From the NCBI GenBank assembly GCA_017431515.1, contig JAFRKV010000056.1:1-64000 (forward strand): DNA of 64,000 nucleotides, written 5' to 3'. The notes under the pieces are model-generated. The model was not told the DNA's origin and made no database searches. It saw only the letters and a list, made by a program, of their open reading frames with translations. The translations under genes and the position numbers were made by a program. This document shows, piece after piece, positions 1-64,000 of this stretch (its first letter is position 1; each line of letters starts with the position of its first letter). The DNA comes from Lachnospiraceae bacterium. Its GTDB lineage: Bacteria > Bacillota > Clostridia > Lachnospirales > Lachnospiraceae.

Positions 1-133
1 ATGTGGAGTTATCCTACTAAATTAATACTTTGGTTAGGATATAAGACACTATAAAATTCACGATAAAAAGGATTGTAGGATGACATCAGGTGGCTTATAT
101 TATCTATATAGTACTTTTGATAGCAGGCATTAT

Positions 134-565
134 CTAGTATAAACGTTTGTAATTAACTGGACTTTTTGAGAGGCAACGTTTCAACCTGAACTTGTTCGCT
201 TGGATCAATCTCATCGGGATGATATTTCCAGTGATAGATTACTGGGTCGGCATTGACCTCTTCAAAGTACTTATATATTCGTTCGACCAGTTCTTCTTTC
301 GTTTTTACACGAATACCCTTTAGGGACTGGCGAGTAAGCTTACTAAAGAACCCTTCAACAAGGTTTAACCACGAACCATGTTTTGGGGTAAATACAAATT
401 CGATTGTTCGTGCTCTTGCTTGTTCTTCGAGGAAGGCACGATCGTCAACAGACAGAGTTATCGTAGCAGCTTTCTTTCCCATAGAATAATGCTCCCTTCA
501 TTCGATAGGAACCTTATACTATAGGATCGAAATATAGTCCGGTTATTTAAAAATGTTTATACTAG
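134..565 (-). mobile_element. Internally deleted IS630-type element (MITE-like remnant)
   Basis: Near-matching terminal inverted repeats of 29 bp bound this element. The left end (134-162) reads CTAGTATAAACGTTTG and onward; the right end (537-565), read on the minus strand, reads CTAGTATAAACATTTT and onward. They differ at only a few positions and both finish in GGAC. The 7-bp word GCATTAT lies directly outside both ends (127-133 and 566-572), so it may be a target duplication. IS630 elements more usually duplicate TA, which is also available inside CTAG. The interior holds only the two ends of a transposase gene. The segment is much more AT-rich than the rest of the window, which suggests horizontal origin. 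Confidence 0.75.
153..482 (-). pseudogene. IS630-family transposase, in-frame internal deletion
   Basis: This 109-codon frame joins the start of an IS630-family transposase (MGKKAATITLSVDDRAFLEE, residues 1-20, from the N-terminal helix-turn-helix region) directly to its C-terminal end (FVFTPKHGSWLNLVEGFF, from about residue 29). Full-length relatives have roughly 330-370 residues. About two thirds is therefore missing, including both catalytic Asp residues, while the Glu of the DDE triad survives in the LNLVEGFF block. The frame is open and its stop codon lies inside the left inverted repeat, as is common in compact IS ends. It cannot be a working transposase. Mobility would need a full-length copy elsewhere in the genome. 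Confidence 0.8.
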
Positions 566-694
566 GCATTATACAAAAGTACGGAAAAATAAGATGCCTA
601 TTTTAACATGATTTCAGACCAAAAACAGATCTGGAACGGTGGAGATGGAATGACAACGAGGCGGTGTATACAAAAAAAGGAGCATCAGGAGTTT

Positions 695-1513
695 ATGCGA
701 TTATCCATCATCGTCCCGACTTACAACTGTGAAGCATATCTGGAGGAAGGCATCCGTTCCGTGCTGGGGCAGCTTCCGGAGGACTGCGAACTGATCCTGG
801 TGGATGACGGATCTATGGACGGGACGCCTCAGATTGTGAAAAAAACCCGGGAAGCCCATGCCAACGTAAAGATCAAGATCTGCGCCCATAAGGGCGCTTC
901 CGGCGCCCGAAACGCGGGCATCGAAATGGCGGAAGGCGAGTATGTGGCCTTTATGGACTGCGATGACTGCCTGCGGGAGGGGTTTTTGTCAGAGGCGCTG
1001 CCGATGTTGGAAACCGGCGCAGATCTCTATATCTTCGGCATCCGGCGCATTTTCCTGAAGGAGGAGCCGCAGAACTGGACCGTCGAAGACAAAGTCTATG
1101 AAACGGTGTCGGATTTTGCGGATGAGTACATCCGGACAAGAAAGCTGCTCATATATTCCAATTGCAACAAGTTTTATAAAACCGCCATCCTGAAAGAGCA
1201 TGGGATCCGCTTTGACGAGACGGTTTCCTTCGGGGAGGATCGCATGCTGAACTACGCATTCCTTCCCCATTGCGGCAGGATCGTCACCTCCTCGCTGGTC
1301 ATGCTGTTATACCTTCAGCGAAGCGAGACGTCCATGTCAAGCAGGCGCATCCCGCATTTTGAAGAGGAGTTGAAGCGGCTTCATGAAGAGAAAATGCAGT
1401 GCTTTCTGTCCATGTCCAAAGGCACGACTGAGGAGGAACGACAGGCTTTTGTCGACTTCGATCTGGCGCAGGTGGCGGAGGCAGTGCAGGCGGCTTCCCA
1501 CAAAACGCCATAA
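695..1513 (+). CDS. Family 2 glycosyltransferase
   Basis: A 272-residue GT-A fold glycosyltransferase that would transfer a sugar from a nucleotide donor to an unknown acceptor, probably a surface glycan. The N-terminus SIIVPTYNCEAYLEEGI is the family 2 nucleotide-binding strand. VDDGS follows near residue 37, GASGARNAGI near 70, and the DxD-like FMDCDD near residue 88. The C-terminal part is variable. I start at ATG 695 because SIIVPTYN should lie within a few residues of the N-terminus and AGGAG precedes it. ATGs at 650 and 608 are in frame and would add 15 or 29 unremarkable residues. No other glycan genes are adjacent, and the IS remnant sits just upstream. The donor and acceptor cannot be told from sequence. 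Confidence 0.8.
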   Translation: MRLSIIVPTYNCEAYLEEGIRSVLGQLPEDCELILVDDGSMDGTPQIVKKTREAHANVKIKICAHKGASGARNAGIEMAEGEYVAFMDCDDCLREGFLSEALPMLETGADLYIFGIRRIFLKEEPQNWTVEDKVYETVSDFADEYIRTRKLLIYSNCNKFYKTAILKEHGIRFDETVSFGEDRMLNYAFLPHCGRIVTSSLVMLLYLQRSETSMSSRRIPHFEEELKRLHEEKMQCFLSMSKGTTEEERQAFVDFDLAQVAEAVQAASHKTP

Positions 1514-1532
1514 TAATTTTTTCATTTTTCTC

Positions 1533-1561
1533 TTGACAGAAAAAAACGAATGATTTAAAAT
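1533..1561 (+). promoter_or_regulatory. Sigma-A type promoter of the nitrogen locus
   Basis: TTGACA (1533-1538), a 17-bp spacer and TAAAAT (1556-1561) form a near-consensus promoter. Transcription should start near 1568, only about five bases before the hexaloop hairpin of the leader attenuator. It drives asnB and probably glnN. Confidence 0.75.
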
Positions 1562-1572
1562 CCATATCCATA

Positions 1573-1616
1573 AAGACAAAGGCGTCTTGGAGAAATACTC
1601 CTAAGACGCCTTTTTT
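1573..1616 (+). promoter_or_regulatory. Leader attenuator A: AAAGGC hexaloop hairpin overlapping a terminator (asnB leader)
   Basis: Two mutually exclusive structures share bases 1578-1588. The first is a small hairpin, AAGAC (1573-1577), loop AAAGGC, GTCTT (1584-1588). The second is an intrinsic terminator: AAAGGCGTCTTGGAG (1578-1592), a 5-base loop, CTCC, one bulged T, AAGACGCCTTT (1603-1613), inside a T-run at 1611-1616. The loop has A at position 1 and G at position 4, the hallmark of RNA hairpins bound by ANTAR proteins. The same loop recurs before amtB and gltB. I infer that ANTAR binding to the hexaloop prevents the terminator and lets transcription reach asnB. Confidence 0.7.
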
Positions 1617-1684
1617 GCGTTTTTTACCAGCCAAATCCTGATCAGACGAGGCATGGGAAAACCGCAAACAGGAGGGGAAAAGAC

Positions 1685-3307
1685 ATGTGTTCAATATTGG
1701 GCTTCTGCGGGAAAGATGCCGCGTACGAGGAGATCAAAGACGCGCTTTCCAAAACGCTATCCAGAGGACCGGATGCCAGCCGGATCACGGATACGGGAAA
1801 CGGATTTCTCGGATTCAATAGATTGTCGATCATGGGGTTGACGGAAAACGGGATGCAGCCCTTTTTGTACAGTGACAAGAAGACGCAAAAGGGTATCGAT
1901 CCCAAAGATGCTGAAATCGTTCTGGTTTGCAACGGTGAGATCTACGGCTTCCGGAAAGAGAAAGAGGCGCTGATGGAAAAAGGCTATCAGTTCATCAGCG
2001 ATTCCGACTGCGAGATTCTCCCGGCTCTTTACCGGGAATACGGCACCGGGATGTTTGAAAGACTGGATGCGGAATTTGCGCTGGTCCTTTACGACAGCAG
2101 AGAAGAGCAGTACATCGCGGCAAGAGATCCCATCGGGATCCGCCCCCTGTATTACGGGATCACAAAGCAAGGAACCTACGTTTTCGCGTCGGAGCCGAAG
2201 AACCTGACAGCCTTGGTCGACCGTGTGGAACCGTTTCCCCCGGGTCATTACTTCAAAGACGGACAATTCGTATGCTACCGGGATCTGTCAAAGGTGACAG
2301 CCTTCCATCAGGACAGCGTCGAGACAGTGACCAAAAACATCCATGATCTTCTGATCAAGGGCGTGGAGAAACGGCTGGATTCCGATACGCCGGTGGGATT
2401 TCTGCTTTCGGGTGGTTTGGACTCCTCCCTGGTTTGCGGGATCGCGGCATCGCTTCTGGAGAAGCCGCTCCAGACCTGGGCCATCGGGATGGACGTGGAT
2501 GCCATCGATTTGAAATATGCGAGAGAGGTTGCGGATTTCATTCATTCCATCCATCACGAGGTGATCATCACCAAGCAGGATGTGGTGAATGCGGTGGAAG
2601 AAGTGATTGAGGCGCTGGGCACCTACGACATCACAACGATCCGCGCATCCATCGGCATGTATCTGGTGTGCAAAGCGATCCATGAGTCCTCGGATGTCAG
2701 AGTGATCCTGACCGGTGAAATTTCGGATGAGATTTTCGGATATAAATACACGGATTTCGCGCCGAATGCGGAAGAGTTCCAGAAGGAAGCGGAGAAGCGG
2801 ATTCATGAGATTCATATGTATGATGTGCTCCGGGCGGACAGATGTATCAGCGTGAATTCCCTGGAGGCCCGGGTTCCCTTCGGCGATCTGGATTTTGTCG
2901 AATACGCCATGGCCATCGACCCGGACAAGAAAATGAATCATTACAACAAAGGGAAATACCTGCTCCGGAAGGCGTTTGAGGAGGACGAGCTGATCCCCGA
3001 CAGCATTCTTTGGAGAGAAAAAGCGGCATTTTCCGATGCGGTGGGACATTCCTTAAAGGATGACCTGACAGAGCTGGCGGAAAGCAGATACACGGACAGC
3101 GAATTTGAAAAAGGGATCGAAAAATACGAACATGCAAAACCCTTTACAAAAGAATCCCTGATGTACCGTGACATCTTTGAAAAATACTATCCCGGGCAGT
3201 CTGAAATGGTGAAGGATTTCTGGATGCCAAACAAATCCTGGGAAGGATGCAATGTAAATGACCCGTCAGCAAGAGTGCTTTCCAATTACGGGGAAAGCGG
3301 CAAATAA
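1685..3307 (+). CDS. asnB: Asparagine synthetase, glutamine-hydrolysing
   Basis: A 540-residue enzyme that converts aspartate, ATP and glutamine to asparagine, AMP, PPi and glutamate in the cytosol. Cys2, directly after the initiator Met (MCSILGF), is the class II amidotransferase nucleophile. [14 protein letters not shown] and CNGEIY are the usual glutaminase blocks. SGGLDSS near residues 242-248 is the PP-loop of the synthetase domain, and [11 protein letters not shown] plus SLEARVPF follow as in E. coli AsnB (about 554 residues). AGGAGG precedes the ATG. It is first in the nitrogen locus, behind promoter 1533-1561 and attenuator 1573-1616, with glnN 31 bases downstream. Confident as AsnB family. 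Confidence 0.93.
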
Positions 3308-3338
3308 AAAACAGTCAAAATGTAAGGAGGAAATGATC

Positions 3339-5438
3339 ATGGAAAAGAAAAATGTCCCCGAACTGTTTGGTTCAATGGTATTTGATGACAGAGTGATGAG
3401 AGCCCGCCTGTCGGCGAAGGTCTATCACGCTTTGAGAAAGACGATCGATGAAAATGTCAAACTGGATGTGGAGGTGGCGGAAGCCGTAGCTGCAGAGATG
3501 CGCGATTGGGCAGTGGAAAAAGGCGCCACCCACTTTACTCATTGGTTCCAGCCCCTGACAGGCGTTACCGCTGAAAAGCATGATGGGTTTATTACCCCCT
3601 CACCCGATGGTGGGGTGATCATGGAGTTTTCCGGTAAAGAGCTGATCAAAGGTGAGCCGGATGCGTCCTCCTTCCCCTCGGGGGGCCTTCGCGCCACCTT
3701 TGAGGCCAGGGGTTATACAGCATGGGATCCGACGTCCTATGCGTTTATCAAAGATCATACCCTTTGCATTCCGACGGCGTTTTGCTCATATTCCGGGGAT
3801 GCACTGGATAAAAAGACCCCGCTCCTTCGCTCCATGCAGGCCTTGAATCTGCAGGCAAAGCGGATCTTAAAGCTCTTCGGCAAGGAAGTGAAATATGTCC
3901 GCACCAGCGTGGGACCGGAGCAGGAGTACTTCCTGATCGATAAAGAGATGTTTGAAAAACGTCCGGACCTGGTCTACACAGGCAGGACTCTGTTTGGCGC
4001 GATGCCGCCGAAAGGACAGGAGCTGGATGACCATTATTTCGGCGTGATCAAGCCCAGAGTCACGGCTTTCATGGAGGATCTGAACAGCGAGCTCTGGAAG
4101 CTGGGGATCCTGGCCAAGACGGAGCACAACGAGGTGGCACCCGCGCAGCATGAGCTGGCGCCGATCTTTTCCACCACCAATGTGGCGACGGATAACAACC
4201 AGCTGACCATGGAGATCATGCAGAAAGTTGCCAGAAAGCACGGCATGGTTTGCCTCCTGCATGAAAAACCCTTTGCAGGCGTCAACGGTTCCGGCAAGCA
4301 CAACAACTGGTCACTTGCAACCGACACGGGGGTAAACCTCCTTTCCCCCGGAGAGACGCCTTATGAAAATGCCCAGTTTCTGCTGTTCCTGTGCGCGGTG
4401 GTGCAGGCAGTGGACGATTATCAGGATCTGCTGCGGCTTTCCGTGGCGACGGCGGGAAATGACCACAGACTTGGTGCAAACGAGGCGCCGCCGGCCATCA
4501 TTTCGGTGTTCCTGGGGGATGAGCTCTCCGCAATTTTAGATGCCATCAAGACAGATTCCCCTTATCAGGGCAAGGAAAAAGAAGTGTTGAAGCTGGGCGT
4601 GCACGTGCTTCCCAGATTTTCCAAAGATACGACCGACAGAAACCGTACGTCGCCCTTCGCTTTTACGGGCAACAAATTCGAGTTCCGGTCCCTTGGCTCC
4701 TCCAACAGCATCGCCTGCTGCAACATCATGCTGAATGCGGCGGTGGCGGAAAGCCTGAAGCAGTATGCGGACAGACTGGAAGGGGCAAAGGACTTTGAGT
4801 CAGAGCTTCACGAACTGATCAAGGAAGTGATCGCAAAGCATGAGCGGATCCTTTTCAACGGAAACGGTTATACCGACGAATGGGTGAAGGAAGCCACCGA
4901 AAAGAGAGGACTGCTGAATCTGAAGACAACGGCGGATGCCATGCCGCATCTGCTGGACAAGAAAAACATGGATATGCTGATGTCCCACAAGGTTTTTACG
5001 GAATCCGAACTTCATTCCAGATGCGAGATCATGCTGGAGAATTACTGCAAGACCGTGAATATCGAAGGACATACCATGGTGGATATGGTGCGCAAGAATT
5101 ATCTGCCGGCCATGGAGGGATATCTGTACAGTCTGGCAAAGACGACTTCCATGATGCGTTCTGTCAGCGACAACGTCAAATGCAACTATGAAGTATCGAC
5201 GATGGAGAGGTTGTCCGAACTCACCGATGCGATCCTCGACAGGGTGGAGAAGCTGGAAAAAGCCCTGGAGAACCTGAAAGCATTTGATGATATTATCAAA
5301 ACATCCGAGGCGATCCGCGATGATGTGCTTCCGAAGATGGAAGACCTGCGGAAATACGTGGATGAAGCTGAGATGCTCACCAGCGAAAAATGCTGGCCCT
5401 TCCCGAGTTACGGGAAACTGCTGTTCTCGGTTTATTGA
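3339..5438 (+). CDS. glnN: Glutamine synthetase type III
   Basis: A 699-residue cytosolic enzyme making glutamine from glutamate, ammonia and ATP. Length and motifs fit the dodecameric GSIII family rather than GSI (about 440 residues). Seen in order: [12 protein letters not shown] at the N-terminus, the GSIII block [51 protein letters not shown] and [13 protein letters not shown]. Two ATGs follow the AGGAGG. I chose 3339 because 3333 lies only about two bases from the Shine-Dalgarno. It is co-transcribed with asnB, there being no terminator in the 31-base gap. A terminator with a hexaloop lies downstream, before amtB. Confidence 0.95.
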
Positions 5439-5505
5439 TTGAAGCGCCGTATAGACGGTGGCGGGTAGAAGCAAAAAGACGGCAGCAAAAACAGGATAAA
5501 GTGAG

Positions 5506-5556
5506 AAAAAAGTCATTCCACAAAGGCGTGGTGCTCCGGCGTGGGATGGCTTTTTT
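5506..5556 (+). promoter_or_regulatory. Attenuator C: AAAGGC hexaloop overlapping a terminator (glnN-amtB gap)
   Basis: The terminator stem is 16 bp: AAAAAAG plus TCATTCCAC (5506-5521) pairs with GTGGGATGG plus CTTTTTT (5541-5556). A competing hairpin uses the top of the 5' strand: CCAC (5518-5521), loop AAAGGC (5522-5527), GTGG (5528-5531). The loop is identical to those before asnB and gltB, while the stem bases differ and still pair. No convincing promoter is visible between glnN and this site, so it probably sets how far glnN transcripts read through into amtB. Confidence 0.65.
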
Positions 5557-5567
5557 ATATGCGCGAG

Positions 5568-5588
5568 TAGGAGGATGGCACCCTCCTA
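5568..5588 (+). promoter_or_regulatory. Hairpin with SD-like 5' strand upstream of amtB
   Basis: TAGGAGG (5568-5574) pairs perfectly with CCTCCTA (5582-5588) around a 7-base loop. The 5' strand looks like a ribosome binding site, but the functional SD of amtB is the separate ACAGGAGG at 5600-5608. CCTCCTA could alternatively pair with that true SD and mask it, so this may be a translational switch. That role is inferred only. Confidence 0.4.
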
Positions 5589-5617
5589 CAGATTCAATCA
5601 ACAGGAGGTGGATAGTT

Positions 5618-7387
5618 ATGACACAAGAAATTTTGAGTGCACTGGACGGAGAAGTGTTCGCGGTCTGGTTTTTGATTGGCGCGGCACTGGTCTTCTGGAT
5701 GCAGGCAGGATTTGCGATGTGCGAATCCGGTTTCACCAGAGCAAAGAACGCAGGAAACATCATCATGAAAAACCTGATGGATTTCTGTATCGGTACCGTG
5801 ATGTGGTTTATCATCGGTGCATCGCTGATGCTGGGTGATAACGTGATGAACGGTTTCGCAGGCGGCATCAGCTTTGATGTTTTTACGAACTACAAGAATT
5901 TCGATTATTCGGCATTCGTCTTCAACCTGGTGTTCTGTGCGACCACAGCAACCATCGTATCCGGCGCCATGGCAGAGAGAACCAAATTCTCCAGCTACTG
6001 TGTTTATTCGGCAGTGATCTCCGCGATCATTTACCCGATTGAGGCGCATTGGACCTGGGGCGGCGGATTTCTCGCACAGTGGGGATTCCACGATTACGCC
6101 GGTTCCAACTGCATCCATATGGTAGGCGGAATCTGCGCCCTGATCGGCGCATGGATGCTTGGTCCCCGTATCGGAAAATTCGAGCGGGACGGAAGCGGAA
6201 AGGTGAAGAAAGTCAATGCGTTCCCCGGTCACAACCTGGTCATTGCAGCCCTTGGCGTGTTTATTCTCTGGCTTGGCTGGTACGGCTTCAACGGTGCGGC
6301 AGCAACGGATGTACCCACACTCGGTTCTGTGTTCCTGACCACAACGGTAGCACCTGCAGTTGCAACCGTGGTATGTTTGATCTTTACCTGGGCAAAATAC
6401 GGCAAGCCTGATGTTTCCATGTGCCTTAACGCTTCTCTTGCAGGTCTGGTGGCCATCACTGCGCCTTGTGACGTGACGGATTGCTTCGGTGCTGCCATCA
6501 TCGGTGCGGTATCCGGCCTTCTGGTGGTATTCGGCATCTGGTTCAATGATTACAAAGCACATGTGGATGACCCGGTGGGCGCTGTGGCAGTCCATATGCT
6601 TAACGGAATCTGGGGAACGATTGCAGTCGGACTTTTTGCAACCTCGACAGCCCCGGGATTTGCAGTAGCAGGAATCGACGAAGGTCTTTTCTACGGCGGC
6701 GGCTTTACGCAGCTGATCAAACAGCTCGGCGGTATCGGTGTGACGGCGCTTTGGACGGTGGTAACGATCACCATTACCTTCTTCATCATCAAGAAGACGA
6801 TTGGCCTCAGGGTTTCCGAAGAAGAGGAGATCGTAGGTCTCGATTCCACAGAGCATGGCCTTCCGTCTGCATACTCCGGATTTGCGATCATGGATATCTC
6901 CAACACGATGGATGTCAATGAGAACACGAACCTCGGCGAAGCAGATTATGACAAGGCAAGCGAAGCGAAGCGCAATGCTTCCGTTCATGTGGAGAATATG
7001 TCTGAAACCTTGCAGGGAACTGTCATGCAGACCGGCATCAACAAGGTGGTCATTATCACGAAGCTTTCGATGTATGACAAGATCAAGAAAGCACTCAATG
7101 ACCTTGGCGTAACGGGTATCACGGTAACACAGGTTACGGGCTGCGGTATCCAGAAGGGTTCGAGCCAGATGTATCGTGGTGTTGAGATGGATATGACCCT
7201 CCTTCCGAAGATCAAACTGGAAGTGGTTGTCAGCCAGATTCCGGTGGACCGTGTGATCGAAACGGCCAAGAAGACGCTTTACACCGGAAAGATCGGCGAC
7301 GGCAAGATCTTTGTCTATCCGGTCAGCAAGGTCGTCAAGATCCGTACCGGCGAAGAAGATTTCGCAGCTCTGCAGGATGTCGAGTAA
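5618..7387 (+). CDS. amtB: Ammonium transporter fused to a PII signalling domain
   Basis: A 589-residue protein. Residues 1 to about 420 form an Amt/Rh channel with about 11 membrane helices. CESGFTRAKN, the TWGGGFLAQWGF block, HDYAGSNCIHMVGG (first pore His) and AVHMLNGIWGT (second pore His) are present. A hydrophilic linker follows. From about residue 474 to the end is a GlnB/GlnK-type PII domain (NKVVIITKL, VTGCGIQKGS, QMYRGVEMDM, LEVVVSQIPVD, TGKIGDGKIFVYPV, TGEEDF). In the T-loop the Tyr that is uridylylated in enterobacteria (YRGAEY) is Met here (YRGVEM). The fusion would let the PII domain gate its own channel according to ATP, ADP or 2-oxoglutarate. Start at ATG 5618 after AGGAGG. Confidence 0.93.
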   Translation: MTQEILSALDGEVFAVWFLIGAALVFWMQAGFAMCESGFTRAKNAGNIIMKNLMDFCIGTVMWFIIGASLMLGDNVMNGFAGGISFDVFTNYKNFDYSAFVFNLVFCATTATIVSGAMAERTKFSSYCVYSAVISAIIYPIEAHWTWGGGFLAQWGFHDYAGSNCIHMVGGICALIGAWMLGPRIGKFERDGSGKVKKVNAFPGHNLVIAALGVFILWLGWYGFNGAAATDVPTLGSVFLTTTVAPAVATVVCLIFTWAKYGKPDVSMCLNASLAGLVAITAPCDVTDCFGAAIIGAVSGLLVVFGIWFNDYKAHVDDPVGAVAVHMLNGIWGTIAVGLFATSTAPGFAVAGIDEGLFYGGGFTQLIKQLGGIGVTALWTVVTITITFFIIKKTIGLRVSEEEEIVGLDSTEHGLPSAYSGFAIMDISNTMDVNENTNLGEADYDKASEAKRNASVHVENMSETLQGTVMQTGINKVVIITKLSMYDKIKKALNDLGVTGITVTQVTGCGIQKGSSQMYRGVEMDMTLLPKIKLEVVVSQIPVDRVIETAKKTLYTGKIGDGKIFVYPVSKVVKIRTGEEDFAALQDVE

Positions 7388-7389
7388 TA

Positions 7390-7418
7390 TTGACAAATGT
7401 ACTGCTTTGGTGTAACAT
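7390..7418 (+). promoter_or_regulatory. Promoter of gltBD
   Basis: TTGACA (7390-7395), a 17-bp spacer and TAACAT (7413-7418), beginning two bases after the amtB stop codon. The predicted start near 7425 lies about four bases before the hexaloop hairpin, the same geometry as the asnB promoter and leader. Confidence 0.65.
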
Positions 7419-7428
7419 ACGTTGCATC

Positions 7429-7476
7429 GAGGCAAAGGCGTCTCAGAGGAAACTCTGGGGCGCTTTTCTCTTTTTC
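7429..7476 (+). promoter_or_regulatory. Leader attenuator B: AAAGGC hexaloop hairpin overlapping a terminator (gltB leader)
   Basis: The hexaloop hairpin is GAGGC (7429-7433), loop AAAGGC, GTCTC (7440-7444). The competing terminator is AAAGGCGTCTCAGAG (7434-7448), loop GAAA, CTCTGGGGCGCTTTT (7453-7467): 15 continuous pairs including three G-U, followed by CTCTTTTT. Compared with the asnB leader the loop is invariant while stem bases change on both strands, which supports real pairing. Confidence 0.7.
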
Positions 7477-7491
7477 TAGGAGGGGAATCAC

Positions 7492-10400
7492 ATGAAGGAA
7501 CAGAAGAGTCGTTTTGAGAAAGCACGCGCCTACGGTCTTTACGATCCGTCGTTTGAGCATGACAACTGCGGGATCGGCGCCATCATTGACGTGGCGGGAA
7601 AAGCCAGCCACACGCTGGTGGACGATGCGCTAAAGATCGTCGAGAAATTGGAGCACCGGGCCGGGAAGGACGCGGAGGGCAAGACCGGTGACGGTGTGGG
7701 GATTCTGACGCAGATCCCCCATAAATTCTTTGTAAAAAAACTGAAAAAGGAAGGCATTACGCTGCAAGGCGCAAGATCTTACGGCGTTGGCATGTTTTTC
7801 TTCCCGCAGAAGGATCTGAAACTCCGTCAGGCGAGATCCATGTTTGAGATCATCGTCAAGAAGGCGGGGCTGAAGATCCTTTATTGGAGAAAGGTGGAGT
7901 CAAATCCGAAGGTGCTGGGATCCAAGGCAAGGGAATGCATGCCGAATATCTATCAGGTCTTTATTGAGCGGCCGGAGGATGCCGGGACGGATCTGGATTT
8001 TGACCGGAAGCTCTATGTGATCCGGAGGGAGTTTGAGCAGAGCAGCACCAACACTTACGTGCCGTCCCTTTCCTGCAGGACCATCGTCTATAAGGGGATG
8101 CTCCTGGTGGGGCAGCTCCGTACGTTCTTTACGGATCTGGAGGACAAGGATTACGAGTCCGCCATCGCCATGGTGCATTCCCGGTTTTCCACGAATACGA
8201 TGCCCAGCTGGAACCGCGCCCACCCCAACCGCTTTATCGTGCATAACGGCGAGATCAATACCATCAAAGGAAATGCGGACAAGATGCTGGCCCGGGAAGA
8301 GACGATGCATACGGATCTTTTTTCGGAAGAGGATATGACCAAGGTGCTGCCGGTGATTTCCCAGAGCGGATCGGACTCCGCCATGCTGGACAATGTGCTG
8401 GAATTTCTGGTGATGAGCGGCCTGGATCTGCCTCTTGCCATGAGTATCATGATCCCGGAGCCCTGGGCTCATAATGAGACCCTGACCCAGGAAGAGCGGG
8501 ATTTCTATCAATATTATGCCACCATGCTGGAGCCCTGGGACGGACCGGCTTCTATTCTCTTTTCCGACGGGGATGTGATGGGGGCGATCCTGGACAGAAA
8601 CGGCCTTCGTCCTTCGCGTTATTACATCATGGATGACGGACGGCTCATCCTCTCTTCGGAGGTGGGTGTCCTTCCGCTGGATGAAAAGCATATCATCAAA
8701 AAAGAACGTCTCCATCCCGGCAAGCTTCTCCTTGTGGATACGAAGCAGAAGAAGATCATCCTGGATGATGAGATCAAGGAAATGTATGCGCTGAAAAAGC
8801 CCTACGGCGAGTGGCTGGACAGCAAGCTGACCCTGCTTTCCGATATCCGCATCCCGAATAAAAAAGTGACAAGGATCGAGGGCGAGCAGAGAAAGAAACT
8901 GCAGAAGGCCTTCGGTTACACCTGGGAGGATTATCACGACGGACTGCTGGGGATGGCACTCAACGGCACGGAGAGCATCGGCTCCATGGGAATCGACACG
9001 CCCATCGCGGCGCTTTCCAAAGAGTACCAGCCGCTGTTTTATTACTTCAAACAACTCTTTGCCCAGGTGACGAATCCGCCCATCGACGCACAGCGGGAGG
9101 AGATCGTGACCTCCAGAACCGTCTACGTGGGCAAAAACGGGAACCTTCTGGAGGAAAGCCCGGAAAACTGCCAGGTCTTAAAGATCAACAATCCGATTCT
9201 GACGGATCTTGACCTTCTGAAGATTGAGAATATGAAAAAGGAGGGCTTCCAGGTTTCGAAGATCTCCACGCTTTATTATAAGAGCACACCCATGAAGCGC
9301 GTGCTGGACCATCTGTTTGTGGAAGTGGACAAGGCCTACCGGGAAGGGGCGAATATCCTGATCCTTTCCGACCGCGGCGTGGACGAAAATCATGTGGCGA
9401 TCCCGTCACTCCTTGCGGTGGCAGCAGTCCATAATCATCTGGTGCGCACCAAAAAATGCACTGCCATGTCCCTGATCCTGGAGTCCGGCGAACCGCGGCA
9501 GGTGCATCATTTTGCGACACTGCTCGGCTATGGTGCTTCCGCCGTCAATCCGTATCTTGCCCATGCCACCATCGAGGAACTGATTGAAGACGAGCTGCTG
9601 GATAAGGATTATTACGCGGCTGTCGATGACTATGACAACGCGATCCTGTTCGGGATCGTCAAGATCGCGTCCAAGATGGGGATTTCCACGATACAGTCCT
9701 ATCAGGGCAGCAAGATCTTTGAAGCCATCGGGATCTCGGAGGATGTGATCGAGGCGTATTTCCCGGGCACGGTCAGCCGTGTGGGCGGCATCACGCTGGA
9801 GGATATCGGCTCCGCAGTGGATGCCCAGCACAGCAAAGCCTTTGATCCTCTGGGACTGCCGACGGATCTGGAACTTTCCGCCCTGGGACGCCATAAGAGC
9901 AGAAGTCAGGGAGAAAATCACCGGTACAACCCGAAGACGATCCATATGCTGCAGTATGCCACCAGAGAGGGCGACTACGGCAAGTTCAAGGAATATACCA
10001 AAATGGTGGATGCGGAGGAAACCGGGTATTTAAGAAGCCTGCTGGAGTTTCGTATCCCCAAGGAAGGGGTGCCGCTTTCCGAAGTGGAAAGCGAGGACTC
10101 CATCGTGCAGCGTTTCAAGACCGGCGCCATGTCCTACGGGTCGATCTCCGAGGAAGCGCATGAGACTCTGGCCATCGCCATGAACCATCTTCACGGAAAA
10201 TCAAACAGCGGCGAAGGCGGTGAGAGCGAGGAACGGATCCTTTCCGCGGGAACCGATCATGACAGAAGCTCCGCCATCAAGCAGGTGGCCAGCGGAAGAT
10301 TCGGCGTGACGAGCCGGTATCTTGTCAGCGCGAGAGAGATCCAGATCAAAATGGCCCAGGGCGCGAAACCCGGAGAGGGCGGCCATCTCCCCGGCAAGAA

Positions 10401-12063
10401 GGTATATCCCTGGATTGCGAAGACACGGCATTCGACGCCGGGCGTCAGCCTGATCTCGCCGCCGCCTCATCATGACATCTATTCTATTGAGGATCTGTCG
10501 CAGCTCATTTCTGACCTGAAGAATGCCAATAAGAATGCGCGGATCTCCGTAAAACTGGTATCGGAGGCCGGCGTGGGCACTGTGGCGGCCGGTGTGGCGA
10601 AGGCCGGTGCCGGCGTGGTGCTGATCTCCGGCTATGACGGCGGTACCGGCGCGGCCCCCCTTTCTTCCATCCATAACGCAGGCATGCCCTGGGAACTGGG
10701 TCTTGCGGAGACCCATCAGACATTGCTTGCCAACGGTCTCCGGAACAAAGTGGTGATCGAAACCGACGGCAAGCTGATGAGCGGGCGTGACGTGGCCATC
10801 GCTGCGATCCTGGGCGCGGAGGAATTCGGATTTGCCACGGCGCCGCTGATCACCATGGGCTGCGTGATGATGAGAGCCTGCCAGTCCGACACCTGCCCCA
10901 TGGGCGTCGCGACCCAGAATCCGGAGCTGCGCAAGCGCTTTGCCGGAAAGCCGGAATATGTGGAAAACTTCATGCGCTTCATCGCCAGAGAGCTGCGGGA
11001 GATCATGAGCACCCTCGGTGTCCGGACCGTGACGGAGCTGGTGGGACGCACCGACCTGCTGCGCGTCAAGGAGACGCTGAACGGTCAGGAGAAAAAGCTG
11101 GATCTCTCCAGAATCCTTTACGATGTGTCGGAGGAAGACCGGTCGGAGATGACTTTCCAGGGAAGCAAGCTCTATGATTTCCAACTGGAAACCACCAAGG
11201 ATGAAAAAGAGCTCCTATCCTCGAAGTCCATTCAGAAAGCCATCGAAACAGGAAAGAAAGCCACGGCATCGGTCACGCTGGAGAGTGTGGATCGCACCTT
11301 CGGCACGCTCCTGGGTGCGGAGATTACGAGAAAGCATCCGGAGGGACTTGCAGACGATACGATCACCATCAGCTGCAGCGGTTCCGGTGGACAGAGCTTT
11401 GGCGCTTTTGTCCCGAAGGGGCTGACTTTAAATCTGACGGGAGACAGCAATGATTATTTCGGAAAAGGGCTTTCCGGTGGGAAACTCGCTGTATTTGCAC
11501 CGGCGGAAGCGATGTATGATCCTCATGAAAACACCATGATCGGAAATGTGGCGCTGTATGGCGCGACTTCCGGAAAAGCTTTTATCGCGGGCATGGCGGG
11601 GGAGCGGTTCTGTATCCGTAATTCCGGCGCCGTCGCTGTGGCGGAAGGTGTGGGAGAACACGGCTGTGAATACATGACCGGCGGCACTGTCGTGATCCTG
11701 GGCAGCACCGGCAAGAACTTCGCGGCCGGCATGAGCGGCGGCGTGGCCTATGTGCTGGATGAGGACAACCGGCTTTACCGGAATCTCAACAAAGAGCTGG
11801 TCTCCATGGAAAATGTGGAGCATAAGAACGATAAGCGGGAGCTGCGGTCCATTATTGAGGAGCATGTGGCCTGCACAGGCTCGAAAAAGGGGCAGGAGAT
11901 TCTCGACCATTTTGAGGAGGATGTCCGGAAGTTTAAAAAGATCATTCCGAGGGATTACAAGGTGATCTTAAGCGGCATCGCCCATTTTGAGGAACAGGGC
12001 ATGGATCCGGAGACCGCAAAGATCGAAGCTTTCAAGGCCTTTGTTGCAGGAGAGGGGAGGTAA
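7492..12063 (+). CDS. gltB: Glutamate synthase (NADPH/ferredoxin type), large subunit
   Basis: A 1523-residue subunit that takes the amide nitrogen from glutamine and passes ammonia through a tunnel to 2-oxoglutarate, giving glutamate. The mature N-terminus is Cys26 (HDNCGIGAI), so a 25-residue propeptide is expected to be removed. Blocks in order: the class II glutaminase domain (FSTNTMPSWNRAHP, HNGEINT), a central domain, the FMN/Fe-S synthase domain (SGEGGESEERI, KPGEGGHLPG, SPPPHHDIYSIEDL, GGTGAAPLSS, CQSDTCPMGVATQ, whose Cys ligate the 3Fe-4S cluster), and the C-terminal GXGXG beta-helix (GGTVVILGSTGKNFAAGMSG). GltD follows after 6 bases. Expression appears set by promoter 7390-7418 and attenuator B. 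Confidence 0.96.
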   Translation: MKEQKSRFEKARAYGLYDPSFEHDNCGIGAIIDVAGKASHTLVDDALKIVEKLEHRAGKDAEGKTGDGVGILTQIPHKFFVKKLKKEGITLQGARSYGVGMFFFPQKDLKLRQARSMFEIIVKKAGLKILYWRKVESNPKVLGSKARECMPNIYQVFIERPEDAGTDLDFDRKLYVIRREFEQSSTNTYVPSLSCRTIVYKGMLLVGQLRTFFTDLEDKDYESAIAMVHSRFSTNTMPSWNRAHPNRFIVHNGEINTIKGNADKMLAREETMHTDLFSEEDMTKVLPVISQSGSDSAMLDNVLEFLVMSGLDLPLAMSIMIPEPWAHNETLTQEERDFYQYYATMLEPWDGPASILFSDGDVMGAILDRNGLRPSRYYIMDDGRLILSSEVGVLPLDEKHIIKKERLHPGKLLLVDTKQKKIILDDEIKEMYALKKPYGEWLDSKLTLLSDIRIPNKKVTRIEGEQRKKLQKAFGYTWEDYHDGLLGMALNGTESIGSMGIDTPIAALSKEYQPLFYYFKQLFAQVTNPPIDAQREEIVTSRTVYVGKNGNLLEESPENCQVLKINNPILTDLDLLKIENMKKEGFQVSKISTLYYKSTPMKRVLDHLFVEVDKAYREGANILILSDRGVDENHVAIPSLLAVAAVHNHLVRTKKCTAMSLILESGEPRQVHHFATLLGYGASAVNPYLAHATIEELIEDELLDKDYYAAVDDYDNAILFGIVKIASKMGISTIQSYQGSKIFEAIGISEDVIEAYFPGTVSRVGGITLEDIGSAVDAQHSKAFDPLGLPTDLELSALGRHKSRSQGENHRYNPKTIHMLQYATREGDYGKFKEYTKMVDAEETGYLRSLLEFRIPKEGVPLSEVESEDSIVQRFKTGAMSYGSISEEAHETLAIAMNHLHGKSNSGEGGESEERILSAGTDHDRSSAIKQVASGRFGVTSRYLVSAREIQIKMAQGAKPGEGGHLPGKKVYPWIAKTRHSTPGVSLISPPPHHDIYSIEDLSQLISDLKNANKNARISVKLVSEAGVGTVAAGVAKAGAGVVLISGYDGGTGAAPLSSIHNAGMPWELGLAETHQTLLANGLRNKVVIETDGKLMSGRDVAIAAILGAEEFGFATAPLITMGCVMMRACQSDTCPMGVATQNPELRKRFAGKPEYVENFMRFIARELREIMSTLGVRTVTELVGRTDLLRVKETLNGQEKKLDLSRILYDVSEEDRSEMTFQGSKLYDFQLETTKDEKELLSSKSIQKAIETGKKATASVTLESVDRTFGTLLGAEITRKHPEGLADDTITISCSGSGGQSFGAFVPKGLTLNLTGDSNDYFGKGLSGGKLAVFAPAEAMYDPHENTMIGNVALYGATSGKAFIAGMAGERFCIRNSGAVAVAEGVGEHGCEYMTGGTVVILGSTGKNFAAGMSGGVAYVLDEDNRLYRNLNKELVSMENVEHKNDKRELRSIIEEHVACTGSKKGQEILDHFEEDVRKFKKIIPRDYKVILSGIAHFEEQGMDPETAKIEAFKAFVAGEGR

Positions 12064-12069
12064 TCTGTT

Positions 12070-13554
12070 ATGGGAAAATCCACGGGATTTTTGGAATATG
12101 AAAGAGTTGAGGGCAATGTCCGGACGGAAAAGGAAAGGGTGAAGGATTTCCGGGAGTTTCACGAAAGACTCCCTCTCACAAAGCAAAAGGAACAGGCAGC
12201 CAGATGCATGGACTGCGGGATTCCGTTCTGCCAGGCGGGGATGATGATCGCCGGCATGGCATCCGGCTGTCCGCTGCATAACCTGGTGCCGGAGGTGAAT
12301 GACCTGGTATACCGCGGACGGATGGAGGAAGCCTATCAGCGGCTTTCCGTGACCCATAGCTTTCCGGAGTTTACGAGCAGGGTATGTCCGGCACTCTGTG
12401 AAGCGGCCTGCACCTGCGGGCTCAAGGACGAGCCGGTGTCCACCAAGGAAAACGAAAAGGCCGTGATCGAATATGCTTATGAAAACGATCTCGTCAAAGA
12501 GATCGCACCGGAGTACCGCACTGGGAAAAAGGTGGCAATCGTCGGGAGCGGGCCTTCCGGCCTGGCGGCTGCGCAGCTTTTAAACCGCCGGGGGCACAGC
12601 GTGACGGTCTATGAGAGGAGAGACAGGATCGGCGGACTGCTCCGTTACGGCATCCCGAATATGAAGCTGGAGAAAAGCCTGATTGACCGGCGGATCGCGC
12701 TCATGAAGGAAGCCGGCGTGGAATTTGTGGTGAATACGGATATCGGAAAGGATATTTCCGGAGAGAGTCTTCTAAAAGACTATGACAGTGTGGTATTATG
12801 CTGTGGGGCGTCCAATCCGCGGGATATCAAAGCACCGGGGCGGGAGGCAAAGGGCATCCGCTTTGCGGTGGACTTTTTGTCGGAGCTTACGAAACGCCTG
12901 CAGGACAGTGATTTTCAGGAGGTTCCCTATGACCTTGCGCAGGATAAGGACGTGATCATCATTGGCGGCGGCGATACCGGAAATGACTGTGTGGGCAGCT
13001 GTATCCGTCTCGGGGCGAAATCCGTGACCCAGCTGGAAATGATGCCCTGCCCGCCGGAAAAGAGGACGCAGACCAATCCCTGGCCGGAATGGCCCAAGAT
13101 CCTGAAGGTGGACTACGGGCAGGAAGAGGCGATCTGGAAATTCGGCAGTGATCCGAGAATTTACCAGACGACGGTGAAAGAGTTTAAGAAAGACAAAAAG
13201 GGAAACCTGAAGGAAGTGGTGCTCATTTCCCTGAAAGCCGAAAAGGATCCGAAGACTGGTCGGATGAATATGGTACCCGTGGAGGGGACGGAGAAGACAG
13301 TGCCGGCACAGCTGGTGCTGATCGCGGCAGGATTCCTGGGGAGTGAGCAATATGTGATTGACACCTTCGGCGTGGAGACCGACGGCCGGACAAATGTGAA
13401 GACGATCCCCGGCGCGCATCTGTCCTCCAAAGACAGGGTCTATACGGCAGGAGATATGCATCGCGGGCAGTCCCTTGTGGTATGGGCCATCGCGGAAGGC
13501 AGAAATGCCGCCAAGGAAGTAGACGAAGCGTTGATGGGATTCAGTAATTTATAA
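12070..13554 (+). CDS. gltD: Glutamate synthase, small subunit
   Basis: A 494-residue flavoprotein partner of GltB that moves electrons from NAD(P)H through FAD and two 4Fe-4S clusters. The Cys-rich N-terminal ferredoxin-like part is visible: CMDCGIPFC near residues 46-54, then CPLHN, and CPALCEAACTCG. Two dinucleotide-binding Rossmann motifs follow, VAIVGSGPSGLAAA (FAD) and VIIIGGGDTGNDC (NAD(P)H). TAGDMHRGQSLVVWAI is the usual C-terminal FAD contact. The ATG is preceded by a GGAGAGGGGAGG sequence formed by the end of gltB, so the two genes are translationally linked. A palindromic repeat element separates it from pyrG. Confidence 0.95.
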   Translation: MGKSTGFLEYERVEGNVRTEKERVKDFREFHERLPLTKQKEQAARCMDCGIPFCQAGMMIAGMASGCPLHNLVPEVNDLVYRGRMEEAYQRLSVTHSFPEFTSRVCPALCEAACTCGLKDEPVSTKENEKAVIEYAYENDLVKEIAPEYRTGKKVAIVGSGPSGLAAAQLLNRRGHSVTVYERRDRIGGLLRYGIPNMKLEKSLIDRRIALMKEAGVEFVVNTDIGKDISGESLLKDYDSVVLCCGASNPRDIKAPGREAKGIRFAVDFLSELTKRLQDSDFQEVPYDLAQDKDVIIIGGGDTGNDCVGSCIRLGAKSVTQLEMMPCPPEKRTQTNPWPEWPKILKVDYGQEEAIWKFGSDPRIYQTTVKEFKKDKKGNLKEVVLISLKAEKDPKTGRMNMVPVEGTEKTVPAQLVLIAAGFLGSEQYVIDTFGVETDGRTNVKTIPGAHLSSKDRVYTAGDMHRGQSLVVWAIAEGRNAAKEVDEALMGFSNL

Positions 13555-13713
13555 ACAGGATGTCGGGGTCATAAGTCACATGCCGCTTGCGGCATTGTGA
13601 CCTTTGCACAAGAATCCGGTCAGACATGCTGGCATGTCTGCACGGATTTTCGTGCAAAGTGCATATGCGATTTCATCGCATAGCACTTATGACCTTAACA
13701 TGATAAACAGGAT
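13551..13713 (+). repeat. Three-armed palindromic element copy 1, with 11-bp flanking direct repeat
   Basis: The core is 13561-13700, bounded by TGT...ACA. Outer stem GGTCATAAGT (13567-13576) pairs with ACTTATGACC (13685-13694). Inside are three hairpins. Arm I, near 13577-13599, has stem CACATGCCG with one bulge. Arm II, 13602-13659, is a long stem opening with CTTTGCAC/GTGCAAAG and capped by AGACATGC/GCATGTCT. Arm III, near 13660-13685, contains ATGCGAT-TTC-ATCGCAT. The word ATAAACAGGAT occurs exactly at 13551-13561 and 13703-13713 and looks like a target-site duplication. A second copy lies at 55875-56007 on the other strand. No reading frame or transposase is inside. It sits between gltD and pyrG and could affect read-through. 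Confidence 0.75.
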
Positions 13714-13722
13714 AAGGGGTAG

Positions 13723-16505
<2,783 letters not shown>

Positions 16506-16520
16506 TCAGGGTAGGGTAGC

Positions 16521-17102
16521 ATGCCAAAAAAGGAAAGTGTCTGCAATTCCATATTGATCGTGTCCGCCTCTGAGCAGTTTGAGTTTCAGGTCAAAAAAAC
16601 GCTGGTGGGGTTTCTGACCATCGATGTGGTCAGGAGCGTCGCCCTGGGAAGGCGGCATATCCTGGAAAAAGACTATGACCTTGTGGTGATCCAGATGCCG
16701 CTGAACGACGAGCCCGGGACAGAGTTTGCCGTGGATGTGGCGGAACAGAGCGAGGCGTCGGTTCTGATCGTATCTCCAGCAGAGGTTTACGCGGATGTCA
16801 TGGATATGGTGACGGATCACGGCGTCATGGTGGTTTCCAGCCCCTATCCGCCGATGGTGATGGATAAGGCGATCCGTGTGCTGATCGCCACCCAGGGCAG
16901 GATCAAAGCGCTGCAGAAAAAGATCCGGACCACGGAGGAAAAACTGGAGGAGCTTCGGATCGTGAGCAAAGCCAAACTGGTTCTGGTGGAGAAAAAGCAC
17001 CTCACGGAGGACGAAGCGCATAAATACATCGGAAAAAAAGCCATGAATCATGGTGTTTCCAGGAAACGGATCGCCGAGGCGATTCTGGATGATCTGACAT
17101 AA
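16521..17102 (+). CDS. ANTAR-domain antitermination regulator with degenerate receiver
   Basis: A 193-residue protein. Residues about 8-120 look like a CheY-type receiver (ILIVSASEQFEFQV, YDLVVIQMPLND). The position of the phosphorylated Asp (usually LLDxxMPG) is Gln (VIQMPL), so normal phosphotransfer is unlikely. A coiled-coil linker (about 125-150) leads to a C-terminal ANTAR domain (about 140-192) with AKLVLVEKKHLTEDEAHKYI and KRIAEAILDDL. ANTAR domains bind paired RNA hairpins with hexaloops and block terminators. Three AAAGGC hexaloop/terminator leaders in this locus are the obvious targets. It is the last gene of the locus. How it senses nitrogen is open; contact with the GS-like protein or a PII domain is conceivable. 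Confidence 0.85.
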   Translation: MPKKESVCNSILIVSASEQFEFQVKKTLVGFLTIDVVRSVALGRRHILEKDYDLVVIQMPLNDEPGTEFAVDVAEQSEASVLIVSPAEVYADVMDMVTDHGVMVVSSPYPPMVMDKAIRVLIATQGRIKALQKKIRTTEEKLEELRIVSKAKLVLVEKKHLTEDEAHKYIGKKAMNHGVSRKRIAEAILDDLT

Positions 17103-17146
17103 GGATTTCTGTAAAATGATTTCTCACCGACTTTCTTTTCATCAGA

Positions 17147-17168
17147 TGACAGGCGTGGTATACTGTCA
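17147..17168 (+). promoter_or_regulatory. Promoter with inverted-repeat operator before the DUF3089 operon
   Basis: An extended -10 (TGGTATACT, 17156-17164) is embedded in the inverted repeat TGACAG (17147-17152), 10 bases, CTGTCA (17163-17168). The -35 is weak (TTTTCA at 17136-17141, 17-bp spacer). A repressor bound to the repeat would cover the -10. The regulator is unknown. Confidence 0.5.
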
Positions 17169-17191
17169 CTATATGATCAGGAGGTCGTGTT

Positions 17192-18460
17192 TTGAAAAAA
17201 CGTAGATTAACAGCAGTCATTTCTGCAACACTTCTTTTTACAATCTTCCTTCTTTCCGGCTGTGTGCCAATCGGACGCGAAGACCGCGTGGAGAAAGTAC
17301 AGGATGCAGTAGGGAAAATCCAGGAAAAACAGGAAAAACGGGAAAGTTTCAACGAAAGGACGCCGGATCCCCAGGCGGATTTTTATGATACGCCCCTTGT
17401 CGGCGTGGCCAATGACTATTCCTATGACGATAACTGGCTGATGATCCCGGACAAGATCACAAAGGATGTGGATACGTTTTATGTGTATCCCACCATTGTG
17501 ACGAATACCCTGAAGGATGCGCCCGCCATCGTGGACATCGATGAGCCCATCATGCGGATTGGCGCGTATGATACCTATATCAAAAATGCAACGGCCTTTG
17601 AGGAGAGCACGAATGTGTTTGCGCCTTTTTACCGGCAGACCAATATGGCGGCAGTGGCGGATCTCAGAGGACAGGAGCTGGAGGATTTTCACAAGCAGGA
17701 GCAGCGCACCGATATCTATGCAGCGCTGGATTATTATTTTGAACATTATAATGAGGGGAGACCCTTCATTCTGGCCGGGCATTCCCAGGGCTCCATTCTC
17801 TTAAAGATCGCGCTGGAAGAGTATTTCCGGCTTCATCCGGAGTATTATGAAAGGATGATCGCGGCCTATCTGGTGGGTTTTTCCGTGACGAAGGATGATC
17901 TGAAAAACTATCCCCATCTGAGATTTGCCCAGGGTGCCTCTGACACGGGCGTCATTGTTTCATGGAATACGGAAGGCCCCGGAAATAAAGACGCAGACAA
18001 TATCGTCCTGGAGCCGGATGCGATCTCCATCAATCCGATCACCTGGACCCTGACGGCGGCCTATGCGCCGGCCGATGCCTGTCCGGGCAGCCGCGTAGAT
18101 GATATGGCAGGCACCCTCGAAGGCGAAGTGGTGCAGCTTCGGTTCGATATCCGTGAGATCCTTTATACCAAAACCACCATCGAGGAACTGGTGGGCCGGG
18201 TGATCGAGGATTCCTTTACGGAATATCATCCGGGCATTGCGGATGCGCAGGTGGATCCGGAGCGGGGCGTTGTGATCTGTACCACGGAGTGCGTGCCCTT
18301 TATGAAGATCACCAATCCGGATATGCCGGATGTGTTTGGCCCGGAGAGCTATCATAGCAGCGATTATGCCCTGTATTATGACAGCATCGTGGAAAATGTG
18401 GAGGATCGGATCGACCATTGGGAGGACCAGCACGAGGAGTGGGAGGCAAAAGACGACTGA
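17192..18460 (+). CDS. DUF3089 lipoprotein, predicted alpha/beta hydrolase
   Basis: A 422-residue secreted lipoprotein. The start is TTG 17192, after CAGGAGG. The signal peptide ends in a lipobox (LLSGC), with the lipidated Cys at residue 24. A Lys/Glu-rich linker follows, then a DUF3089 domain with VDTFYVYPT, NVFAPFYRQ and the nucleophile elbow AGHSQGS near residues 194-200, as in alpha/beta hydrolases that act on esters or lipids. It would face the outside of the cell membrane. It is the first gene of a five-gene operon with a phosphopantetheinyl transferase, MATE exporter, ATP-grasp ligase and phosphatase. A role in maturing or trimming an exported product is possible but unproven. Confidence 0.8.
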   Translation: MKKRRLTAVISATLLFTIFLLSGCVPIGREDRVEKVQDAVGKIQEKQEKRESFNERTPDPQADFYDTPLVGVANDYSYDDNWLMIPDKITKDVDTFYVYPTIVTNTLKDAPAIVDIDEPIMRIGAYDTYIKNATAFEESTNVFAPFYRQTNMAAVADLRGQELEDFHKQEQRTDIYAALDYYFEHYNEGRPFILAGHSQGSILLKIALEEYFRLHPEYYERMIAAYLVGFSVTKDDLKNYPHLRFAQGASDTGVIVSWNTEGPGNKDADNIVLEPDAISINPITWTLTAAYAPADACPGSRVDDMAGTLEGEVVQLRFDIREILYTKTTIEELVGRVIEDSFTEYHPGIADAQVDPERGVVICTTECVPFMKITNPDMPDVFGPESYHSSDYALYYDSIVENVEDRIDHWEDQHEEWEAKDD

Positions 18461-18470
18461 CCCTGTTGCA

Positions 18471-19154
18471 ATGAACCGAGTGGAATGCTATATCAAGGGA
18501 TGCCTAGACCTTTCTGACCCCCTGGATCATCCGGAGGAACTTTCCGCGCTGGATGCAGCGCGCAGAGAGAGGATCCGAAAATATAGGACACCGGCGGACC
18601 GCAAACGCGGATTCTGCGCGGGCCTTATGATCGCGGAGCATTTCAGCGCGCGTGGGAAAAGGGCGGAGGAGATCACCACCGGCCCTCACGGCAGGCCGCA
18701 GATCGAGGGGCTGGATTTTAACATCAGTCACGCCGGGGATTATGTCGTGATGGCGCTGTCGGATCATTCCGTGGGCTGCGATATCGAACGGATCCGGGAC
18801 AAAAAGACCGGTATCGCGAAACGTTTCTTTTCAGAAGCGGAAGCAGCCTGGATTGACGCGTCGGAGGATCCGCTTGCGGCTTTTTACCGTGTCTGGACAG
18901 CCAGGGAAAGCTATGTGAAATATACCGGAGAGGGGATCTCTCTGGATTTTCAAAAATATGAGATCCGTTTTGATGATGCGTCCCGGGAAGCGCCTTTGAC
19001 AGAAGGCGATCTACGGGAGGCGCAGTATCTCGGATCTGCGGCTGTCATGCGGGACGGTGTCAGACAGGACTGCATGGTATTTCAGTGGCGCTATGACGAA
19101 AATTACGTCCTGTCCCTTTGCTGTGACATCGCGAAAGGAGTTTGTTTTGCATAA
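18471..19154 (+). CDS. 4'-phosphopantetheinyl transferase, Sfp type
   Basis: A 227-residue enzyme that moves the phosphopantetheine arm of CoA onto a Ser of carrier proteins. Core motifs are in place: FNISHAGDYV near residue 84, VGCDIERI near 100 (Mg-binding Asp/Glu), and FYRVWTARESYVKYTGEG near 140 (KxS-like helix). The length fits the Sfp/AcpT group rather than the shorter AcpS. I start at ATG 18471 because the family N-terminus is there; the SD is weak, so coupling to the gene 10 bases upstream is likely. No carrier protein or synthase lies in the window, so its partner must be encoded elsewhere. It overlaps the MATE gene by 8 bases. Confidence 0.85.
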   Translation: MNRVECYIKGCLDLSDPLDHPEELSALDAARRERIRKYRTPADRKRGFCAGLMIAEHFSARGKRAEEITTGPHGRPQIEGLDFNISHAGDYVVMALSDHSVGCDIERIRDKKTGIAKRFFSEAEAAWIDASEDPLAAFYRVWTARESYVKYTGEGISLDFQKYEIRFDDASREAPLTEGDLREAQYLGSAAVMRDGVRQDCMVFQWRYDENYVLSLCCDIAKGVCFA

Positions 19155-20880
19155 AACAGGCAATATACTGGCAAAAAAATACAGGCAGTATCTGGTTCCG
19201 TCCATCCTGACTTCACTGGCGCTGGCATTGAATGAATTTGTGGACTGCATGCTGGTATCCAATCTTTTGGACAGCGATGCCCTTGCCATCGCGAATCTGG
19301 GGTGTCCTGTCATCCTGATCATAGCCTCCTGTTATGTCCTGCTCGGCAGCGGCGGCGCGACTCTGTACGCCATCCACCTCGGGAAATGGGAAAAGGAAAA
19401 GGCGGGAAAGATCTTTACGATCTCCATGATCATGGCCGTGATCCTCGGTCTGGCGATCCTTTTGATCTGTTCCGTGTTCAAAAGCGGCATCACATCCGTT
19501 CTCTGTGTGGACGAAATGCTGCGGCCGGCCTTTACTTCTTATTATCAGATCCTGCTGCTGACAGCGCCGATCCTGGTGCTGATGCTGACCTTTCTTTGCT
19601 ACCTTCCGCCCAGCGGCGCACCGGTGATCGCAACCACAGTCAATATCGTCGCAAACGGGCTGAATCTGGTTATGGACATTATCTATATCCGTGTGTTCGG
19701 CATGGGCGTGGAAGGCGCTGCCTGGGCGACCATCACAGGATATCTGATCGGCGCGGTGGTGATGGCCATCCTGATCAAAAAGAAAAACGTGGAGATCGTG
19801 CATCATCGGGTCAGCGCAGGAGACTTTTATTTTGCTCCCATGATCTGTACTCAGGGTGCTGCCACGGCTTTCCTGCAGATCTGCTATGCAATCAAATATG
19901 CCTACAGCAATAATATTGCGGCGATCGAAGGCGGAAGAGTCGGAGTGGTGGCGTTTTCACTGTGTCTGCAGTCATTCTCCATTGCATCGGTCTTTTTGCT
20001 CGGAGTAGCGGATGCCGCCCAGCCGTTTCTGGCGATGCTCTCGGGTCAGAAGGATTATAAAGGGGAACGGGCGGTGCTGATCCGGTCCTTCCGTCTCCAG
20101 TTTTTGTTTGCGGCGGCGCTGATCGCCCTGTTTCTGCTGTTTCCTCAGGGGATGACGATGCTGTATGGCCTGAAGGATCCGGAAACGATCCGGATGGGAA
20201 TGAGGGGGATCCGGCTTTTTTGCCTGACTTATCTCACCAGAGGCGTAGCGATTCAGTTTATGCGGTTCTTCCAGGTGGAGCAGCGAAAGGGATATGCCTT
20301 TTTTATCAGTATGATGGACGGGTTGTTTGTGATTCCGATCGGATTTTTGCTGTCGCGCACGATCGGATTGGACGGCGTCTTTATCTCCTATCCGATCGCG
20401 GCGGCGGTGATGCTGCTTTTGATCCTGCTTATCAACACCGGCATTTACGCCTCCCATCGGGAGGAATACACGGGCATCATGCTGGTGCGCAAGGATGCGG
20501 GGGATACCGCTGTTTTGAACCTCTCCATTACGGATGATGATGTCCAGATCTCCGCGGCCAGCGAGCAGATGATCGATTTCTGCGCGGAGCATGGCATTGC
20601 CCGCAAGATCGCCATGAAGGTCGGGCTGATGTGCGAGGAGATGGCGGTCTATACCCACCATCACCGCAAGGAACGTGGCGATATTGACTTTTTGCTCCGC
20701 ATCAAGGAAGATATTATCACCATGAATTTCCGCAGCATCGGAGAGCCCTTTAACCCGACGAGCCAGGAGGATGACGACATGGCGGAAAACTTTTTGATGT
20801 TAAATTCCTTGCCTCACGATCTCTCTTATGATTATATTATGGGGATGAATAATACGCAGATTACAATGGAACGAGGATAA
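19147..20880 (+). CDS. MATE-family exporter fused to a degenerate RsbW-like ATPase domain
   Basis: A 577-residue membrane protein. Residues 1-445 form a MATE-type fold with about 12 membrane helices (KKYRQYLVPSILTSLALALN, PSGAPVIATTVNIVANGLNL, GVEGAAWATITGYLIGAV). From about residue 455 a soluble domain resembles the HATPase of anti-sigma kinases (AASEQMIDFCAEHGI, KVGLMCEEMAVYTHHH, MNFRSIGEPFNP). The N-box Asn (ExxxN) is replaced (EEMAV) and the Asp of the DxG box is Arg (FRSIG), so ATP binding is doubtful. The start is TTG 19147, preceded by AAAGGAG and overlapping the previous stop by 8 bases. It probably exports a small molecule, with the tail acting as a docking or control module. Confidence 0.8.
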   Translation: MHKTGNILAKKYRQYLVPSILTSLALALNEFVDCMLVSNLLDSDALAIANLGCPVILIIASCYVLLGSGGATLYAIHLGKWEKEKAGKIFTISMIMAVILGLAILLICSVFKSGITSVLCVDEMLRPAFTSYYQILLLTAPILVLMLTFLCYLPPSGAPVIATTVNIVANGLNLVMDIIYIRVFGMGVEGAAWATITGYLIGAVVMAILIKKKNVEIVHHRVSAGDFYFAPMICTQGAATAFLQICYAIKYAYSNNIAAIEGGRVGVVAFSLCLQSFSIASVFLLGVADAAQPFLAMLSGQKDYKGERAVLIRSFRLQFLFAAALIALFLLFPQGMTMLYGLKDPETIRMGMRGIRLFCLTYLTRGVAIQFMRFFQVEQRKGYAFFISMMDGLFVIPIGFLLSRTIGLDGVFISYPIAAAVMLLLILLINTGIYASHREEYTGIMLVRKDAGDTAVLNLSITDDDVQISAASEQMIDFCAEHGIARKIAMKVGLMCEEMAVYTHHHRKERGDIDFLLRIKEDIITMNFRSIGEPFNPTSQEDDDMAENFLMLNSLPHDLSYDYIMGMNNTQITMERG

Positions 20881-20883
20881 CCG

Positions 20884-22212
20884 ATGAAAAAACTGGCTTT
20901 TTTCTGTTCCGGCGGCATGGGTCCGGAATGCCCGTATACAGCGGAGATGACTTATCTTCCACGGAGAGCGTCGGATTGGGACGCCTGCGTGACGGATGAT
21001 CTGGAGATTACGTTTTATGTGATCCTGCCTGGGACGCATGTGGTGGACGCCCTGGCCGGAAAGCTGACCGATACGCCGGAAAAGGTGCGTTATGTCCCGC
21101 TTTCCCTTGAAAGCAGCGTGGATGAGATCGCGGATCTGATCGCGGAATATCAGCCGGATGTGGCGGTGGCGCTCAGTGTGCCGGAGGTGCCCTATGACTG
21201 GGATCAGGTCAGAGATGCGATCATCGCGCAGAAGCTGAAGGAGCGGGGGATCCGGACGATTTCACACACTCCGGATACCGCAATGCTTGCCTTTGAAAAA
21301 TTCAGCATGAATGAGCTGCTTTCCAGAAACGGATTTCATGTTGCGAAGCATTTTCTGGTCAACGCGAATCTTTATTTTGCGCAGCAGGATCCGGGAGTTC
21401 TGAAGAACCTGTACCGGGAGTATGTCTCTTTTACGCTTTCCAAATTCCGTTTTCCGGTGGTGATCAAGCCGGACTGCAGCGCCGGGTCGGTGGGGGTTTC
21501 CGTGGCAAAGACGCTGGAAGAGGCGGAAAAGATCCTTGCCGGTGGCGATCCTCATGTGGATGTGATCGTGGAGGAATGGATCAAAGGCGATAATTTCGGC
21601 GTGGAGATTTACGGCGCCCCCGGGAAATATCTGGTGACGCCTGCAATCATGTTTTCCGCTTCGGAAGAGGGCGTGACGGATCCCTTTGCCAGTGTGAAGT
21701 TCGGTCCCGTATTGGATGAAAAATATGAGATAGAGGCATTGGATCGCGAGATGCATCGTCTTGCGGAGCTGCTGCAGCTGGAAGGCGCCGCGGAGATTGA
21801 TCTCATGTTTTCCGAGGGAAAATGGTATATCATCGAGGTGAATCCCAGATATTCGCTTCTGACGCTGATGCCGGCATCCATGCGGGGAAAGAGTGTTTTT
21901 GCTCCCTATGTGGAGACGGCGCTGGGCGAAATCCCTGCCATGGACAGGACGCATCTGAAGCAGGTGGTGGATTTCAAGGCGCAGATGCTGTCGGATGAGC
22001 GGATGCAGCAGTTAAAAGACAGCTATCCCTTTATTACGTATATCATGCGGTTCCGTCTGGCGGTGACGAAGACGGAGGAGGTCGGTTACTGCGAGTTCGT
22101 TGTGATCGGAGACACCAAAGAGGAACTCATGAAACATATTGACCTGTTAAAGAAAAACGAACCGGATCTGATGGGTGATTTGACATACCAGAATCTCGTG
22201 AGCATGTTGTAA
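20884..22212 (+). CDS. ATP-grasp ligase, substrate unknown
   Basis: A 442-residue protein with an ATP-grasp core. The N-terminal about 120 residues form a Rossmann-like pre-domain (KLAFFCSGGMGPECPY, PGTHVVDALAGKL). FPVVIKPDCSAGSVGVSVAKT near residue 190 is the ATP-binding loop. VIVEEWIKGDNFGVEIYG follows, and IDLMFSEGKWYIIEVNPRYSL near 300 carries the metal-binding Glu and Asn. Such enzymes activate a carboxylate as acyl-phosphate and couple it to an amine or thiol, as in D-Ala-D-Ala ligase or carbamoyl-phosphate synthase. The substrate is not predictable. It begins 3 bases after the MATE stop. With a phosphopantetheinyl transferase and an exporter, a small peptide-like product is plausible. 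Confidence 0.82.
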   Translation: MKKLAFFCSGGMGPECPYTAEMTYLPRRASDWDACVTDDLEITFYVILPGTHVVDALAGKLTDTPEKVRYVPLSLESSVDEIADLIAEYQPDVAVALSVPEVPYDWDQVRDAIIAQKLKERGIRTISHTPDTAMLAFEKFSMNELLSRNGFHVAKHFLVNANLYFAQQDPGVLKNLYREYVSFTLSKFRFPVVIKPDCSAGSVGVSVAKTLEEAEKILAGGDPHVDVIVEEWIKGDNFGVEIYGAPGKYLVTPAIMFSASEEGVTDPFASVKFGPVLDEKYEIEALDREMHRLAELLQLEGAAEIDLMFSEGKWYIIEVNPRYSLLTLMPASMRGKSVFAPYVETALGEIPAMDRTHLKQVVDFKAQMLSDERMQQLKDSYPFITYIMRFRLAVTKTEEVGYCEFVVIGDTKEELMKHIDLLKKNEPDLMGDLTYQNLVSML

Positions 22213-22224
22213 GCGGAGGCATTT

Positions 22225-24231
22225 ATGGAAACAAAAAAAAGAGTATCAATCCAGAGAAGAATCTTTCGGATGGTGATGATTATCGTCACGGCGTCGCTGC
22301 TGATCACCAGTATCGTCGGGATCGTCAGCATGCTGATGATCCGGAACATCAGCTCAAACGCGCTGAAAGATATGACAGAGGACAGCATCCTGCAGACGGC
22401 CACCGGAAAGTCGGAGCTGGCGGATACGGAGCTCGGAAAGTATGAGGAATACATCAACGAGTTTGCGGTATTTTTACACGAGCTGTATGAACATCCCGAA
22501 GATTACGTGGAAAAGGAAGTGCCGCCGCTGGATGCCAGGAATGCCGGAGTGCTGACCATGCAGCGTGTGCCGGCCAGCGAGGATGTGGATCAGAGCGTGA
22601 TCGATGAGGAAGCGCTGCTGCTTTCCAATATCGAGCAGATCCTGTATCCGGTGATGTCGGATGAAAACAGCGTGATCGCAGCGGTTTATCTCGGCACAGA
22701 GAAAGGCCAGATCCTCTGCTATGATACGCAGTCGGATATCAAGCCGGGCACACCCTACAACTATTTTGAATCAACCTGGTATCAAAAGGCGAAAGAGGAG
22801 CAGCAGGCCTGCTTTACGGATGTTTATCTGGATTCCTTCGGCAGAGGGCTGACAATCACCTGCATGGCGCCCTTCTATGATGAAAACAACACATTTGCCG
22901 GCGTTGTCGGCATGGATATCGTGATCGCCGATCTTTATAAGGCTGTGGTGGAGATGAATCTCCCGGAAGGCTCCTATGCAATGCTGGTGGATAATGCCGG
23001 CAACGAGATCTCCGTGGACGGAACGGAAAAGGCTCTCGCGGAAGACGCCGGGATGGATCAGGCGACGCTGGACAAGATCATGTCAAAGGAAACAGGCGTC
23101 TCCCTCACCGGGCAGGGTGTCTATTACGGATATTCTCCGGTAGAGACCACCGATTGGATGTATTGCATTGAACTGCCGGAAGCTGTGGTGATGCAGCCGG
23201 TGAACTACATCATCCGCTTTATCCAGACGTCCATTCTGATCTTTGTCGTTGTGTTTGTGCTGGTGGCGCTGACTGCGTTCTTCGTGGTGCGGGGCTTCAC
23301 CAAGAAACTGACAGATCCCATTCTGGCTCTTGGGAAGGACGCTGCCGAGATCAGCGGCGGCAATCTCGACCATCGCGCGGAAGTGGTTTCCAATGACGAG
23401 GTGGGAGATCTGGCGAAGAGCTTCAATGATATGGCGGGCTCCCTGAAGCAGTATATCGAGGATCTGACGGCAGTCACCGCGGAAAAAGAGCGGATCGGCG
23501 CCGAACTGAATGTGGCCACCAAGATTCAGGCGGATATGCTGCCCAGCATTTTCCCGGCGTTTCCGGAAAGAAAAGATCTCGATATCTACGCCTCCATGGA
23601 TCCCGCAAAAGAGGTCGGCGGCGACTTTTACGATATGTTTATGGTGGATGAGGGTCATCTGGCTGTGGTGATTGCGGACGTTTCCGGGAAAGGTGTGCCG
23701 GCGGCGCTCTTCATGGTCATCGCCAAGACCCTGTTGAAGAACCATCTGCAGGCGAAGGAATCCGTGGAAGAAGTATTGATCAACACCAACAAACAGCTTT
23801 CCGAAAACAACGACGAGATGCTGTTTGTTACGGCCTGGGTTGCGGTCATCGATCTTGCCACCGGCTACATCGAATACAGTGATGCGGGACACGAAGTGGC
23901 GCTTGTGATCCATGCGGATGGCACCGTGGAAGAGATCCGGCCACAGAAAAAGAAGCCGCCGCTTGCAACCATGGACGGCATCCAGTACCGCAAGGATACC
24001 TTTACGCTGGAAAAAGGTGATAAGCTCTTTATCTATACGGACGGCGTTCCGGAGGCGACCAATGCAGACGGAGAACTTTACGGCATGAAGCGTCTGGAAG
24101 AAATTCTTGCAAAGAATATCGAGACAAAACCGGATCAGATCCTGGTGTCTGTCCGCGAGGACGTGGACCGCTTTGTGGGCGAAGCACCGCAGTTTGACGA
24201 CCTGACCATGCTGGCATTTATGAGAGTGTAG
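22225..24231 (+). CDS. Membrane-bound SpoIIE-type PP2C phosphatase with Cache sensor and HAMP
   Basis: A 668-residue signalling protein. TM1 is at about 12-35 and an extracellular Cache-like sensor at about 40-325 (GMDIVIADLYKAVVEMNLPEGSY). TM2 is at about 330-352, HAMP at about 353-405 (KKLTDPILALGKDAAEIS), then a short coiled coil (AELNVATKIQADMLP) and a C-terminal SpoIIE/RsbU phosphatase to about 665 (VGGDFYDMF, VVIADVSGKGVPAALFM, IEYSDAGHE, FIYTDGVPEATN, FDDLTMLAF). It is expected to dephosphorylate a Ser or Thr on a STAS partner. No STAS protein is encoded nearby. It ends the operon containing the MATE/RsbW-like fusion, so the two may be functionally linked. SD GCGGAGG before ATG 22225. 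Confidence 0.88.
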   Translation: METKKRVSIQRRIFRMVMIIVTASLLITSIVGIVSMLMIRNISSNALKDMTEDSILQTATGKSELADTELGKYEEYINEFAVFLHELYEHPEDYVEKEVPPLDARNAGVLTMQRVPASEDVDQSVIDEEALLLSNIEQILYPVMSDENSVIAAVYLGTEKGQILCYDTQSDIKPGTPYNYFESTWYQKAKEEQQACFTDVYLDSFGRGLTITCMAPFYDENNTFAGVVGMDIVIADLYKAVVEMNLPEGSYAMLVDNAGNEISVDGTEKALAEDAGMDQATLDKIMSKETGVSLTGQGVYYGYSPVETTDWMYCIELPEAVVMQPVNYIIRFIQTSILIFVVVFVLVALTAFFVVRGFTKKLTDPILALGKDAAEISGGNLDHRAEVVSNDEVGDLAKSFNDMAGSLKQYIEDLTAVTAEKERIGAELNVATKIQADMLPSIFPAFPERKDLDIYASMDPAKEVGGDFYDMFMVDEGHLAVVIADVSGKGVPAALFMVIAKTLLKNHLQAKESVEEVLINTNKQLSENNDEMLFVTAWVAVIDLATGYIEYSDAGHEVALVIHADGTVEEIRPQKKKPPLATMDGIQYRKDTFTLEKGDKLFIYTDGVPEATNADGELYGMKRLEEILAKNIETKPDQILVSVREDVDRFVGEAPQFDDLTMLAFMRV

Positions 24232-24252
24232 GATTGTATTTCATTTTACCCC

Positions 24253-24280
24253 TTGACGAATAGCCGAAAACCCTTAGAAT
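24253..24280 (+). promoter_or_regulatory. Promoter of the first HU gene
   Basis: TTGACG (24253-24258), a 16-bp spacer, TAGAAT (24275-24280), then about 43 bases to the start codon. A standard vegetative promoter. Confidence 0.6.
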
Positions 24281-24322
24281 TGTATGTATCAGAATTATTT
24301 TGATGAAAAAGGAGGATTTATC

Positions 24323-24601
24323 ATGAACAAAACTGAACTTGTTGCGGCAATCGCAAAAGAGGCAAAGCTTTCCAAGAAGGACGCAGAGGCTGCTGTTAAT
24401 GCATTCACCGCTACCGTTGGAAAGGCACTGAAGAAGAAAGATAAGGTACAGCTTGTCGGTTTCGGTACTTTCGAGACCAGAAAGCGCGCAGCTCGCACCG
24501 GCCGCAATCCGCAGACCGGCAAAGAGATCAAGATTGCAGCAGCTACGGTTCCGGCATTCAAGGCTGGCAAGGCTCTGAAGGATCTTGTAAACAAGAAATA
24601 A
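24323..24601 (+). CDS. hup: DNA-binding protein HU (first copy)
   Basis: A 92-residue nucleoid protein that bends DNA as a dimer. [20 protein letters not shown], the conserved [25 protein letters not shown] arm (given here as two joined blocks, [10 protein letters not shown] and [10 protein letters not shown]) and the C-terminal [11 protein letters not shown] are typical. The ATG at 24323 follows AAAAAGGAGG; the in-frame ATG at 24284 lies on the promoter side and is not used. It is a single-gene unit between its own promoter and a strong terminator. A second HU, diverged in sequence, lies at 50270-50542. Confidence 0.95.
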
Positions 24602-24612
24602 TGCTTGTCATC

Positions 24613-24645
24613 AAAAAGCCGGGGATGTTTCATCCCCGGCTTTTT
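24613..24645. terminator. Bidirectional intrinsic terminator
   Basis: AAAAAGCCGGGGATG (24613-24627), loop TTT, CATCCCCGGCTTTTT (24631-24645): a perfect 15-bp stem with a T-run on both strands. It ends the HU transcript on the plus strand and the permease/small-protein transcript on the minus strand. Confidence 0.9.
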
Positions 24646-24800
24646 TTGTCTGCAATTTCGTGACCCTGTGAAACAGGCTTATCATCGCTCTGCGCTCCTT
24701 CTTCCTCAGACAGGAGAAACTCGGCAAAAATCCCTCTGACATCATCCTGCAGCGCTTCAGATTTCTTCATTTCATCCACAAATTCTTCTACCGTTTTCAC
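24630..24800 (-). CDS. Small 56-residue acidic protein, unknown
   Basis: This short frame starts at GTG 24800, inside the stop codon of the AI-2E permease gene (GTGA overlap), with AGGAGG a few bases upstream. That is classic translational coupling. The product begins with the helix-forming TVEEFVDEMKKSEALQDDVR and ends in a polar Asp/Ser/Lys-rich tail. Its stop codon falls at the terminator loop. The opening weakly recalls Nif11-type leader helices, but it is too short and lacks the rest of that family, so I assign no function. It might modulate the permease it is coupled to. Confidence 0.5.
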   Translation of the reverse strand: MKTVEEFVDEMKKSEALQDDVRGIFAEFLLSEEEGAQSDDKPVSQGHEIADKKSRG

Positions 24801-25927
24801 TTTTCTCCTCCTTCCGATAACCGTTTTTCTTTCTTCGTTTTCTTCTGCTCCAGATATGTCACCAGATCCTCCATCAGGAAGGAAACGATGGCCGCCACGG
24901 GAATCGCAAACAACATCCCCCAGACACCCATGATCCGTCCGCCGATGATGACGGAGGCAAAGACCAGAACCGGAGAAACCCCGAGAGCGCTGCCAAACAG
25001 CTTCGGCTTCAGGATGTAGCCGTCCACGGCATGGATGATCGCCATGACGATGAGGAAGACCAGTGCCTTCATCGGGTCGTTCAGCAGCAGGAAAAAGACG
25101 CCGATGGCGCTTCCGATGATCGGCCCGAAGGTCGGGATCAGGTTCATAATGGCCATTACCGATGAGATGAGCGCCACAAAAGGCATTTTGCCGATCAGCA
25201 TCAAAATGGCGCATGCCGTTCCGACGATCAGCGCATCCACCAGCTCTGCGATGATGTATCTTGTCAGGATCAAATGGGTGCGCTTCACGTTTCTGCTGAA
25301 ATTGGCGTATTTGTTTTCCGGGAGCGTAGCACAAAAGAACCGTTTTGTCGCTGCCAGGATCCGCGCCTTGTCCAGAAGAAAATAAATGGAAAGTACAAAG
25401 CCCATGGTGGTGGTCACGATCCGGTCCCCGGCGTCTTTGGAAATCTGAAGAAGCTGATTCGTATTATCACGCAGCCATTTCGGAATATTTTCGCTCAGAT
25501 CCCCAAGCCATACGTTCACCGGCGTAAAATCAACTCCCGTTGAGGAGGAAAGACGGGTGAAGAAATCTTCGATCGCCGCCTGATAGGTGCTGATACTGCC
25601 GATCATATCCCTGATGCTGTCCACAAGCTGCGGGATCACCATCAGGATCAAAAACAGCACGATGGCAAGAGCGACCAGAATCGAAAGGATGGTGGCAAGC
25701 ACATTTGACAGCTTCTCCGGAAGCTTCTTGAAGGGTTTGGTTTCGAGAAAATGAACCAGCGGATTCAGAATGTATGCAAAGAACGCCCCCAACACCACCG
25801 GAGCCAGGATCTTAAAAAGGATGCCGAGTCCGTAAAAGAGGGCGATCAGTCCCGCGATGGTACCGATGATAATCAGGGCGATGTATGCGCCAAACCGCGC
25901 TTTGTCTTTTTTGGATTTTTCTTTCAT
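24797..25927 (-). CDS. AI-2E family transporter / permease
   Basis: A 376-residue integral membrane protein of the AI-2E transporter family (YtvI, PerM, TqsA relatives) with about 8 membrane segments. Two come early (AYIALIIIGTIAGLIALFYG, and LGILFKILAPVVLGAFFAYI followed by LNPLVHFLE, the family signature). A helical extracytoplasmic stretch is at about 100-175, and the C-terminal helices include MPFVALISSVMAIMNLIPTF with FGPIIG and VLVFASVIIGGRIMG. Members export small molecules or act as Na+/H+ antiporters; the substrate here is unknown. It is divergent from the lysozyme-like gene and converges on HU across a shared terminator. A coupled small protein follows. Confidence 0.88.
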   Translation of the reverse strand: MKEKSKKDKARFGAYIALIIIGTIAGLIALFYGLGILFKILAPVVLGAFFAYILNPLVHFLETKPFKKLPEKLSNVLATILSILVALAIVLFLILMVIPQLVDSIRDMIGSISTYQAAIEDFFTRLSSSTGVDFTPVNVWLGDLSENIPKWLRDNTNQLLQISKDAGDRIVTTTMGFVLSIYFLLDKARILAATKRFFCATLPENKYANFSRNVKRTHLILTRYIIAELVDALIVGTACAILMLIGKMPFVALISSVMAIMNLIPTFGPIIGSAIGVFFLLLNDPMKALVFLIVMAIIHAVDGYILKPKLFGSALGVSPVLVFASVIIGGRIMGVWGMLFAIPVAAIVSFLMEDLVTYLEQKKTKKEKRLSEGGEK

Positions 25928-26081
25928 GGCTTGATACTACCTTACATGCCGCAAACAGCAGGTGCTTGCGGCTGTATTGAACAGTTGCAATGCAGTTGCA
26001 TCATGAACAGTCTACCACAGAAAGGCTGCGTTTCACAACATCTGGATTTCGGGCGGAAATCCATGATCTTACCACGATATC

Positions 26082-26109
26082 TTGCGTCAATGAAAAAAAC
26101 TGCTACACT
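26082..26109 (+). promoter_or_regulatory. Putative promoter of the lysozyme-like gene
   Basis: TTGCGT (26082-26087), a 16-bp spacer, TACACT (26104-26109). It would start transcription near 26116, almost at the ATG at 26117, so the mRNA could be leaderless if that start is right. Confidence 0.4.
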
Positions 26110-26116
26110 AGATAGT

Positions 26117-27262
26117 ATGAATCAGGACGATGATCGCAGGGAGCGGCAGCAGGAAGGGGAGTCTCCTGATCTTGCCACCCTGATCTACGACAAAAGAATG
26201 GCCGAATATCAACGGATGTTCAACCTGAGAAAGCAGCTTCAGGAGGAAAACGAGAAGCGGCTTGTTGAAGTGCGCAAAAAAAACGATGCGCGCCTCAAAG
26301 GGAAACATCGCAAAAAAAAGCGCCTGCAGCGCCATCGTGCCGCGGTTGACCGGAAACGGAAGGAGCGGAATGCGAGAGTGCAAGCGCTTTATGAAGAGGC
26401 GGCTGAGCGCGAAAGAAACCGCCTGCGGCGCCGCAAAGCCGACAAAAAGAAGCGGCTGATGAAAAAAAAGATCCTGATTCTGTGCGGCGGTGGCGGGATC
26501 CTTGTCTTTCTGTTTTTCTTATTCCAATTTTTGCTGCCGGGAACAGCCCTGAAAAAGCAGGAGATCATCGATGACACGCCTCTCGGGGAGCTGCTCGATG
26601 CGCAGATCTTTCCGGACAAGCCCTATGACACGTTAAACGGCATCTCCGAACAGCAGCTGCTCTATACCCTCCTGATGGATCACTTTGAAGGCAACAAGGC
26701 GGCAGTGCTGGGCGTCATGTGCAACCTGCAAGCGGAATCCAATTTTGAAGCAGCCAATCTCGAAGATTATAATAATGATCTTTGGGGGATTACCGATGTC
26801 GACTATACAGAGGAAGTCAACCGCAAAACCATCGATAAAAAAGACTTCCTGGAGTCGCGGCGCGTGGACACCACAAACGGCTATCTCAATGCAAACAATC
26901 TCTGGGTCAACCTGGACGGCGGATACGGTTATGCCCAGTACACCGCCTATGACAAAAAGGAATCATTTTATCAGTTTGCGGAACAATGGTTTGCGCCCGG
27001 CGGTCCCGGCGAAGCATTCCGTTTCAATATCGGTGATCCCAAGATGCAGGCGCAGTACATCATTCAGATCTTAAACAGCAGCGCCTATCACGAGATGAAC
27101 GATCTGATCGCACATGCAAAGGTGCCGGTGGACGCCTGTTATTACTGGCTTAAGATGTATGAGGAGCCTTATGACCCGTATTGCGACGGCTATTACACCC
27201 TCGCCTTTGATCGGGCGGAAGTGGCGGATGAAATCGAAGCAGCCTGCGGCACAGGAGTATAA
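26117..27262 (+). CDS. Membrane-anchored lysozyme-like protein (phage tail lysozyme domain)
   Basis: A 381-residue protein on the chosen start. Residues 1-117 are highly charged, Lys/Arg/Glu-rich and probably coiled coil, staying in the cytoplasm. One membrane helix (ILILCGGGGILVFLFFLFQF) spans about 118-140. The rest is outside and resembles the phage tail lysozyme family: SEQQLLYTLLMDHFEGNKAAVLGVM, then NLQAESNFEAANLE (putative catalytic Glu), GYGYAQYTAYDKKESF and QAQYIIQIL. It should cut or bind peptidoglycan. The start is uncertain: no SD precedes ATG 26117 or the in-frame ATG 26090. The binding-protein/permease gene follows 2 bases after its stop. Confidence 0.75.
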   Translation: MNQDDDRRERQQEGESPDLATLIYDKRMAEYQRMFNLRKQLQEENEKRLVEVRKKNDARLKGKHRKKKRLQRHRAAVDRKRKERNARVQALYEEAAERERNRLRRRKADKKKRLMKKKILILCGGGGILVFLFFLFQFLLPGTALKKQEIIDDTPLGELLDAQIFPDKPYDTLNGISEQQLLYTLLMDHFEGNKAAVLGVMCNLQAESNFEAANLEDYNNDLWGITDVDYTEEVNRKTIDKKDFLESRRVDTTNGYLNANNLWVNLDGGYGYAQYTAYDKKESFYQFAEQWFAPGGPGEAFRFNIGDPKMQAQYIIQILNSSAYHEMNDLIAHAKVPVDACYYWLKMYEEPYDPYCDGYYTLAFDRAEVADEIEAACGTGV

Positions 27263-27264
27263 GC

Positions 27265-28761
27265 ATGATGAATTTCCCCCGGTCTTTCAAAAAACTGCTC
27301 CCGTTATGGTTCTCGTTTCTGGTGATATGCGCGTGCGCCGGCTGCGGAGAAGCACCTGCGCAGCATCAGGCACCCGATACGCTGGAAGCGTTTCATGAAG
27401 ATGGCGTTACCATCGGCATCATAGACGGCTATATTTTCGAGGAAGTGGTGGAAAGCACGCTTCCCTATGCACAGCGAAAACTCTTTGATGACCGTGAGAG
27501 CGCATACAGAGCACTCCTTACCGGTCAGGTGGACGGCGTTGCGGACGATGAGGCGACGATCCGCGCTATGATGCGCAGCACAGATGCGTTTTCTGTGGTG
27601 GACGGCTATCTTTTTCCTTCGGACTATGGGTTTGTGTTTCCGAAAAATAACCAGGGAGAAACCATGTCGGTGCAGATGAGCGCCCTCCTTCAGAGCATGC
27701 GGGATAACGGTGCGATGGCCGCGCTGGATGAAAAGTGGTTCGGGAATGACTCTTCCGTAAAGGTCAGCGAGGACGCCTCTTCGCTTCCGGATCTCAACGG
27801 AACCATCACCATCGCGTACGATCCGGAGAGCATTCCTTTCTGCTACGTTTCTGCCGGTCAGCCCACCGGTTATGAGATTGATCTGCTCATCGACTTCTGC
27901 CGCGAATACGGATACAAACCGGTTTTTCTGGATACTTCTTTTCAGAATATGATGAACGGCGTCGCTTACGGGCAATATGACGCAGGATGCGGCGGGATTA
28001 CGATCACGGAGAAGCGCGCCGAGAATCATCTCTTCAGCGCGCCGGACTATTCCGGCGGGATCTCCCTTTGCATCAGTTCCGGTGAAATGGCGGTGGAAGC
28101 GGATACCGCGGGAAATGATCCCGGCCGTCATTTTCGCGCGGCATTTCTGGAAGACAAACGGTATCTTGTTTTTCTGACAGGTATTCTCGTTACCATTGCG
28201 ATCACGGGGCTTTCCGCTTTTTTCGGGACGCCGCTCGCCGTGCTCTTTTTCTACCTGTCCAACCGGACGCCGATCCTCATCCGCCAGATCACGAAGGGAT
28301 TTCTCTGGATCATGCAGGGGATTCCGGCAGTGATGCTGATCATGATGCTTTACTATACCTGGTATCGGGATATGTACGGCGGTGGATTCCTTTGCGCGCT
28401 GGTGGCATTTACGATCCTCTTTGCCGTGGAATGGCAGCGGGTGATCAACCGTTACGCCAAGGCAGTGGCAGAAGGGCGGCTTCTGCGCGACTATCGCACA
28501 GAGGCGGTTGACACAAAGAAGTTTTTCGGGATTTTGCATAAAAAAAGAGGCGCCTTACTCCGGGAAGACTTTGCGGATCGGCTTTGTCTTCTCCTGAAGG
28601 CATCCTCTTTGGTTGGTTATATTTCCGTGACGGATCTGACCCGCGCCTTTGAGCGGATCCGGATGGAAAGCTTTGAGACCACGCTTCCGCTCATTGTGAC
28701 GACGATCGTCTATTTCGTTCTGATCAAGCTGATCTGTCTCGTATTTCAGAGAAAAGGCTGA
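27265..28761 (+). CDS. Fused tandem solute-binding domains and ABC permease domain
   Basis: A 498-residue protein. A signal segment with a lipobox-like ICACAGC (Cys near residue 27) leads to two type 3 solute-binding lobes: a short one at about 45-165 (GVTIGIIDGYIFEEV, KWFGND) and one at about 178-275 (GTITIAYDPESIPFCYV, GYEIDLLIDFCREYG, YDAGCGGITITEKRAENHLFS). A HisM/GlnP-type permease occupies about 300-495 (FLTGILVTIAITGLSAFFGT, WIMQGIPAVMLIMMLYYTW). The layout matches GlnP-like amino-acid importers. The cytoplasmic EAA loop that contacts the ATPase is poorly conserved and no ATPase is nearby. It may borrow one or act as a sensor. AGGAG precedes ATG 27265. Confidence 0.8.
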   Translation: MMNFPRSFKKLLPLWFSFLVICACAGCGEAPAQHQAPDTLEAFHEDGVTIGIIDGYIFEEVVESTLPYAQRKLFDDRESAYRALLTGQVDGVADDEATIRAMMRSTDAFSVVDGYLFPSDYGFVFPKNNQGETMSVQMSALLQSMRDNGAMAALDEKWFGNDSSVKVSEDASSLPDLNGTITIAYDPESIPFCYVSAGQPTGYEIDLLIDFCREYGYKPVFLDTSFQNMMNGVAYGQYDAGCGGITITEKRAENHLFSAPDYSGGISLCISSGEMAVEADTAGNDPGRHFRAAFLEDKRYLVFLTGILVTIAITGLSAFFGTPLAVLFFYLSNRTPILIRQITKGFLWIMQGIPAVMLIMMLYYTWYRDMYGGGFLCALVAFTILFAVEWQRVINRYAKAVAEGRLLRDYRTEAVDTKKFFGILHKKRGALLREDFADRLCLLLKASSLVGYISVTDLTRAFERIRMESFETTLPLIVTTIVYFVLIKLICLVFQRKG

Positions 28762-28773
28762 AAAATCAGCCTT
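28754..28773 (-). terminator. Hairpin spanning two converging stop codons
   Basis: AAGGCTGA (28754-28761), loop AAAA, TCAGCCTT (28766-28773). Both the plus-strand stop (28759-28761) and the minus-strand stop (28766-28768) lie within it. On the minus strand it is followed by TTTTCTCT, so it acts best for the TSCPD gene. Confidence 0.65.
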
Positions 28774-29020
28774 CCTTCTCCAGTGCTTCCATGCAGGCGC
28801 GCGCCAGCTGGTCTCCGCAGGAAGTGCCTTTTGTCCCGCATTCTACGCCTTTTAAGGTTTGGATCACCTGCTCCGCCGGAAGCCCTTCCACGAGCCTTCC
28901 GATGGATTTCAGATTTCCGTTGCAGCCTTTCGTGAACCTGACATCGTGAAGCTTTCCGTCCTTCAGCTCGAAATCGATCTGCGTGGAACAAGTGCCTTTG
29001 GTTTTGTACGTGTGTTTCAT
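28766..29020 (-). CDS. TSCPD domain protein
   Basis: An 84-residue cysteine-bearing protein with the TSCPD fold found at the end of some ribonucleotide reductases and as stand-alone clostridial proteins. Cys residues are at GTCSTQ, KGCNGN, VECGTKG and TSCGDQ, and four of them could bind a metal. I start at ATG 29020 because AAAAAAAGGAGG lies just upstream; the longer frame to 29188 runs back into an AT-rich promoter region. Its exact role is not known. The divergent structured RNA starts about 140 bases upstream. Confidence 0.85.
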   Translation of the reverse strand: MKHTYKTKGTCSTQIDFELKDGKLHDVRFTKGCNGNLKSIGRLVEGLPAEQVIQTLKGVECGTKGTSCGDQLARACMEALEKEG

Positions 29021-29127
29021 GGTAGACCTCCTTTTTTTATACTGCATATATTTTTCCGACAATAAAACGTTTTCGTAAACAATTATTGCACAGAATAAAA
29101 ATTTTTTAAAAATTTTCAAATTTCTTG

Positions 29128-29156
29128 TTGACAAATGAAACTGAATCAGATATACT
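29128..29156 (+). promoter_or_regulatory. Near-consensus promoter of the structured RNA
   Basis: TTGACA (29128-29133), a 17-bp spacer, TATACT (29151-29156), among the strongest-looking promoters in the window. It lies in AT-rich DNA with no protein frame downstream for 500 bases, as expected for an abundant RNA. Confidence 0.8.
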
Positions 29157-29162
29157 TCAGTT

Positions 29163-29500
29163 ATACCAAACGAAGAGAGAAGAAACAACCGTAATGGTAA
29201 TTCAAGTAAAGGAGGTACGGTCCACCGGAAACAGAAGGTTTTATCTCAAGAGTTGAATCGGTCTTGGGGAGTCGCTAGGAATTCAGAATGGAAACCTCGG
29301 CAGTAGACGAAGAAAAACGTGAACAGAGGATCAGCAGCGAATAGTTGAGATATGATCCCGGTTCAAAAGGGTTCGAGGGAAACAAGGTCGGAAGGAGCAG
29401 TGCTTTTCAATCACCGAAATCCAGAAAGAGAGGTATAGTCCAATGGACAGTATGTTCTAGGGGCGTCATCGGTAGAAGCGGTGGCGCCCAAATTCTTTTT
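29163..29500 (+). ncRNA. Structured non-coding RNA, candidate raiA-type RNA
   Basis: The stretch has a strong promoter, no credible coding frame, and nested pairings. ACCGTA (29188-29193) pairs with TACGGT (29216-29221). TATCTCAA (29242-29249) pairs with TTGAGATA (29345-29352). Inside that, TCGCT (29272-29276) pairs with AGCGA (29336-29340), then CCTC (29295-29298) with GAGG (29326-29329), capped by ACG/CGT. A terminator-like hairpin follows at 29461-29489. The raiA motif RNA of Firmicutes occurs near hpf/raiA and secA, and secA is next here. I do not recall the consensus well enough to be certain, so the class is tentative, but a functional RNA is well supported. tmRNA, RNase P and SRP RNA signatures are absent. 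Confidence 0.6.
29461..29500 (+). terminator. Terminator-like hairpin at the end of the structured RNA
   Basis: GGGCGTCATC (29461-29470), a 9-base loop, GGTGGCGCCC (29480-29489), then AAATTCTTTTT. The stem contains G-U pairs and the T-run is offset by a few bases, so termination may be incomplete. Confidence 0.5.
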
Positions 29501-29566
29501 CCGGAACTATTTCTGCGGCCATGCAACGCTCCGGCTGCCCGCAAAACGCGAATCCTTTCCTTCCTA

Positions 29567-29595
29567 TGGCATATCTTCCCACTCTGTGTTATAAT
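29567..29595 (+). promoter_or_regulatory. Promoter of secA, extended -10
   Basis: TGTTATAAT gives an extended -10 with a perfect TATAAT at 29590-29595. The -35 is a weak TGGCAT (29567-29572, 17-bp spacer). It leaves a leader of roughly 85 bases. Confidence 0.65.
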
Positions 29596-29625
29596 AAATC
29601 CCGTATGTCAACAAAATGAACGCAA

Positions 29626-29651
29626 GGTCAAAAACAAACCTCTTTTTGACC
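29626..29651 (+). promoter_or_regulatory. Hairpin in the secA leader
   Basis: GGTCAAAAA (29626-29634), an 8-base loop, TTTTTGACC (29643-29651): a perfect 9-bp stem in the secA 5' leader, 34 bases before the start codon. The T-rich arm is inside the stem and no T-run follows, so it is not a standard terminator. A role in secA mRNA stability or translation is possible. Confidence 0.5.
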
Positions 29652-29685
29652 GTATCATCAAAAGAACTGACAGGAGCATTATGCA

Positions 29686-32268
<2,583 letters not shown>

Positions 32269-32282
32269 GAAAGGAAGCGTCT

Positions 32283-33485
32283 ATGAAAAATATCAGAAAA
32301 GTGACGGAAGAGATCATCTGGATCGGAGCAAGTGACCGGAGACTGCATCTGTTTGAAAACATGTTTCCGATTCCCCGCGGAGTTTCTTACAACTCCTATG
32401 TGCTGCTGGATGAAAAAACCGTGCTCCTGGATACGGTGGATGCTGCGGTGGCAGGACAGTTCTTTGAGAATCTGGAGGCGGCTCTGGACGGAAAGACACT
32501 GGATTACCTTGTGGTGAATCACATGGAGTCGGATCATTGCGCGACCATCGGAGAGGTGGTGCGCCGGTTTCCGCAGGTGACACTGGTGGGAAATGCCAAG
32601 ACCTTTGCGATGATCGGACAGTTCTTTGATTTTTCGCTGCCGGAGGAGCAGAAGCTTACGGTAAAGGAAGGGGATACCCTGGAAACGGGAAGCCACACCC
32701 TGCATTTTGTGATGGCGCCGATGGTGCATTGGCCGGAAGTGATGGTGACTTACGACAGCAAGGAAAAAGTCCTGTTCGCGGCGGATGCGTTCGGTACCTT
32801 CGGAGCCCTGAACGGCAATCTTTTTGCGGACGAAGTGGCGTTTGAGCGTGACTGGCTGCCGGATGCGAGACGGTACTATACGAATATCGTCGGGAAGTAC
32901 GGCGCCAATGTACAGGCGCTTCTGAAAAAAGCTGCAGGGCTTGAGATCGCCATGATCTGCCCGCTGCACGGACCGGTCTGGAGAGAGAACCCCTCCTGGT
33001 TTATGGACAAATATCAGAAATGGAGCACTTATGAGGCGGAGGATCAGGCGGTTGCGATCTTCTATTCCTCTGTTTACGGTGACACGGCATCGGCTGTGGA
33101 TGCGCTGGGCGGCAAGCTCGGAGAAAAAGGGATCAGGGATATCAAAATCTATGATGTCAGCAACACGGATATTTCGGAGATGATCGCGGAAATGTTCCGC
33201 GTCAGCACCATTGTCCTTGCTGCGACGACATACAACGCCGGCGTGTTCCCGAAAATGGAGTATCTCCTTGCGGATATGAAGGCATTGCAGGTGCAGAAAA
33301 AGAAGGTTGCCCTGATGGAGAACGGCAGCTGGGCGCCGATGTCCGGCAAAAAGATGCGGGAAGAACTGGAAGGGATGAAAGAAATGGAGATTCTGGAGCC
33401 TTCCGTCACGATCAAGTCTGCAATGAAGGCATCCCAGGAGGCAGAATTGGATGCGCTTGCGGATGCCATCGCGGGCAGTCTGTAA
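32283..33485 (+). CDS. fprA: Flavodiiron protein (A-type, FprA)
   Basis: A 400-residue cytosolic enzyme that reduces O2 to water, or NO to N2O, protecting anaerobes. The N-terminal metallo-beta-lactamase-like domain holds the di-iron site: VNHMESDH (HxExDH), a His in MVHWPEV, AADAFG (Asp) and CPLHGPVW (His). The C-terminal flavodoxin domain, from about 255, has IFYSSVYGDTASAVDAL (FMN phosphate loop), TTYNAGVF and ENGSWAPMSGK. No extra rubredoxin or reductase domain is fused, so electrons come from separate rubredoxin or flavoprotein. ATG 32283 after GAAAGGAAG, 14 bases after secA. Confidence 0.95.
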   Translation: MKNIRKVTEEIIWIGASDRRLHLFENMFPIPRGVSYNSYVLLDEKTVLLDTVDAAVAGQFFENLEAALDGKTLDYLVVNHMESDHCATIGEVVRRFPQVTLVGNAKTFAMIGQFFDFSLPEEQKLTVKEGDTLETGSHTLHFVMAPMVHWPEVMVTYDSKEKVLFAADAFGTFGALNGNLFADEVAFERDWLPDARRYYTNIVGKYGANVQALLKKAAGLEIAMICPLHGPVWRENPSWFMDKYQKWSTYEAEDQAVAIFYSSVYGDTASAVDALGGKLGEKGIRDIKIYDVSNTDISEMIAEMFRVSTIVLAATTYNAGVFPKMEYLLADMKALQVQKKKVALMENGSWAPMSGKKMREELEGMKEMEILEPSVTIKSAMKASQEAELDALADAIAGSL

Positions 33486-33525
33486 CAACGATTTTTCAGC
33501 ACACGGCGGGACTGCGGAGAGGTCT

Positions 33526-35334
33526 ATGTTCATCAACAAACTGAACCAGCTTTATAAACCGAAGAGGCTCTTGTACTATAAGGATGCGGCGGAGGAGGAG
33601 ATCAACGCCTTTTATCAGGGCGCGCTTCCGGAAGAATTCGTTCCCTTATCGAATACCTTCGGAACCTATGATTATCCGGGGATTTTTTATCTGAAATCGC
33701 TGGATAAAAGGGTGATCGGCGTTGAATACCGGATGGAAGATGATCGCGTCGACTATCCTGAGGGGTTGTCCGTCATGGAGCTGCCGGGCGCATTTTTTTA
33801 CTCCATCGAGATTGATGACGAGATACAGATCACCCGTGATTTCTTAAAAGTGCTGTTTGAGAAAATCGAAAAAGACGGAGATGCGCACCGCGTCTACAGC
33901 GATTTTACCATTGACCCGGATCCTGAGGTGATCGGCGTTTTTTCGGATTATAAAAAGATCCGGATCCTGAATGGGTGCAAACTGGTCCATGATCAGGCGC
34001 AATATGTCATCCGGGACGAGGTGGATCGGTTTGAAAAGGAAAAGCTGTATACGGCGGCGTTTACGGATTTCATCACCGGCCATTACAATTGGAGCCATCT
34101 GGAGGCGTTTCTGGAGATGCCGATGGACCACGGGATCGAAGATTATGCCTTTGCCCATTTTGATATCAAGGAATTCCGTGTGATTAATGAGGTTTACGGT
34201 CATATCGCGGCAAACAGGGTGCTGGGCAATGTGGTCAAAGCCATGCAAGAGGCTGATTTTGTCTATGCCAGCGCGCGCTGCCACAACGATAACTTTGCGA
34301 TGATGATCAAAGATATGCCGGACGACGAGATGGAACAGACCCTTCAGGCATTTTTTGAGGGGATCTCCTCCCTTGACGAGGATCCGAATTACAAGATTTA
34401 TTACCGGTGCGGCGTGGTGCCGATGCAGCGGGCGATGCTTTCCGGAAACCGGGTGGCGGATGCCGGGAAGCTGGCACAGGCGCTGGGAACGAGCCGTAAC
34501 GGCACGCAGATCACGTTTTACACGGATCAGATGCACGACGACATCTCTTGGGGCAATTATATCAAGGCTTATGTGGAGACAGCGATCGCGCAGGATGAAT
34601 TTCTGGTTTATCTGCAGCCGAAGTTTGAGGTGAATCAGGAAGAGCTCGAAGGCGCGGAAGCCCTGATCCGATGGAATTACAGAAAAGGAGATCTTCTTCC
34701 CCCGTCGCGTTTTATCCCTTATTTTGAAAAAGACGGCTCCATCGGGAAGCTGGATGACATCGTGCTGGAAAAGGTCTGCATCGCGCTTTCGAATTGGAAA
34801 GCGGATGGAAAACCGCTTTATCCGATTTCGGTCAATTTGTCCCGCAAGCGCCTCTATGAGCGGAATCTGACCGCCCATCTGACGGAGATTGTGGACCGGT
34901 ACGGTGTGAGTCATGACCTGATCGATTTTGAGCTGACAGAGAGCGCCACTTACGATAATACCAATCATATGCTGCGCGTTTTGGCAGAACTGCGCGCAGA
35001 GGGTTTCCGGATTTCCATGGACGATTTCGGAACCGGTTATTCCTCATTGTCTCTGCTGACGAAAATGCCCATTGATACGTTAAAGATCGACAAAAGCTTT
35101 GTGGATCCCATCGCCACGGATCAGGAGCGGGAAGAGGACATTTCGGTGATCCGCCATATCATTTCTCTTGCCAGAGAGCTTGGCTTCGTCTGCCTGGCAG
35201 AAGGCGCGGAGAGAAAAGAGCAGGTGGACAGGCTTCGCGACCTCGGCTGCGAGATTATCCAGGGGTATTATTTCAGCCGTCCGATCCCGTTGGAAGAGTA
35301 TGAATCGCGCTATCTGGGAGGAGACCGGACATGA
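33526..35334 (+). CDS. c-di-GMP phosphodiesterase with degenerate GGDEF and intact EAL
   Basis: A 602-residue soluble protein. An N-terminal region of about 165 residues has no clear family. A GGDEF-like fold follows (AHFDIKEFRVINEVYGHIAA), but the signature loop reads CHNDNFAMM instead of GGDEF, so it cannot make c-di-GMP. The C-terminal EAL domain from about 350 is complete: EALIRW near 377, FELTES, ISMDDFGTGYSSLSLL, LKIDKSFV and LAEGAE, so hydrolysis of c-di-GMP is expected. The dead GGDEF may bind GTP and regulate. It overlaps the hybrid kinase downstream by 4 bases (ATGA), so the two form a signalling pair. Confidence 0.9.
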   Translation: MFINKLNQLYKPKRLLYYKDAAEEEINAFYQGALPEEFVPLSNTFGTYDYPGIFYLKSLDKRVIGVEYRMEDDRVDYPEGLSVMELPGAFFYSIEIDDEIQITRDFLKVLFEKIEKDGDAHRVYSDFTIDPDPEVIGVFSDYKKIRILNGCKLVHDQAQYVIRDEVDRFEKEKLYTAAFTDFITGHYNWSHLEAFLEMPMDHGIEDYAFAHFDIKEFRVINEVYGHIAANRVLGNVVKAMQEADFVYASARCHNDNFAMMIKDMPDDEMEQTLQAFFEGISSLDEDPNYKIYYRCGVVPMQRAMLSGNRVADAGKLAQALGTSRNGTQITFYTDQMHDDISWGNYIKAYVETAIAQDEFLVYLQPKFEVNQEELEGAEALIRWNYRKGDLLPPSRFIPYFEKDGSIGKLDDIVLEKVCIALSNWKADGKPLYPISVNLSRKRLYERNLTAHLTEIVDRYGVSHDLIDFELTESATYDNTNHMLRVLAELRAEGFRISMDDFGTGYSSLSLLTKMPIDTLKIDKSFVDPIATDQEREEDISVIRHIISLARELGFVCLAEGAERKEQVDRLRDLGCEIIQGYYFSRPIPLEEYESRYLGGDRT

Positions 35335-38300
35335 CGATTGAGATCATCGAAAACGTGTTTATGCTGCTGGCGGCGCTGGTTGGTCTCTTTATCAGCCTGT
35401 TTCGTTATATTGAGAGACCAAAACGCGGATGGCTTTATGTCACCATTTTTTTTCTGTGTCACATCTTAAGCGATTATTACTGGGTCGCTTATACCCTGAT
35501 CATTCATGATAATCCGGATGTTTCCGCACTCATGGCCTATTTTGGCTGGAATGCGGGTTATTTTGTGCTGCTGCTGGCGACGCTGGAGATGCGTCCGGAA
35601 GGGGCGAAACGCTTTTTTCATCCGCTGATGTTTGTGCCGATCCCGATCAATATCATTCAGTTGGTCATTTACCTTTCCTTCGGCGGGATCTTTAATAATC
35701 TATGGCAGACCGGTCTTACCACGATCATTGCTGTCCTCTGTCTGCAGTCGATCCTGTACTGGCTGAAAAACAAAAAGGCAGGCGCCCATGCGCCGGTCAC
35801 CCATCTGGTGATGCTGGCCTTTATTGCGACAGAATACGGCATGTGGACCTCCTCCTGCTACGGATGGCCGGGTGACCCGAAAAATCCCTATTACTATTTT
35901 GCCATTGTCGACTATACGCTGATGATCTTCTTCGGCTGGGCGGTCGGGAAGGATTATGAAGCGGAAGGTATGGAACATCTGGAAAAAAGCCGCGCGGAGA
36001 AACGGTTCCAGTTGATCTTGCAGCTCATCGCCACTGTCATCATTCTGGGCGGCGGCGCCTGCGGAGGATTTCTCGCAGGCTGGATGAAGCGGATGCTGAC
36101 TTCCAAGGCAGGTTCGGAGAATGCATACGGGATCATCGCAGTGGTGCTGTTTTTGACCTCTGTATTTCTTGTGCTGTTGATCCTGGCGCTGCTTTCCGTA
36201 ATCACATTCCGCTACCGTTCCATGGAAAAGGATCTGAAGGAATCGACGAAAAACAGCCGGCGCAGATTCGGCTTCATCTTTACGATGCTCATTACGCTTG
36301 CCTTGATGATCTTTTCCGTTTCTTATACTTCCGGCCGGTTTTATCAGGTTTCAGTGGCGGAGATCTACGGCTCCGGTGAGGAAACGGCCAAAACCATCGC
36401 CACCGAGATGGACAGCTATCTGAGTGATGCCAGATCCGTGCTTCATGTGACAGCCGATACGGTGGAGCTGATGGTAAAGAAAGGGGCATCGCAGGAGGAG
36501 CTTTATGAGTTTCTGGTCTTTCAGACCGAGAACCAGAAGAAGCAGTTCGACGAGAATTTCACAGGAATCTATGCCTATGTAAACGGGGAGTATATGGACG
36601 GATCCCGCTGGATTCCACCGGATGACTACGTGCCGGAGAGCAGAGACTGGTATCAGGAAGCGGTCAATGCGAAGGGGGAAGTGGTGATTGTACCGCCCTA
36701 TGTGGATGCTCAAACCCATGAGGTCGTGATCACGCTGTGCAAACAGATCCTGACGGAGGGTTCCGGAGAACACGCGGATGTGGTGGCGCTGGATATGATC
36801 GTGAATCGTGTTCAGGAGATCATCGGAGAGGCGAATATCAGCGGAAAAGGATACGGCTGTGTGGTGAACCGGGACGGCTTGATTGTGGCCCATCATGATC
36901 CGTCCCTTGTGGGACAAAACATCAACGACCTGTACGGGCAGGATCTTCTTGATGAGGTGGTTGAGACGAAGGACGGAACGCTGGATACCTCTGTTAACGG
37001 GGAGGACTGCACCCTGTTTGTCAGCCAGATCATCGGCCAGTGGTATGTGATCATGACTGTGACGGATGAGGAACTGTTTGCGGATGTGACGACCCAGCTG
37101 GCAGTGAGCGTGATCGTATCTCTGATCATCTTCGCCTTGATGACATTCTTCTATTACATCGGTTACAAAAACGAGCAGGCTTACGGCAAACAGATGGAGC
37201 AGATGCGCATCGACCAGAAACAGCAGGAATACGAGGCGCAGGTGCTGAAGCTGGAGAAGAAGTCTGCGGATGAAGCAAATAAGGCCAAAAGCAGTTTCCT
37301 TGCGGATATGTCCCATGAGATCCGGACGCCCATTAATGCGATTCTCGGCATGAATGAGATGATCCTGCGGGAGTCGGGGGAGAAGGAAACAAAAGAGTAT
37401 GCGAAAAATATCGGCATTTCCGGCCGCAATCTCCTGCAGCTCATCAACAGCATCCTCGATTTTTCCAAGATCGAGGACGGCAAAATGGAGATCGTGCCGG
37501 TCAACTATAATGTGGGCGCGCTGATCTCTTATCTGGAGAATTCTCTTGCGGAACGCGCAAAAGGAAAAGGTCTGGAGTTTGTCGTGGATGTGGATCAGAC
37601 GATTCCCTCCGAGCTTTTCGGGGATGATGCGAGGATCGGCCAGGTTATCATGAATCTGCTGACCAATGCCGTGAAATATACCCATGAAGGCTCCGTGACA
37701 CTGCGAATCAACGACAAAGAACGCATCGCGGATCAGATTCTTTTATTTGTGGAGGTGAAGGACACCGGCATCGGCATCAAGGAAGAAGATATGGGACGCC
37801 TCTTTGAATCCTTCGAGAGGCTGGATGTGGTGAAGAACCGCAGCATTGAAGGAACGGGACTCGGCATGGCCATCACGACCAAGCTTCTGAAGCTGATGGG
37901 GAGCGAACTGAAGGTGGAAAGCGTCTATGGCGAGGGATCCGTCTTCTCCTTTGAACTTTGGCAGAGGGTGGAGTCTGAGGAGCCCATCGGAGACTACAGA
38001 CGGATGGTACAGAACTCCGCGGGAGAGGATCCGGACGAAGGGTTGTTATATGCCCCGGAAGCGAAGATCCTTGTGACAGACGACACCAAGATGAACCTGA
38101 TCGTTGTCGTAAAACTGCTGAAACGCACGGAAATCCAGATCGATACGGCACAGAGCGGCGAGGAAGCCCTCACTCTGGCCGGACAAAAGAAGTACGACGT
38201 GATCCTGATGGATCAACGGATGCCCGGGATGGACGGTACCGAGACTTTAAAACGCATCCGCGCGATGGAGGACGGGAAAAATACGGATACACCGGTGATT

Positions 38301-38930
38301 TGTCTGACTGCGGATGCCATCAGAGGTGCGAAGGATCATTATCTGGCAGAGGGCTTCACGGATTACCTGACAAAGCCGGTCAATGGCTATGCTCTGGAGA
38401 AAATGCTCCTGACCCATCTTCCACAGGATAAGGTGCAGAAGGCGGAGCGGAAACAGGAGCAGCCGAATCCGGAGAAAGAAAAAGGCGGCAGCCCCTGGCG
38501 GGCGATCCTGCAGAGAAACGGGATTGATACGGCAACCGGCATGATGCATTGCCAGGAGGATGAGGAGATCTACATCGAGATCATGACGGAGTTTTTCCAT
38601 GATTCCGTATCGCGAAAAGAGATTCTCAGGGAGTATTTCGAAAAGAAGGATTGGAAAAATTACACGATTTATGTGCATTCACTGAAGAGTTCCGCAAAGA
38701 CCATCGGCGCGGAGGAGCTGGCGGACCTGGCAGGGACACTGGAGACTGCGGCAAAAGAAAAGGATACCGACGTGCTGGAAGCAGAGCATGAGAAAGCGAT
38801 GAAGTATTATGACACCGCTGTGTCCGCGGTTCAGGAGGCTTTGGGGCTGACCGAATCCGACCGGACGACGAAAGACGATCCGGATATTCTGGAATTCTCC
38901 CCCGGCGGAGATGCCGGACAGGATTTATAA
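35331..38930 (+). CDS. Hybrid sensor histidine kinase with membrane sensor, Cache, receiver and HPt
   Basis: A 1199-residue kinase. Residues 1-205 hold about six or seven membrane helices. After two further helices (about 228-255 and 268-295) and one at about 318-338 comes a Cache-type extracellular sensor (DDYVPESRDWYQEAVNAKG, GYGCVVNRDGLIVAHHDPS). A membrane helix near 590 and coiled coil lead to HisKA (ADMSHEIRTPINAILG, His near 660) and HATPase (NLLTNAVKYTHEG, VKDTGIGI, GTGLGMAI). A receiver follows (VILMDQRMPGMDG, Asp near 960), then HPt (YVHSLKSSAKTIG, His near 1115). A complete internal phosphorelay is thus encoded. The final output regulator is not in the window. Its last codons overlap the end of the opposing kinase gene. 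Confidence 0.9.
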   Translation: MTIEIIENVFMLLAALVGLFISLFRYIERPKRGWLYVTIFFLCHILSDYYWVAYTLIIHDNPDVSALMAYFGWNAGYFVLLLATLEMRPEGAKRFFHPLMFVPIPINIIQLVIYLSFGGIFNNLWQTGLTTIIAVLCLQSILYWLKNKKAGAHAPVTHLVMLAFIATEYGMWTSSCYGWPGDPKNPYYYFAIVDYTLMIFFGWAVGKDYEAEGMEHLEKSRAEKRFQLILQLIATVIILGGGACGGFLAGWMKRMLTSKAGSENAYGIIAVVLFLTSVFLVLLILALLSVITFRYRSMEKDLKESTKNSRRRFGFIFTMLITLALMIFSVSYTSGRFYQVSVAEIYGSGEETAKTIATEMDSYLSDARSVLHVTADTVELMVKKGASQEELYEFLVFQTENQKKQFDENFTGIYAYVNGEYMDGSRWIPPDDYVPESRDWYQEAVNAKGEVVIVPPYVDAQTHEVVITLCKQILTEGSGEHADVVALDMIVNRVQEIIGEANISGKGYGCVVNRDGLIVAHHDPSLVGQNINDLYGQDLLDEVVETKDGTLDTSVNGEDCTLFVSQIIGQWYVIMTVTDEELFADVTTQLAVSVIVSLIIFALMTFFYYIGYKNEQAYGKQMEQMRIDQKQQEYEAQVLKLEKKSADEANKAKSSFLADMSHEIRTPINAILGMNEMILRESGEKETKEYAKNIGISGRNLLQLINSILDFSKIEDGKMEIVPVNYNVGALISYLENSLAERAKGKGLEFVVDVDQTIPSELFGDDARIGQVIMNLLTNAVKYTHEGSVTLRINDKERIADQILLFVEVKDTGIGIKEEDMGRLFESFERLDVVKNRSIEGTGLGMAITTKLLKLMGSELKVESVYGEGSVFSFELWQRVESEEPIGDYRRMVQNSAGEDPDEGLLYAPEAKILVTDDTKMNLIVVVKLLKRTEIQIDTAQSGEEALTLAGQKKYDVILMDQRMPGMDGTETLKRIRAMEDGKNTDTPVICLTADAIRGAKDHYLAEGFTDYLTKPVNGYALEKMLLTHLPQDKVQKAERKQEQPNPEKEKGGSPWRAILQRNGIDTATGMMHCQEDEEIYIEIMTEFFHDSVSRKEILREYFEKKDWKNYTIYVHSLKSSAKTIGAEELADLAGTLETAAKEKDTDVLEAEHEKAMKYYDTAVSAVQEALGLTESDRTTKDDPDILEFSPGGDAGQDL

Positions 38931-41147
38931 ACCGATTTTCTCTTCCGGCAGGAGCTTGATCAGCATTTGCTCGAGATCCGTGCCGAGGACGGGTTTTGTG
39001 AGGTAACCGGCGAAACCGATCCTCTCATACTCCTCCGCGGCGCCGGTCAGGACGTTTGCAGTCAGCATGATGGCCGGGGTGTCTGTGTTTTTACCGCCGG
39101 ATCGGATCTCACGGAAGGTTTCGATCCCGTCTTTTTCCGGCATTCTGTGATCCAGAAGGAGCACGTCATATTTCTTTTCCGCGCACAGGCGGATCGCTTC
39201 GTTTCCGCTGGTGGCTTTGTCGATCCGGATCTTTGTGTTCTTCAGCAGCCCTTCGATGACCTTGAGATTGACGGTCACATCATCCACAACCAAGATAGAG
39301 GCGTCCGGCGCCCGGAAGGATTCCCGGTAGGCGCTGTGCGTCTCTTGTTTTTTCTCCGGGGAGAAGGGACCGATGGGCGCAGGATCCTTGATCTTCTGCG
39401 GGAGGACGATCTTAAAGCAGCTGCCGTGCCCGACATCGCTGTCCACGGAGATGGAGCCGTTCATCAGGGAAAGCAGTTCCTTGGTGATGGAAAGACCGAG
39501 CCCTGTACCCTGGATCGTAGCGTTCTGTTTTTCATTCACACGCCGGAAGGCATCAAACAGATGCTTTTGATCCTCCGGTGAGATACCGATGCCTGTGTCG
39601 AATACCTGTATTACCAGATCCACATTGCCGGAGGTGGTGTCTTCCGCGGACATCGCGACAGTGACACCCCCTTCACGGGTATATTTGACGGCGTTGGAGA
39701 TGATATTGGACAGGATCTGCTTGATATGCGGCAGGTCTCCGTGCAGCACGGACGGGATCGTGGCTTCGCAGGACATCCGAAGATACAGATTCTTGTTTTG
39801 CGCGATCTGCGCAAATGTGGCATAGCAGTCCCGGAGGATCCGGTGCGGGTCATAGTCCTCCGTGAGGATATCCATCTTGTTGGCCTCGATCTTGGAAAAG
39901 TCGAGAATATCACTAATCAGACTGAGCAGGTTTTCTCCGGAGATGCGGATGTTTTCGGCGTAATCGGTGATCTCCGGATCGTTTGTCGAACGGAGGATCA
40001 ATTCGTTCATACCGAGCACGGAATTCAACGGGGTACGGATCTCATGGGACATATTCGCAAGAAACAGGCTCTTTGCCTGATTCGCCTGATCCGCCTCTGT
40101 TTTTGCCTCCTGAATCTCTGTCAGGAAACGATGCGTTTCTGTGATATCCTCGATCAGATAGTAGGAACCGATCTCGTGATGGCGCTTGTCGGACAGCTGA
40201 CGACAGCGGATCCGGTAATACTCTGCGGTCTCCTCTTTGTCACCGGGGACTGTCCTGACATATTCCACGGTGCCGTATTGCTCATCTCTTTTGGCCAGCT
40301 CCTGGTGAACGAAAGCGACCGGCTGGCAGGAAAGGTCAAATTGATCGGTTTTGATGGAAAAACGCTCTTTGGAAAAAGCGTTGGCATAGATGCAGACATC
40401 GTTGATGTCAAACAGGATGAGGCCTTCATTCATATCATCCACCGCGCGCTCGATGGAGAGGATCCTGAGACTCCGCGGTACAAAGAATTCCGTGCAGAAG
40501 TAGATCAGCATCCCGCCGACGCCGTAGAAGATGATGGAGGCATCCAGCGGCAACGAAAAAGCCATATAAACGGCATTGAGCAGCACGATGAGCAGCAGTA
40601 CGGAAAGGATGATGATATACTTCGTGCGGTAAAGGCTGCGGCTTTTTACGATCATCCTGATGACGAAGCAGAATGCCACAATCGTGGCAATATAAGCGAT
40701 GGTCAGATGGATATAATAGGGAACTCCGCCCTTCGTCTGGTAATAAGTGATGCCGAAAACGTCCCTGATCTCATAAATGGAAAAGACGTGTCCGAGAAAC
40801 GGATTCAACAGGATGGAAACCGTGTCCGCCAGCATGATGAGTGCCGCGGGAATGGTCATGCGCCGCAGGTTTTCGTTGTGCTCCGTATAGGAAAGGCAGA
40901 ATCCGCACAGAAAGAACGTGATCCAGTCCATGGAAGCGAAATAAAAACAATAGGAAACAACGGCAAACCCGCTGGTGAGAGAGATGGCGATCATGATGTT
41001 GGCGATGATCGCGACGATTCCGGCTTCGAAGGTATGCTTCAGCCATTTCGCATATTTTTGATTGACCTGTCGGAGCGCATGGGCGGTAAAGATCAAAGCA
41101 ATAATGGCCAGGCTGTCGATCAGGACGTAAATGATCTTGGTATACAT
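38925..41147 (-). CDS. Hybrid histidine kinase with 7TM sensor, PAS and receiver
   Basis: A 740-residue kinase. Residues 1-220 form about seven membrane helices, as in 7TM histidine-kinase sensors. A PAS-like domain follows (AVDDMNEGLILFDINDVCIY, about 235-345). Then come HisKA (ANMSHEIRTPLNSVLGM, His near 368), HATPase (NIISNAVKYTREGG, VFDTGIGIS, GTGLGLSIT) and a C-terminal receiver (VLLLDHRMPEKDG, Asp near 665). There is no HPt, unlike the kinase it converges on, whose HPt could complete its relay. The ATG at 41147 lies at the predicted transcription start with no SD, so initiation may be leaderless. Its stop overlaps the opposing gene by 6 bases. Confidence 0.9.
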   Translation of the reverse strand: MYTKIIYVLIDSLAIIALIFTAHALRQVNQKYAKWLKHTFEAGIVAIIANIMIAISLTSGFAVVSYCFYFASMDWITFFLCGFCLSYTEHNENLRRMTIPAALIMLADTVSILLNPFLGHVFSIYEIRDVFGITYYQTKGGVPYYIHLTIAYIATIVAFCFVIRMIVKSRSLYRTKYIIILSVLLLIVLLNAVYMAFSLPLDASIIFYGVGGMLIYFCTEFFVPRSLRILSIERAVDDMNEGLILFDINDVCIYANAFSKERFSIKTDQFDLSCQPVAFVHQELAKRDEQYGTVEYVRTVPGDKEETAEYYRIRCRQLSDKRHHEIGSYYLIEDITETHRFLTEIQEAKTEADQANQAKSLFLANMSHEIRTPLNSVLGMNELILRSTNDPEITDYAENIRISGENLLSLISDILDFSKIEANKMDILTEDYDPHRILRDCYATFAQIAQNKNLYLRMSCEATIPSVLHGDLPHIKQILSNIISNAVKYTREGGVTVAMSAEDTTSGNVDLVIQVFDTGIGISPEDQKHLFDAFRRVNEKQNATIQGTGLGLSITKELLSLMNGSISVDSDVGHGSCFKIVLPQKIKDPAPIGPFSPEKKQETHSAYRESFRAPDASILVVDDVTVNLKVIEGLLKNTKIRIDKATSGNEAIRLCAEKKYDVLLLDHRMPEKDGIETFREIRSGGKNTDTPAIMLTANVLTGAAEEYERIGFAGYLTKPVLGTDLEQMLIKLLPEEKIGL

Positions 41148-41153
41148 GAGGTT

Positions 41154-41182
41154 ATTATAACAAATTTCTGACCGTTTACAAA
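41154..41182 (-). promoter_or_regulatory. Minus-strand promoter of the 7TM kinase
   Basis: Read on the minus strand: TTTGTA (41182-41177), a 17-bp spacer and TATAAT (41159-41154). The predicted start coincides with the ATG. The -35 overlaps that of the divergent promoter. Confidence 0.5.
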
Positions 41183-41203
41183 CCTGCGGAAAAAGTGTAT
41201 AAT
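41175..41203 (+). promoter_or_regulatory. Promoter of the IscU-like/GGGtGRT genes
   Basis: TTTACA (41175-41180), a 17-bp spacer and a perfect TATAAT (41198-41203). It leaves a leader of about 55 bases ending in ACAGGAGG before ATG 41265. Confidence 0.75.
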
Positions 41204-41264
41204 TTTCACGTATTTCGGACTTTCAAATGGACCGTAAGCAAGATCAAAACAGGAGGTAGATTTC

Positions 41265-41957
41265 ATGGTTTATTCGACAGAAGTGAAAGGTATGTGCCCT
41301 GTACATCAGGGTGTACACCACGGTGCTGCTCCGATACCGGAAGAGGCGAAATGGGTAAAAGCCAAAGAGGTAAAAGACATTTCCGGCTATACGCACGGCA
41401 TTGGCTGGTGCGCGCCGCAGCAGGGGTGCTGCAAATTGTCCCTCAACGTGAAGGACGGCATTATTCAGGAAGCGCTGGTGGAGACCCTCGGCTGCTCCGG
41501 CATGACGCATTCGGCTGCTATGGCAGCGGAGATTCTTCCGGGTCTGACGATCCTGGAAGCATTAAATACGGATCTGGTCTGTGACGCCATTAATACGGCA
41601 ATGCGCGAACTGTTTTTACAGATCGTTTACGGCCGTTCCCAGAGCGCATTCTCCGAAGACGGTCTGCAGATCGGCGCAGGTCTGGAGGACCTCGGCAAGG
41701 GCACCCGTTCCATGCTGGGCACCACCTACGGCACACTGGAGAAGGGACCGCGTTACCTCGAGCTGACAGACGGCTACATCACGGAGCTGGCTTTGGACGA
41801 GGAGGACGAGATCATCGGTTACAAGTACATCAACTTCGGCAAGATGATGGATTTCATCAAAGCAGGCGATGATCCGAAGACGGCAGTGGAGAAAGCGTCC
41901 GGCCAGTACGGACGTGTCAATGATGCGGTCAGATGCATTGATCCGCGTAAAGAATAA
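41265..41957 (+). CDS. IscU/NifU-like iron-sulfur scaffold family protein
   Basis: A 230-residue protein related to iron-sulfur cluster scaffolds. Cys residues appear in GMCPVHQG near the N-terminus, in IGWCAPQQGCCKLSL and in ETLGCSGMTHSAA, the last matching the IscU-type GCGxxxAS block. The rest (LTDGYITELALDEEDEIIGY) is specific to a clostridial family that always seems to accompany the GGGtGRT protein encoded next. It may carry a cluster or a metal rather than act in the main Isc/Suf pathway; this is inference. ATG follows ACAGGAGG, and the partner gene starts 18 bases later. Confidence 0.8.
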   Translation: MVYSTEVKGMCPVHQGVHHGAAPIPEEAKWVKAKEVKDISGYTHGIGWCAPQQGCCKLSLNVKDGIIQEALVETLGCSGMTHSAAMAAEILPGLTILEALNTDLVCDAINTAMRELFLQIVYGRSQSAFSEDGLQIGAGLEDLGKGTRSMLGTTYGTLEKGPRYLELTDGYITELALDEEDEIIGYKYINFGKMMDFIKAGDDPKTAVEKASGQYGRVNDAVRCIDPRKE

Positions 41958-41975
41958 TACAGGGAGGAAAGAAAA

Positions 41976-42995
41976 ATGGCGACTTTTGAATCTTATGAAA
42001 GAAGAGAGAAACAGATCCTTTCCAAACTGTCTGAGTATGGGATCGGATCCATCGATGAAGCAGAGAAAATCACAAAGGATGCGGGTCTGGATGTGTACCA
42101 CATGGTAGAAGGGATCCAGCCGATCTGTTTTGAAAATGCGAAATGGGCATACACGGTTGGCGCAGCGATTGCCATCAAGAAAAACTGCCGGAAGGCTTCT
42201 GATGCCGCGGCAGCCATCGGCGAAGGCCTGCAGGCATTCTGTATTCCGGGTTCCGTTGCGGACCGCCGGAAGGTTGGTCTCGGCCACGGCAATCTCGGCA
42301 AGATGCTGCTGGAAGAGGATACCGAATGCTTTGCGTTCCTTGCAGGACATGAGTCTTTTGCGGCTGCGGAAGGCGCCATCGGTATCGCGGAGAAAGCAAA
42401 TAAAGTGCGGCAGAAGCCGCTGCGTGTCATCCTGAACGGTCTCGGCAAGGATGCGGCGCAGATCATCTCCCGGATCAACGGTTTCACGTATGTGGAGACC
42501 GAGTACGATTATTTCACCGGGGAGCTGAAAGAGGTATTCCGCAAGTGCTACTCCAAGGATGAGAAGAGCCCCCGCGCTTTGGTGAACTGCTATGGCGCTA
42601 ATGACGTGCAGGAAGGCGTCGCGATCATGTGGCATGAGAACGTGGATGTTTCCATCACGGGGAATTCAACGAACCCCACCAGATTCCAGCATCCGGTTGC
42701 AGGCACGTATAAGAAAGAGCGCACGGAAGCAGGCAAGAAGTACTTCTCCGTAGCATCCGGCGGTGGTACGGGACGTACGCTTCATCCGGATAACATGGCG
42801 GCAGGCCCGGCTTCCTACGGTATGACGGATACCATGGGCCGCATGCATTCAGACGCGCAGTTTGCAGGCTCCTCTTCTGTGCCGGCTCATGTGGAAATGA
42901 TGGGTCTGATCGGCGCAGGCAACAACCCGATGGTCGGTATGACTGTTTCGGTTGCGGTTTCCATCGAAGAGGCGGCAAAGGCAGGGAAGTTCTAA
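41976..42995 (+). CDS. GGGtGRT protein
   Basis: A 339-residue protein of the family named for its GGGTGRT motif (SVASGGGTGRTLHPDN, near residues 255-265). It has no assigned biochemical role. Conserved-looking glycine-rich segments include LGHGNLGKMLLEEDTECFAF, LNGLGKDAAQIISRING, CYGANDVQEGVAIMWHENVD and GLIGAGNNPMVGMTVSVAV. These suggest nucleotide or cofactor binding in the cytosol. No membrane helix or signal peptide is seen. It lies behind the IscU-like gene, with AGGGAGG before the ATG, and is followed by a terminator. Function should be treated as unknown; a metal- or cluster-linked role is suggested only by the neighbours. Confidence 0.88.
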   Translation: MATFESYERREKQILSKLSEYGIGSIDEAEKITKDAGLDVYHMVEGIQPICFENAKWAYTVGAAIAIKKNCRKASDAAAAIGEGLQAFCIPGSVADRRKVGLGHGNLGKMLLEEDTECFAFLAGHESFAAAEGAIGIAEKANKVRQKPLRVILNGLGKDAAQIISRINGFTYVETEYDYFTGELKEVFRKCYSKDEKSPRALVNCYGANDVQEGVAIMWHENVDVSITGNSTNPTRFQHPVAGTYKKERTEAGKKYFSVASGGGTGRTLHPDNMAAGPASYGMTDTMGRMHSDAQFAGSSSVPAHVEMMGLIGAGNNPMVGMTVSVAVSIEEAAKAGKF

Positions 42996-43035
42996 ACGAA
43001 TTCCAAAAGAGTCTGATCACAGGATTTCGCAAGAT

Positions 43036-43067
43036 CCGGCGGCATGGGAAAGTGCCGCCGGGTTTTT
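43036..43067 (+). terminator. Intrinsic terminator after the GGGtGRT gene
   Basis: CCGGCGGCA (43036-43044), an 8-base loop, TGCCGCCGG (43053-43061), then TTTTT (43063-43067). It separates the iron-sulfur pair from fur. Confidence 0.85.
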
Positions 43068-43083
43068 GCATGGAGGAGGGCGT

Positions 43084-43503
43084 ATGCCGGAAAAAGGCGG
43101 TTATAAAACGAAGCAAAAGGAAGAACTGCTGGATTGTATCGAAGATACCCGCGGAAAGCATTTTACAGCGGCAGATATATGCCAAAAAATGCGAAAGAAT
43201 GGGAGCACAATCGGTACCGCTACGGTTTACCGACAGCTGGAGCGGCTGGTGGATGAGGGCGTGATCAGCAAGTATTTCATTGATGAAAGCAGCAGCGCCT
43301 GCTTTGAATACATGGATCCGGACGCCCACAAGAAGCATGCACCCTGCTATCACTGCAAGTGTGAAAAATGCGGGAAGCTCCTGCATATGGACTGTTCCGA
43401 AATCACGGAGCTGAATGCGCATCTGAAGAAAGAACACGGTTTTACCATCGATCCTCTGCGTACGGTCTTCTACGGGATCTGTGAAGACTGCGCCAAGAAA
43501 TAA
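43084..43503 (+). CDS. fur: Fur-family metal-responsive repressor
   Basis: A 139-residue regulator. The N-terminal winged helix includes KQKEELLDCI, HFTAADICQKMRKNG and GTATVYRQLERLVDEGVIS (recognition helix). The dimer domain carries CYHCKCEKCGKLLHMDC and ends ICEDCAKK, giving two CxxC pairs for a structural zinc. The regulatory site is richer in Cys than the HHH motif of classic Fur, so the sensed metal (Fe, Zn or another) is uncertain. Neighbours are a ZnuC-like ATPase and the iron-sulfur-linked pair, so zinc or iron uptake is the likely theme. ATG 43084 follows TGGAGGAGGG; the terminator hairpin lies just upstream. Confidence 0.88.
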   Translation: MPEKGGYKTKQKEELLDCIEDTRGKHFTAADICQKMRKNGSTIGTATVYRQLERLVDEGVISKYFIDESSSACFEYMDPDAHKKHAPCYHCKCEKCGKLLHMDCSEITELNAHLKKEHGFTIDPLRTVFYGICEDCAKK

Positions 43504-43546
43504 CGCATTTAACAGGACTGATTGGAAAATAAAAAGGAGAATTAAT

Positions 43547-44254
43547 ATGCTGGCACTATCCTGCGAACATTTGGATCTGGGTTATGAAGGAACGATTTTG
43601 GTGCGGGATTTGAGTTTTTCCGTGGAACAGGGAGACTATCTTTGCATTGTGGGAGAAAACGGATCCGGGAAATCCACCCTGATGAAAACAATTTTGCATC
43701 TGCAACAACCAAAGAGCGGCAAAATTATACTCGGAGAGGGATTAAAACCTACGGAAATAGGCTATTTACCGCAACAGACTGAAGTGCAGCGGGATTTTCC
43801 GGCTTCCGTCCGGGAGATTGTCCTTTCGGGCTTTCAGGGAAAGGCAGGACTCCGGCCCTTTTACACAAAAGAGGAAAAGAAAAAAGCCGAAGAGCAGATG
43901 GCGCGCCTTCAGATTCTGGAGATCGCGGATCAATCCTATCGCGCTCTTTCGGGAGGACAGCAGCAGCGTGTGCTGCTGGCGCGCGCGTTGTGCGCCACGG
44001 AGCGGATCCTTCTGCTGGATGAGCCTGTGGCGGGTCTTGATCCGAAAGTGACCCAGGAAATGTATGAGATTATTAAGAAATTAAATCAAGATAAAATAAC
44101 AATTATCATGATTTCCCATGACATTCATATGGCGGTGCAGTATGCATCCCACATCCTCCATATCGGCGACGAACTCTTTTTCGGAACAACCGGGGCATAC
44201 CTTGAAAGCGCTCTTGGCAAGAGGTATTTGTCTTTGCTTACAGACCCCAAATGA
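43547..44254 (+). CDS. ABC transporter ATPase, ZnuC/metal type, without permease
   Basis: A 235-residue ATPase. Walker A is VGENGSGKSTLM near residue 38. The Q-loop region reads GYLPQQTEVQRDFPASVREIV, typical of zinc/manganese importers. The signature is LSGGQQQRVLLARAL, Walker B LLLDEPVAGLDP, and the switch His is in MISHDIHMAVQYA. The usual permease (ZnuB) and binding protein (ZnuA) are not next to it: proS follows. It must work with membrane partners encoded elsewhere or be a remnant of a rearranged operon. The start is ATG 43547 after AAAAAGGAG, 43 bases after fur, so co-transcription with fur is likely. The promoter of proS lies in its last codons. Confidence 0.88.
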   Translation: MLALSCEHLDLGYEGTILVRDLSFSVEQGDYLCIVGENGSGKSTLMKTILHLQQPKSGKIILGEGLKPTEIGYLPQQTEVQRDFPASVREIVLSGFQGKAGLRPFYTKEEKKKAEEQMARLQILEIADQSYRALSGGQQQRVLLARALCATERILLLDEPVAGLDPKVTQEMYEIIKKLNQDKITIIMISHDIHMAVQYASHILHIGDELFFGTTGAYLESALGKRYLSLLTDPK

Positions 44255-44262
44255 GGTATAAT
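44234..44262 (+). promoter_or_regulatory. Promoter of proS
   Basis: TTGCTT (44234-44239), a 17-bp spacer and a perfect TATAAT (44257-44262). It overlaps the last codons of the ABC ATPase gene. Confidence 0.6.
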
Positions 44263-44298
44263 GATTGGGTATTATCATAATCAAAGGTGGAACAGAAA

Positions 44299-45738
44299 AT
44301 GGCAAAAGAGAAAAAGTTAGTGGAACAGATCACCTCGATGAAAGAGGACTTTGCACAGTGGTATACGGATGTGGTCAAAAAGGCCGAATTGATCGATTAT
44401 TCCTCGGTCAAGGGCTGTATGATCATCAAACCTGCCGGTTACGCCATCTGGGAAAACATTCAGCGGGAGCTTGACCGCCGGTTTAAGGAAACGGGCGTGG
44501 AAAACGTTTATCTGCCGATGTTTATTCCGGAAAGCCTGCTGGAGAAGGAAAAGGATCATGTGGAGGGCTTCGCGCCGGAGGTGGCATGGGTCACCATGGG
44601 CGGTCTGCAGCCTCTGCAGGAGCGGTTGTGCGTTCGACCCACCAGCGAAACGCTGTTCTGCGATTTTTATAAAAACGATATTCATTCCTACCGCGATCTG
44701 CCGAAGGTCTACAACCAATGGTGCTCCGTCGTGCGTTGGGAAAAAGAGACAAGGCCCTTCCTCCGCTCAAGGGAATTCCTGTGGCAGGAGGGACATACTG
44801 CGCATGCCACGGCGGAGGATGCGCGGGAACGCACGATTCAGATGCTGAACGTGTATGCCGATTTCTGCGAGGAAGTCCTGGCGATGCCTGTCATTCGCGG
44901 TCAGAAGACGGAAAAGGAAAAATTTGCTGGAGCGGAAGCGACCTTTACCATTGAAGCGCTGATGCATGACGGGAAGGCGTTGCAGTCCGGCACCAGCCAT
45001 GATTTCGGCGACGGCTTTGCGAAAGCCTTCGGCATCCAGTACACGGATAAAGACAACCAACTGCAATATGTGCACCAGACCTCTTGGGGCTTGTCCACGC
45101 GTCTGATCGGCGGCGTCATCATGGTTCACGGAGATGATTTCGGGCTCGTCCTCCCGCCGAGGATCGCACCGGTGCAGGTGATGATCGTTCCGATCCGTCA
45201 GGATGCGGAGGGCGTGCTGGACAAGGCGAAGGAGCTGCTTGGCACGCTGCAGAGCGTCTGCCGCGTCAGGATCGATGATTCCGACAAGAGCCCCGGCTAC
45301 AAGTTCGCGGAACAGGAAATGCGCGGGATACCGCTCCGTCTGGAGCTCGGTCCGAAGGATATCGAGGCCGGAAGATGCATTCTGGCGCGCAGGGATACCG
45401 GAGAAAAGATCGAGACCCCGCTTGCGGAGGTGCCGGATACGATCAAACGCCTGCTGGAGCAGATCCAGAAAGAAATGTTTGAGCGTGCAAAGGCGCACCG
45501 CGACAGTCATATCAGCGATGCAAAGAATCTGGAAGAGCTGGGAGAGATTGCGGAAAAGAAAGGCGGCTTCATTCGCGGCATGTGGTGCGGTGAAACGGCC
45601 TGCGAAGAAAAGATCAAGGAAGAACTGGCGGTCACAAGCCGCTGTATGCCGTTTACGGATCAGGAACGGATTTCCGAAACCTGCGTCTGCTGCGGCAAAC
45701 CTGCGAAAAAACTGATCTACTGGGGAAAGGCGTATTAA
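44299..45738 (+). CDS. proS: Prolyl-tRNA synthetase, short (eukaryote-like) type
   Basis: A 479-residue class II synthetase that charges tRNA-Pro. Motifs: [21 protein letters not shown] (motif 1 region), [23 protein letters not shown], then [27 protein letters not shown] (motif 2; given here in parts), [13 protein letters not shown], and [20 protein letters not shown] (motif 3). A C-terminal ProS-C domain with a Cys pair follows (CVCCGKPA). The bacterial insertion editing domain is absent, as is normal for this 480-residue type. I use ATG 44299 with AAAGGTGG upstream; GTG 44287 is in frame but overlaps the SD. Confidence 0.95.
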
Positions 45739-45742
45739 CCGG

Positions 45743-47071
45743 ATGAGGACAATCGAACTTCCGGAAAAAGTGAGTTCCATCATTGAAACGCTGCAGGATG
45801 CGGGCTTTGAGGCTTTTGCTGTGGGCGGATGCGTGCGGGATTCACTGCTTGAGAAACCCCCGCATGATTGGGATATCACGACCTCTGCTTTGCCGGAGCA
45901 GGTGAAGAAGCTTTTCCGGCGCACGGTGGATACCGGGATCGCCCATGGGACAGTGTCTGTGCTGCTTGGGAAAGAGGCTTACGAGGTCACTACCTACCGG
46001 ATCGACGGCGATTATACGGACCGGCGGCACCCGGATCAGGTGACTTTTACGGAAAATCTGAAAGAGGATCTGAAACGCCGGGATTTCACCATCAATGCCA
46101 TGGCTTACAGCGCCCGTGACGGCGTCGTGGATCTGTTCGGCGGCATGGAAGATCTGGAAAAGGGCATCATTCGCGCTGTCGGCGTTCCGCAGGAACGGTT
46201 TGGAGAGGATGCGCTGCGGATTCTTCGTGCAGTGCGGTTTTCCGCCCAGCTGGATTTTGTGATCGAAGAGGAGACGTTCCGGGCGGCAGAGGCGCTTTCC
46301 GGGACAATGCAGGATATCAGCGCCGAGCGGATCAGGGATGAACTGTTAAAGATCCTGCTTTCGGACCATCCGGAGCGTCTTGCGGTCTGTTATCAGACCG
46401 GGATGACGGCGGTTTTTCTGCCGGAGTTTGATGCGATGATGCAAACCCCGCAAAACACCGTGCATCATTGCTATGACGTGGGCACCCATACGGTGGAAAG
46501 CATCCGGCAGATCAGACCGGATCCGGTCCTTCGGCTTGCAATGCTGTTTCACGATACGGGAAAGCCTTCTTCCCGCACCACGGATGCAGAGGGAAGGGAT
46601 CATTTTTACGGACATCCGGTAAAAAGCGCTGAGATCACTGAAAAAGCGCTGCGGCGCCTGAAATTTGACAATGAGACGATCCGCCGTGTGGCGCAGCTGG
46701 TCCGGTGGCATGACGAGAATCCGCGCCTCACGAAAGAATCGGTGCGGCGGGCGATCGTGAAATGCGGACAGGAAGCCTTTCCGGCGCTGTTTGAAGTGAA
46801 GGAAGCGGATACGCTGTCCCAGAGCGAATACCGCAGACAGGAAAAGCTGGATTACATCCGCGCATATGAACAGCTTTACAGGGAAATCATGAAAAGCGGT
46901 GACTGCCTGTCGGTGAAAGATCTGGCGGTCAAAGGAGCGGATCTCATGGCAGCGGGTGTGAAGCCCGGACCGGAACTGGGAGAGATCCTGCAGAAACTGT
47001 TGGATCTGGTATTGACCGATCCTTCTCTGAATACAAAAGAGCAGCTGCTTGCCTGCCGGGAGAAGCTATGA
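45743..47071 (+). CDS. cca: CCA tRNA nucleotidyltransferase with HD domain
   Basis: A 442-residue enzyme that adds or repairs the 3' CCA of tRNAs. The N-terminal polymerase-beta-like core reads AFAVGGCVRDSLLEKPPHDWDITTSA (catalytic Asp pair in DWD), KRRDFTINAMAYS and RFGEDALRILRAVRFSAQL. The C-terminal part has an HD-type phosphohydrolase block (AMLFHDTGKPSSRTTD, YGHPVKSAEITEKALRRLKF). It lies 4 bases after proS, so the two tRNA genes share a transcript. The lipoprotein start overlaps its stop (ATGA). Confidence 0.93.
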   Translation: MRTIELPEKVSSIIETLQDAGFEAFAVGGCVRDSLLEKPPHDWDITTSALPEQVKKLFRRTVDTGIAHGTVSVLLGKEAYEVTTYRIDGDYTDRRHPDQVTFTENLKEDLKRRDFTINAMAYSARDGVVDLFGGMEDLEKGIIRAVGVPQERFGEDALRILRAVRFSAQLDFVIEEETFRAAEALSGTMQDISAERIRDELLKILLSDHPERLAVCYQTGMTAVFLPEFDAMMQTPQNTVHHCYDVGTHTVESIRQIRPDPVLRLAMLFHDTGKPSSRTTDAEGRDHFYGHPVKSAEITEKALRRLKFDNETIRRVAQLVRWHDENPRLTKESVRRAIVKCGQEAFPALFEVKEADTLSQSEYRRQEKLDYIRAYEQLYREIMKSGDCLSVKDLAVKGADLMAAGVKPGPELGEILQKLLDLVLTDPSLNTKEQLLACREKL

Positions 47072-48375
47072 AGAGGCGTCTTTGTTTCGTTTTCATCGCG
47101 ATCGTGTTTTTGCTCGCCGGGTGCGAGGAAAAGACCGGCGCAGTGTCTGCGGCTGCGCAGACAGATCAGGCGGCAGCGCAGCAGTCCACCGAGACAGCCG
47201 GGGAAACGGCATCCCTGACGGAACTGCCGGATACAGACGCTGACCAAAATGATATCGTCAAAACAGGCGCTGAGGGATCGCTCTATCTTCTGCTTTCGAC
47301 AGATACCGTCAACGGTCTGCTGCATGTACGCAACATTGAGACCGGAGAAGAGGCGGATGCGTTTTATTCCGGCGCGACTGTCTTTTCGGATAAATACGGG
47401 ACAATGGTGTCGCTGGCGCAGATTCATTGCGGAGATGCCGTGACATTGGCATTTTTTGACAGCGGCATCCTCTCCGACGTTCAGTTGACCGATCAGACCT
47501 GGAGCGAAAAGGATGCTTCGGATTATACGATCGATCTTGACCGGATGATCTTTACGCTGCACGGGTCGAATTACCGCCTGAAAAATGATGTTCCGGTTTA
47601 TACCGACGGGAAAGACACGGGGCTTTACAGCATTCAGGAGGGAGACCGTCTGAATGTGACGGGGCTGGACCGGGATATCCTTTCCATGACCATCGTCACG
47701 GGAACAGGAACCATCGAACTTCGCAACATCGGCGTGTTTCTTGACGGATGGCTCAATCTGGACAATGCAGAGTACCTGAAGATCACGGAGAATATGGAGA
47801 TCCCTGCAGCCGAAGGCACGCACGTCCTGACGGTCGCCAATGACGGCTGGGGAGACAGCACGGTGGTGGCGGTCAAACGGGGACAGAGCGTTTCCGTTGA
47901 TCTCTCGGCTTTGAAGGGAGAGGGACCGAAATACTGCGAACTGCGCGTGCTTCCGGATGCGGAAGGCGCGACGGTTTATCTGGACGGGAAAAAAATGGAT
48001 CCCGAGCAGGCGGAGCAGGTGCGTTACGGCCTGCATGCCCTGACCATTACAGCGGAAGGCTATGAGGATTGGCAGAGCAGGCTGCTGGTAAACAGTCCCT
48101 CCGCGGAGATCGAGATTTCGCTTTCCCCGGAAGGAAGCAGTCAGGGTAAAACCAATGCCGGAGCAGCATCGTCGCAGACAGCTGCCGGGGCGGCGACACC
48201 GCAGCCGGCGGGAGAGGGAGCGGCAGGATCCCTTGCGGGGAGCCTTGCGAATTCCGGCGGCGCGGGGGCAGGCACCCGTAGAGAAGCAGAGCAGGCCGCC
48301 GCGGAGACAGCATTGGAGACGTTGACCGGGATGCTTGACACGCTGACGGGGACGCCTTCTGCAAGCGAAGAATAG
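47068..48375 (+). CDS. PEGA-domain lipoprotein
   Basis: A 435-residue secreted lipoprotein. The signal peptide ends at LLAGC (Cys19). An Ala/Gln/Thr-rich spacer follows, then a beta-rich region and a PEGA-like repeat (AEGTHVLTVANDGWG and CELRVLPDAEGATVYLDGKK, LHALTITAEGYEDW). From about residue 355 the tail is low-complexity Ala/Gly/Ser/Gln and probably disordered, ending acidic. PEGA domains bind surface layers or peptidoglycan in other proteins; no enzyme motif is visible. It overlaps cca by 4 bases, which looks like an operon of convenience rather than shared function. Confidence 0.8.
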   Translation: MKRRLCFVFIAIVFLLAGCEEKTGAVSAAAQTDQAAAQQSTETAGETASLTELPDTDADQNDIVKTGAEGSLYLLLSTDTVNGLLHVRNIETGEEADAFYSGATVFSDKYGTMVSLAQIHCGDAVTLAFFDSGILSDVQLTDQTWSEKDASDYTIDLDRMIFTLHGSNYRLKNDVPVYTDGKDTGLYSIQEGDRLNVTGLDRDILSMTIVTGTGTIELRNIGVFLDGWLNLDNAEYLKITENMEIPAAEGTHVLTVANDGWGDSTVVAVKRGQSVSVDLSALKGEGPKYCELRVLPDAEGATVYLDGKKMDPEQAEQVRYGLHALTITAEGYEDWQSRLLVNSPSAEIEISLSPEGSSQGKTNAGAASSQTAAGAATPQPAGEGAAGSLAGSLANSGGAGAGTRREAEQAAAETALETLTGMLDTLTGTPSASEE

Positions 48376-48432
48376 CAATGCGGCAGCCTCGAGCCGTCGC
48401 ATGGAGGATCAAGAGATAAAGGAGGAAATGAG

Positions 48433-50172
48433 ATGGGCTACAAAGAAACCTATGAGGCATGGCTTTCGGATCCTTATTTTGACGCAGACACCAAAAAAGA
48501 GCTGGAAGCGCTGCGGGGCAACGAAAAGGAGATCGAGGAGCGCTTTTATAAGGATCTGGAATTCGGGACAGCCGGTCTGCGCGGCGTCATCGGCGCAGGC
48601 ACCAACCGGATGAATCTTTACACGGTGCGAAAAGCGACCCAGGGTCTTGCAAATTATATTCAAAGCGTGGGGACGGCGGATCAGGGTGTTGCCATCGCAT
48701 ATGACTCCAGGCATTTTTCGCCGGAGTTTGCAGATGCGGCCGCGCTTTGCCTGGCGGCAAACGGGATCAAGGCTTATGTGTTTGAATCTCTCCGCCCGAC
48801 TCCCGAGCTTTCCTACGCGGTCAGAAAACTCCATTGCACTGCCGGGATCAACGTGACAGCCAGCCATAACCCGTCGGAATACAACGGATACAAGGTCTAC
48901 TGGGCGGACGGCGCCCAGATCACCCCGCCCCACGATACGGGGATTATGGCAGAAGTGCGGAAGGTGACGGACTGGGGCAGCGTGAAGACGATGGAACTGT
49001 CCGAAGCGAAAGAGAAGGGACTTTATCAGGTGATCGGGGAAGACGTGGATGCGTCCTATCTGGAAGAGATCAAGAAGCTGGTGCTGCGTCAGGACTGCAT
49101 CGATCAGATGGCGGATCAGTTGACGATCGTTTATACGCCGCTTCATGGCACCGGCAATATTCCGGTGCGACGCGTATTAAAAGAGATCGGCTTCCGGAAT
49201 GTCTTTGTGGTGCCGGAGCAGGAAAAGCCGGACGGTGATTTTCCCACCGTCGGTTACCCGAATCCGGAGACGGAAAAAGCCTTTGAACTCGGCGTGAAGC
49301 TCGGGAGAGAGAAGAACGCGGATCTGATTTTGGCGACGGATCCGGATGCGGACCGTCTGGGCGTATACGTAAAGGATGCCAAAACCGGGGAATATCACCC
49401 GCTGACCGGCAATATGTCCGGCTGTCTCATCGGAGAGTACATCCTGAGCCAGAAAAAGGAAAAGGGTCAGATTCCTCAGGATGGCGCTTATATCCGTTCC
49501 ATTGTGACCACGACCATGGCGGATGCCATCGCAAAAGCATACGGAATCCGGCTGATCGAGGTTCTGACCGGGTTCAAGTACATCGGACAGCAGATCCTGC
49601 AGTTTGAGGAGAGCGGCAAGGGTTCCTATCTGTTCGGCATGGAGGAAAGCTACGGATGCCTGCCGGGGACGTATGCGAGAGATAAGGATGCGGTTGCGGC
49701 TTCCATGTTCCTCTGCGAAGCGGCGGCTTACTACAAGACGAAGGGCATGACCCTTTGGGATGCTATGCTCTCAATGTATGAGAAATACGGCTACTATCAG
49801 GATCATGTGGAATCCATGGAGCTGAAGGGAATGGAGGGTCTTGCCAAGATCCAGGAGATCATGAACGTGCTGCGTCAGGAAGCACCAAAGACCATCGGCG
49901 ATTATCAGGTGACGGTGATCCGGGATTACGAGAAGGATTGCGTGACGGAGCTTGCCACCGGAAAGACGACGACGACGGGGCTGCCGAAGGCAAATGTGCT
50001 GTATTATGAGCTCACGGATGCGGCATGGGTTTGCGTCCGTCCAAGCGGCACCGAACCAAAGATCAAATTTTACATCGGTACCCGCGGAAACTCCTTTGAG
50101 GACGCGAAAAATAGGTCCTCTGCGCTGACAAACGACGTTCTGGCAATGATTGAGGAAGTTAAATCTCGATAA
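48433..50172 (+). CDS. pgcA: Phosphoglucomutase/phosphomannomutase, alpha-D-phosphohexomutase family
   Basis: A 579-residue cytosolic mutase that interconverts hexose 1- and 6-phosphates. The N-terminal FGTAGLRGVIGAGTNRMN is the family opening. The phosphoserine loop is TASHNPSEYNGYKVYW near residues 140-150. The metal loop is DPDADRLGV near 297, sugar-binding is GMEESYGCLPG near 400, and the C-terminal phosphate-binding block is RPSGTEPKIKFYIG. The length fits the larger PgcA-type rather than the about 450-residue GlmM also found in this window. It supplies glucose-1-phosphate for glycan and glycogen synthesis. AAAGGAGG precedes the ATG. Confidence 0.92.
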   Translation: MGYKETYEAWLSDPYFDADTKKELEALRGNEKEIEERFYKDLEFGTAGLRGVIGAGTNRMNLYTVRKATQGLANYIQSVGTADQGVAIAYDSRHFSPEFADAAALCLAANGIKAYVFESLRPTPELSYAVRKLHCTAGINVTASHNPSEYNGYKVYWADGAQITPPHDTGIMAEVRKVTDWGSVKTMELSEAKEKGLYQVIGEDVDASYLEEIKKLVLRQDCIDQMADQLTIVYTPLHGTGNIPVRRVLKEIGFRNVFVVPEQEKPDGDFPTVGYPNPETEKAFELGVKLGREKNADLILATDPDADRLGVYVKDAKTGEYHPLTGNMSGCLIGEYILSQKKEKGQIPQDGAYIRSIVTTTMADAIAKAYGIRLIEVLTGFKYIGQQILQFEESGKGSYLFGMEESYGCLPGTYARDKDAVAASMFLCEAAAYYKTKGMTLWDAMLSMYEKYGYYQDHVESMELKGMEGLAKIQEIMNVLRQEAPKTIGDYQVTVIRDYEKDCVTELATGKTTTTGLPKANVLYYELTDAAWVCVRPSGTEPKIKFYIGTRGNSFEDAKNRSSALTNDVLAMIEEVKSR

Positions 50173-50198
50173 AATAGCGTATTTTCGGCGTTTTTCGC

Positions 50199-50227
50199 TT
50201 GACAAACACTTCCAAAACAAGTATAAA
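50199..50227 (+). promoter_or_regulatory. Promoter of the second HU gene
   Basis: TTGACA (50199-50204), a 17-bp spacer, TATAAA (50222-50227), near consensus, with a leader of about 35 bases ending in AGGAGG. Confidence 0.8.
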
Positions 50228-50269
50228 GATACAGTAATCAAGAAATACTATTTAGGAGGTTTTTAGAAC

Positions 50270-50542
50270 ATGAACAAAGCAGAATTAGTATCGGCGATCG
50301 CTGACAAGACTTCCCTTTCCAAGAAGGATGCAGAGTCTGCAGTCAAGGCATTTACCGAGGTTGTGGCTGAGGAGCTTAAGAAGGGTGAGAAGGTTCAGCT
50401 TGTTGGATTTGGTACCTTCGAAGTATCCAAGAGAGCAGCAAGAGTTGGCCGTAACCCGCAGACCGGCAAAGAGATGAAGATTCCGGCTTCGAAGGCACCG
50501 AAGTTCAAGGCTGGCAAGGCTCTGAAGGATTCCATCAACTAA
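50270..50542 (+). CDS. hup: DNA-binding protein HU (second copy)
   Basis: A 90-residue HU, similar to the copy at 24323-24601 but with clear differences (MNKAELVSAIADKTSLSKKD; KEMKIPASKAPKFKAGKAL). The DNA-binding arm [10 protein letters not shown] is intact. It stands alone between a near-consensus promoter and an intrinsic terminator. The codon choice is somewhat different from neighbouring long genes, as is usual for highly expressed small proteins. The two paralogues may form homo- or heterodimers with different growth-phase roles. Confidence 0.95.
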   Translation: MNKAELVSAIADKTSLSKKDAESAVKAFTEVVAEELKKGEKVQLVGFGTFEVSKRAARVGRNPQTGKEMKIPASKAPKFKAGKALKDSIN

Positions 50543-50575
50543 GAAGGGCTGAGGATTCAGCAAACCATAGAAAAG

Positions 50576-50602
50576 GCCGTCGGATGATCCGGCGGCTTTT
50601 TC
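50576..50602 (+). terminator. Intrinsic terminator of the second HU gene
   Basis: GCCGTCGG (50576-50583), loop ATGAT, CCGGCGGC (50589-50596), then TTTTTC. Stem of 8 pairs with one G-U. Confidence 0.8.
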
Positions 50603-50674
50603 TGTTTGCGAACCGGAGCGGGAAAGAATCATCTTCCGGGAGCAAGGGGTTAAGAAATAAAAGTAAAAGACCGA

Positions 50675-50680
50675 TATAAT
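50675..50680 (+). promoter_or_regulatory. Putative -10 box upstream of rqcP
   Basis: A perfect TATAAT at 50675-50680 about 35 bases before rqcP. No good -35 is visible at 17 bases (AAGAAA), so an activator or a second promoter may be needed. Confidence 0.4.
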
Positions 50681-50714
50681 TTTTGGAGAATGTCAAGAAG
50701 GAGCAGAAGAGACC

Positions 50715-50960
50715 ATGAGATTGGATAAGTTTTTGAAGGTATCCCGCCTGATCAAGCGGCGCACCATCGCAAATGAAGCATGTGACGCGGGCCGTGTGAC
50801 CGTCAACGGGAAAGTGGCGAAGGCGTCGCAAAATGTGAAACCGGGCGATATCATCGAGATCGCCTTCGGGCAGAAAACCGTCAAAGTACAGGTGAAAGCC
50901 ATTGCGGAGACCACCAAAAAGGAAGAAGCGGGAGAGCTGTTTGCCTATCTTTCGGAATAA
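50715..50960 (+). CDS. rqcP: S4-domain RNA-binding protein RqcP
   Basis: An 81-residue protein that is almost entirely an S4 RNA-binding domain (MRLDKFLKVSRLIKRRTIAN, RVTVNGKVAKASQNVKPGD, IEIAFG). It matches RqcP (YabO), which helps RqcH add alanine tails to stalled chains on the large ribosomal subunit. The order rqcP then divIC/ftsL-like is the same as in Bacillus (yabO...divIC), with yabP and yabQ absent. AGAAGGAGCAG precedes the ATG. Confidence 0.9.
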   Translation: MRLDKFLKVSRLIKRRTIANEACDAGRVTVNGKVAKASQNVKPGDIIEIAFGQKTVKVQVKAIAETTKKEEAGELFAYLSE

Positions 50961-51087
50961 CAAAAAACATAAATATTATATATATATTAAATTTCTATAG
51001 AAAATCCCTTGAAAAACCAGATCAGAAAAAGTAGAATGACATTGGGATAGGATGTGGATGGAAGCTTCGGAAAGGAGGAGAGCGATC

Positions 51088-51390
51088 GTGCAGCATATGC
51101 GCAGACAAAAGGAAAATCCCGCAGGCCGCGTCATCATTTCGCTGATCGTCACGACATTCGTGGTCGTGATGTCGATTCAGATCGTGAACCTCTATGAGAA
51201 GAATCAGGAATATGCGCAGAGACAGGAAGTACTGCAGCGGGAGCTTGCCGAGGCGGATGAGGAGCAGCAGCGCCTGCAGGAATATGAGGAGTATACGAAA
51301 TCGCCGCAGTACATCGAAGACATCGCAAAGAGCAAGCTGGGACTCGTGCATGAAAATGAGATCGTCTTCAAGGAGGAACAGGGGAATTAA
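51088..51390 (+). CDS. divIC: Septum formation initiator, DivIC/FtsB-like
   Basis: A 100-residue single-pass membrane protein of the divisome. A basic cytoplasmic N-terminus leads to one membrane helix (VIISLIVTTFVVVMSIQIVN, about 13-34), then a coiled coil (NQEYAQRQEVLQRELAEADE) and the conserved end segment PQYIEDIAKSKLGLVHENEI. I choose GTG 51088 because AAAGGAGG lies 9 bases upstream. ATG 51052 and 51058 are in frame but have no SD and would add 12 unneeded residues. tilS begins immediately after its stop. Confidence 0.85.
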   Translation: MQHMRRQKENPAGRVIISLIVTTFVVVMSIQIVNLYEKNQEYAQRQEVLQRELAEADEEQQRLQEYEEYTKSPQYIEDIAKSKLGLVHENEIVFKEEQGN

Positions 51391-52779
51391 TTGAGCGCAT
51401 TGTATGAAGACCTGAAACGATATTGTGAGACTTATCATATGATACAAGAGGGAGACCGTATCATTGCCGGCGTATCCGGCGGAGCCGATTCGGTCTGTCT
51501 TTTTTTATTGCTGTGCAAGCTGCGGAAGGAATGGCTCTTTGACCTTTCTGTGATCCACGTGGAACACGGGATCCGCGGGGAAGAAAGCAAAGAAGATGCG
51601 GCATTCGTAAAAAAACTTTGTGAGGAGGCGGAGGTCCCCTGCCGTATGAGATCAGTCGATGCGCCGGGATTTGCAAAGGAGCACCGTCTCTCACTGGAGG
51701 AGGCTGCACGAGGTTTAAGATATCGCGCATTTCAGGAATACCGGCAGGAGCTTTTGGCGGATGGGAAGGATGCAAGGGTGCTGCTGGCAACGGCTCATAA
51801 CAGGGGAGATCAGGCGGAGACAGTGCTGTTTCATCTGATCCGCGGGAGCTCGATGCGGGGACTGACCGGGATCCGCCCGGTACAGGAAGGGCTGATCCGC
51901 CCGCTTTTATTTGCGCCCCGGAAGGAGATCCTGGCCTGCCTGAAGGAAAACGGTGCTTCCTGGCGAGAGGATGCCACCAATGCCGATCCCGCCATGTCCA
52001 GAAACAGGCTGAGATTGGATATTCTGCCGATGCTGGAGGAACTGAATCCCGAGGCAGAAGCTCATATCGCGGCTGCGGCGGAGGATCTGGCCGGGTGGGA
52101 GTCCTATCTGGAACAGGAGACGAAGGAAGCGCTTTTACAGTGTTTGACGGCGGAAAAGCCGCTTGTGATCAAAAAAGCCGATTATGAACGCTATGCGCCG
52201 CTGATGCAGCAAAGAATTGTTTATGAGGCGATCGTTCTGGCCGCGGGCAGCCGGAAGGATATTGAACGGTCTCATGTGGAAGCGGTGATGGAGCTGATGG
52301 AAAATCAGTCCGGCCGCCAGTTGTCCCTCCCCTATGACCTGAACGCGCAGCGGATTTATCAGGGTGTGCGGCTGGTCAGGCTCCACACGGGCGCAAAGAA
52401 GGAAACACGCGGAAAAACTCCGGAGGAACTCCAGAAGCTCATTCGCACCCGCGTGTTTGACAGACCGGAGAACCTTCAGATCCCGAAAAAAAAGTATACG
52501 AAATGGCTGGACTATGATAAAATTAAAAACGGTTTGCAGGTGCGAACGCGGCGAAGCGGAGACTATCTTCAGATCGATGATGCCGGCGGGGAAAAAACGC
52601 TGAAGAAATACCTGATCGACGAGAAGGTGCCCGGCGAGGAACGCGGCGATCTGCCGCTGCTTTGTGACGGAAAGCATGTGGTATGGGTCATCGGAAGACG
52701 TGTCAGCGCTTACTACAAAGTAACGGATGAGACTAAACGGATCATAGAAGTACTTTATGTAGGGGGATTGGAACAATGA
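51391..52779 (+). CDS. tilS: tRNA(Ile)-lysidine synthase
   Basis: A 462-residue enzyme that joins lysine to C34 of tRNA-Ile(CAU), changing its codon reading from AUG to AUA. The PP-loop is VSGGADSVCLFLLL near residue 25-35, followed by HVEHGIRGEESKEDAAFV, TAHNRGDQAETVLFHLIRGS and RPLLFAPRKEI. The C-terminal TilS domain (TRRSGDYLQID, EERGDLPLLCDGKHVVWVIG) is intact. The start codon is TTG 51391, directly after the divIC stop. It overlaps hpt by 4 bases, in the conserved tilS-hpt-ftsH order. Confidence 0.95.
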   Translation: MSALYEDLKRYCETYHMIQEGDRIIAGVSGGADSVCLFLLLCKLRKEWLFDLSVIHVEHGIRGEESKEDAAFVKKLCEEAEVPCRMRSVDAPGFAKEHRLSLEEAARGLRYRAFQEYRQELLADGKDARVLLATAHNRGDQAETVLFHLIRGSSMRGLTGIRPVQEGLIRPLLFAPRKEILACLKENGASWREDATNADPAMSRNRLRLDILPMLEELNPEAEAHIAAAAEDLAGWESYLEQETKEALLQCLTAEKPLVIKKADYERYAPLMQQRIVYEAIVLAAGSRKDIERSHVEAVMELMENQSGRQLSLPYDLNAQRIYQGVRLVRLHTGAKKETRGKTPEELQKLIRTRVFDRPENLQIPKKKYTKWLDYDKIKNGLQVRTRRSGDYLQIDDAGGEKTLKKYLIDEKVPGEERGDLPLLCDGKHVVWVIGRRVSAYYKVTDETKRIIEVLYVGGLEQ

Positions 52780-53303
52780 GCGAAAAAGTCAGTGTCATGA
52801 TATCGGAAGCGGATGTGGACCGCCGGATCGCGGAGCTGGGAAAGCAGATCAGCGAGGATTATGCCGGAGAGGAGCTTCACATCATCACGGTGCTGAAGGG
52901 AGGCGTTTTTTTCTCCTGTGAGCTTGCAAAACGGATCACACTTCCGGTTTCGCTTGATTTTATGTCTGTCAGCAGCTACGGAGACGCGACGAAATCCAGC
53001 GGCGTCGTCAAGATCGTCAAGGACCTGGATGAACCCATCAAAGGAAAAAATGTGCTGGTCGTGGAAGATATCGTGGATTCCGGACGCACGCTGTCCTATC
53101 TTCTGGAGTATCTGAACGCCCGCGAGCCGAAGAGTCTCAGGCTCTGCACCATGCTGGACAAGCCGTCCCGCCGGGTAAAGCCCGTGGATGTGACTTATAC
53201 CGCGTTTGAGATCGAGGACAAATTTGTGGTAGGCTATGGCCTCGATTATGCGCAAAAATACCGTAATCTTCCCTATATCGGCTGCGTGGAGCTTGACGTG
53301 TAA
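52776..53303 (+). CDS. hpt: Hypoxanthine phosphoribosyltransferase
   Basis: A 175-residue purine-salvage enzyme making IMP or GMP from hypoxanthine or guanine with PRPP. VLKGGVFFSCELAKRI near residue 43, the catalytic loop MSVSSYGDATKSSG near 66-79, and the PRPP-binding VLVVEDIVDSGRTLSYLLEY near 92-110 are all present. KPSRRVKPVDVTYTAF and VVGYGLDYAQKYRNLPYIG finish the family signature. It overlaps tilS by 4 bases and ftsH starts 21 bases later. Confidence 0.95.
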   Translation: MSEKVSVMISEADVDRRIAELGKQISEDYAGEELHIITVLKGGVFFSCELAKRITLPVSLDFMSVSSYGDATKSSGVVKIVKDLDEPIKGKNVLVVEDIVDSGRTLSYLLEYLNAREPKSLRLCTMLDKPSRRVKPVDVTYTAFEIEDKFVVGYGLDYAQKYRNLPYIGCVELDV

Positions 53304-53324
53304 GGGAATAGTTAGGGAGTCGTC

Positions 53325-55211
53325 ATGAAAAAACAATCATACCGGGGATTCAGTTTTTATATCATTCTGATCCTGATCGTCGTGCTGGTCTGGTATTTCT
53401 TAAGTTCCGGACAAAACCGCGTGCCGACGGGGACCTATGATCAATTCAAACAGGATCTTCAGGACAACAGGGTGGTTTCCGCGGAGATCTCCCAAAATGA
53501 GCAGGTTCCCACGGGAAATGTTTCCGTGGTGCTCTCAGACCGGTCGGGTTACCGGGTATACGTATCGGATGTCAAGGAAATCGAGACACAGCTGGAGGAC
53601 GCGGGGATTTCCTATGTCATGAACGATGTGCCGAAGGAAAGCTGGCTGATGACGCTGTTGCCGTTGCTGCTGGTTTTCGGCGCCATGTTCATCTTGTTCA
53701 TGATCATTTCCGGACAATCTCAGGGAGGCGGCGCCAACAGCCGGATGATGAATTTCGGCAAAAGCCGCGCCAGGATGACGCTGGATGAAAATAAGAATGT
53801 CAATTTCACCAATGTCGCAGGGTTGAAAGAGGAAAAGGAGGAACTGGAAGAGATCGTTGATTTCTTAAGTGACCCCGGCAAATACACGGCGCTTGGCGCC
53901 AGGATCCCGAAGGGCGTACTGCTGGTCGGCCCTCCCGGTACCGGAAAGACGCTTCTTGCCCGGGCGATCGCCGGAGAAGCAGGAGTGCCGTTTTTCTCCA
54001 TCTCGGGTTCCGACTTTGTGGAAATGTTTGTCGGTGTGGGCGCATCCCGTGTGCGTGACCTGTTTGAAGACGCCAAGAAAAATGCGCCCTGCATCGTGTT
54101 CATCGATGAGATCGATGCGGTTGCCAGGAGAAGAGGCGCGGGCCTTGGCGGCGGTCATGACGAGCGGGAGCAGACCTTAAACCAACTGCTGGTGGAAATG
54201 GACGGCTTCGGCATCAATGAAGGGATCATTGTCATGGCGGCGACGAACCGTGTGGATATCCTTGATCCTGCCATCATGCGTCCGGGGCGGTTTGACCGGA
54301 AGATCGGCGTGGGCAGGCCGGATATTGGCGGCAGGGAGGAGATCCTCGCCGTGCATGCCAAGAATAAACCTCTGGGCGACGATGTGGATATGAAGCAGAT
54401 CGCGCAGACCACAGCGGGCTTTACCGGCGCGGATCTGGAGAACCTGCTGAATGAGGCCGCTATTGTGGCGGCGCGGGAAAACCGCAAATACATCCGTCAG
54501 GATGATATCCGGCGTTCTTTTGTCAAGGTCGGGATCGGTGCGGAGAAGAAAAGCCGCGTGATCAGCGAAAAAGAAAAGCGGATCACGGCATATCACGAAT
54601 CCGGACATGCGATCCTGTTTCATCTGCTTCCGGATGTGGGACCGGTCTACTCGGTTTCCATCATACCGACGGGGCTTGGGGCGGCCGGCTATACGATGCC
54701 GCTGCCGGAACGGGATGAGATGTTCAACTTCCGCGGCAAGATGCTCCAGGAGATCACGGTGGATCTGGGCGGACGGGTTGCGGAATCCCTGATCTTCGGA
54801 GATGTGACCACGGGTGCTTCGCAGGATATCAAACAGGCGACGCATCTGGCGAAATCCATGGTCACCAAATACGGCATGTCGGATGAGATCGGTCTGATCA
54901 ATTACGATAATGAGGAAGATGAGGTCTTTATCGGCAGGGATCTGGCGCATACCAGAGGCTACGGTGAAGATGTGGCCCGCAAGATCGACGAGGAGGTCAA
55001 GCGGATCATCGATGAATGCTATCAGAAAGCGACGGAAATACTGAATGAGAATCGGGAGATCCTGGATCGCTGCGCTGCGCTTTTGATGGAAAAGGAAAAG
55101 ATCACCAGAGAAGAGTTCGAAACGCTGTTTCCGGATTCCGGAGAGGAAACAGACCCCGAAGAGATCGAGCTGAACGGCATGCGGATCGCGCCGGACGAGT
55201 CATTTGAGTAA
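53325..55211 (+). CDS. ftsH: Membrane AAA+ zinc protease FtsH
   Basis: A 628-residue membrane protease for quality control and regulated proteolysis. TM1 is [19 protein letters not shown] (about 6-25), with a periplasmic-side domain at about 30-105. TM2 is [19 protein letters not shown] (about 110-130). The AAA+ core has [19 protein letters not shown] near 206, [16 protein letters not shown], and the second region [19 protein letters not shown]. The peptidase domain carries the zinc motif HESGHAILF near residue 425 and [14 protein letters not shown]. The C-terminus is acidic. AGGGAGTC precedes the ATG. Confidence 0.97.
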
Positions 55212-55213
55212 AA

Positions 55214-55254
55214 GTGCACAAAAACTATAATACTTTTTTGTGAAGTTTGTGCAC
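55214..55254. repeat. Inverted repeat after ftsH
   Basis: GTGCACAAA (55214-55222) and TTTGTGCAC (55246-55254) form a perfect 9-bp stem around a 23-base AT-rich loop that includes TATAAT and TTTTTT. No T-run follows the stem on the plus strand, so it is not a typical terminator. It may be an operator or a weak ftsH 3' end. Confidence 0.4.
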
Positions 55255-55278
55255 ACTTTCTGTTGCGGGGGTGCTATA

Positions 55279-55329
55279 TTAATACTCGTAAAAACCCCCC
55301 AATACTTTATCATTTTTGCTATACCCCAT
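55279..55329 (-). CDS. Possible 16-residue peptide ORF downstream of yvyF
   Basis: On the minus strand an ATG at 55329 follows GGAGAAGG and opens a 16-codon frame (MGYSKNDKVLGGFYEY, then TAA). The hairpin at 55349-55378 lies between yvyF and this SD. It could be a real small peptide reached by read-through, or chance. It has no recognisable family, and only its SD and position argue for it. Confidence 0.2.
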   Translation of the reverse strand: MGYSKNDKVLGGFYEY

Positions 55330-55348
55330 AGTAAAAATACCTTCTCCT

Positions 55349-55378
55349 AAAACGGCGGCTTCTCCAAGCCGCCGTTTT
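55349..55378 (-). terminator. Intrinsic terminator of yvyF (palindromic)
   Basis: AAAACGGCGGCTT (55349-55361), loop CTCC, AAGCCGCCGTTTT (55366-55378): a perfect 13-bp stem with a short T-tract on either strand. It should end the comFC-yvyF transcript and could also stop read-through from ftsH. Confidence 0.75.
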
Positions 55379-55420
55379 ACTTTGTATATGCAGTTGCTGC
55401 GGAGAAGGATTCCCGAAGCC

Positions 55421-55828
55421 TCAGCTGTCCAGGAAACGCATCCGTTCGCCATCCTTCTTCTTCTTCTTAACCGGTTCGACCACCGTCTCTTTCTTGATTG
55501 CAGACCCGAGGTTTTTGGCCATATCAGCTTTGCATTTGTCGCAGAAGCGGCCGGATTTGATGATGGCGCCGCAGTTCTCGCATTCGATCCCCATGGCAGA
55601 ATCTTCCGTGAATACCAGGCGCTCCTCACGGATCCATTGCTTGATTTGCTTCACGCTGACGTCGTTCTGCTCGGAGATCTCTTCCATGGTTGCGTTCTTA
55701 TGATCCCAGACATAATCACGCACCTTCGTGAACTTTTCCTCCAACTCCTCCTTGCAGGCCGGGCAGATCTGCTCCCCGCCCAGGTAGTTGAAGAGACGCT
55801 TGCAGTTTTTACAATTTCGTACATCCAT
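55421..55828 (-). CDS. yvyF: YvyF-family zinc-ribbon protein (flagellar operon protein)
   Basis: A 135-residue protein. The N-terminal zinc ribbon is DVRNCKNCKRLFNYLGGEQI with a second CPAC pair. The middle is a helix-turn-helix-like segment (ATMEEISEQNDVSVKQIKQW). A second ribbon follows (GIECENCGAIIKSGRFCDKC), and the tail is Lys-rich. This is the YvyF arrangement, encoded beside comFC and flgM in Bacillus. I start at ATG 55828 because GGGAGG lies just upstream; the longer frame runs into the repeat element. It suggests a flagellated ancestor or host, although no other flagellar gene is in the window. Confidence 0.85.
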   Translation of the reverse strand: MDVRNCKNCKRLFNYLGGEQICPACKEELEEKFTKVRDYVWDHKNATMEEISEQNDVSVKQIKQWIREERLVFTEDSAMGIECENCGAIIKSGRFCDKCKADMAKNLGSAIKKETVVEPVKKKKKDGERMRFLDS

Positions 55829-55874
55829 TTTAACAATCCTCCCACATATGATGTTTTCGATGATGAATGATGTA

Positions 55875-56007
55875 GGGGGCAAAAGTGCCATGCGATGAAA
55901 TCGCATGTGCACTTTGCGCGGTAAGGCGTCTCGACACGCTAGCGTGTCAGAACGCCTCGCCACGCAAAGGTCACAATGTCACTTCGTGACATGTGACTTT
56001 TGCCCCC
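55875..56007 (-). repeat. Three-armed palindromic element copy 2
   Basis: The outer stem is GGGGGCAAAAGT (55875-55886) paired with ACTTTTGCCCCC (55996-56007). Read on the minus strand it has the same order as copy 1: an arm of CACATGTCAC type with the same single bulged T, a long arm opening CTTTGCG/CGCAAAG and capped by GACACGC/GCGTGTC, and a third arm with ATGCGATTTCATCGCAT, identical to copy 1. Shared fixed words are GTCACATG, CATTGTGACCTTTGC and GCAAAGTGCA. The stems of arms I and II differ on both strands yet pair. No clear target duplication is seen at this copy. It separates yvyF from comFC. Confidence 0.75.
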
Positions 56008-56034
56008 CCCTCATCAAAATTTTATTACATATCC

Positions 56035-56775
56035 TCACGTCCCTTCCCCGGTACAGATACAGAGAAAGTAGACCTTTCTGTCCAAATCACGGGTAAGAAC
56101 ATTTGCGATGGCATCAATTGTGCTTCCTGTTGTGAAAATGTCATCAACGAGCAGGATGCGTTGATAATCGTACTTTATCAGCCGTTTTTGATCTACCGAA
56201 AACGCATTTCTGACGTTCTGCTTACGGTCTGCGGCGGACAGCCCCTTCATGGGCAAGGTGTTGCGGGTGCGCCGGACAAGCTTTGTATCGACTGTTGCGT
56301 GTGAAAGATGCGCAAGGGCGACCGCAAAATCCTCCGCCTGATTGTAGCCGCGTTTCAGCTGCTTTTTCCTGTAGAGCGGAACCGGGACGATGCAATCCGG
56401 ACGGATGGTATCAAGATACCGGCCTTGTGTCCGAAGCGCTTCTCTTGCGAAGAAAGAAGCATATTCCCGACGCCCGCTGTACTTGAAGCGGTACATGGAT
56501 TCCTTCATGGGGCCGTGATAGAAAAACACGGCGCGCCCGCCGGTAAAGGAATACTTGGTTCTCATACAGTCCCCGCAGTATTCTTTTTGCTCCAGCCGGA
56601 GCGGTTTTCCGCATTTCATACAGAACGGCTCCCTTATATAGGGAAGCGCGTCCCGGCATTCCGGACATACCGGCTTTGTCTGCCCTCCCGGCATCATCGG
56701 GAGGATGCGGTCACAGAGAACGCAGCGCCGCGGGAAGAAAAGATCCAGCAGCCAGTGGATTGCTTTTTGATACAT
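56035..56775 (-). CDS. comFC: ComF-family phosphoribosyltransferase-like protein
   Basis: A 246-residue ComFC/GntX homologue. The N-terminal zinc finger reads FFPRRCVLCDRILP, then CPECRDALP, FCMKCGKPL and YCGDCMRTKYSF. The middle has YRFKYSGRREYASFFARE and PVPLYRKKQLKRGYNQAEDF. The C-terminal PRPP-type loop ILLVDDIFTTGSTIDAIA lies near residue 205-220. ComFC aids DNA handling during competence in Bacillus; in anaerobes without full competence sets its role is unclear. It heads the minus-strand comFC-yvyF unit, with the palindromic element inserted between them. Confidence 0.92.
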   Translation of the reverse strand: MYQKAIHWLLDLFFPRRCVLCDRILPMMPGGQTKPVCPECRDALPYIREPFCMKCGKPLRLEQKEYCGDCMRTKYSFTGGRAVFFYHGPMKESMYRFKYSGRREYASFFAREALRTQGRYLDTIRPDCIVPVPLYRKKQLKRGYNQAEDFAVALAHLSHATVDTKLVRRTRNTLPMKGLSAADRKQNVRNAFSVDQKRLIKYDYQRILLVDDIFTTGSTIDAIANVLTRDLDRKVYFLCICTGEGT

Positions 56776-56828
56776 GACGGCTTCTTTCTACCGTCTCTCT
56801 ATGCTGTGTCCCGGAAAGTGGTTTTTAT

Positions 56829-56857
56829 AGTATAACATCATTTTTACGTTTTGTCTT
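56829..56857 (-). promoter_or_regulatory. Promoter of comFC
   Basis: Read on the minus strand: AAGACA (56857-56852), a 17-bp spacer, and an extended -10 TGTTATACT with TATACT at 56834-56829. It lies back to back with the promoter of the binding-protein gene. Confidence 0.55.
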
Positions 56858-56884
56858 TACTGATTTCATCTTTTTTTGTATAAT
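56856..56884 (+). promoter_or_regulatory. Promoter of the orphan binding lipoprotein
   Basis: TTTACT (56856-56861), a 17-bp spacer, perfect TATAAT (56879-56884), then a 34-base leader containing AAGGAGG. Confidence 0.75.
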
Positions 56885-56924
56885 CGCAGAGGTGATTTTA
56901 GTTAAATAGTGTAAGGAGGACAAC

Positions 56925-57893
56925 ATGAAAAAATGGATTTCTGCAATCGGAGCGGCGCTTCTTTGCGTATCTCTGACTGCATGCGCAAACACACCGGCAG
57001 CATCAGCGGACGGGACTTACAAAGTGGGTGTGATCCAGCTGGTACAGCACGTGGCGCTGGATGCTGCGACGGAAGGTTTTCAGGCAGCGCTGACGGAAAA
57101 GCTGGGAGATAAGGTTTCTTTTGATGTACAGAATGCTTCCGGTGATTCCGCCACCTGTGCGACGATTGCCAACAGCTTCGTTTCCAACAGTGTGGATCTG
57201 ATCATGGCAAATGCGACCCCGGCGCTTCAGGCGGCATGCGCTTCCACGGATCAGATTCCGATCCTCGGCACGTCGGTGACGGATTATGCGACGGCGCTTG
57301 AGATTGAGAACTGGGACGGGATCGTCGGCAAAAACATTTCCGGCACTTCCGACCTGGCGCCTCTGGATCAGCAGGCGACCTGTCTGCATGAGATTTTCCC
57401 GGATGCTAAGACCATCGGTATCCTGTATTGCTCCGCGGAGCCCAACAGCGCTTACCAGGTCTCTGCGATCACGGAGTATCTGGAAGAAATGGGACTGACG
57501 GTCAAGCAGTACAGCTTTTCCGATTCCAACGATCTTTCCGGCGTCTGCACCACAGCCTGCGGAGAGGTGGATGCGCTTTACATCCCTACGGATAACACGG
57601 CTGCCAACAACACGGAGTTGATCAACAACATCGCAACGTCGGCAGGGACGCCGATCTTCTGCGGGGAAGAGGGCATCTGCAAAGGCTGCGGCGTGGCAAC
57701 GCTTTCCATCGATTACTATGCCCTCGGCTATACCACCGGGGAGATGGCATACGAAGTGCTGGCGAACGGAAAAGACATCGGCACCATGCCGGTGGAGTAC
57801 GCACCGACCTTCGCGAAGGAATACATGCCGGATCGCGCTGCGGCGCTGGGCATCACGGTGCCGGATGATTACGCGGCGATCGTAGAGGAATAA
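56925..57893 (+). CDS. ABC substrate-binding lipoprotein, TrpX-like, orphan
   Basis: A 322-residue exported lipoprotein with lipobox SLTAC (Cys20). The mature part is a two-lobed binding protein of the ABC_sub_bind family (VGVIQLVQHVALDAATEGFQ, NSVDLIMANATPALQAACAS, GISGTSDLAPL-like block near 135, TIGILYCSAEPNSAYQ, ALYIPTDNTAANNTELINNI, GVATLSIDYYALGYTTGEMA). Relatives bind tryptophan/tyrosine or related small molecules and usually sit with a permease and ATPase gene. Here neither follows: a terminator comes 46 bases after the stop. It may serve a transporter encoded elsewhere. TAAGGAGG precedes the ATG. Confidence 0.85.
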   Translation: MKKWISAIGAALLCVSLTACANTPAASADGTYKVGVIQLVQHVALDAATEGFQAALTEKLGDKVSFDVQNASGDSATCATIANSFVSNSVDLIMANATPALQAACASTDQIPILGTSVTDYATALEIENWDGIVGKNISGTSDLAPLDQQATCLHEIFPDAKTIGILYCSAEPNSAYQVSAITEYLEEMGLTVKQYSFSDSNDLSGVCTTACGEVDALYIPTDNTAANNTELINNIATSAGTPIFCGEEGICKGCGVATLSIDYYALGYTTGEMAYEVLANGKDIGTMPVEYAPTFAKEYMPDRAAALGITVPDDYAAIVEE

Positions 57894-57938
57894 CCGATTC
57901 CGGTAAAACAGCCAATAAAACCGTAATAAAACCATTGG

Positions 57939-57974
57939 AAAGCGACGGGGCAGATTCTTGCGACCCGTCGCTTT
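57939..57974 (+). terminator. Intrinsic terminator of the orphan binding-protein gene
   Basis: AAAGCGACGGG (57939-57949), a 14-base loop, CCCGTCGCTTT (57964-57974): an 11-bp perfect stem ending in TTTC. The next promoter starts immediately after. Confidence 0.8.
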
Positions 57975-57977
57975 CTG

Positions 57978-57986
57978 TGTTATAAT
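57978..57986 (+). promoter_or_regulatory. Extended -10 promoter of the cdaA-glmM operon
   Basis: TGTTATAAT (57978-57986) is an extended -10 with perfect TATAAT. The -35 region falls in the terminator stem and is not recognisable. The transcript would cover the two membrane proteins, cdaA, cdaR, glmM and the HPr-like gene. Confidence 0.55.
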
Positions 57987-58022
57987 GACTTGATATGTGT
58001 TGCCGTGAGGAAAGGACAGAGA

Positions 58023-58439
58023 ATGATTAACGAACAGCGCGTCAAGATGATGACGGAGATGCAGACCTATCTGGATCATAACGGTGAGGATATGCGGCCC
58101 ATGATCGAGTACTACCGGTCGGATTATGTCGCGAAGCAGCTTTTGCTTTCGATCCTTTCCGGGACGCTGGTGTTTGTGCTGCTTTGCGTCCTGGTGTTCA
58201 CCGATGACGTGGAGTCGTTTCTGCTGTCCATCGATTTCGAAAATCTGGCAGCCACGGTGACGCCCATCGTGACCCGTTATCTGGTGTTTATGGCGATCTA
58301 CCTTGCGATCACGCTGCTGATTTACGGGATTCGTTACGGTAAGGGACGGAAAAAAGTCAAGAAATACTACGCACAACTGACTGCATTGGAAAAACAGTAC
58401 AAGCAGGAAGAAAAGCGTCAGCAGCCGATCGGGTCCTGA
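58023..58439 (+). CDS. Small two-helix membrane protein, unknown
   Basis: A 138-residue protein with a soluble N-terminus (INEQRVKMMTEMQTYLDHNG) and two membrane helices (about LLLSILSGTLVFVLLCVLVF and YLVFMAIYLAITLLIYGIRY), ending in a charged, probably coiled-coil tail (KKVKKYYAQLTALEKQYKQE). I recognise no family. I start at ATG 58023 after GAGGAAAGGACAG; the longer frame from 57990 begins inside the promoter. It is first in the operon leading to cdaA, 17 bases before the next membrane gene, so a membrane role linked to c-di-AMP or the cell envelope is possible. Confidence 0.7.
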   Translation: MINEQRVKMMTEMQTYLDHNGEDMRPMIEYYRSDYVAKQLLLSILSGTLVFVLLCVLVFTDDVESFLLSIDFENLAATVTPIVTRYLVFMAIYLAITLLIYGIRYGKGRKKVKKYYAQLTALEKQYKQEEKRQQPIGS

Positions 58440-58456
58440 CGTAGGGAGGAACATAA

Positions 58457-59416
58457 ATGACAACCATCATTGAACTGAAAGAGATTGCAAGGCGCATTTA
58501 CGCACGCTTTGGCATCTATATCGTTCCGGCTGCAAAGTTTGTGGTGGAGCTGATTGCCTTGCTTTTAATCAGAAAAGCATTCGGATACGAGGAACGGGTG
58601 AGTTCCGTGCCGCTTTGCCTGATTCTGGCGCTGGCGGCTTCCGTACTGCCCCTTGGCATTTCGGTACTGATCCCTGCCATCGTGATTCTCTTCAATTTTT
58701 ACGCATTGTCCACGGAGGTGTTTCTGGCCGGAGGCGCGATCATGGCGATCGTAGCCCTTCTGTACCTGCGGTTCAACCCGAAAACCGGATATATGGTGGT
58801 ACTGGCGCCGGTTCTGTTTGCATTTCACATCCCGTTTATCCTGCCGGTGGCAGCGGGACTGCTGTTTGAACCGGGTGCGGCGGTGTCCATCGCCTGCGGT
58901 GCGTTCCTGTTTTATTTCTTCCAGGGGATCAGCGCGAACGCAACGGCGTTTTCCGGCGGGGAAGAGAGTACCGCGCTGGAAAAGATCAGCACACTGATCA
59001 AGCAGATCACCGGCAATCGCGAGATGCTGCTTGTGATCCTTGTTTTTGTCCTTACGACCATCATTGTGTATGCGATCCGCAGGCTGTCCATCAACCATGC
59101 ATGGACCATCGCGATCATTGCAGGTTTTATGACGGAGTTTGTGATCCTCCTCGGCGGATTCATCGCGTTGGGACTGAGTGAAAAGATCGGTTTTCTTGTC
59201 CTCGGAAATCTGATCTCGGTGGGTATTGCGCTTGTGATCAAGTTTTTCTGTTTCAATGTGGATTACAAACGAACGGAACGGACCCAGTTTGAGGACGATG
59301 ACTATTATTACTACGTGAAGGCGGTTCCGAAGCTCCAGATGGAGCCGGAGGAAAAGCATGTGCGTAAATACAGCTCGACCCGTAAAACACGTCAGCAGAG
59401 CGGAGGAAAGGCATGA
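58457..59416 (+). CDS. Polytopic membrane protein of the cdaA operon, unknown
   Basis: A 319-residue protein with about eight or nine membrane helices (for example FVVELIALLLIRKAF, VPLCLILALAASVLPLGISV, MAIVALLYLRF, LVILVFVLTTIIVYAIRRL, IAIIAGFMTEFVILLGGFIAL). The C-terminal 60 residues are soluble, with a Tyr-rich patch (DDDYYYYVKAVPKLQ) and a basic end. It shares no family I can name. It overlaps cdaA by 4 bases (ATGA), so it is translated with the membrane cyclase. That tight link suggests it may partner or regulate CdaA, or act as a c-di-AMP-linked transporter. AGGGAGG precedes the ATG. Confidence 0.8.
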   Translation: MTTIIELKEIARRIYARFGIYIVPAAKFVVELIALLLIRKAFGYEERVSSVPLCLILALAASVLPLGISVLIPAIVILFNFYALSTEVFLAGGAIMAIVALLYLRFNPKTGYMVVLAPVLFAFHIPFILPVAAGLLFEPGAAVSIACGAFLFYFFQGISANATAFSGGEESTALEKISTLIKQITGNREMLLVILVFVLTTIIVYAIRRLSINHAWTIAIIAGFMTEFVILLGGFIALGLSEKIGFLVLGNLISVGIALVIKFFCFNVDYKRTERTQFEDDDYYYYVKAVPKLQMEPEEKHVRKYSSTRKTRQQSGGKA

Positions 59417-60291
59417 TCGATTCTCTGGTATCGATGCTTGTCAGTTTCAAAGAGAATTATTTTTCCTGGCTGAATTTTCCCAGCATTTCCGTGACGGATG
59501 TGATTGAGATCCTGATCATCACATTCCTGATGTATCATGTGCTTCTTTGGGTCAAAAACACCCGTGCGTGGAACCTGTTCAAGGGGATTCTGATCATTCT
59601 CATTTTTGTTCTGCTGGCAGCGGTCTTCCAGATGAACACAATCCTGTGGCTGGCGGAGAAGGTGCTTTCCGTCGGTATGATTGCCCTGGTGGTCATTTTT
59701 CAGCCGGAGTTGCGCCGTGCTCTGGAGGAGCTGGGCCGCAGAAATTTCATGATCTCTTTGTTTTCCTTTTCGAATAACGAGACCGAGCGCTTTTCCGACA
59801 AGACCATTACGGAGCTTGTCAAGGCCAGTTATGAAATGGGAAAGGTGAAGACAGGCGCCCTGATCGTGGTGGAAAACGAAGTGGCATTGACGGAGTTTGA
59901 GCGGACGGGGATTTCCGTGGATGGTGTCGTGACGAGCCAGCTTCTGCTCAACATTTTCGAAAAAAATACGCCGCTTCATGACGGTGCGGTGATCATCCGC
60001 GGAGACCGGGTGCTTTCCGCGACCTGCTATCTGCCGCTTTCTGACAACATGGAGCTTTCCAAGGAGCTTGGAACCAGACATCGTGCGGCAGTCGGCATCA
60101 GCGAGGTCAGTGATTCCCTGACGATCGTGGTCAGTGAGGAGACCGGAAAAGTTTCCCTTGCCATGAATCATGTGCTGTATCGCAATGTGGACGCGGATTT
60201 TCTCCGCGATAAACTGGAGTATCTGCGAAGCGGAAAGGTCGCCGTGAAGAAAAAGCGGTTCCGCTGGAAAAGGAGGAACAGCAATGCTTAA
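59413..60291 (+). CDS. cdaA: Diadenylate cyclase CdaA (DisA_N domain)
   Basis: A 292-residue membrane enzyme that makes c-di-AMP from two ATP. Three membrane helices lie in the first about 100 residues (VIEILIITFLMYHVLLWVK; GILIILIFVLLAAVFQMN; VGMIALVVIFQPELRRALEE). The DAC domain at about 125-260 has the two catalytic motifs LHDGAVIIRGDRV (DGA) and GTRHRAAVGISEVSD (RHR). The order cdaA-cdaR-glmM is the conserved c-di-AMP operon of Bacillota, in which CdaR and GlmM modulate the cyclase. It starts inside the upstream membrane gene and overlaps cdaR by 8 bases. Confidence 0.95.
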   Translation: MIDSLVSMLVSFKENYFSWLNFPSISVTDVIEILIITFLMYHVLLWVKNTRAWNLFKGILIILIFVLLAAVFQMNTILWLAEKVLSVGMIALVVIFQPELRRALEELGRRNFMISLFSFSNNETERFSDKTITELVKASYEMGKVKTGALIVVENEVALTEFERTGISVDGVVTSQLLLNIFEKNTPLHDGAVIIRGDRVLSATCYLPLSDNMELSKELGTRHRAAVGISEVSDSLTIVVSEETGKVSLAMNHVLYRNVDADFLRDKLEYLRSGKVAVKKKRFRWKRRNSNA

Positions 60292-61282
60292 GAAGATCGG
60301 AAATGTGCTGTTCCACAATCTGGGATTGAAGATCGTCGCGCTGGTCGCCTCCATCATTCTGTGGTTCGTGATCATCAACATCAACGACCCGGAGATTACG
60401 CGCAATTTCAGCAGCGCAGTCGTGATCGAAAACCAGGAGGCGCTGGAGGCGCAGGGCAAAACCTTTGAAGTGGTGGGCGGCAATACGGCGTACTTCACGG
60501 TACGGGCGAAGCGTTCCGTCATGAAAAACCTGAGTGAATCGGATTTCCGCGCCACCGCGGATATGGTCAATCTTCAGGACTCCAACAAGGTGCCCATCAA
60601 TGTGACGGCCCTGCGTTATAACGGACAGCTGGAGATCACCAAGATTACAAAATATCTGGATATCGCCACGGAGGATCTGCAGAGCGGGCAGTATATCATC
60701 TCCGCCGAATGGACGGGCGAGCCTGCCAAAGGCTATGTGGTGCAGAATCTGACGGTGACGCCGAACGTCCTGAAGGTCAGCGGTCCGGAATCCATCGTGT
60801 CCACCATCGACCGGGTGGTGGCGACGGTCAGCGTCAACAACATTACCTCCGACATCAGCGACAGCGTGATCCCGCAGCTTTATGACAAGGACGGGAGAGT
60901 GATGGATACGACTCGGCTGAATCTGAACCTTTCTTCCGTCGTCGTCCGCGCGGAGATCAGCAGCGTCAAGGAAGTGGGTATCTCGGTGGAAGCCGGAGGC
61001 ACGCCTGCAGAGGGATATGAGGTTACGAAGATCATGTACTCGCCGGAAACCATCAAGGTGATGGGAGACACGGCGACGCTGAATGCCCTCAGCACGGTGA
61101 CGATCCCGCCGGAGGTTCTTGATGTGACGGATGCGACGGAGGATGTATCCGTTGTGATCGACATTACGGCCTATCTGCCGGAGGGCGTATCCCTTGTGGA
61201 TGCAAAACAAAAGGATATCGATCTGGTGGCGGTGATTGATCCGCTGCCGGAAGAAGAACAAGAACAAACAGGAGAAGAATGA
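60284..61282 (+). CDS. cdaR: CdaA regulatory protein CdaR (YbbR repeats)
   Basis: A 332-residue protein with an N-terminal membrane anchor (GLKIVALVASIILWFVII) and an extracytoplasmic chain of about three or four YbbR repeats. Each repeat has the pattern of a hydrophobic strand followed by a PExVxVxG-type turn (TVTPNVLKVSGPESIV; MYSPETIKVMGDTATLNAL). The C-terminus is acidic (PLPEEEQEQTGEE). CdaR binds CdaA and adjusts c-di-AMP output in Bacillus and Listeria. It overlaps cdaA by 8 bases and glmM by 4 bases. Confidence 0.92.
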   Translation: MLKKIGNVLFHNLGLKIVALVASIILWFVIININDPEITRNFSSAVVIENQEALEAQGKTFEVVGGNTAYFTVRAKRSVMKNLSESDFRATADMVNLQDSNKVPINVTALRYNGQLEITKITKYLDIATEDLQSGQYIISAEWTGEPAKGYVVQNLTVTPNVLKVSGPESIVSTIDRVVATVSVNNITSDISDSVIPQLYDKDGRVMDTTRLNLNLSSVVVRAEISSVKEVGISVEAGGTPAEGYEVTKIMYSPETIKVMGDTATLNALSTVTIPPEVLDVTDATEDVSVVIDITAYLPEGVSLVDAKQKDIDLVAVIDPLPEEEQEQTGEE

Positions 61283-62634
61283 CCATGGGAAGACTATTTG
61301 GAACAGACGGAGTCCGCGGCATTGCAGGATCGGAGCTGACGATTGAGCTGGCGACGAAGCTCGGACAGGCAGGCGCGTATGTCCTGACCAAAGAACAGGC
61401 GCACCAGCCGACGATCATAGTGGGCTGTGATACGAGAATTTCCGGCGGAATGCTTGCCAGCGCGCTGATGGCGGGGATCTGCTCCGTGGGCGCGAATGCG
61501 ATCTATGCGGGCGTCCTGCCCACACCGGCAGTCGCTTATCTTACCCGAAAGCATCAGGTGGATGCAGGCGTTGTTATTTCCGCATCCCATAACCCCATGG
61601 AGTTTAACGGCATCAAGTTTTTTAACGGGAGTGGGTACAAGCTTTCGGATGCGCTTGAGGATGAGATCGAAGCCCTGATCAAAAATGAGATGAAGGACGT
61701 GACGCTTCCCATCGGTTCCGGCGTGGGGCGGATCGACTACCGTTTTGACCTCAGGGAAGAATATGTGGAGTACATGAAGAAAGCCATGCCCATTGACCTT
61801 TCGGGGTTGAAGATCGTGATCGACTGCGCGGAGGGTGCTTCCCACTACACCTCCTATAAGACGTTAAAGGATCTCGGAGCCAATCTTGTGGCGATCCATA
61901 CGAATCCGGACGGCACCAACATCAACTCCAACTGCGGCTCCACACATATGGAAGAGCTGAAAGCGCGTGTCGTTTATGAGAAAGCAGATGTCGGGCTGGC
62001 TTTTGACGGCGACGCGGACCGGCTGCTGGCCGTGGATGAAAACGGCAAGCTTGTGGACGGCGACGAGCTCATGGCGATCTGCGGCAATGACATGAAGGAA
62101 CGCGGCACCCTGAAGAAAAACACCATCGTCGTCACGGTGATGTCCAACCTCGGTTTTTCCCTGATGGGGGACGAGCGCGGCATCCACATCGAAAAGACCA
62201 AGGTCGGTGACCGCTACGTCCTGGAAAATATGCTGGAAAACGGCTACAACCTGGGCGGCGAGCAGTCGGGTCATATCATTTTCACGGATGACAATACCAC
62301 GGGAGACGGGCTGCTTTCGGCGCTGCATCTTCTGCAGGTCATGGTGCATACCGGCAAGAAGCTCTCGGAGCTGGCGTCCATTATGACCGTCCTGCCCCAG
62401 GCTCTTGTGAATGCGAAGGTGCCGAACCACAAAAAAGAAAAATTCATGGAGTATCAGGAGATCGCGGATGCCATCGAGGCGTTGGAAAAGAAATTCAACG
62501 GCGAAGGCCGCGTGCTGATCCGCCCCTCCGGCACAGAGCCGTTGGTACGCGTCATGATCGAAGGCAAAGATCAGGAAGTAATCACCGAGGAAGCGAAGAA
62601 ACTCGCAGCCTTGATAACGGAAACGATGTTATGA
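61279..62634 (+). CDS. glmM: Phosphoglucosamine mutase
   Basis: A 451-residue enzyme that turns glucosamine-6-phosphate into glucosamine-1-phosphate for UDP-GlcNAc and the cell wall. It opens GRLFGTDGVRGIAGSELT. The phosphoserine loop is VVISASHNPMEFNGIKFF near residue 100, the metal loop is FDGDADRLLAVDE near 245, sugar binding is GGEQSGHIIF, and the C-terminal phosphate block is RPSGTEPLVRVMIEG. It is the glmM of the cdaA operon, distinct from the larger mutase at 48433-50172. Two ATGs (61279, 61285) fit the AGGAG. It overlaps both neighbours by 4 bases. Confidence 0.96.
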   Translation: MTMGRLFGTDGVRGIAGSELTIELATKLGQAGAYVLTKEQAHQPTIIVGCDTRISGGMLASALMAGICSVGANAIYAGVLPTPAVAYLTRKHQVDAGVVISASHNPMEFNGIKFFNGSGYKLSDALEDEIEALIKNEMKDVTLPIGSGVGRIDYRFDLREEYVEYMKKAMPIDLSGLKIVIDCAEGASHYTSYKTLKDLGANLVAIHTNPDGTNINSNCGSTHMEELKARVVYEKADVGLAFDGDADRLLAVDENGKLVDGDELMAICGNDMKERGTLKKNTIVVTVMSNLGFSLMGDERGIHIEKTKVGDRYVLENMLENGYNLGGEQSGHIIFTDDNTTGDGLLSALHLLQVMVHTGKKLSELASIMTVLPQALVNAKVPNHKKEKFMEYQEIADAIEALEKKFNGEGRVLIRPSGTEPLVRVMIEGKDQEVITEEAKKLAALITETML

Positions 62635-62900
62635 AGCGTAAAAAAGTAACCATACAGAACCCCACCGGTCTTCTGGTGAACTCCGCCGGGGTGCTCTGTG
62701 ACGAAGCAGTCAAATACAAAAGCAAGGTCACCTTCCGCTACGGCGACGGGAATGAAGCGAATGCCAAAAGCATTCTGAGCGTCCTCGGCGCCTGCATCAA
62801 AAACGGAGATGAGATTGAGCTGTGCTGCAGCGGCGAAGATGAAGAGGAAGCGCTGCGCGGCATGGTTTTTGTGGTGACGGAAAAATTAAAGGAATCCTAA
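62631..62900 (+). CDS. HPr/Crh-like protein lacking the catalytic His
   Basis: An 89-residue protein of the HPr fold. At the place of HPr His15 (GIHARPA) it reads GLLVNSA, with Leu at residue 15, so it cannot accept phosphate from PEP through enzyme I. The regulatory Ser site is kept (NAKSILSVLGACIKNG, Ser47, equal to HPr Ser46). This is the logic of Crh, which has Gln at that position and acts only in Ser-phosphorylated form with CcpA. A role in carbon control or in tuning GlmM/CdaA is possible. It overlaps glmM by 4 bases, so it is translated with the cell-wall precursor enzyme. Confidence 0.82.
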   Translation: MKRKKVTIQNPTGLLVNSAGVLCDEAVKYKSKVTFRYGDGNEANAKSILSVLGACIKNGDEIELCCSGEDEEEALRGMVFVVTEKLKES

Positions 62901-62933
62901 GGGTCCGGAACTGTGTTCCGTGCCGATAAAGAC

Positions 62934-62981
62934 ATGAAATTGCGCATGAACAGGCTTCATGCGTTTCAGGAGGATGGATAG
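62934..62981 (+). promoter_or_regulatory. leuA leader: short ORF with hairpin
   Basis: A 15-codon frame (MKLRMNRLHAFQEDG, stop TAG at 62979-62981) ends exactly where leuA begins. Inside it CGCATGAA (62943-62950) pairs with TTCATGCG (62956-62963). It contains only two Leu codons and no strong SD, so classic leucine attenuation is doubtful. Confidence 0.3.
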
Positions 62982-64000
62982 ATGCTGAATTACAGAAAAT
63001 ACAAACGCGTTCCCGTCATCGATTATCCGGAACGGGAATGGCCCGATAAAGAGATCATGGGCGCACCGATCTGGTGCAGCGTGGATCTCAGGGATGGTAA
63101 CCAGGCGCTGGTGGAGCCCATGAATGTGGAAGAGAAGATGGAGATGTTTCAGCTTCTTCTGAAGCTCGGCTTCAAAGAGATTGAGATCGGTTTCCCCGCG
63201 GCTTCCCAGATCGAATATGATTTTCTGCGCCGATTGGTGGAGGAGGACATGATCCCGGAGGATGTGACCGTGCAGGTGCTTTCCCAGTGCCGGGAACATC
63301 TGATCGACCGGACGTTTGAAGCGATTCAGGGTATTCCGAACGTCATCTTCCATATCTACAATTCCACCTCGACCCTGCAGCGGGAAGCAGTGTTCCATAT
63401 GGACCGTGAAGCGATCAAACAGATCGCGGTGGACGGCACGCGGATGGTGAAGGACCGGCTCTCCCGTTATGACGGGAATCTGACGCTGGAATACTCTCCG
63501 GAGAGCTTCACCGGGACGGAGCTTGATTTTGCGCTGGAAGTCTGTACCGCAGTACAGGAAGAGTGGAACTATGCGGCAGGAGACAAGATCATCATGAACC
63601 TGCCTTCCACGGTGGAGATGACGACGCCCAATGTTTATGCGGATCAGATCGAATGGATGAGCCATCATTTCAAGGAGCGGGAAAAAGTGATCCTTTCCGT
63701 GCATCCCCACAATGACAGAGGCTGCGGAGTGGCCGCGACGGAGCTTGCACTGCTTGCGGGCGCGGATCGCGTCGAAGGAACGCTGCTTGGAAACGGCGAA
63801 CGCACCGGAAACGTGGATATCGTGAATATCGCGCTGAATATGTTTACCCAGGGGATCAACCCGAAACTCAATCTTTCCGATATGGGTGAGATCATCGAGA
63901 CCTTTGAACGCTGCTGCAAGATGAAGGTGGACCCGCGGCATCCCTATGCAGGAAAGCTTGTCTTTACCGCATTTTCCGGCTCCCATCAGGATGCCATCAA
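62982..64000 (+). CDS. leuA: 2-isopropylmalate synthase, partial (runs off the window)
   Basis: The first 339 residues of the enzyme that joins acetyl-CoA and 2-oxoisovalerate in the first step of leucine synthesis. Seen: IWCSVDLRDGNQALVEPM (catalytic Arg/Asp and metal Asp), FKEIEIGFPAASQIEYDF, HIYNSTSTLQREAVF, LEYSPESFTGTELDFALEV and VILSVHPHNDRGCGVA (HxHND metal motif), with LGNGERTGNVDIV. The opening YRKYKRVPVIDYPEREWP fits the longer LeuA2 (yeast-like) class. ATG 62982 follows TCAGGAGG. The frame is open to the last base, so the C-terminal regulatory domain lies beyond the window. Confidence 0.95.
   Translation, partial: MLNYRKYKRVPVIDYPEREWPDKEIMGAPIWCSVDLRDGNQALVEPMNVEEKMEMFQLLLKLGFKEIEIGFPAASQIEYDFLRRLVEEDMIPEDVTVQVLSQCREHLIDRTFEAIQGIPNVIFHIYNSTSTLQREAVFHMDREAIKQIAVDGTRMVKDRLSRYDGNLTLEYSPESFTGTELDFALEVCTAVQEEWNYAAGDKIIMNLPSTVEMTTPNVYADQIEWMSHHFKEREKVILSVHPHNDRGCGVAATELALLAGADRVEGTLLGNGERTGNVDIVNIALNMFTQGINPKLNLSDMGEIIETFERCCKMKVDPRHPYAGKLVFTAFSGSHQDAI

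Follow-up and report, generated by a model that had tools for sequence, protein, structure and literature searches.

Three leaders that precede asnB, amtB and gltB in a 64,000-nucleotide stretch of DNA from a Lachnospiraceae bacterium (contig JAFRKV010000056.1; the whole stretch is referred to as the window) are probably attenuators of a NitR-type ANTAR regulon, each with one hexaloop and not two. A sequence-only reading of the window had proposed a minimal variant of ANTAR antitermination, and the tests reported here, which draw on the hairpin, its overlap with a terminator, promoter position, conservation, covariation, gene context and co-occurrence with ANTAR, support that proposal at the level of sequence. 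All three AAAGGC hexaloop hairpins were recovered (Table 1), the A1 and G4 loop marks are present in each, and each overlaps a strong intrinsic terminator in a mutually exclusive manner, as the proposed competition between the two structures implied.

Table 1. Genes and putative regulatory elements of the nitrogen locus in the window
Feature	Coordinates	Strand	Evidence
asnB promoter, sigma-70-type, TTGACA-17-TAAAAT, 11/12	1533..1561	+	equal distance in G001, G002 and G003 asnB leaders
asnB hairpin AAGAC[AAAGGC]GTCTT, single hexaloop, putative antiterminator	1573..1588	+	model R1 46.9 bits, training-set member
asnB leader terminator, intrinsic; overlaps hairpin loop and 3' stem	1578..1613	+	
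asnB, glutamine-dependent asparagine synthase	1685..3307	+	NF006949 above cut-off
glnN (name used here), glutamine synthetase type III	3339..5438	+	PF12437 GSIII_N and PF18318 above cut-off
Terminator 5' of amtB, intrinsic; shares hairpin 5' stem	5508..5554	+	
amtB hairpin CCAC[AAAGGC]GTGG, single hexaloop, putative internal antiterminator	5518..5531	+	model R1 26.4 bits, training-set member
amtB, ammonium transporter fused to P-II domain	5618..7387	+	PF00909 and PF00543
gltB promoter, sigma-70-type, TTGACA-17-TAACAT, 10/12	7390..7418	+	equal distance in G001
gltB hairpin GAGGC[AAAGGC]GTCTC, single hexaloop, putative antiterminator	7429..7444	+	model R1 46.2 bits, training-set member
gltB leader terminator, intrinsic; overlaps hairpin loop and 3' stem	7434..7467	+	
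gltB, glutamate synthase large subunit	7492..12063	+	
gltD, glutamate synthase small subunit	12070..13554	+	TIGR01317 above cut-off
glnA, second glutamine synthetase, immediately 5' of ANTAR gene	15327..16505	+	PF00120 and PF03951
NitR-type ANTAR protein: pseudo-receiver and ANTAR domain	16521..17102	+	

The minimum free energies of the asnB, amtB and gltB leaders are -22.2, -23.7 and -26.6 kcal/mol, respectively (z against shuffled sequences: -5.8, -4.6 and -4.8); the hexaloop hairpins by themselves are weak (-3.2, -3.7 and -4.6). When a growing transcript is folded from the predicted start, the hexaloop hairpin appears at about 20 nt with a probability of 0.7-1 and is gone by 42 nt (asnB) or 36 nt (gltB), while the terminator forms. 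An additional possible hairpin in the gltB leader, TTGC[ATCGAG]GCAA, overlaps the hexaloop hairpin and occurs also in the near-identical genome G001; it is regarded as a probable chance match, its 5' stem (7422-7425) falling at the predicted transcription start or ahead of it. The window contains no Rfam match at the gathering score, and the leader loci yield eight Rfam matches in five loci, all below the gathering score (E at least 0.065).

As the sequence-only reading had anticipated, a covariance-model search found such leaders again in related genomes that carry ANTAR genes. The model (R1, E ≤ 1e-3) describes the hairpin and the terminator and leaves the promoter out; a model of promoter and hairpin (R2) was applied to the window only, and the promoter evidence is therefore not circular. 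The leaders not used for the model (fresh leaders) comprise 56 from the set of relatives and others from the class set, 85 altogether; they do not nearly duplicate the training loci, the best leader DNA match being 85% over 55-60 nt. The window's own amtB leader misses the cut (E 0.0132). A weak R1 match on the minus strand over the asnB terminator (22.7 bits) is expected, because a terminator is an inverted repeat.

The claim that each leader contains only one hexaloop depends on where transcription begins. The asnB and gltB promoters are the top two on the plus strand of window positions 1-17500, where promoter-like sites overall show no excess (15, compared with 12.6 in shuffles). Their -10 elements end 11 nt (asnB) and 10 nt (gltB) ahead of the hairpin, which, given the usual spacing between the -10 element and the start, places the predicted starts 3-6 nt before the hairpin, too close for a first hexaloop to fit in either leader. 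For amtB no comparable promoter was detected (best 6/12). Among the fresh leaders, 52 of 85 have a promoter of at least 10/12 with its -10 element ending 12-19 nt before the loop, and such an abutting promoter likewise leaves no space for a first hexaloop; in 7 the promoter lies 24-61 nt away and 26 have no strong promoter. Of the 56 fresh leaders from relatives, 33 have a strong promoter whose -10 element ends 10-19 nt before the loop, as against a mean of 0.19 and a maximum of 2 in any of 200 shuffled trials.

These placements bear on the most serious alternative, namely that the leaders are ordinary dual-hexaloop leaders whose first hairpin was missed since transcripts start further upstream. 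Such an arrangement has precedents, as the targets of EutV, NasR and AmiR are dual-hexaloop (described in excerpts of PMC3369931), and it exists within the same regulon, where a minority of leaders are dual (G010 gltB, G072 glnN and G212 glnN) and two glnN leaders are partially so, in that the first hexaloop hairpin has no G4, or neither A1 nor G4 (G079 and G092). Nevertheless, it appears unlikely as a general explanation, considering the promoter positions and the scarcity of further candidates: an upstream A..G.. hexaloop lies within 75 nt in only 2 of 56 fresh leaders from relatives (0.6 in shuffles), and the glnN-amtB gap, whose 47-80 nt would provide room, contains none in any of four genomes. 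Among the 85 fresh leaders a few upstream A..G.. hexaloops do occur, in three of the 7 leaders with a distant promoter (clear in G010 and G212, weak in G189) and in four of the 26 without a strong promoter. A weak A..G.. hexaloop with one G-C pair is also present inside the window's glnN, at 5410. Downstream, an A..G.. hexaloop within 110 nt was seen in 4 of 56 fresh leaders and rejected as a second element in each case: two of them coincide with the loop of the terminator itself, one belongs to a second tandem leader (G044), and one has a weak stem 72 nt further on.

The association of the leaders with the ANTAR protein is suggested by their co-occurrence and by the known loop rule. Among related genomes, R1 detected 65 leaders, which are spread over 40 of the 74 that have ANTAR, and found none in the 24 without (Fisher p 4e-7); the corresponding numbers are 32/55 and 0/5 within the window's family (p 0.018), and 66/196 and 3/195 across the class (p 4e-19), the genomes in these comparisons not being independent by descent. 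No leader was found at E ≤ 1e-3 in 34 of the 74 ANTAR genomes. A real hairpin could, in principle, be recognized by a different factor, or the ANTAR protein could stabilize the 5' end of the RNA instead of antiterminating. The location of the hairpin at the predicted 5' end would suit the latter, and three class genomes contain leaders without an ANTAR match (G140 with four leaders, G212, and G472); still, this interpretation seems very unlikely in view of the exclusive terminator overlap in the window's three leaders, the A1/G4 rule, the ANTAR co-occurrence, and the ANTAR gene itself, which was correctly described as closing the locus: it follows glnA and is the only one detected in this 82% complete draft genome.

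The loop rule is most evident beside promoters. Within the loci of 64 relatives and the window, A1..G4 occurs in 28 of 33 hexaloop hairpins that have a promoter of at least 10/12 just upstream and a T-tract after them (22 of 27 when identical contexts are counted once, one being the overlapping ATCGAG loop), whereas without the promoter condition the proportion is 158/2058 (distinct contexts, 149/1979). A1..G4 loops therefore exceed chance and dominate only beside promoters. In the 56 fresh leaders from relatives, G4 is present in 56 and A1 in 54, the remaining two having G1, although loop and inner stem of the hits are partly fitted, as the leaders that trained R1 were picked mainly because they had A1..G4 and at least 4 bp of stem. 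Stem pairs 1-5 are formed in 85, 85, 85, 84, and 71 of the 85 fresh leaders, against shuffled means of 85.0, 74.9, 64.3, 68.8, and 55.1 (pair 1 is invariant), and pairs 6-8 are at chance level. By this comparison the five-pair stem covaries across leaders; the loss of loop and stem conservation in related genomes, which would have spoken against the proposal, was not observed. That AAAGGC is a by-product of terminator composition, kept for pairing with GCCTTT and flanked by a chance stem, is extremely improbable and was rejected: the loop does lie in the 5' arm of the terminator at asnB and gltB, but the upstream half-stem there is outside the main terminator stem and the halves still covary, the amtB loop is outside the terminator stem and is kept as AAAGGC or AATGGC in four genomes (the window's, G001, G010, and G014), and neither the promoter-linked A1..G4 dominance nor the ANTAR co-occurrence fits.

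On sequence evidence the regulator belongs to the NitR type, an assignment that the sequence-only reading had not made. Its gene stands close after glnA, the NitR-type gene order, and 60 of the 66 ANTAR loci contain a glnA match, with two copies of the window's own locus among them; the NitR gene of Clostridium saccharobutylicum presumably adjoins glnA as well. The C-terminal domain matches ANTAR (PF03861) with 51.5 bits (cut-off 27.3), and NCBIfam provides no name for the protein. Profile comparison with solved chains indicated a putative antiterminator (1s8n), a response regulator (6wsh, which is EutV according to excerpts of PMC8934654), AmiR (1qo0), and a nitrate regulatory protein (4akk). 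The acidic pocket and the phospho-accepting Asp of a EutV-type receiver are absent from the window protein, which has Ser15 and Ala16 in place of the former and Gln58 in place of the latter; at the phospho-Asp position, the 70 distinct ANTAR ORFs have Asn (30), Asp (16), or another residue or a gap. Equivalents of the hexaloop-contacting Glu160 and Met172 of EutV are present in 69 and 70 of these ORFs, respectively. In a comparison of 30 proteins, the RNA contacts Lys149, Glu160, and Met172 are retained in all 30, Tyr164 is replaced by His in all 30 (His167 in the window protein), Arg142 and Arg168 are not kept, and Arg177 is mostly Ser.

In the proposed mechanism, RNA polymerase would start 3-6 nt upstream of the hairpin, amtB probably being read in from asnB-glnN. 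The hexaloop hairpin would be the first stable fold of the nascent RNA and, left alone, would yield to the more stable terminator, which would take the loop and 3' stem (asnB and gltB) or the 5' stem (amtB) and stop transcription. Under nitrogen shortage, the product of the ANTAR gene downstream of glnA might grip the hexaloop through A1 and G4; a hexaloop held in this way would prevent the terminator from forming, so that asnB-glnN-amtB and gltBD could be read. Protein binding, antitermination and the nitrogen signal are presumed in this scheme, as is the sufficiency of a single hexaloop.

Sufficiency is the point at which the scheme departs from the known systems, the established ANTAR antiterminator comprising two hexaloops. 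The eut leaders of Enterococcus faecalis and their regulator EutV share the A1 and G4 hexaloop, the terminator overlap and a receiver-like N-terminus with the present system. As described in excerpts of PMC3369931 and PMC8934654, however, EutV needs two hairpins, induction was abolished when P1 was deleted, and the length of the linker is important (5-12 nt in the eut leaders, PMC3369931); on that model, a single hexaloop should be insufficient. The excerpts of PMC8934654 also report that the EutV dimer binds one hexaloop at a time, and EutV is described as binding P1 alone, P2 alone, as well as both. Leaders with a single hexaloop at or near the transcript 5' end therefore bear on an open question, since EutV needs two hairpins, yet its dimer binds them one at a time; dozens of natural leaders seem to work with one, which opens the function of the first hairpin to direct test. 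NasR/nasF and AmiR/amiE likewise combine ANTAR, an A1 and G4 hexaloop, terminator overlap and nitrogen metabolism (excerpts of PMC3369931), and AmiR also has a pseudo-receiver (excerpts of PMC3369936); unlike the present system, they use two hairpins, one target locus each, and other sensor domains (NIT in NasR). For Desulfotomaculum, also in Firmicutes, the excerpts of PMC3369931 describe an ANTAR regulon that spans several operons of glutamate and nitrogen genes, but its leaders are dual-hairpin and were found with a dual-hairpin model; such models would probably pass over single-hexaloop leaders, and searches of an open-access library found no description of any. For NitR of C. saccharobutylicum, the excerpts of PMC6316151 (citing Stutz et al. 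2007) report GS/GOGAT antitermination on nitrogen limitation; an ANTAR protein with GS/GOGAT targets is common to both systems, to which the leader architecture and a wider gene list may be added here.

The chances seem about even that these regulators constitute a separate ANTAR class in many Clostridia and their neighbors. It would be characterized by a pseudo-receiver largely without a phospho-acceptor, a His where EutV has the Tyr that stacks on G4, and a single 5'-end hexaloop without a loading hairpin, and would control makers and users of glutamine (glnN, glnA, gltB, gdhA, asnB, amtB, purF, purC, pyrG, glmS, GatD-like, dapL, and nif genes). The leaders would predict a glutamine-centered regulon in numerous bacteria of the gut and rumen. 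The gene after the leader is related to glutamine or ammonium by BLAST in 79 of 94 cases, with further ones recognized by profile, and in 88 of 94 with a wider list; profiles also bore out the identities of glmS, purF, and the type III glutamine synthetase.

The window is the start of contig C8 of a draft genome of 2.35 Mb (82% complete), in which its ANTAR gene is the only one found; the encoded protein is 83% identical to that of the nearest named relative, locus L002 of a Lachnospiraceae MAG, which marks the genome as of Lachnospiraceae type. From asnB, the locus continues with glnN (type III glutamine synthetase), the amtB/P-II fusion, gltB, gltD, pyrG (assigned by eye and from its relatives), glnA and ANTAR. 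The sequence-only reading had placed hexaloop hairpins overlapping terminators before asnB, amtB and gltB; their positions are confirmed, and the overlap is present at all three. At asnB and gltB, the terminator 5' arm takes in the hexaloop and the hairpin 3' stem; at amtB, the terminator shares the hairpin 5' stem, and the hexaloop lies outside the terminator stem. In folding of transcripts growing from the predicted starts of asnB and gltB, the hairpin appears at about 20 nt of RNA and is gone by 42 nt (asnB) or 36 nt (gltB), while the terminator forms.

Coordinates of the features in the window
Feature	Position	Strand	Remark
ORF	153-482	minus	Like part of a transposase (by eye)
Hairpin of asnB	1573-1588		Loop AAAGGC
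Hairpin of amtB	5518-5531		Loop AAAGGC
Hairpin of gltB	7429-7444		Loop AAAGGC
gltD-pyrG gap	13560-13705		Nested inverted repeats, e.g. TTTGCAC..GTGCAAA; perhaps a dispersed repeat element
ANTAR gene	16521-17102		

Judged from sequence, the best reading of these leaders is antitermination through a single hexaloop by an ANTAR regulator of the NitR type, encoded close after glnA. The mode of action would be like that of EutV, whereas EutV's two-hairpin feature fails here, and the window leaders are therefore not classed as dual-hexaloop. NitR antitermination of GS/GOGAT genes is already reported in an excerpt of PMC6316151, citing Stutz 2007, where such leaders may already have been shown.

The loops differ from chance. 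ANTAR-gene loci were gathered from genome contigs (35) and related genomes (30, one being the window's own), and six-base-loop hairpins having 4 or more bp in the stem and followed by a T-tract were listed in 64 loci and the window, whatever their loop. A at loop position 1 with G at position 4 (A1..G4) occurs in 158 of 2058 hairpins with no promoter condition, in 28/33 with a promoter of at least 10/12 just 5', and in 15/17 at 11/12 or more. As part of the loci are the same DNA, a recount took each identical context once, giving 149/1979, 22/27 and 13/15, respectively. The promoter-proximal A1..G4 hairpins precede glnN, gltB, glnA, purF, pyrG, glmS and a class-II amidotransferase that resembles the glutaminase component of split glutamate synthase.

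R1, a covariance model covering hairpin and terminator, was built from 24 leaders with the promoter left out and run on 98 related genomes, including the window's own, at E<=1e-3; strict filters in the R1 searches make the leader counts lower bounds. At least 65 leaders are found in at least 40 genomes, the window's amtB leader missing the cut (E 0.0132). PF03861 is found in 73 of the 98, and a truncated copy of the ANTAR gene in G003 brings the ANTAR genomes to 74. The proposed association with ANTAR genes holds at this cut: leaders are found in at least 40 of the 74, with none seen in the other 34, and in 0 of the 24 genomes without ANTAR. In a class set of 391 genomes, leaders are found in at least 69 and PF03861 in 196 (193 over its cut-off); comparison of both lists by hand places leaders in at least 66/196 genomes with ANTAR and 3/195 without (G140, G212 and G472). 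The latter remain exceptions, because the profile of 30 relatives finds no ANTAR protein in G140 and G472 and matches just the receiver part of a protein in G212. G140, where this profile finds no ANTAR gene, has four leaders.

Leaving out 9 of 94 leaders (R1 training set or near-identical G001) gives 85 fresh ones, with a top DNA match to first-stage loci of 85% over 55-60 nt. Their stems covary: pairs 1-5 are formed in 85, 85, 85, 84 and 71 of the 85, pairs 2-5 lie above 300/300 shuffles, and pairs 6-8 are at chance level. Both-side changes fill 60 cells against 23.7 shuffled in the first set of 31 leaders, a result to be read with caution, as that set had been selected for stems of 4 bp and R1 itself models five pairs.

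A promoter of at least 10/12 with its -10 end 10-19 nt 5' of the loop is present in 33/56 fresh leaders of the relatives, against a mean of 0.19 and a maximum of 2 in 200 trials with shuffled upstream stretches. With the class set added, 52/85 have a strong abutting promoter whose -10 end lies 12-19 nt from the loop (median 15). Transcription typically starts about 6-7 nt past the -10; with a 5-bp stem, the RNA is predicted to start about 0-8 nt 5' of the hairpin. As the sequence-only reading had it for two sites of the window, such predicted starts leave no space for a first hairpin; since its absence follows from promoter position, it is not separate evidence. Apart from promoter predictions stands the glnN-amtB gap, where the leader (CCAC[AAAGGC]GTGG or CCAC[AATGGC]GTGG) lies 80 (window), 73 (G001), 47 (G010) or 59 nt (G014) past glnN, and a second A..G.. 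hexaloop is found in 0/4 of these genomes.

A strong promoter lies 24-61 nt away in 7/85 fresh leaders, three of them with an upstream A..G.. hexaloop (clear in G010 and G212, weak in G189). Of the 26/85 without a strong promoter close by, four have such an upstream hexaloop (G015, G100, G281 and G140), and in two cases, G281 and G140, the arrangement resembles leaders in tandem. Serial attenuators, two hexaloops per gene, each with an apparent terminator of its own, are seen at glnN (L094 in G044, L122 in G056, L159 in G281) and a GatD-like gene (L163 in G140). A dual-hexaloop minority of the regulon (L179:8137-8181, G010 gltB; L086, G072 glnN; L175, G212 glnN), with the promoter 57-61 nt 5' of the second loop, offers natural comparators to the single-hexaloop type. 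In L068 and L072 (glnN of G079 and G092), the first hairpin carries the loops AACTAA and GACAAA, lacking G4 or both A1 and G4, and is possibly decaying.

According to PMC8934654, EutV binds either hairpin (P1 or P2) singly as well as both; that paper and PMC3369931 report induction lost without P1 and with changed linkers. PMC8934654 also defines the minimal motif as one hexaloop, expects single sites where polymerase timing is no constraint, and calls for more work; the present leaders are single hexaloops at places where timing counts.

The family profile of the ANTAR protein matches EutV and 1s8n across almost the full length, and AmiR and NasR in the ANTAR part. When EutV RNA-contact residues are transferred through this alignment, all 30 relatives keep the equivalents of Lys149, Glu160 and Met172, whereas Arg142, Arg168 and Arg177 are not conserved in NitR-type relatives, and Tyr164, which stacks on G4 in EutV, is His in 30/30. 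Searching the loci with the family profile gives 70 distinct ANTAR ORFs, of which 66 also have His at this position and the other four Tyr; the His, present in the window protein too, seems to mark the glnA-linked type. The acidic pocket of the receiver is absent, and the phospho-Asp position holds Gln in the window protein, Asn in 30/70 and Asp in 16/70 distinct ORFs. With the pocket lost and this place mostly changed, phosphorylation is unlikely to be the signal for most of these proteins; inferred candidate sources of a signal are the adjoining GlnA and AmtB's P-II domain.

The genes behind the leaders mostly concern glutamine or ammonium (79/94 by BLAST, 88/94 with a wider list; a few leaders precede one common gene, in G056). 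BLAST comparison of the next ORF with window and locus proteins assigns the relatives' 65 leaders to glnN (24), asnB (10), gltB (7), amtB (7, three at 31-33% identity), purF (3), pyrG (2), glnA (2), the class-II amidotransferase (1) and others (9). The others are LL-diaminopimelate aminotransferase (two), nifH, M20 peptidase, an amino-acid-oxidase-like protein, a 2Fe-2S protein, a chemotaxis-receptor-type protein, an IS200-type transposase and a stretch without ORF, whose leader is also seen as L039, 75 nt 5' of glnA. For 29 new class-set leaders, best per genome, the next genes by BLAST are glnN (14), amtB (6, two at 30-35% identity), glnA (2) and asnB (1), the remainder being gdhA (two), purC, a PPDK_N protein, NifB (under its cut-off, the gene cut short) and a GatD-like amidotransferase (under its own cut-off, over that of Pfam GATase_3). 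Leaders of like kind stand before nifH (L114, G092) and a NifB-like gene (L170, G189). In L117 (G006), a strong promoter and leader are followed by an IS200-type transposase, perhaps inserted between the leader and its gene.
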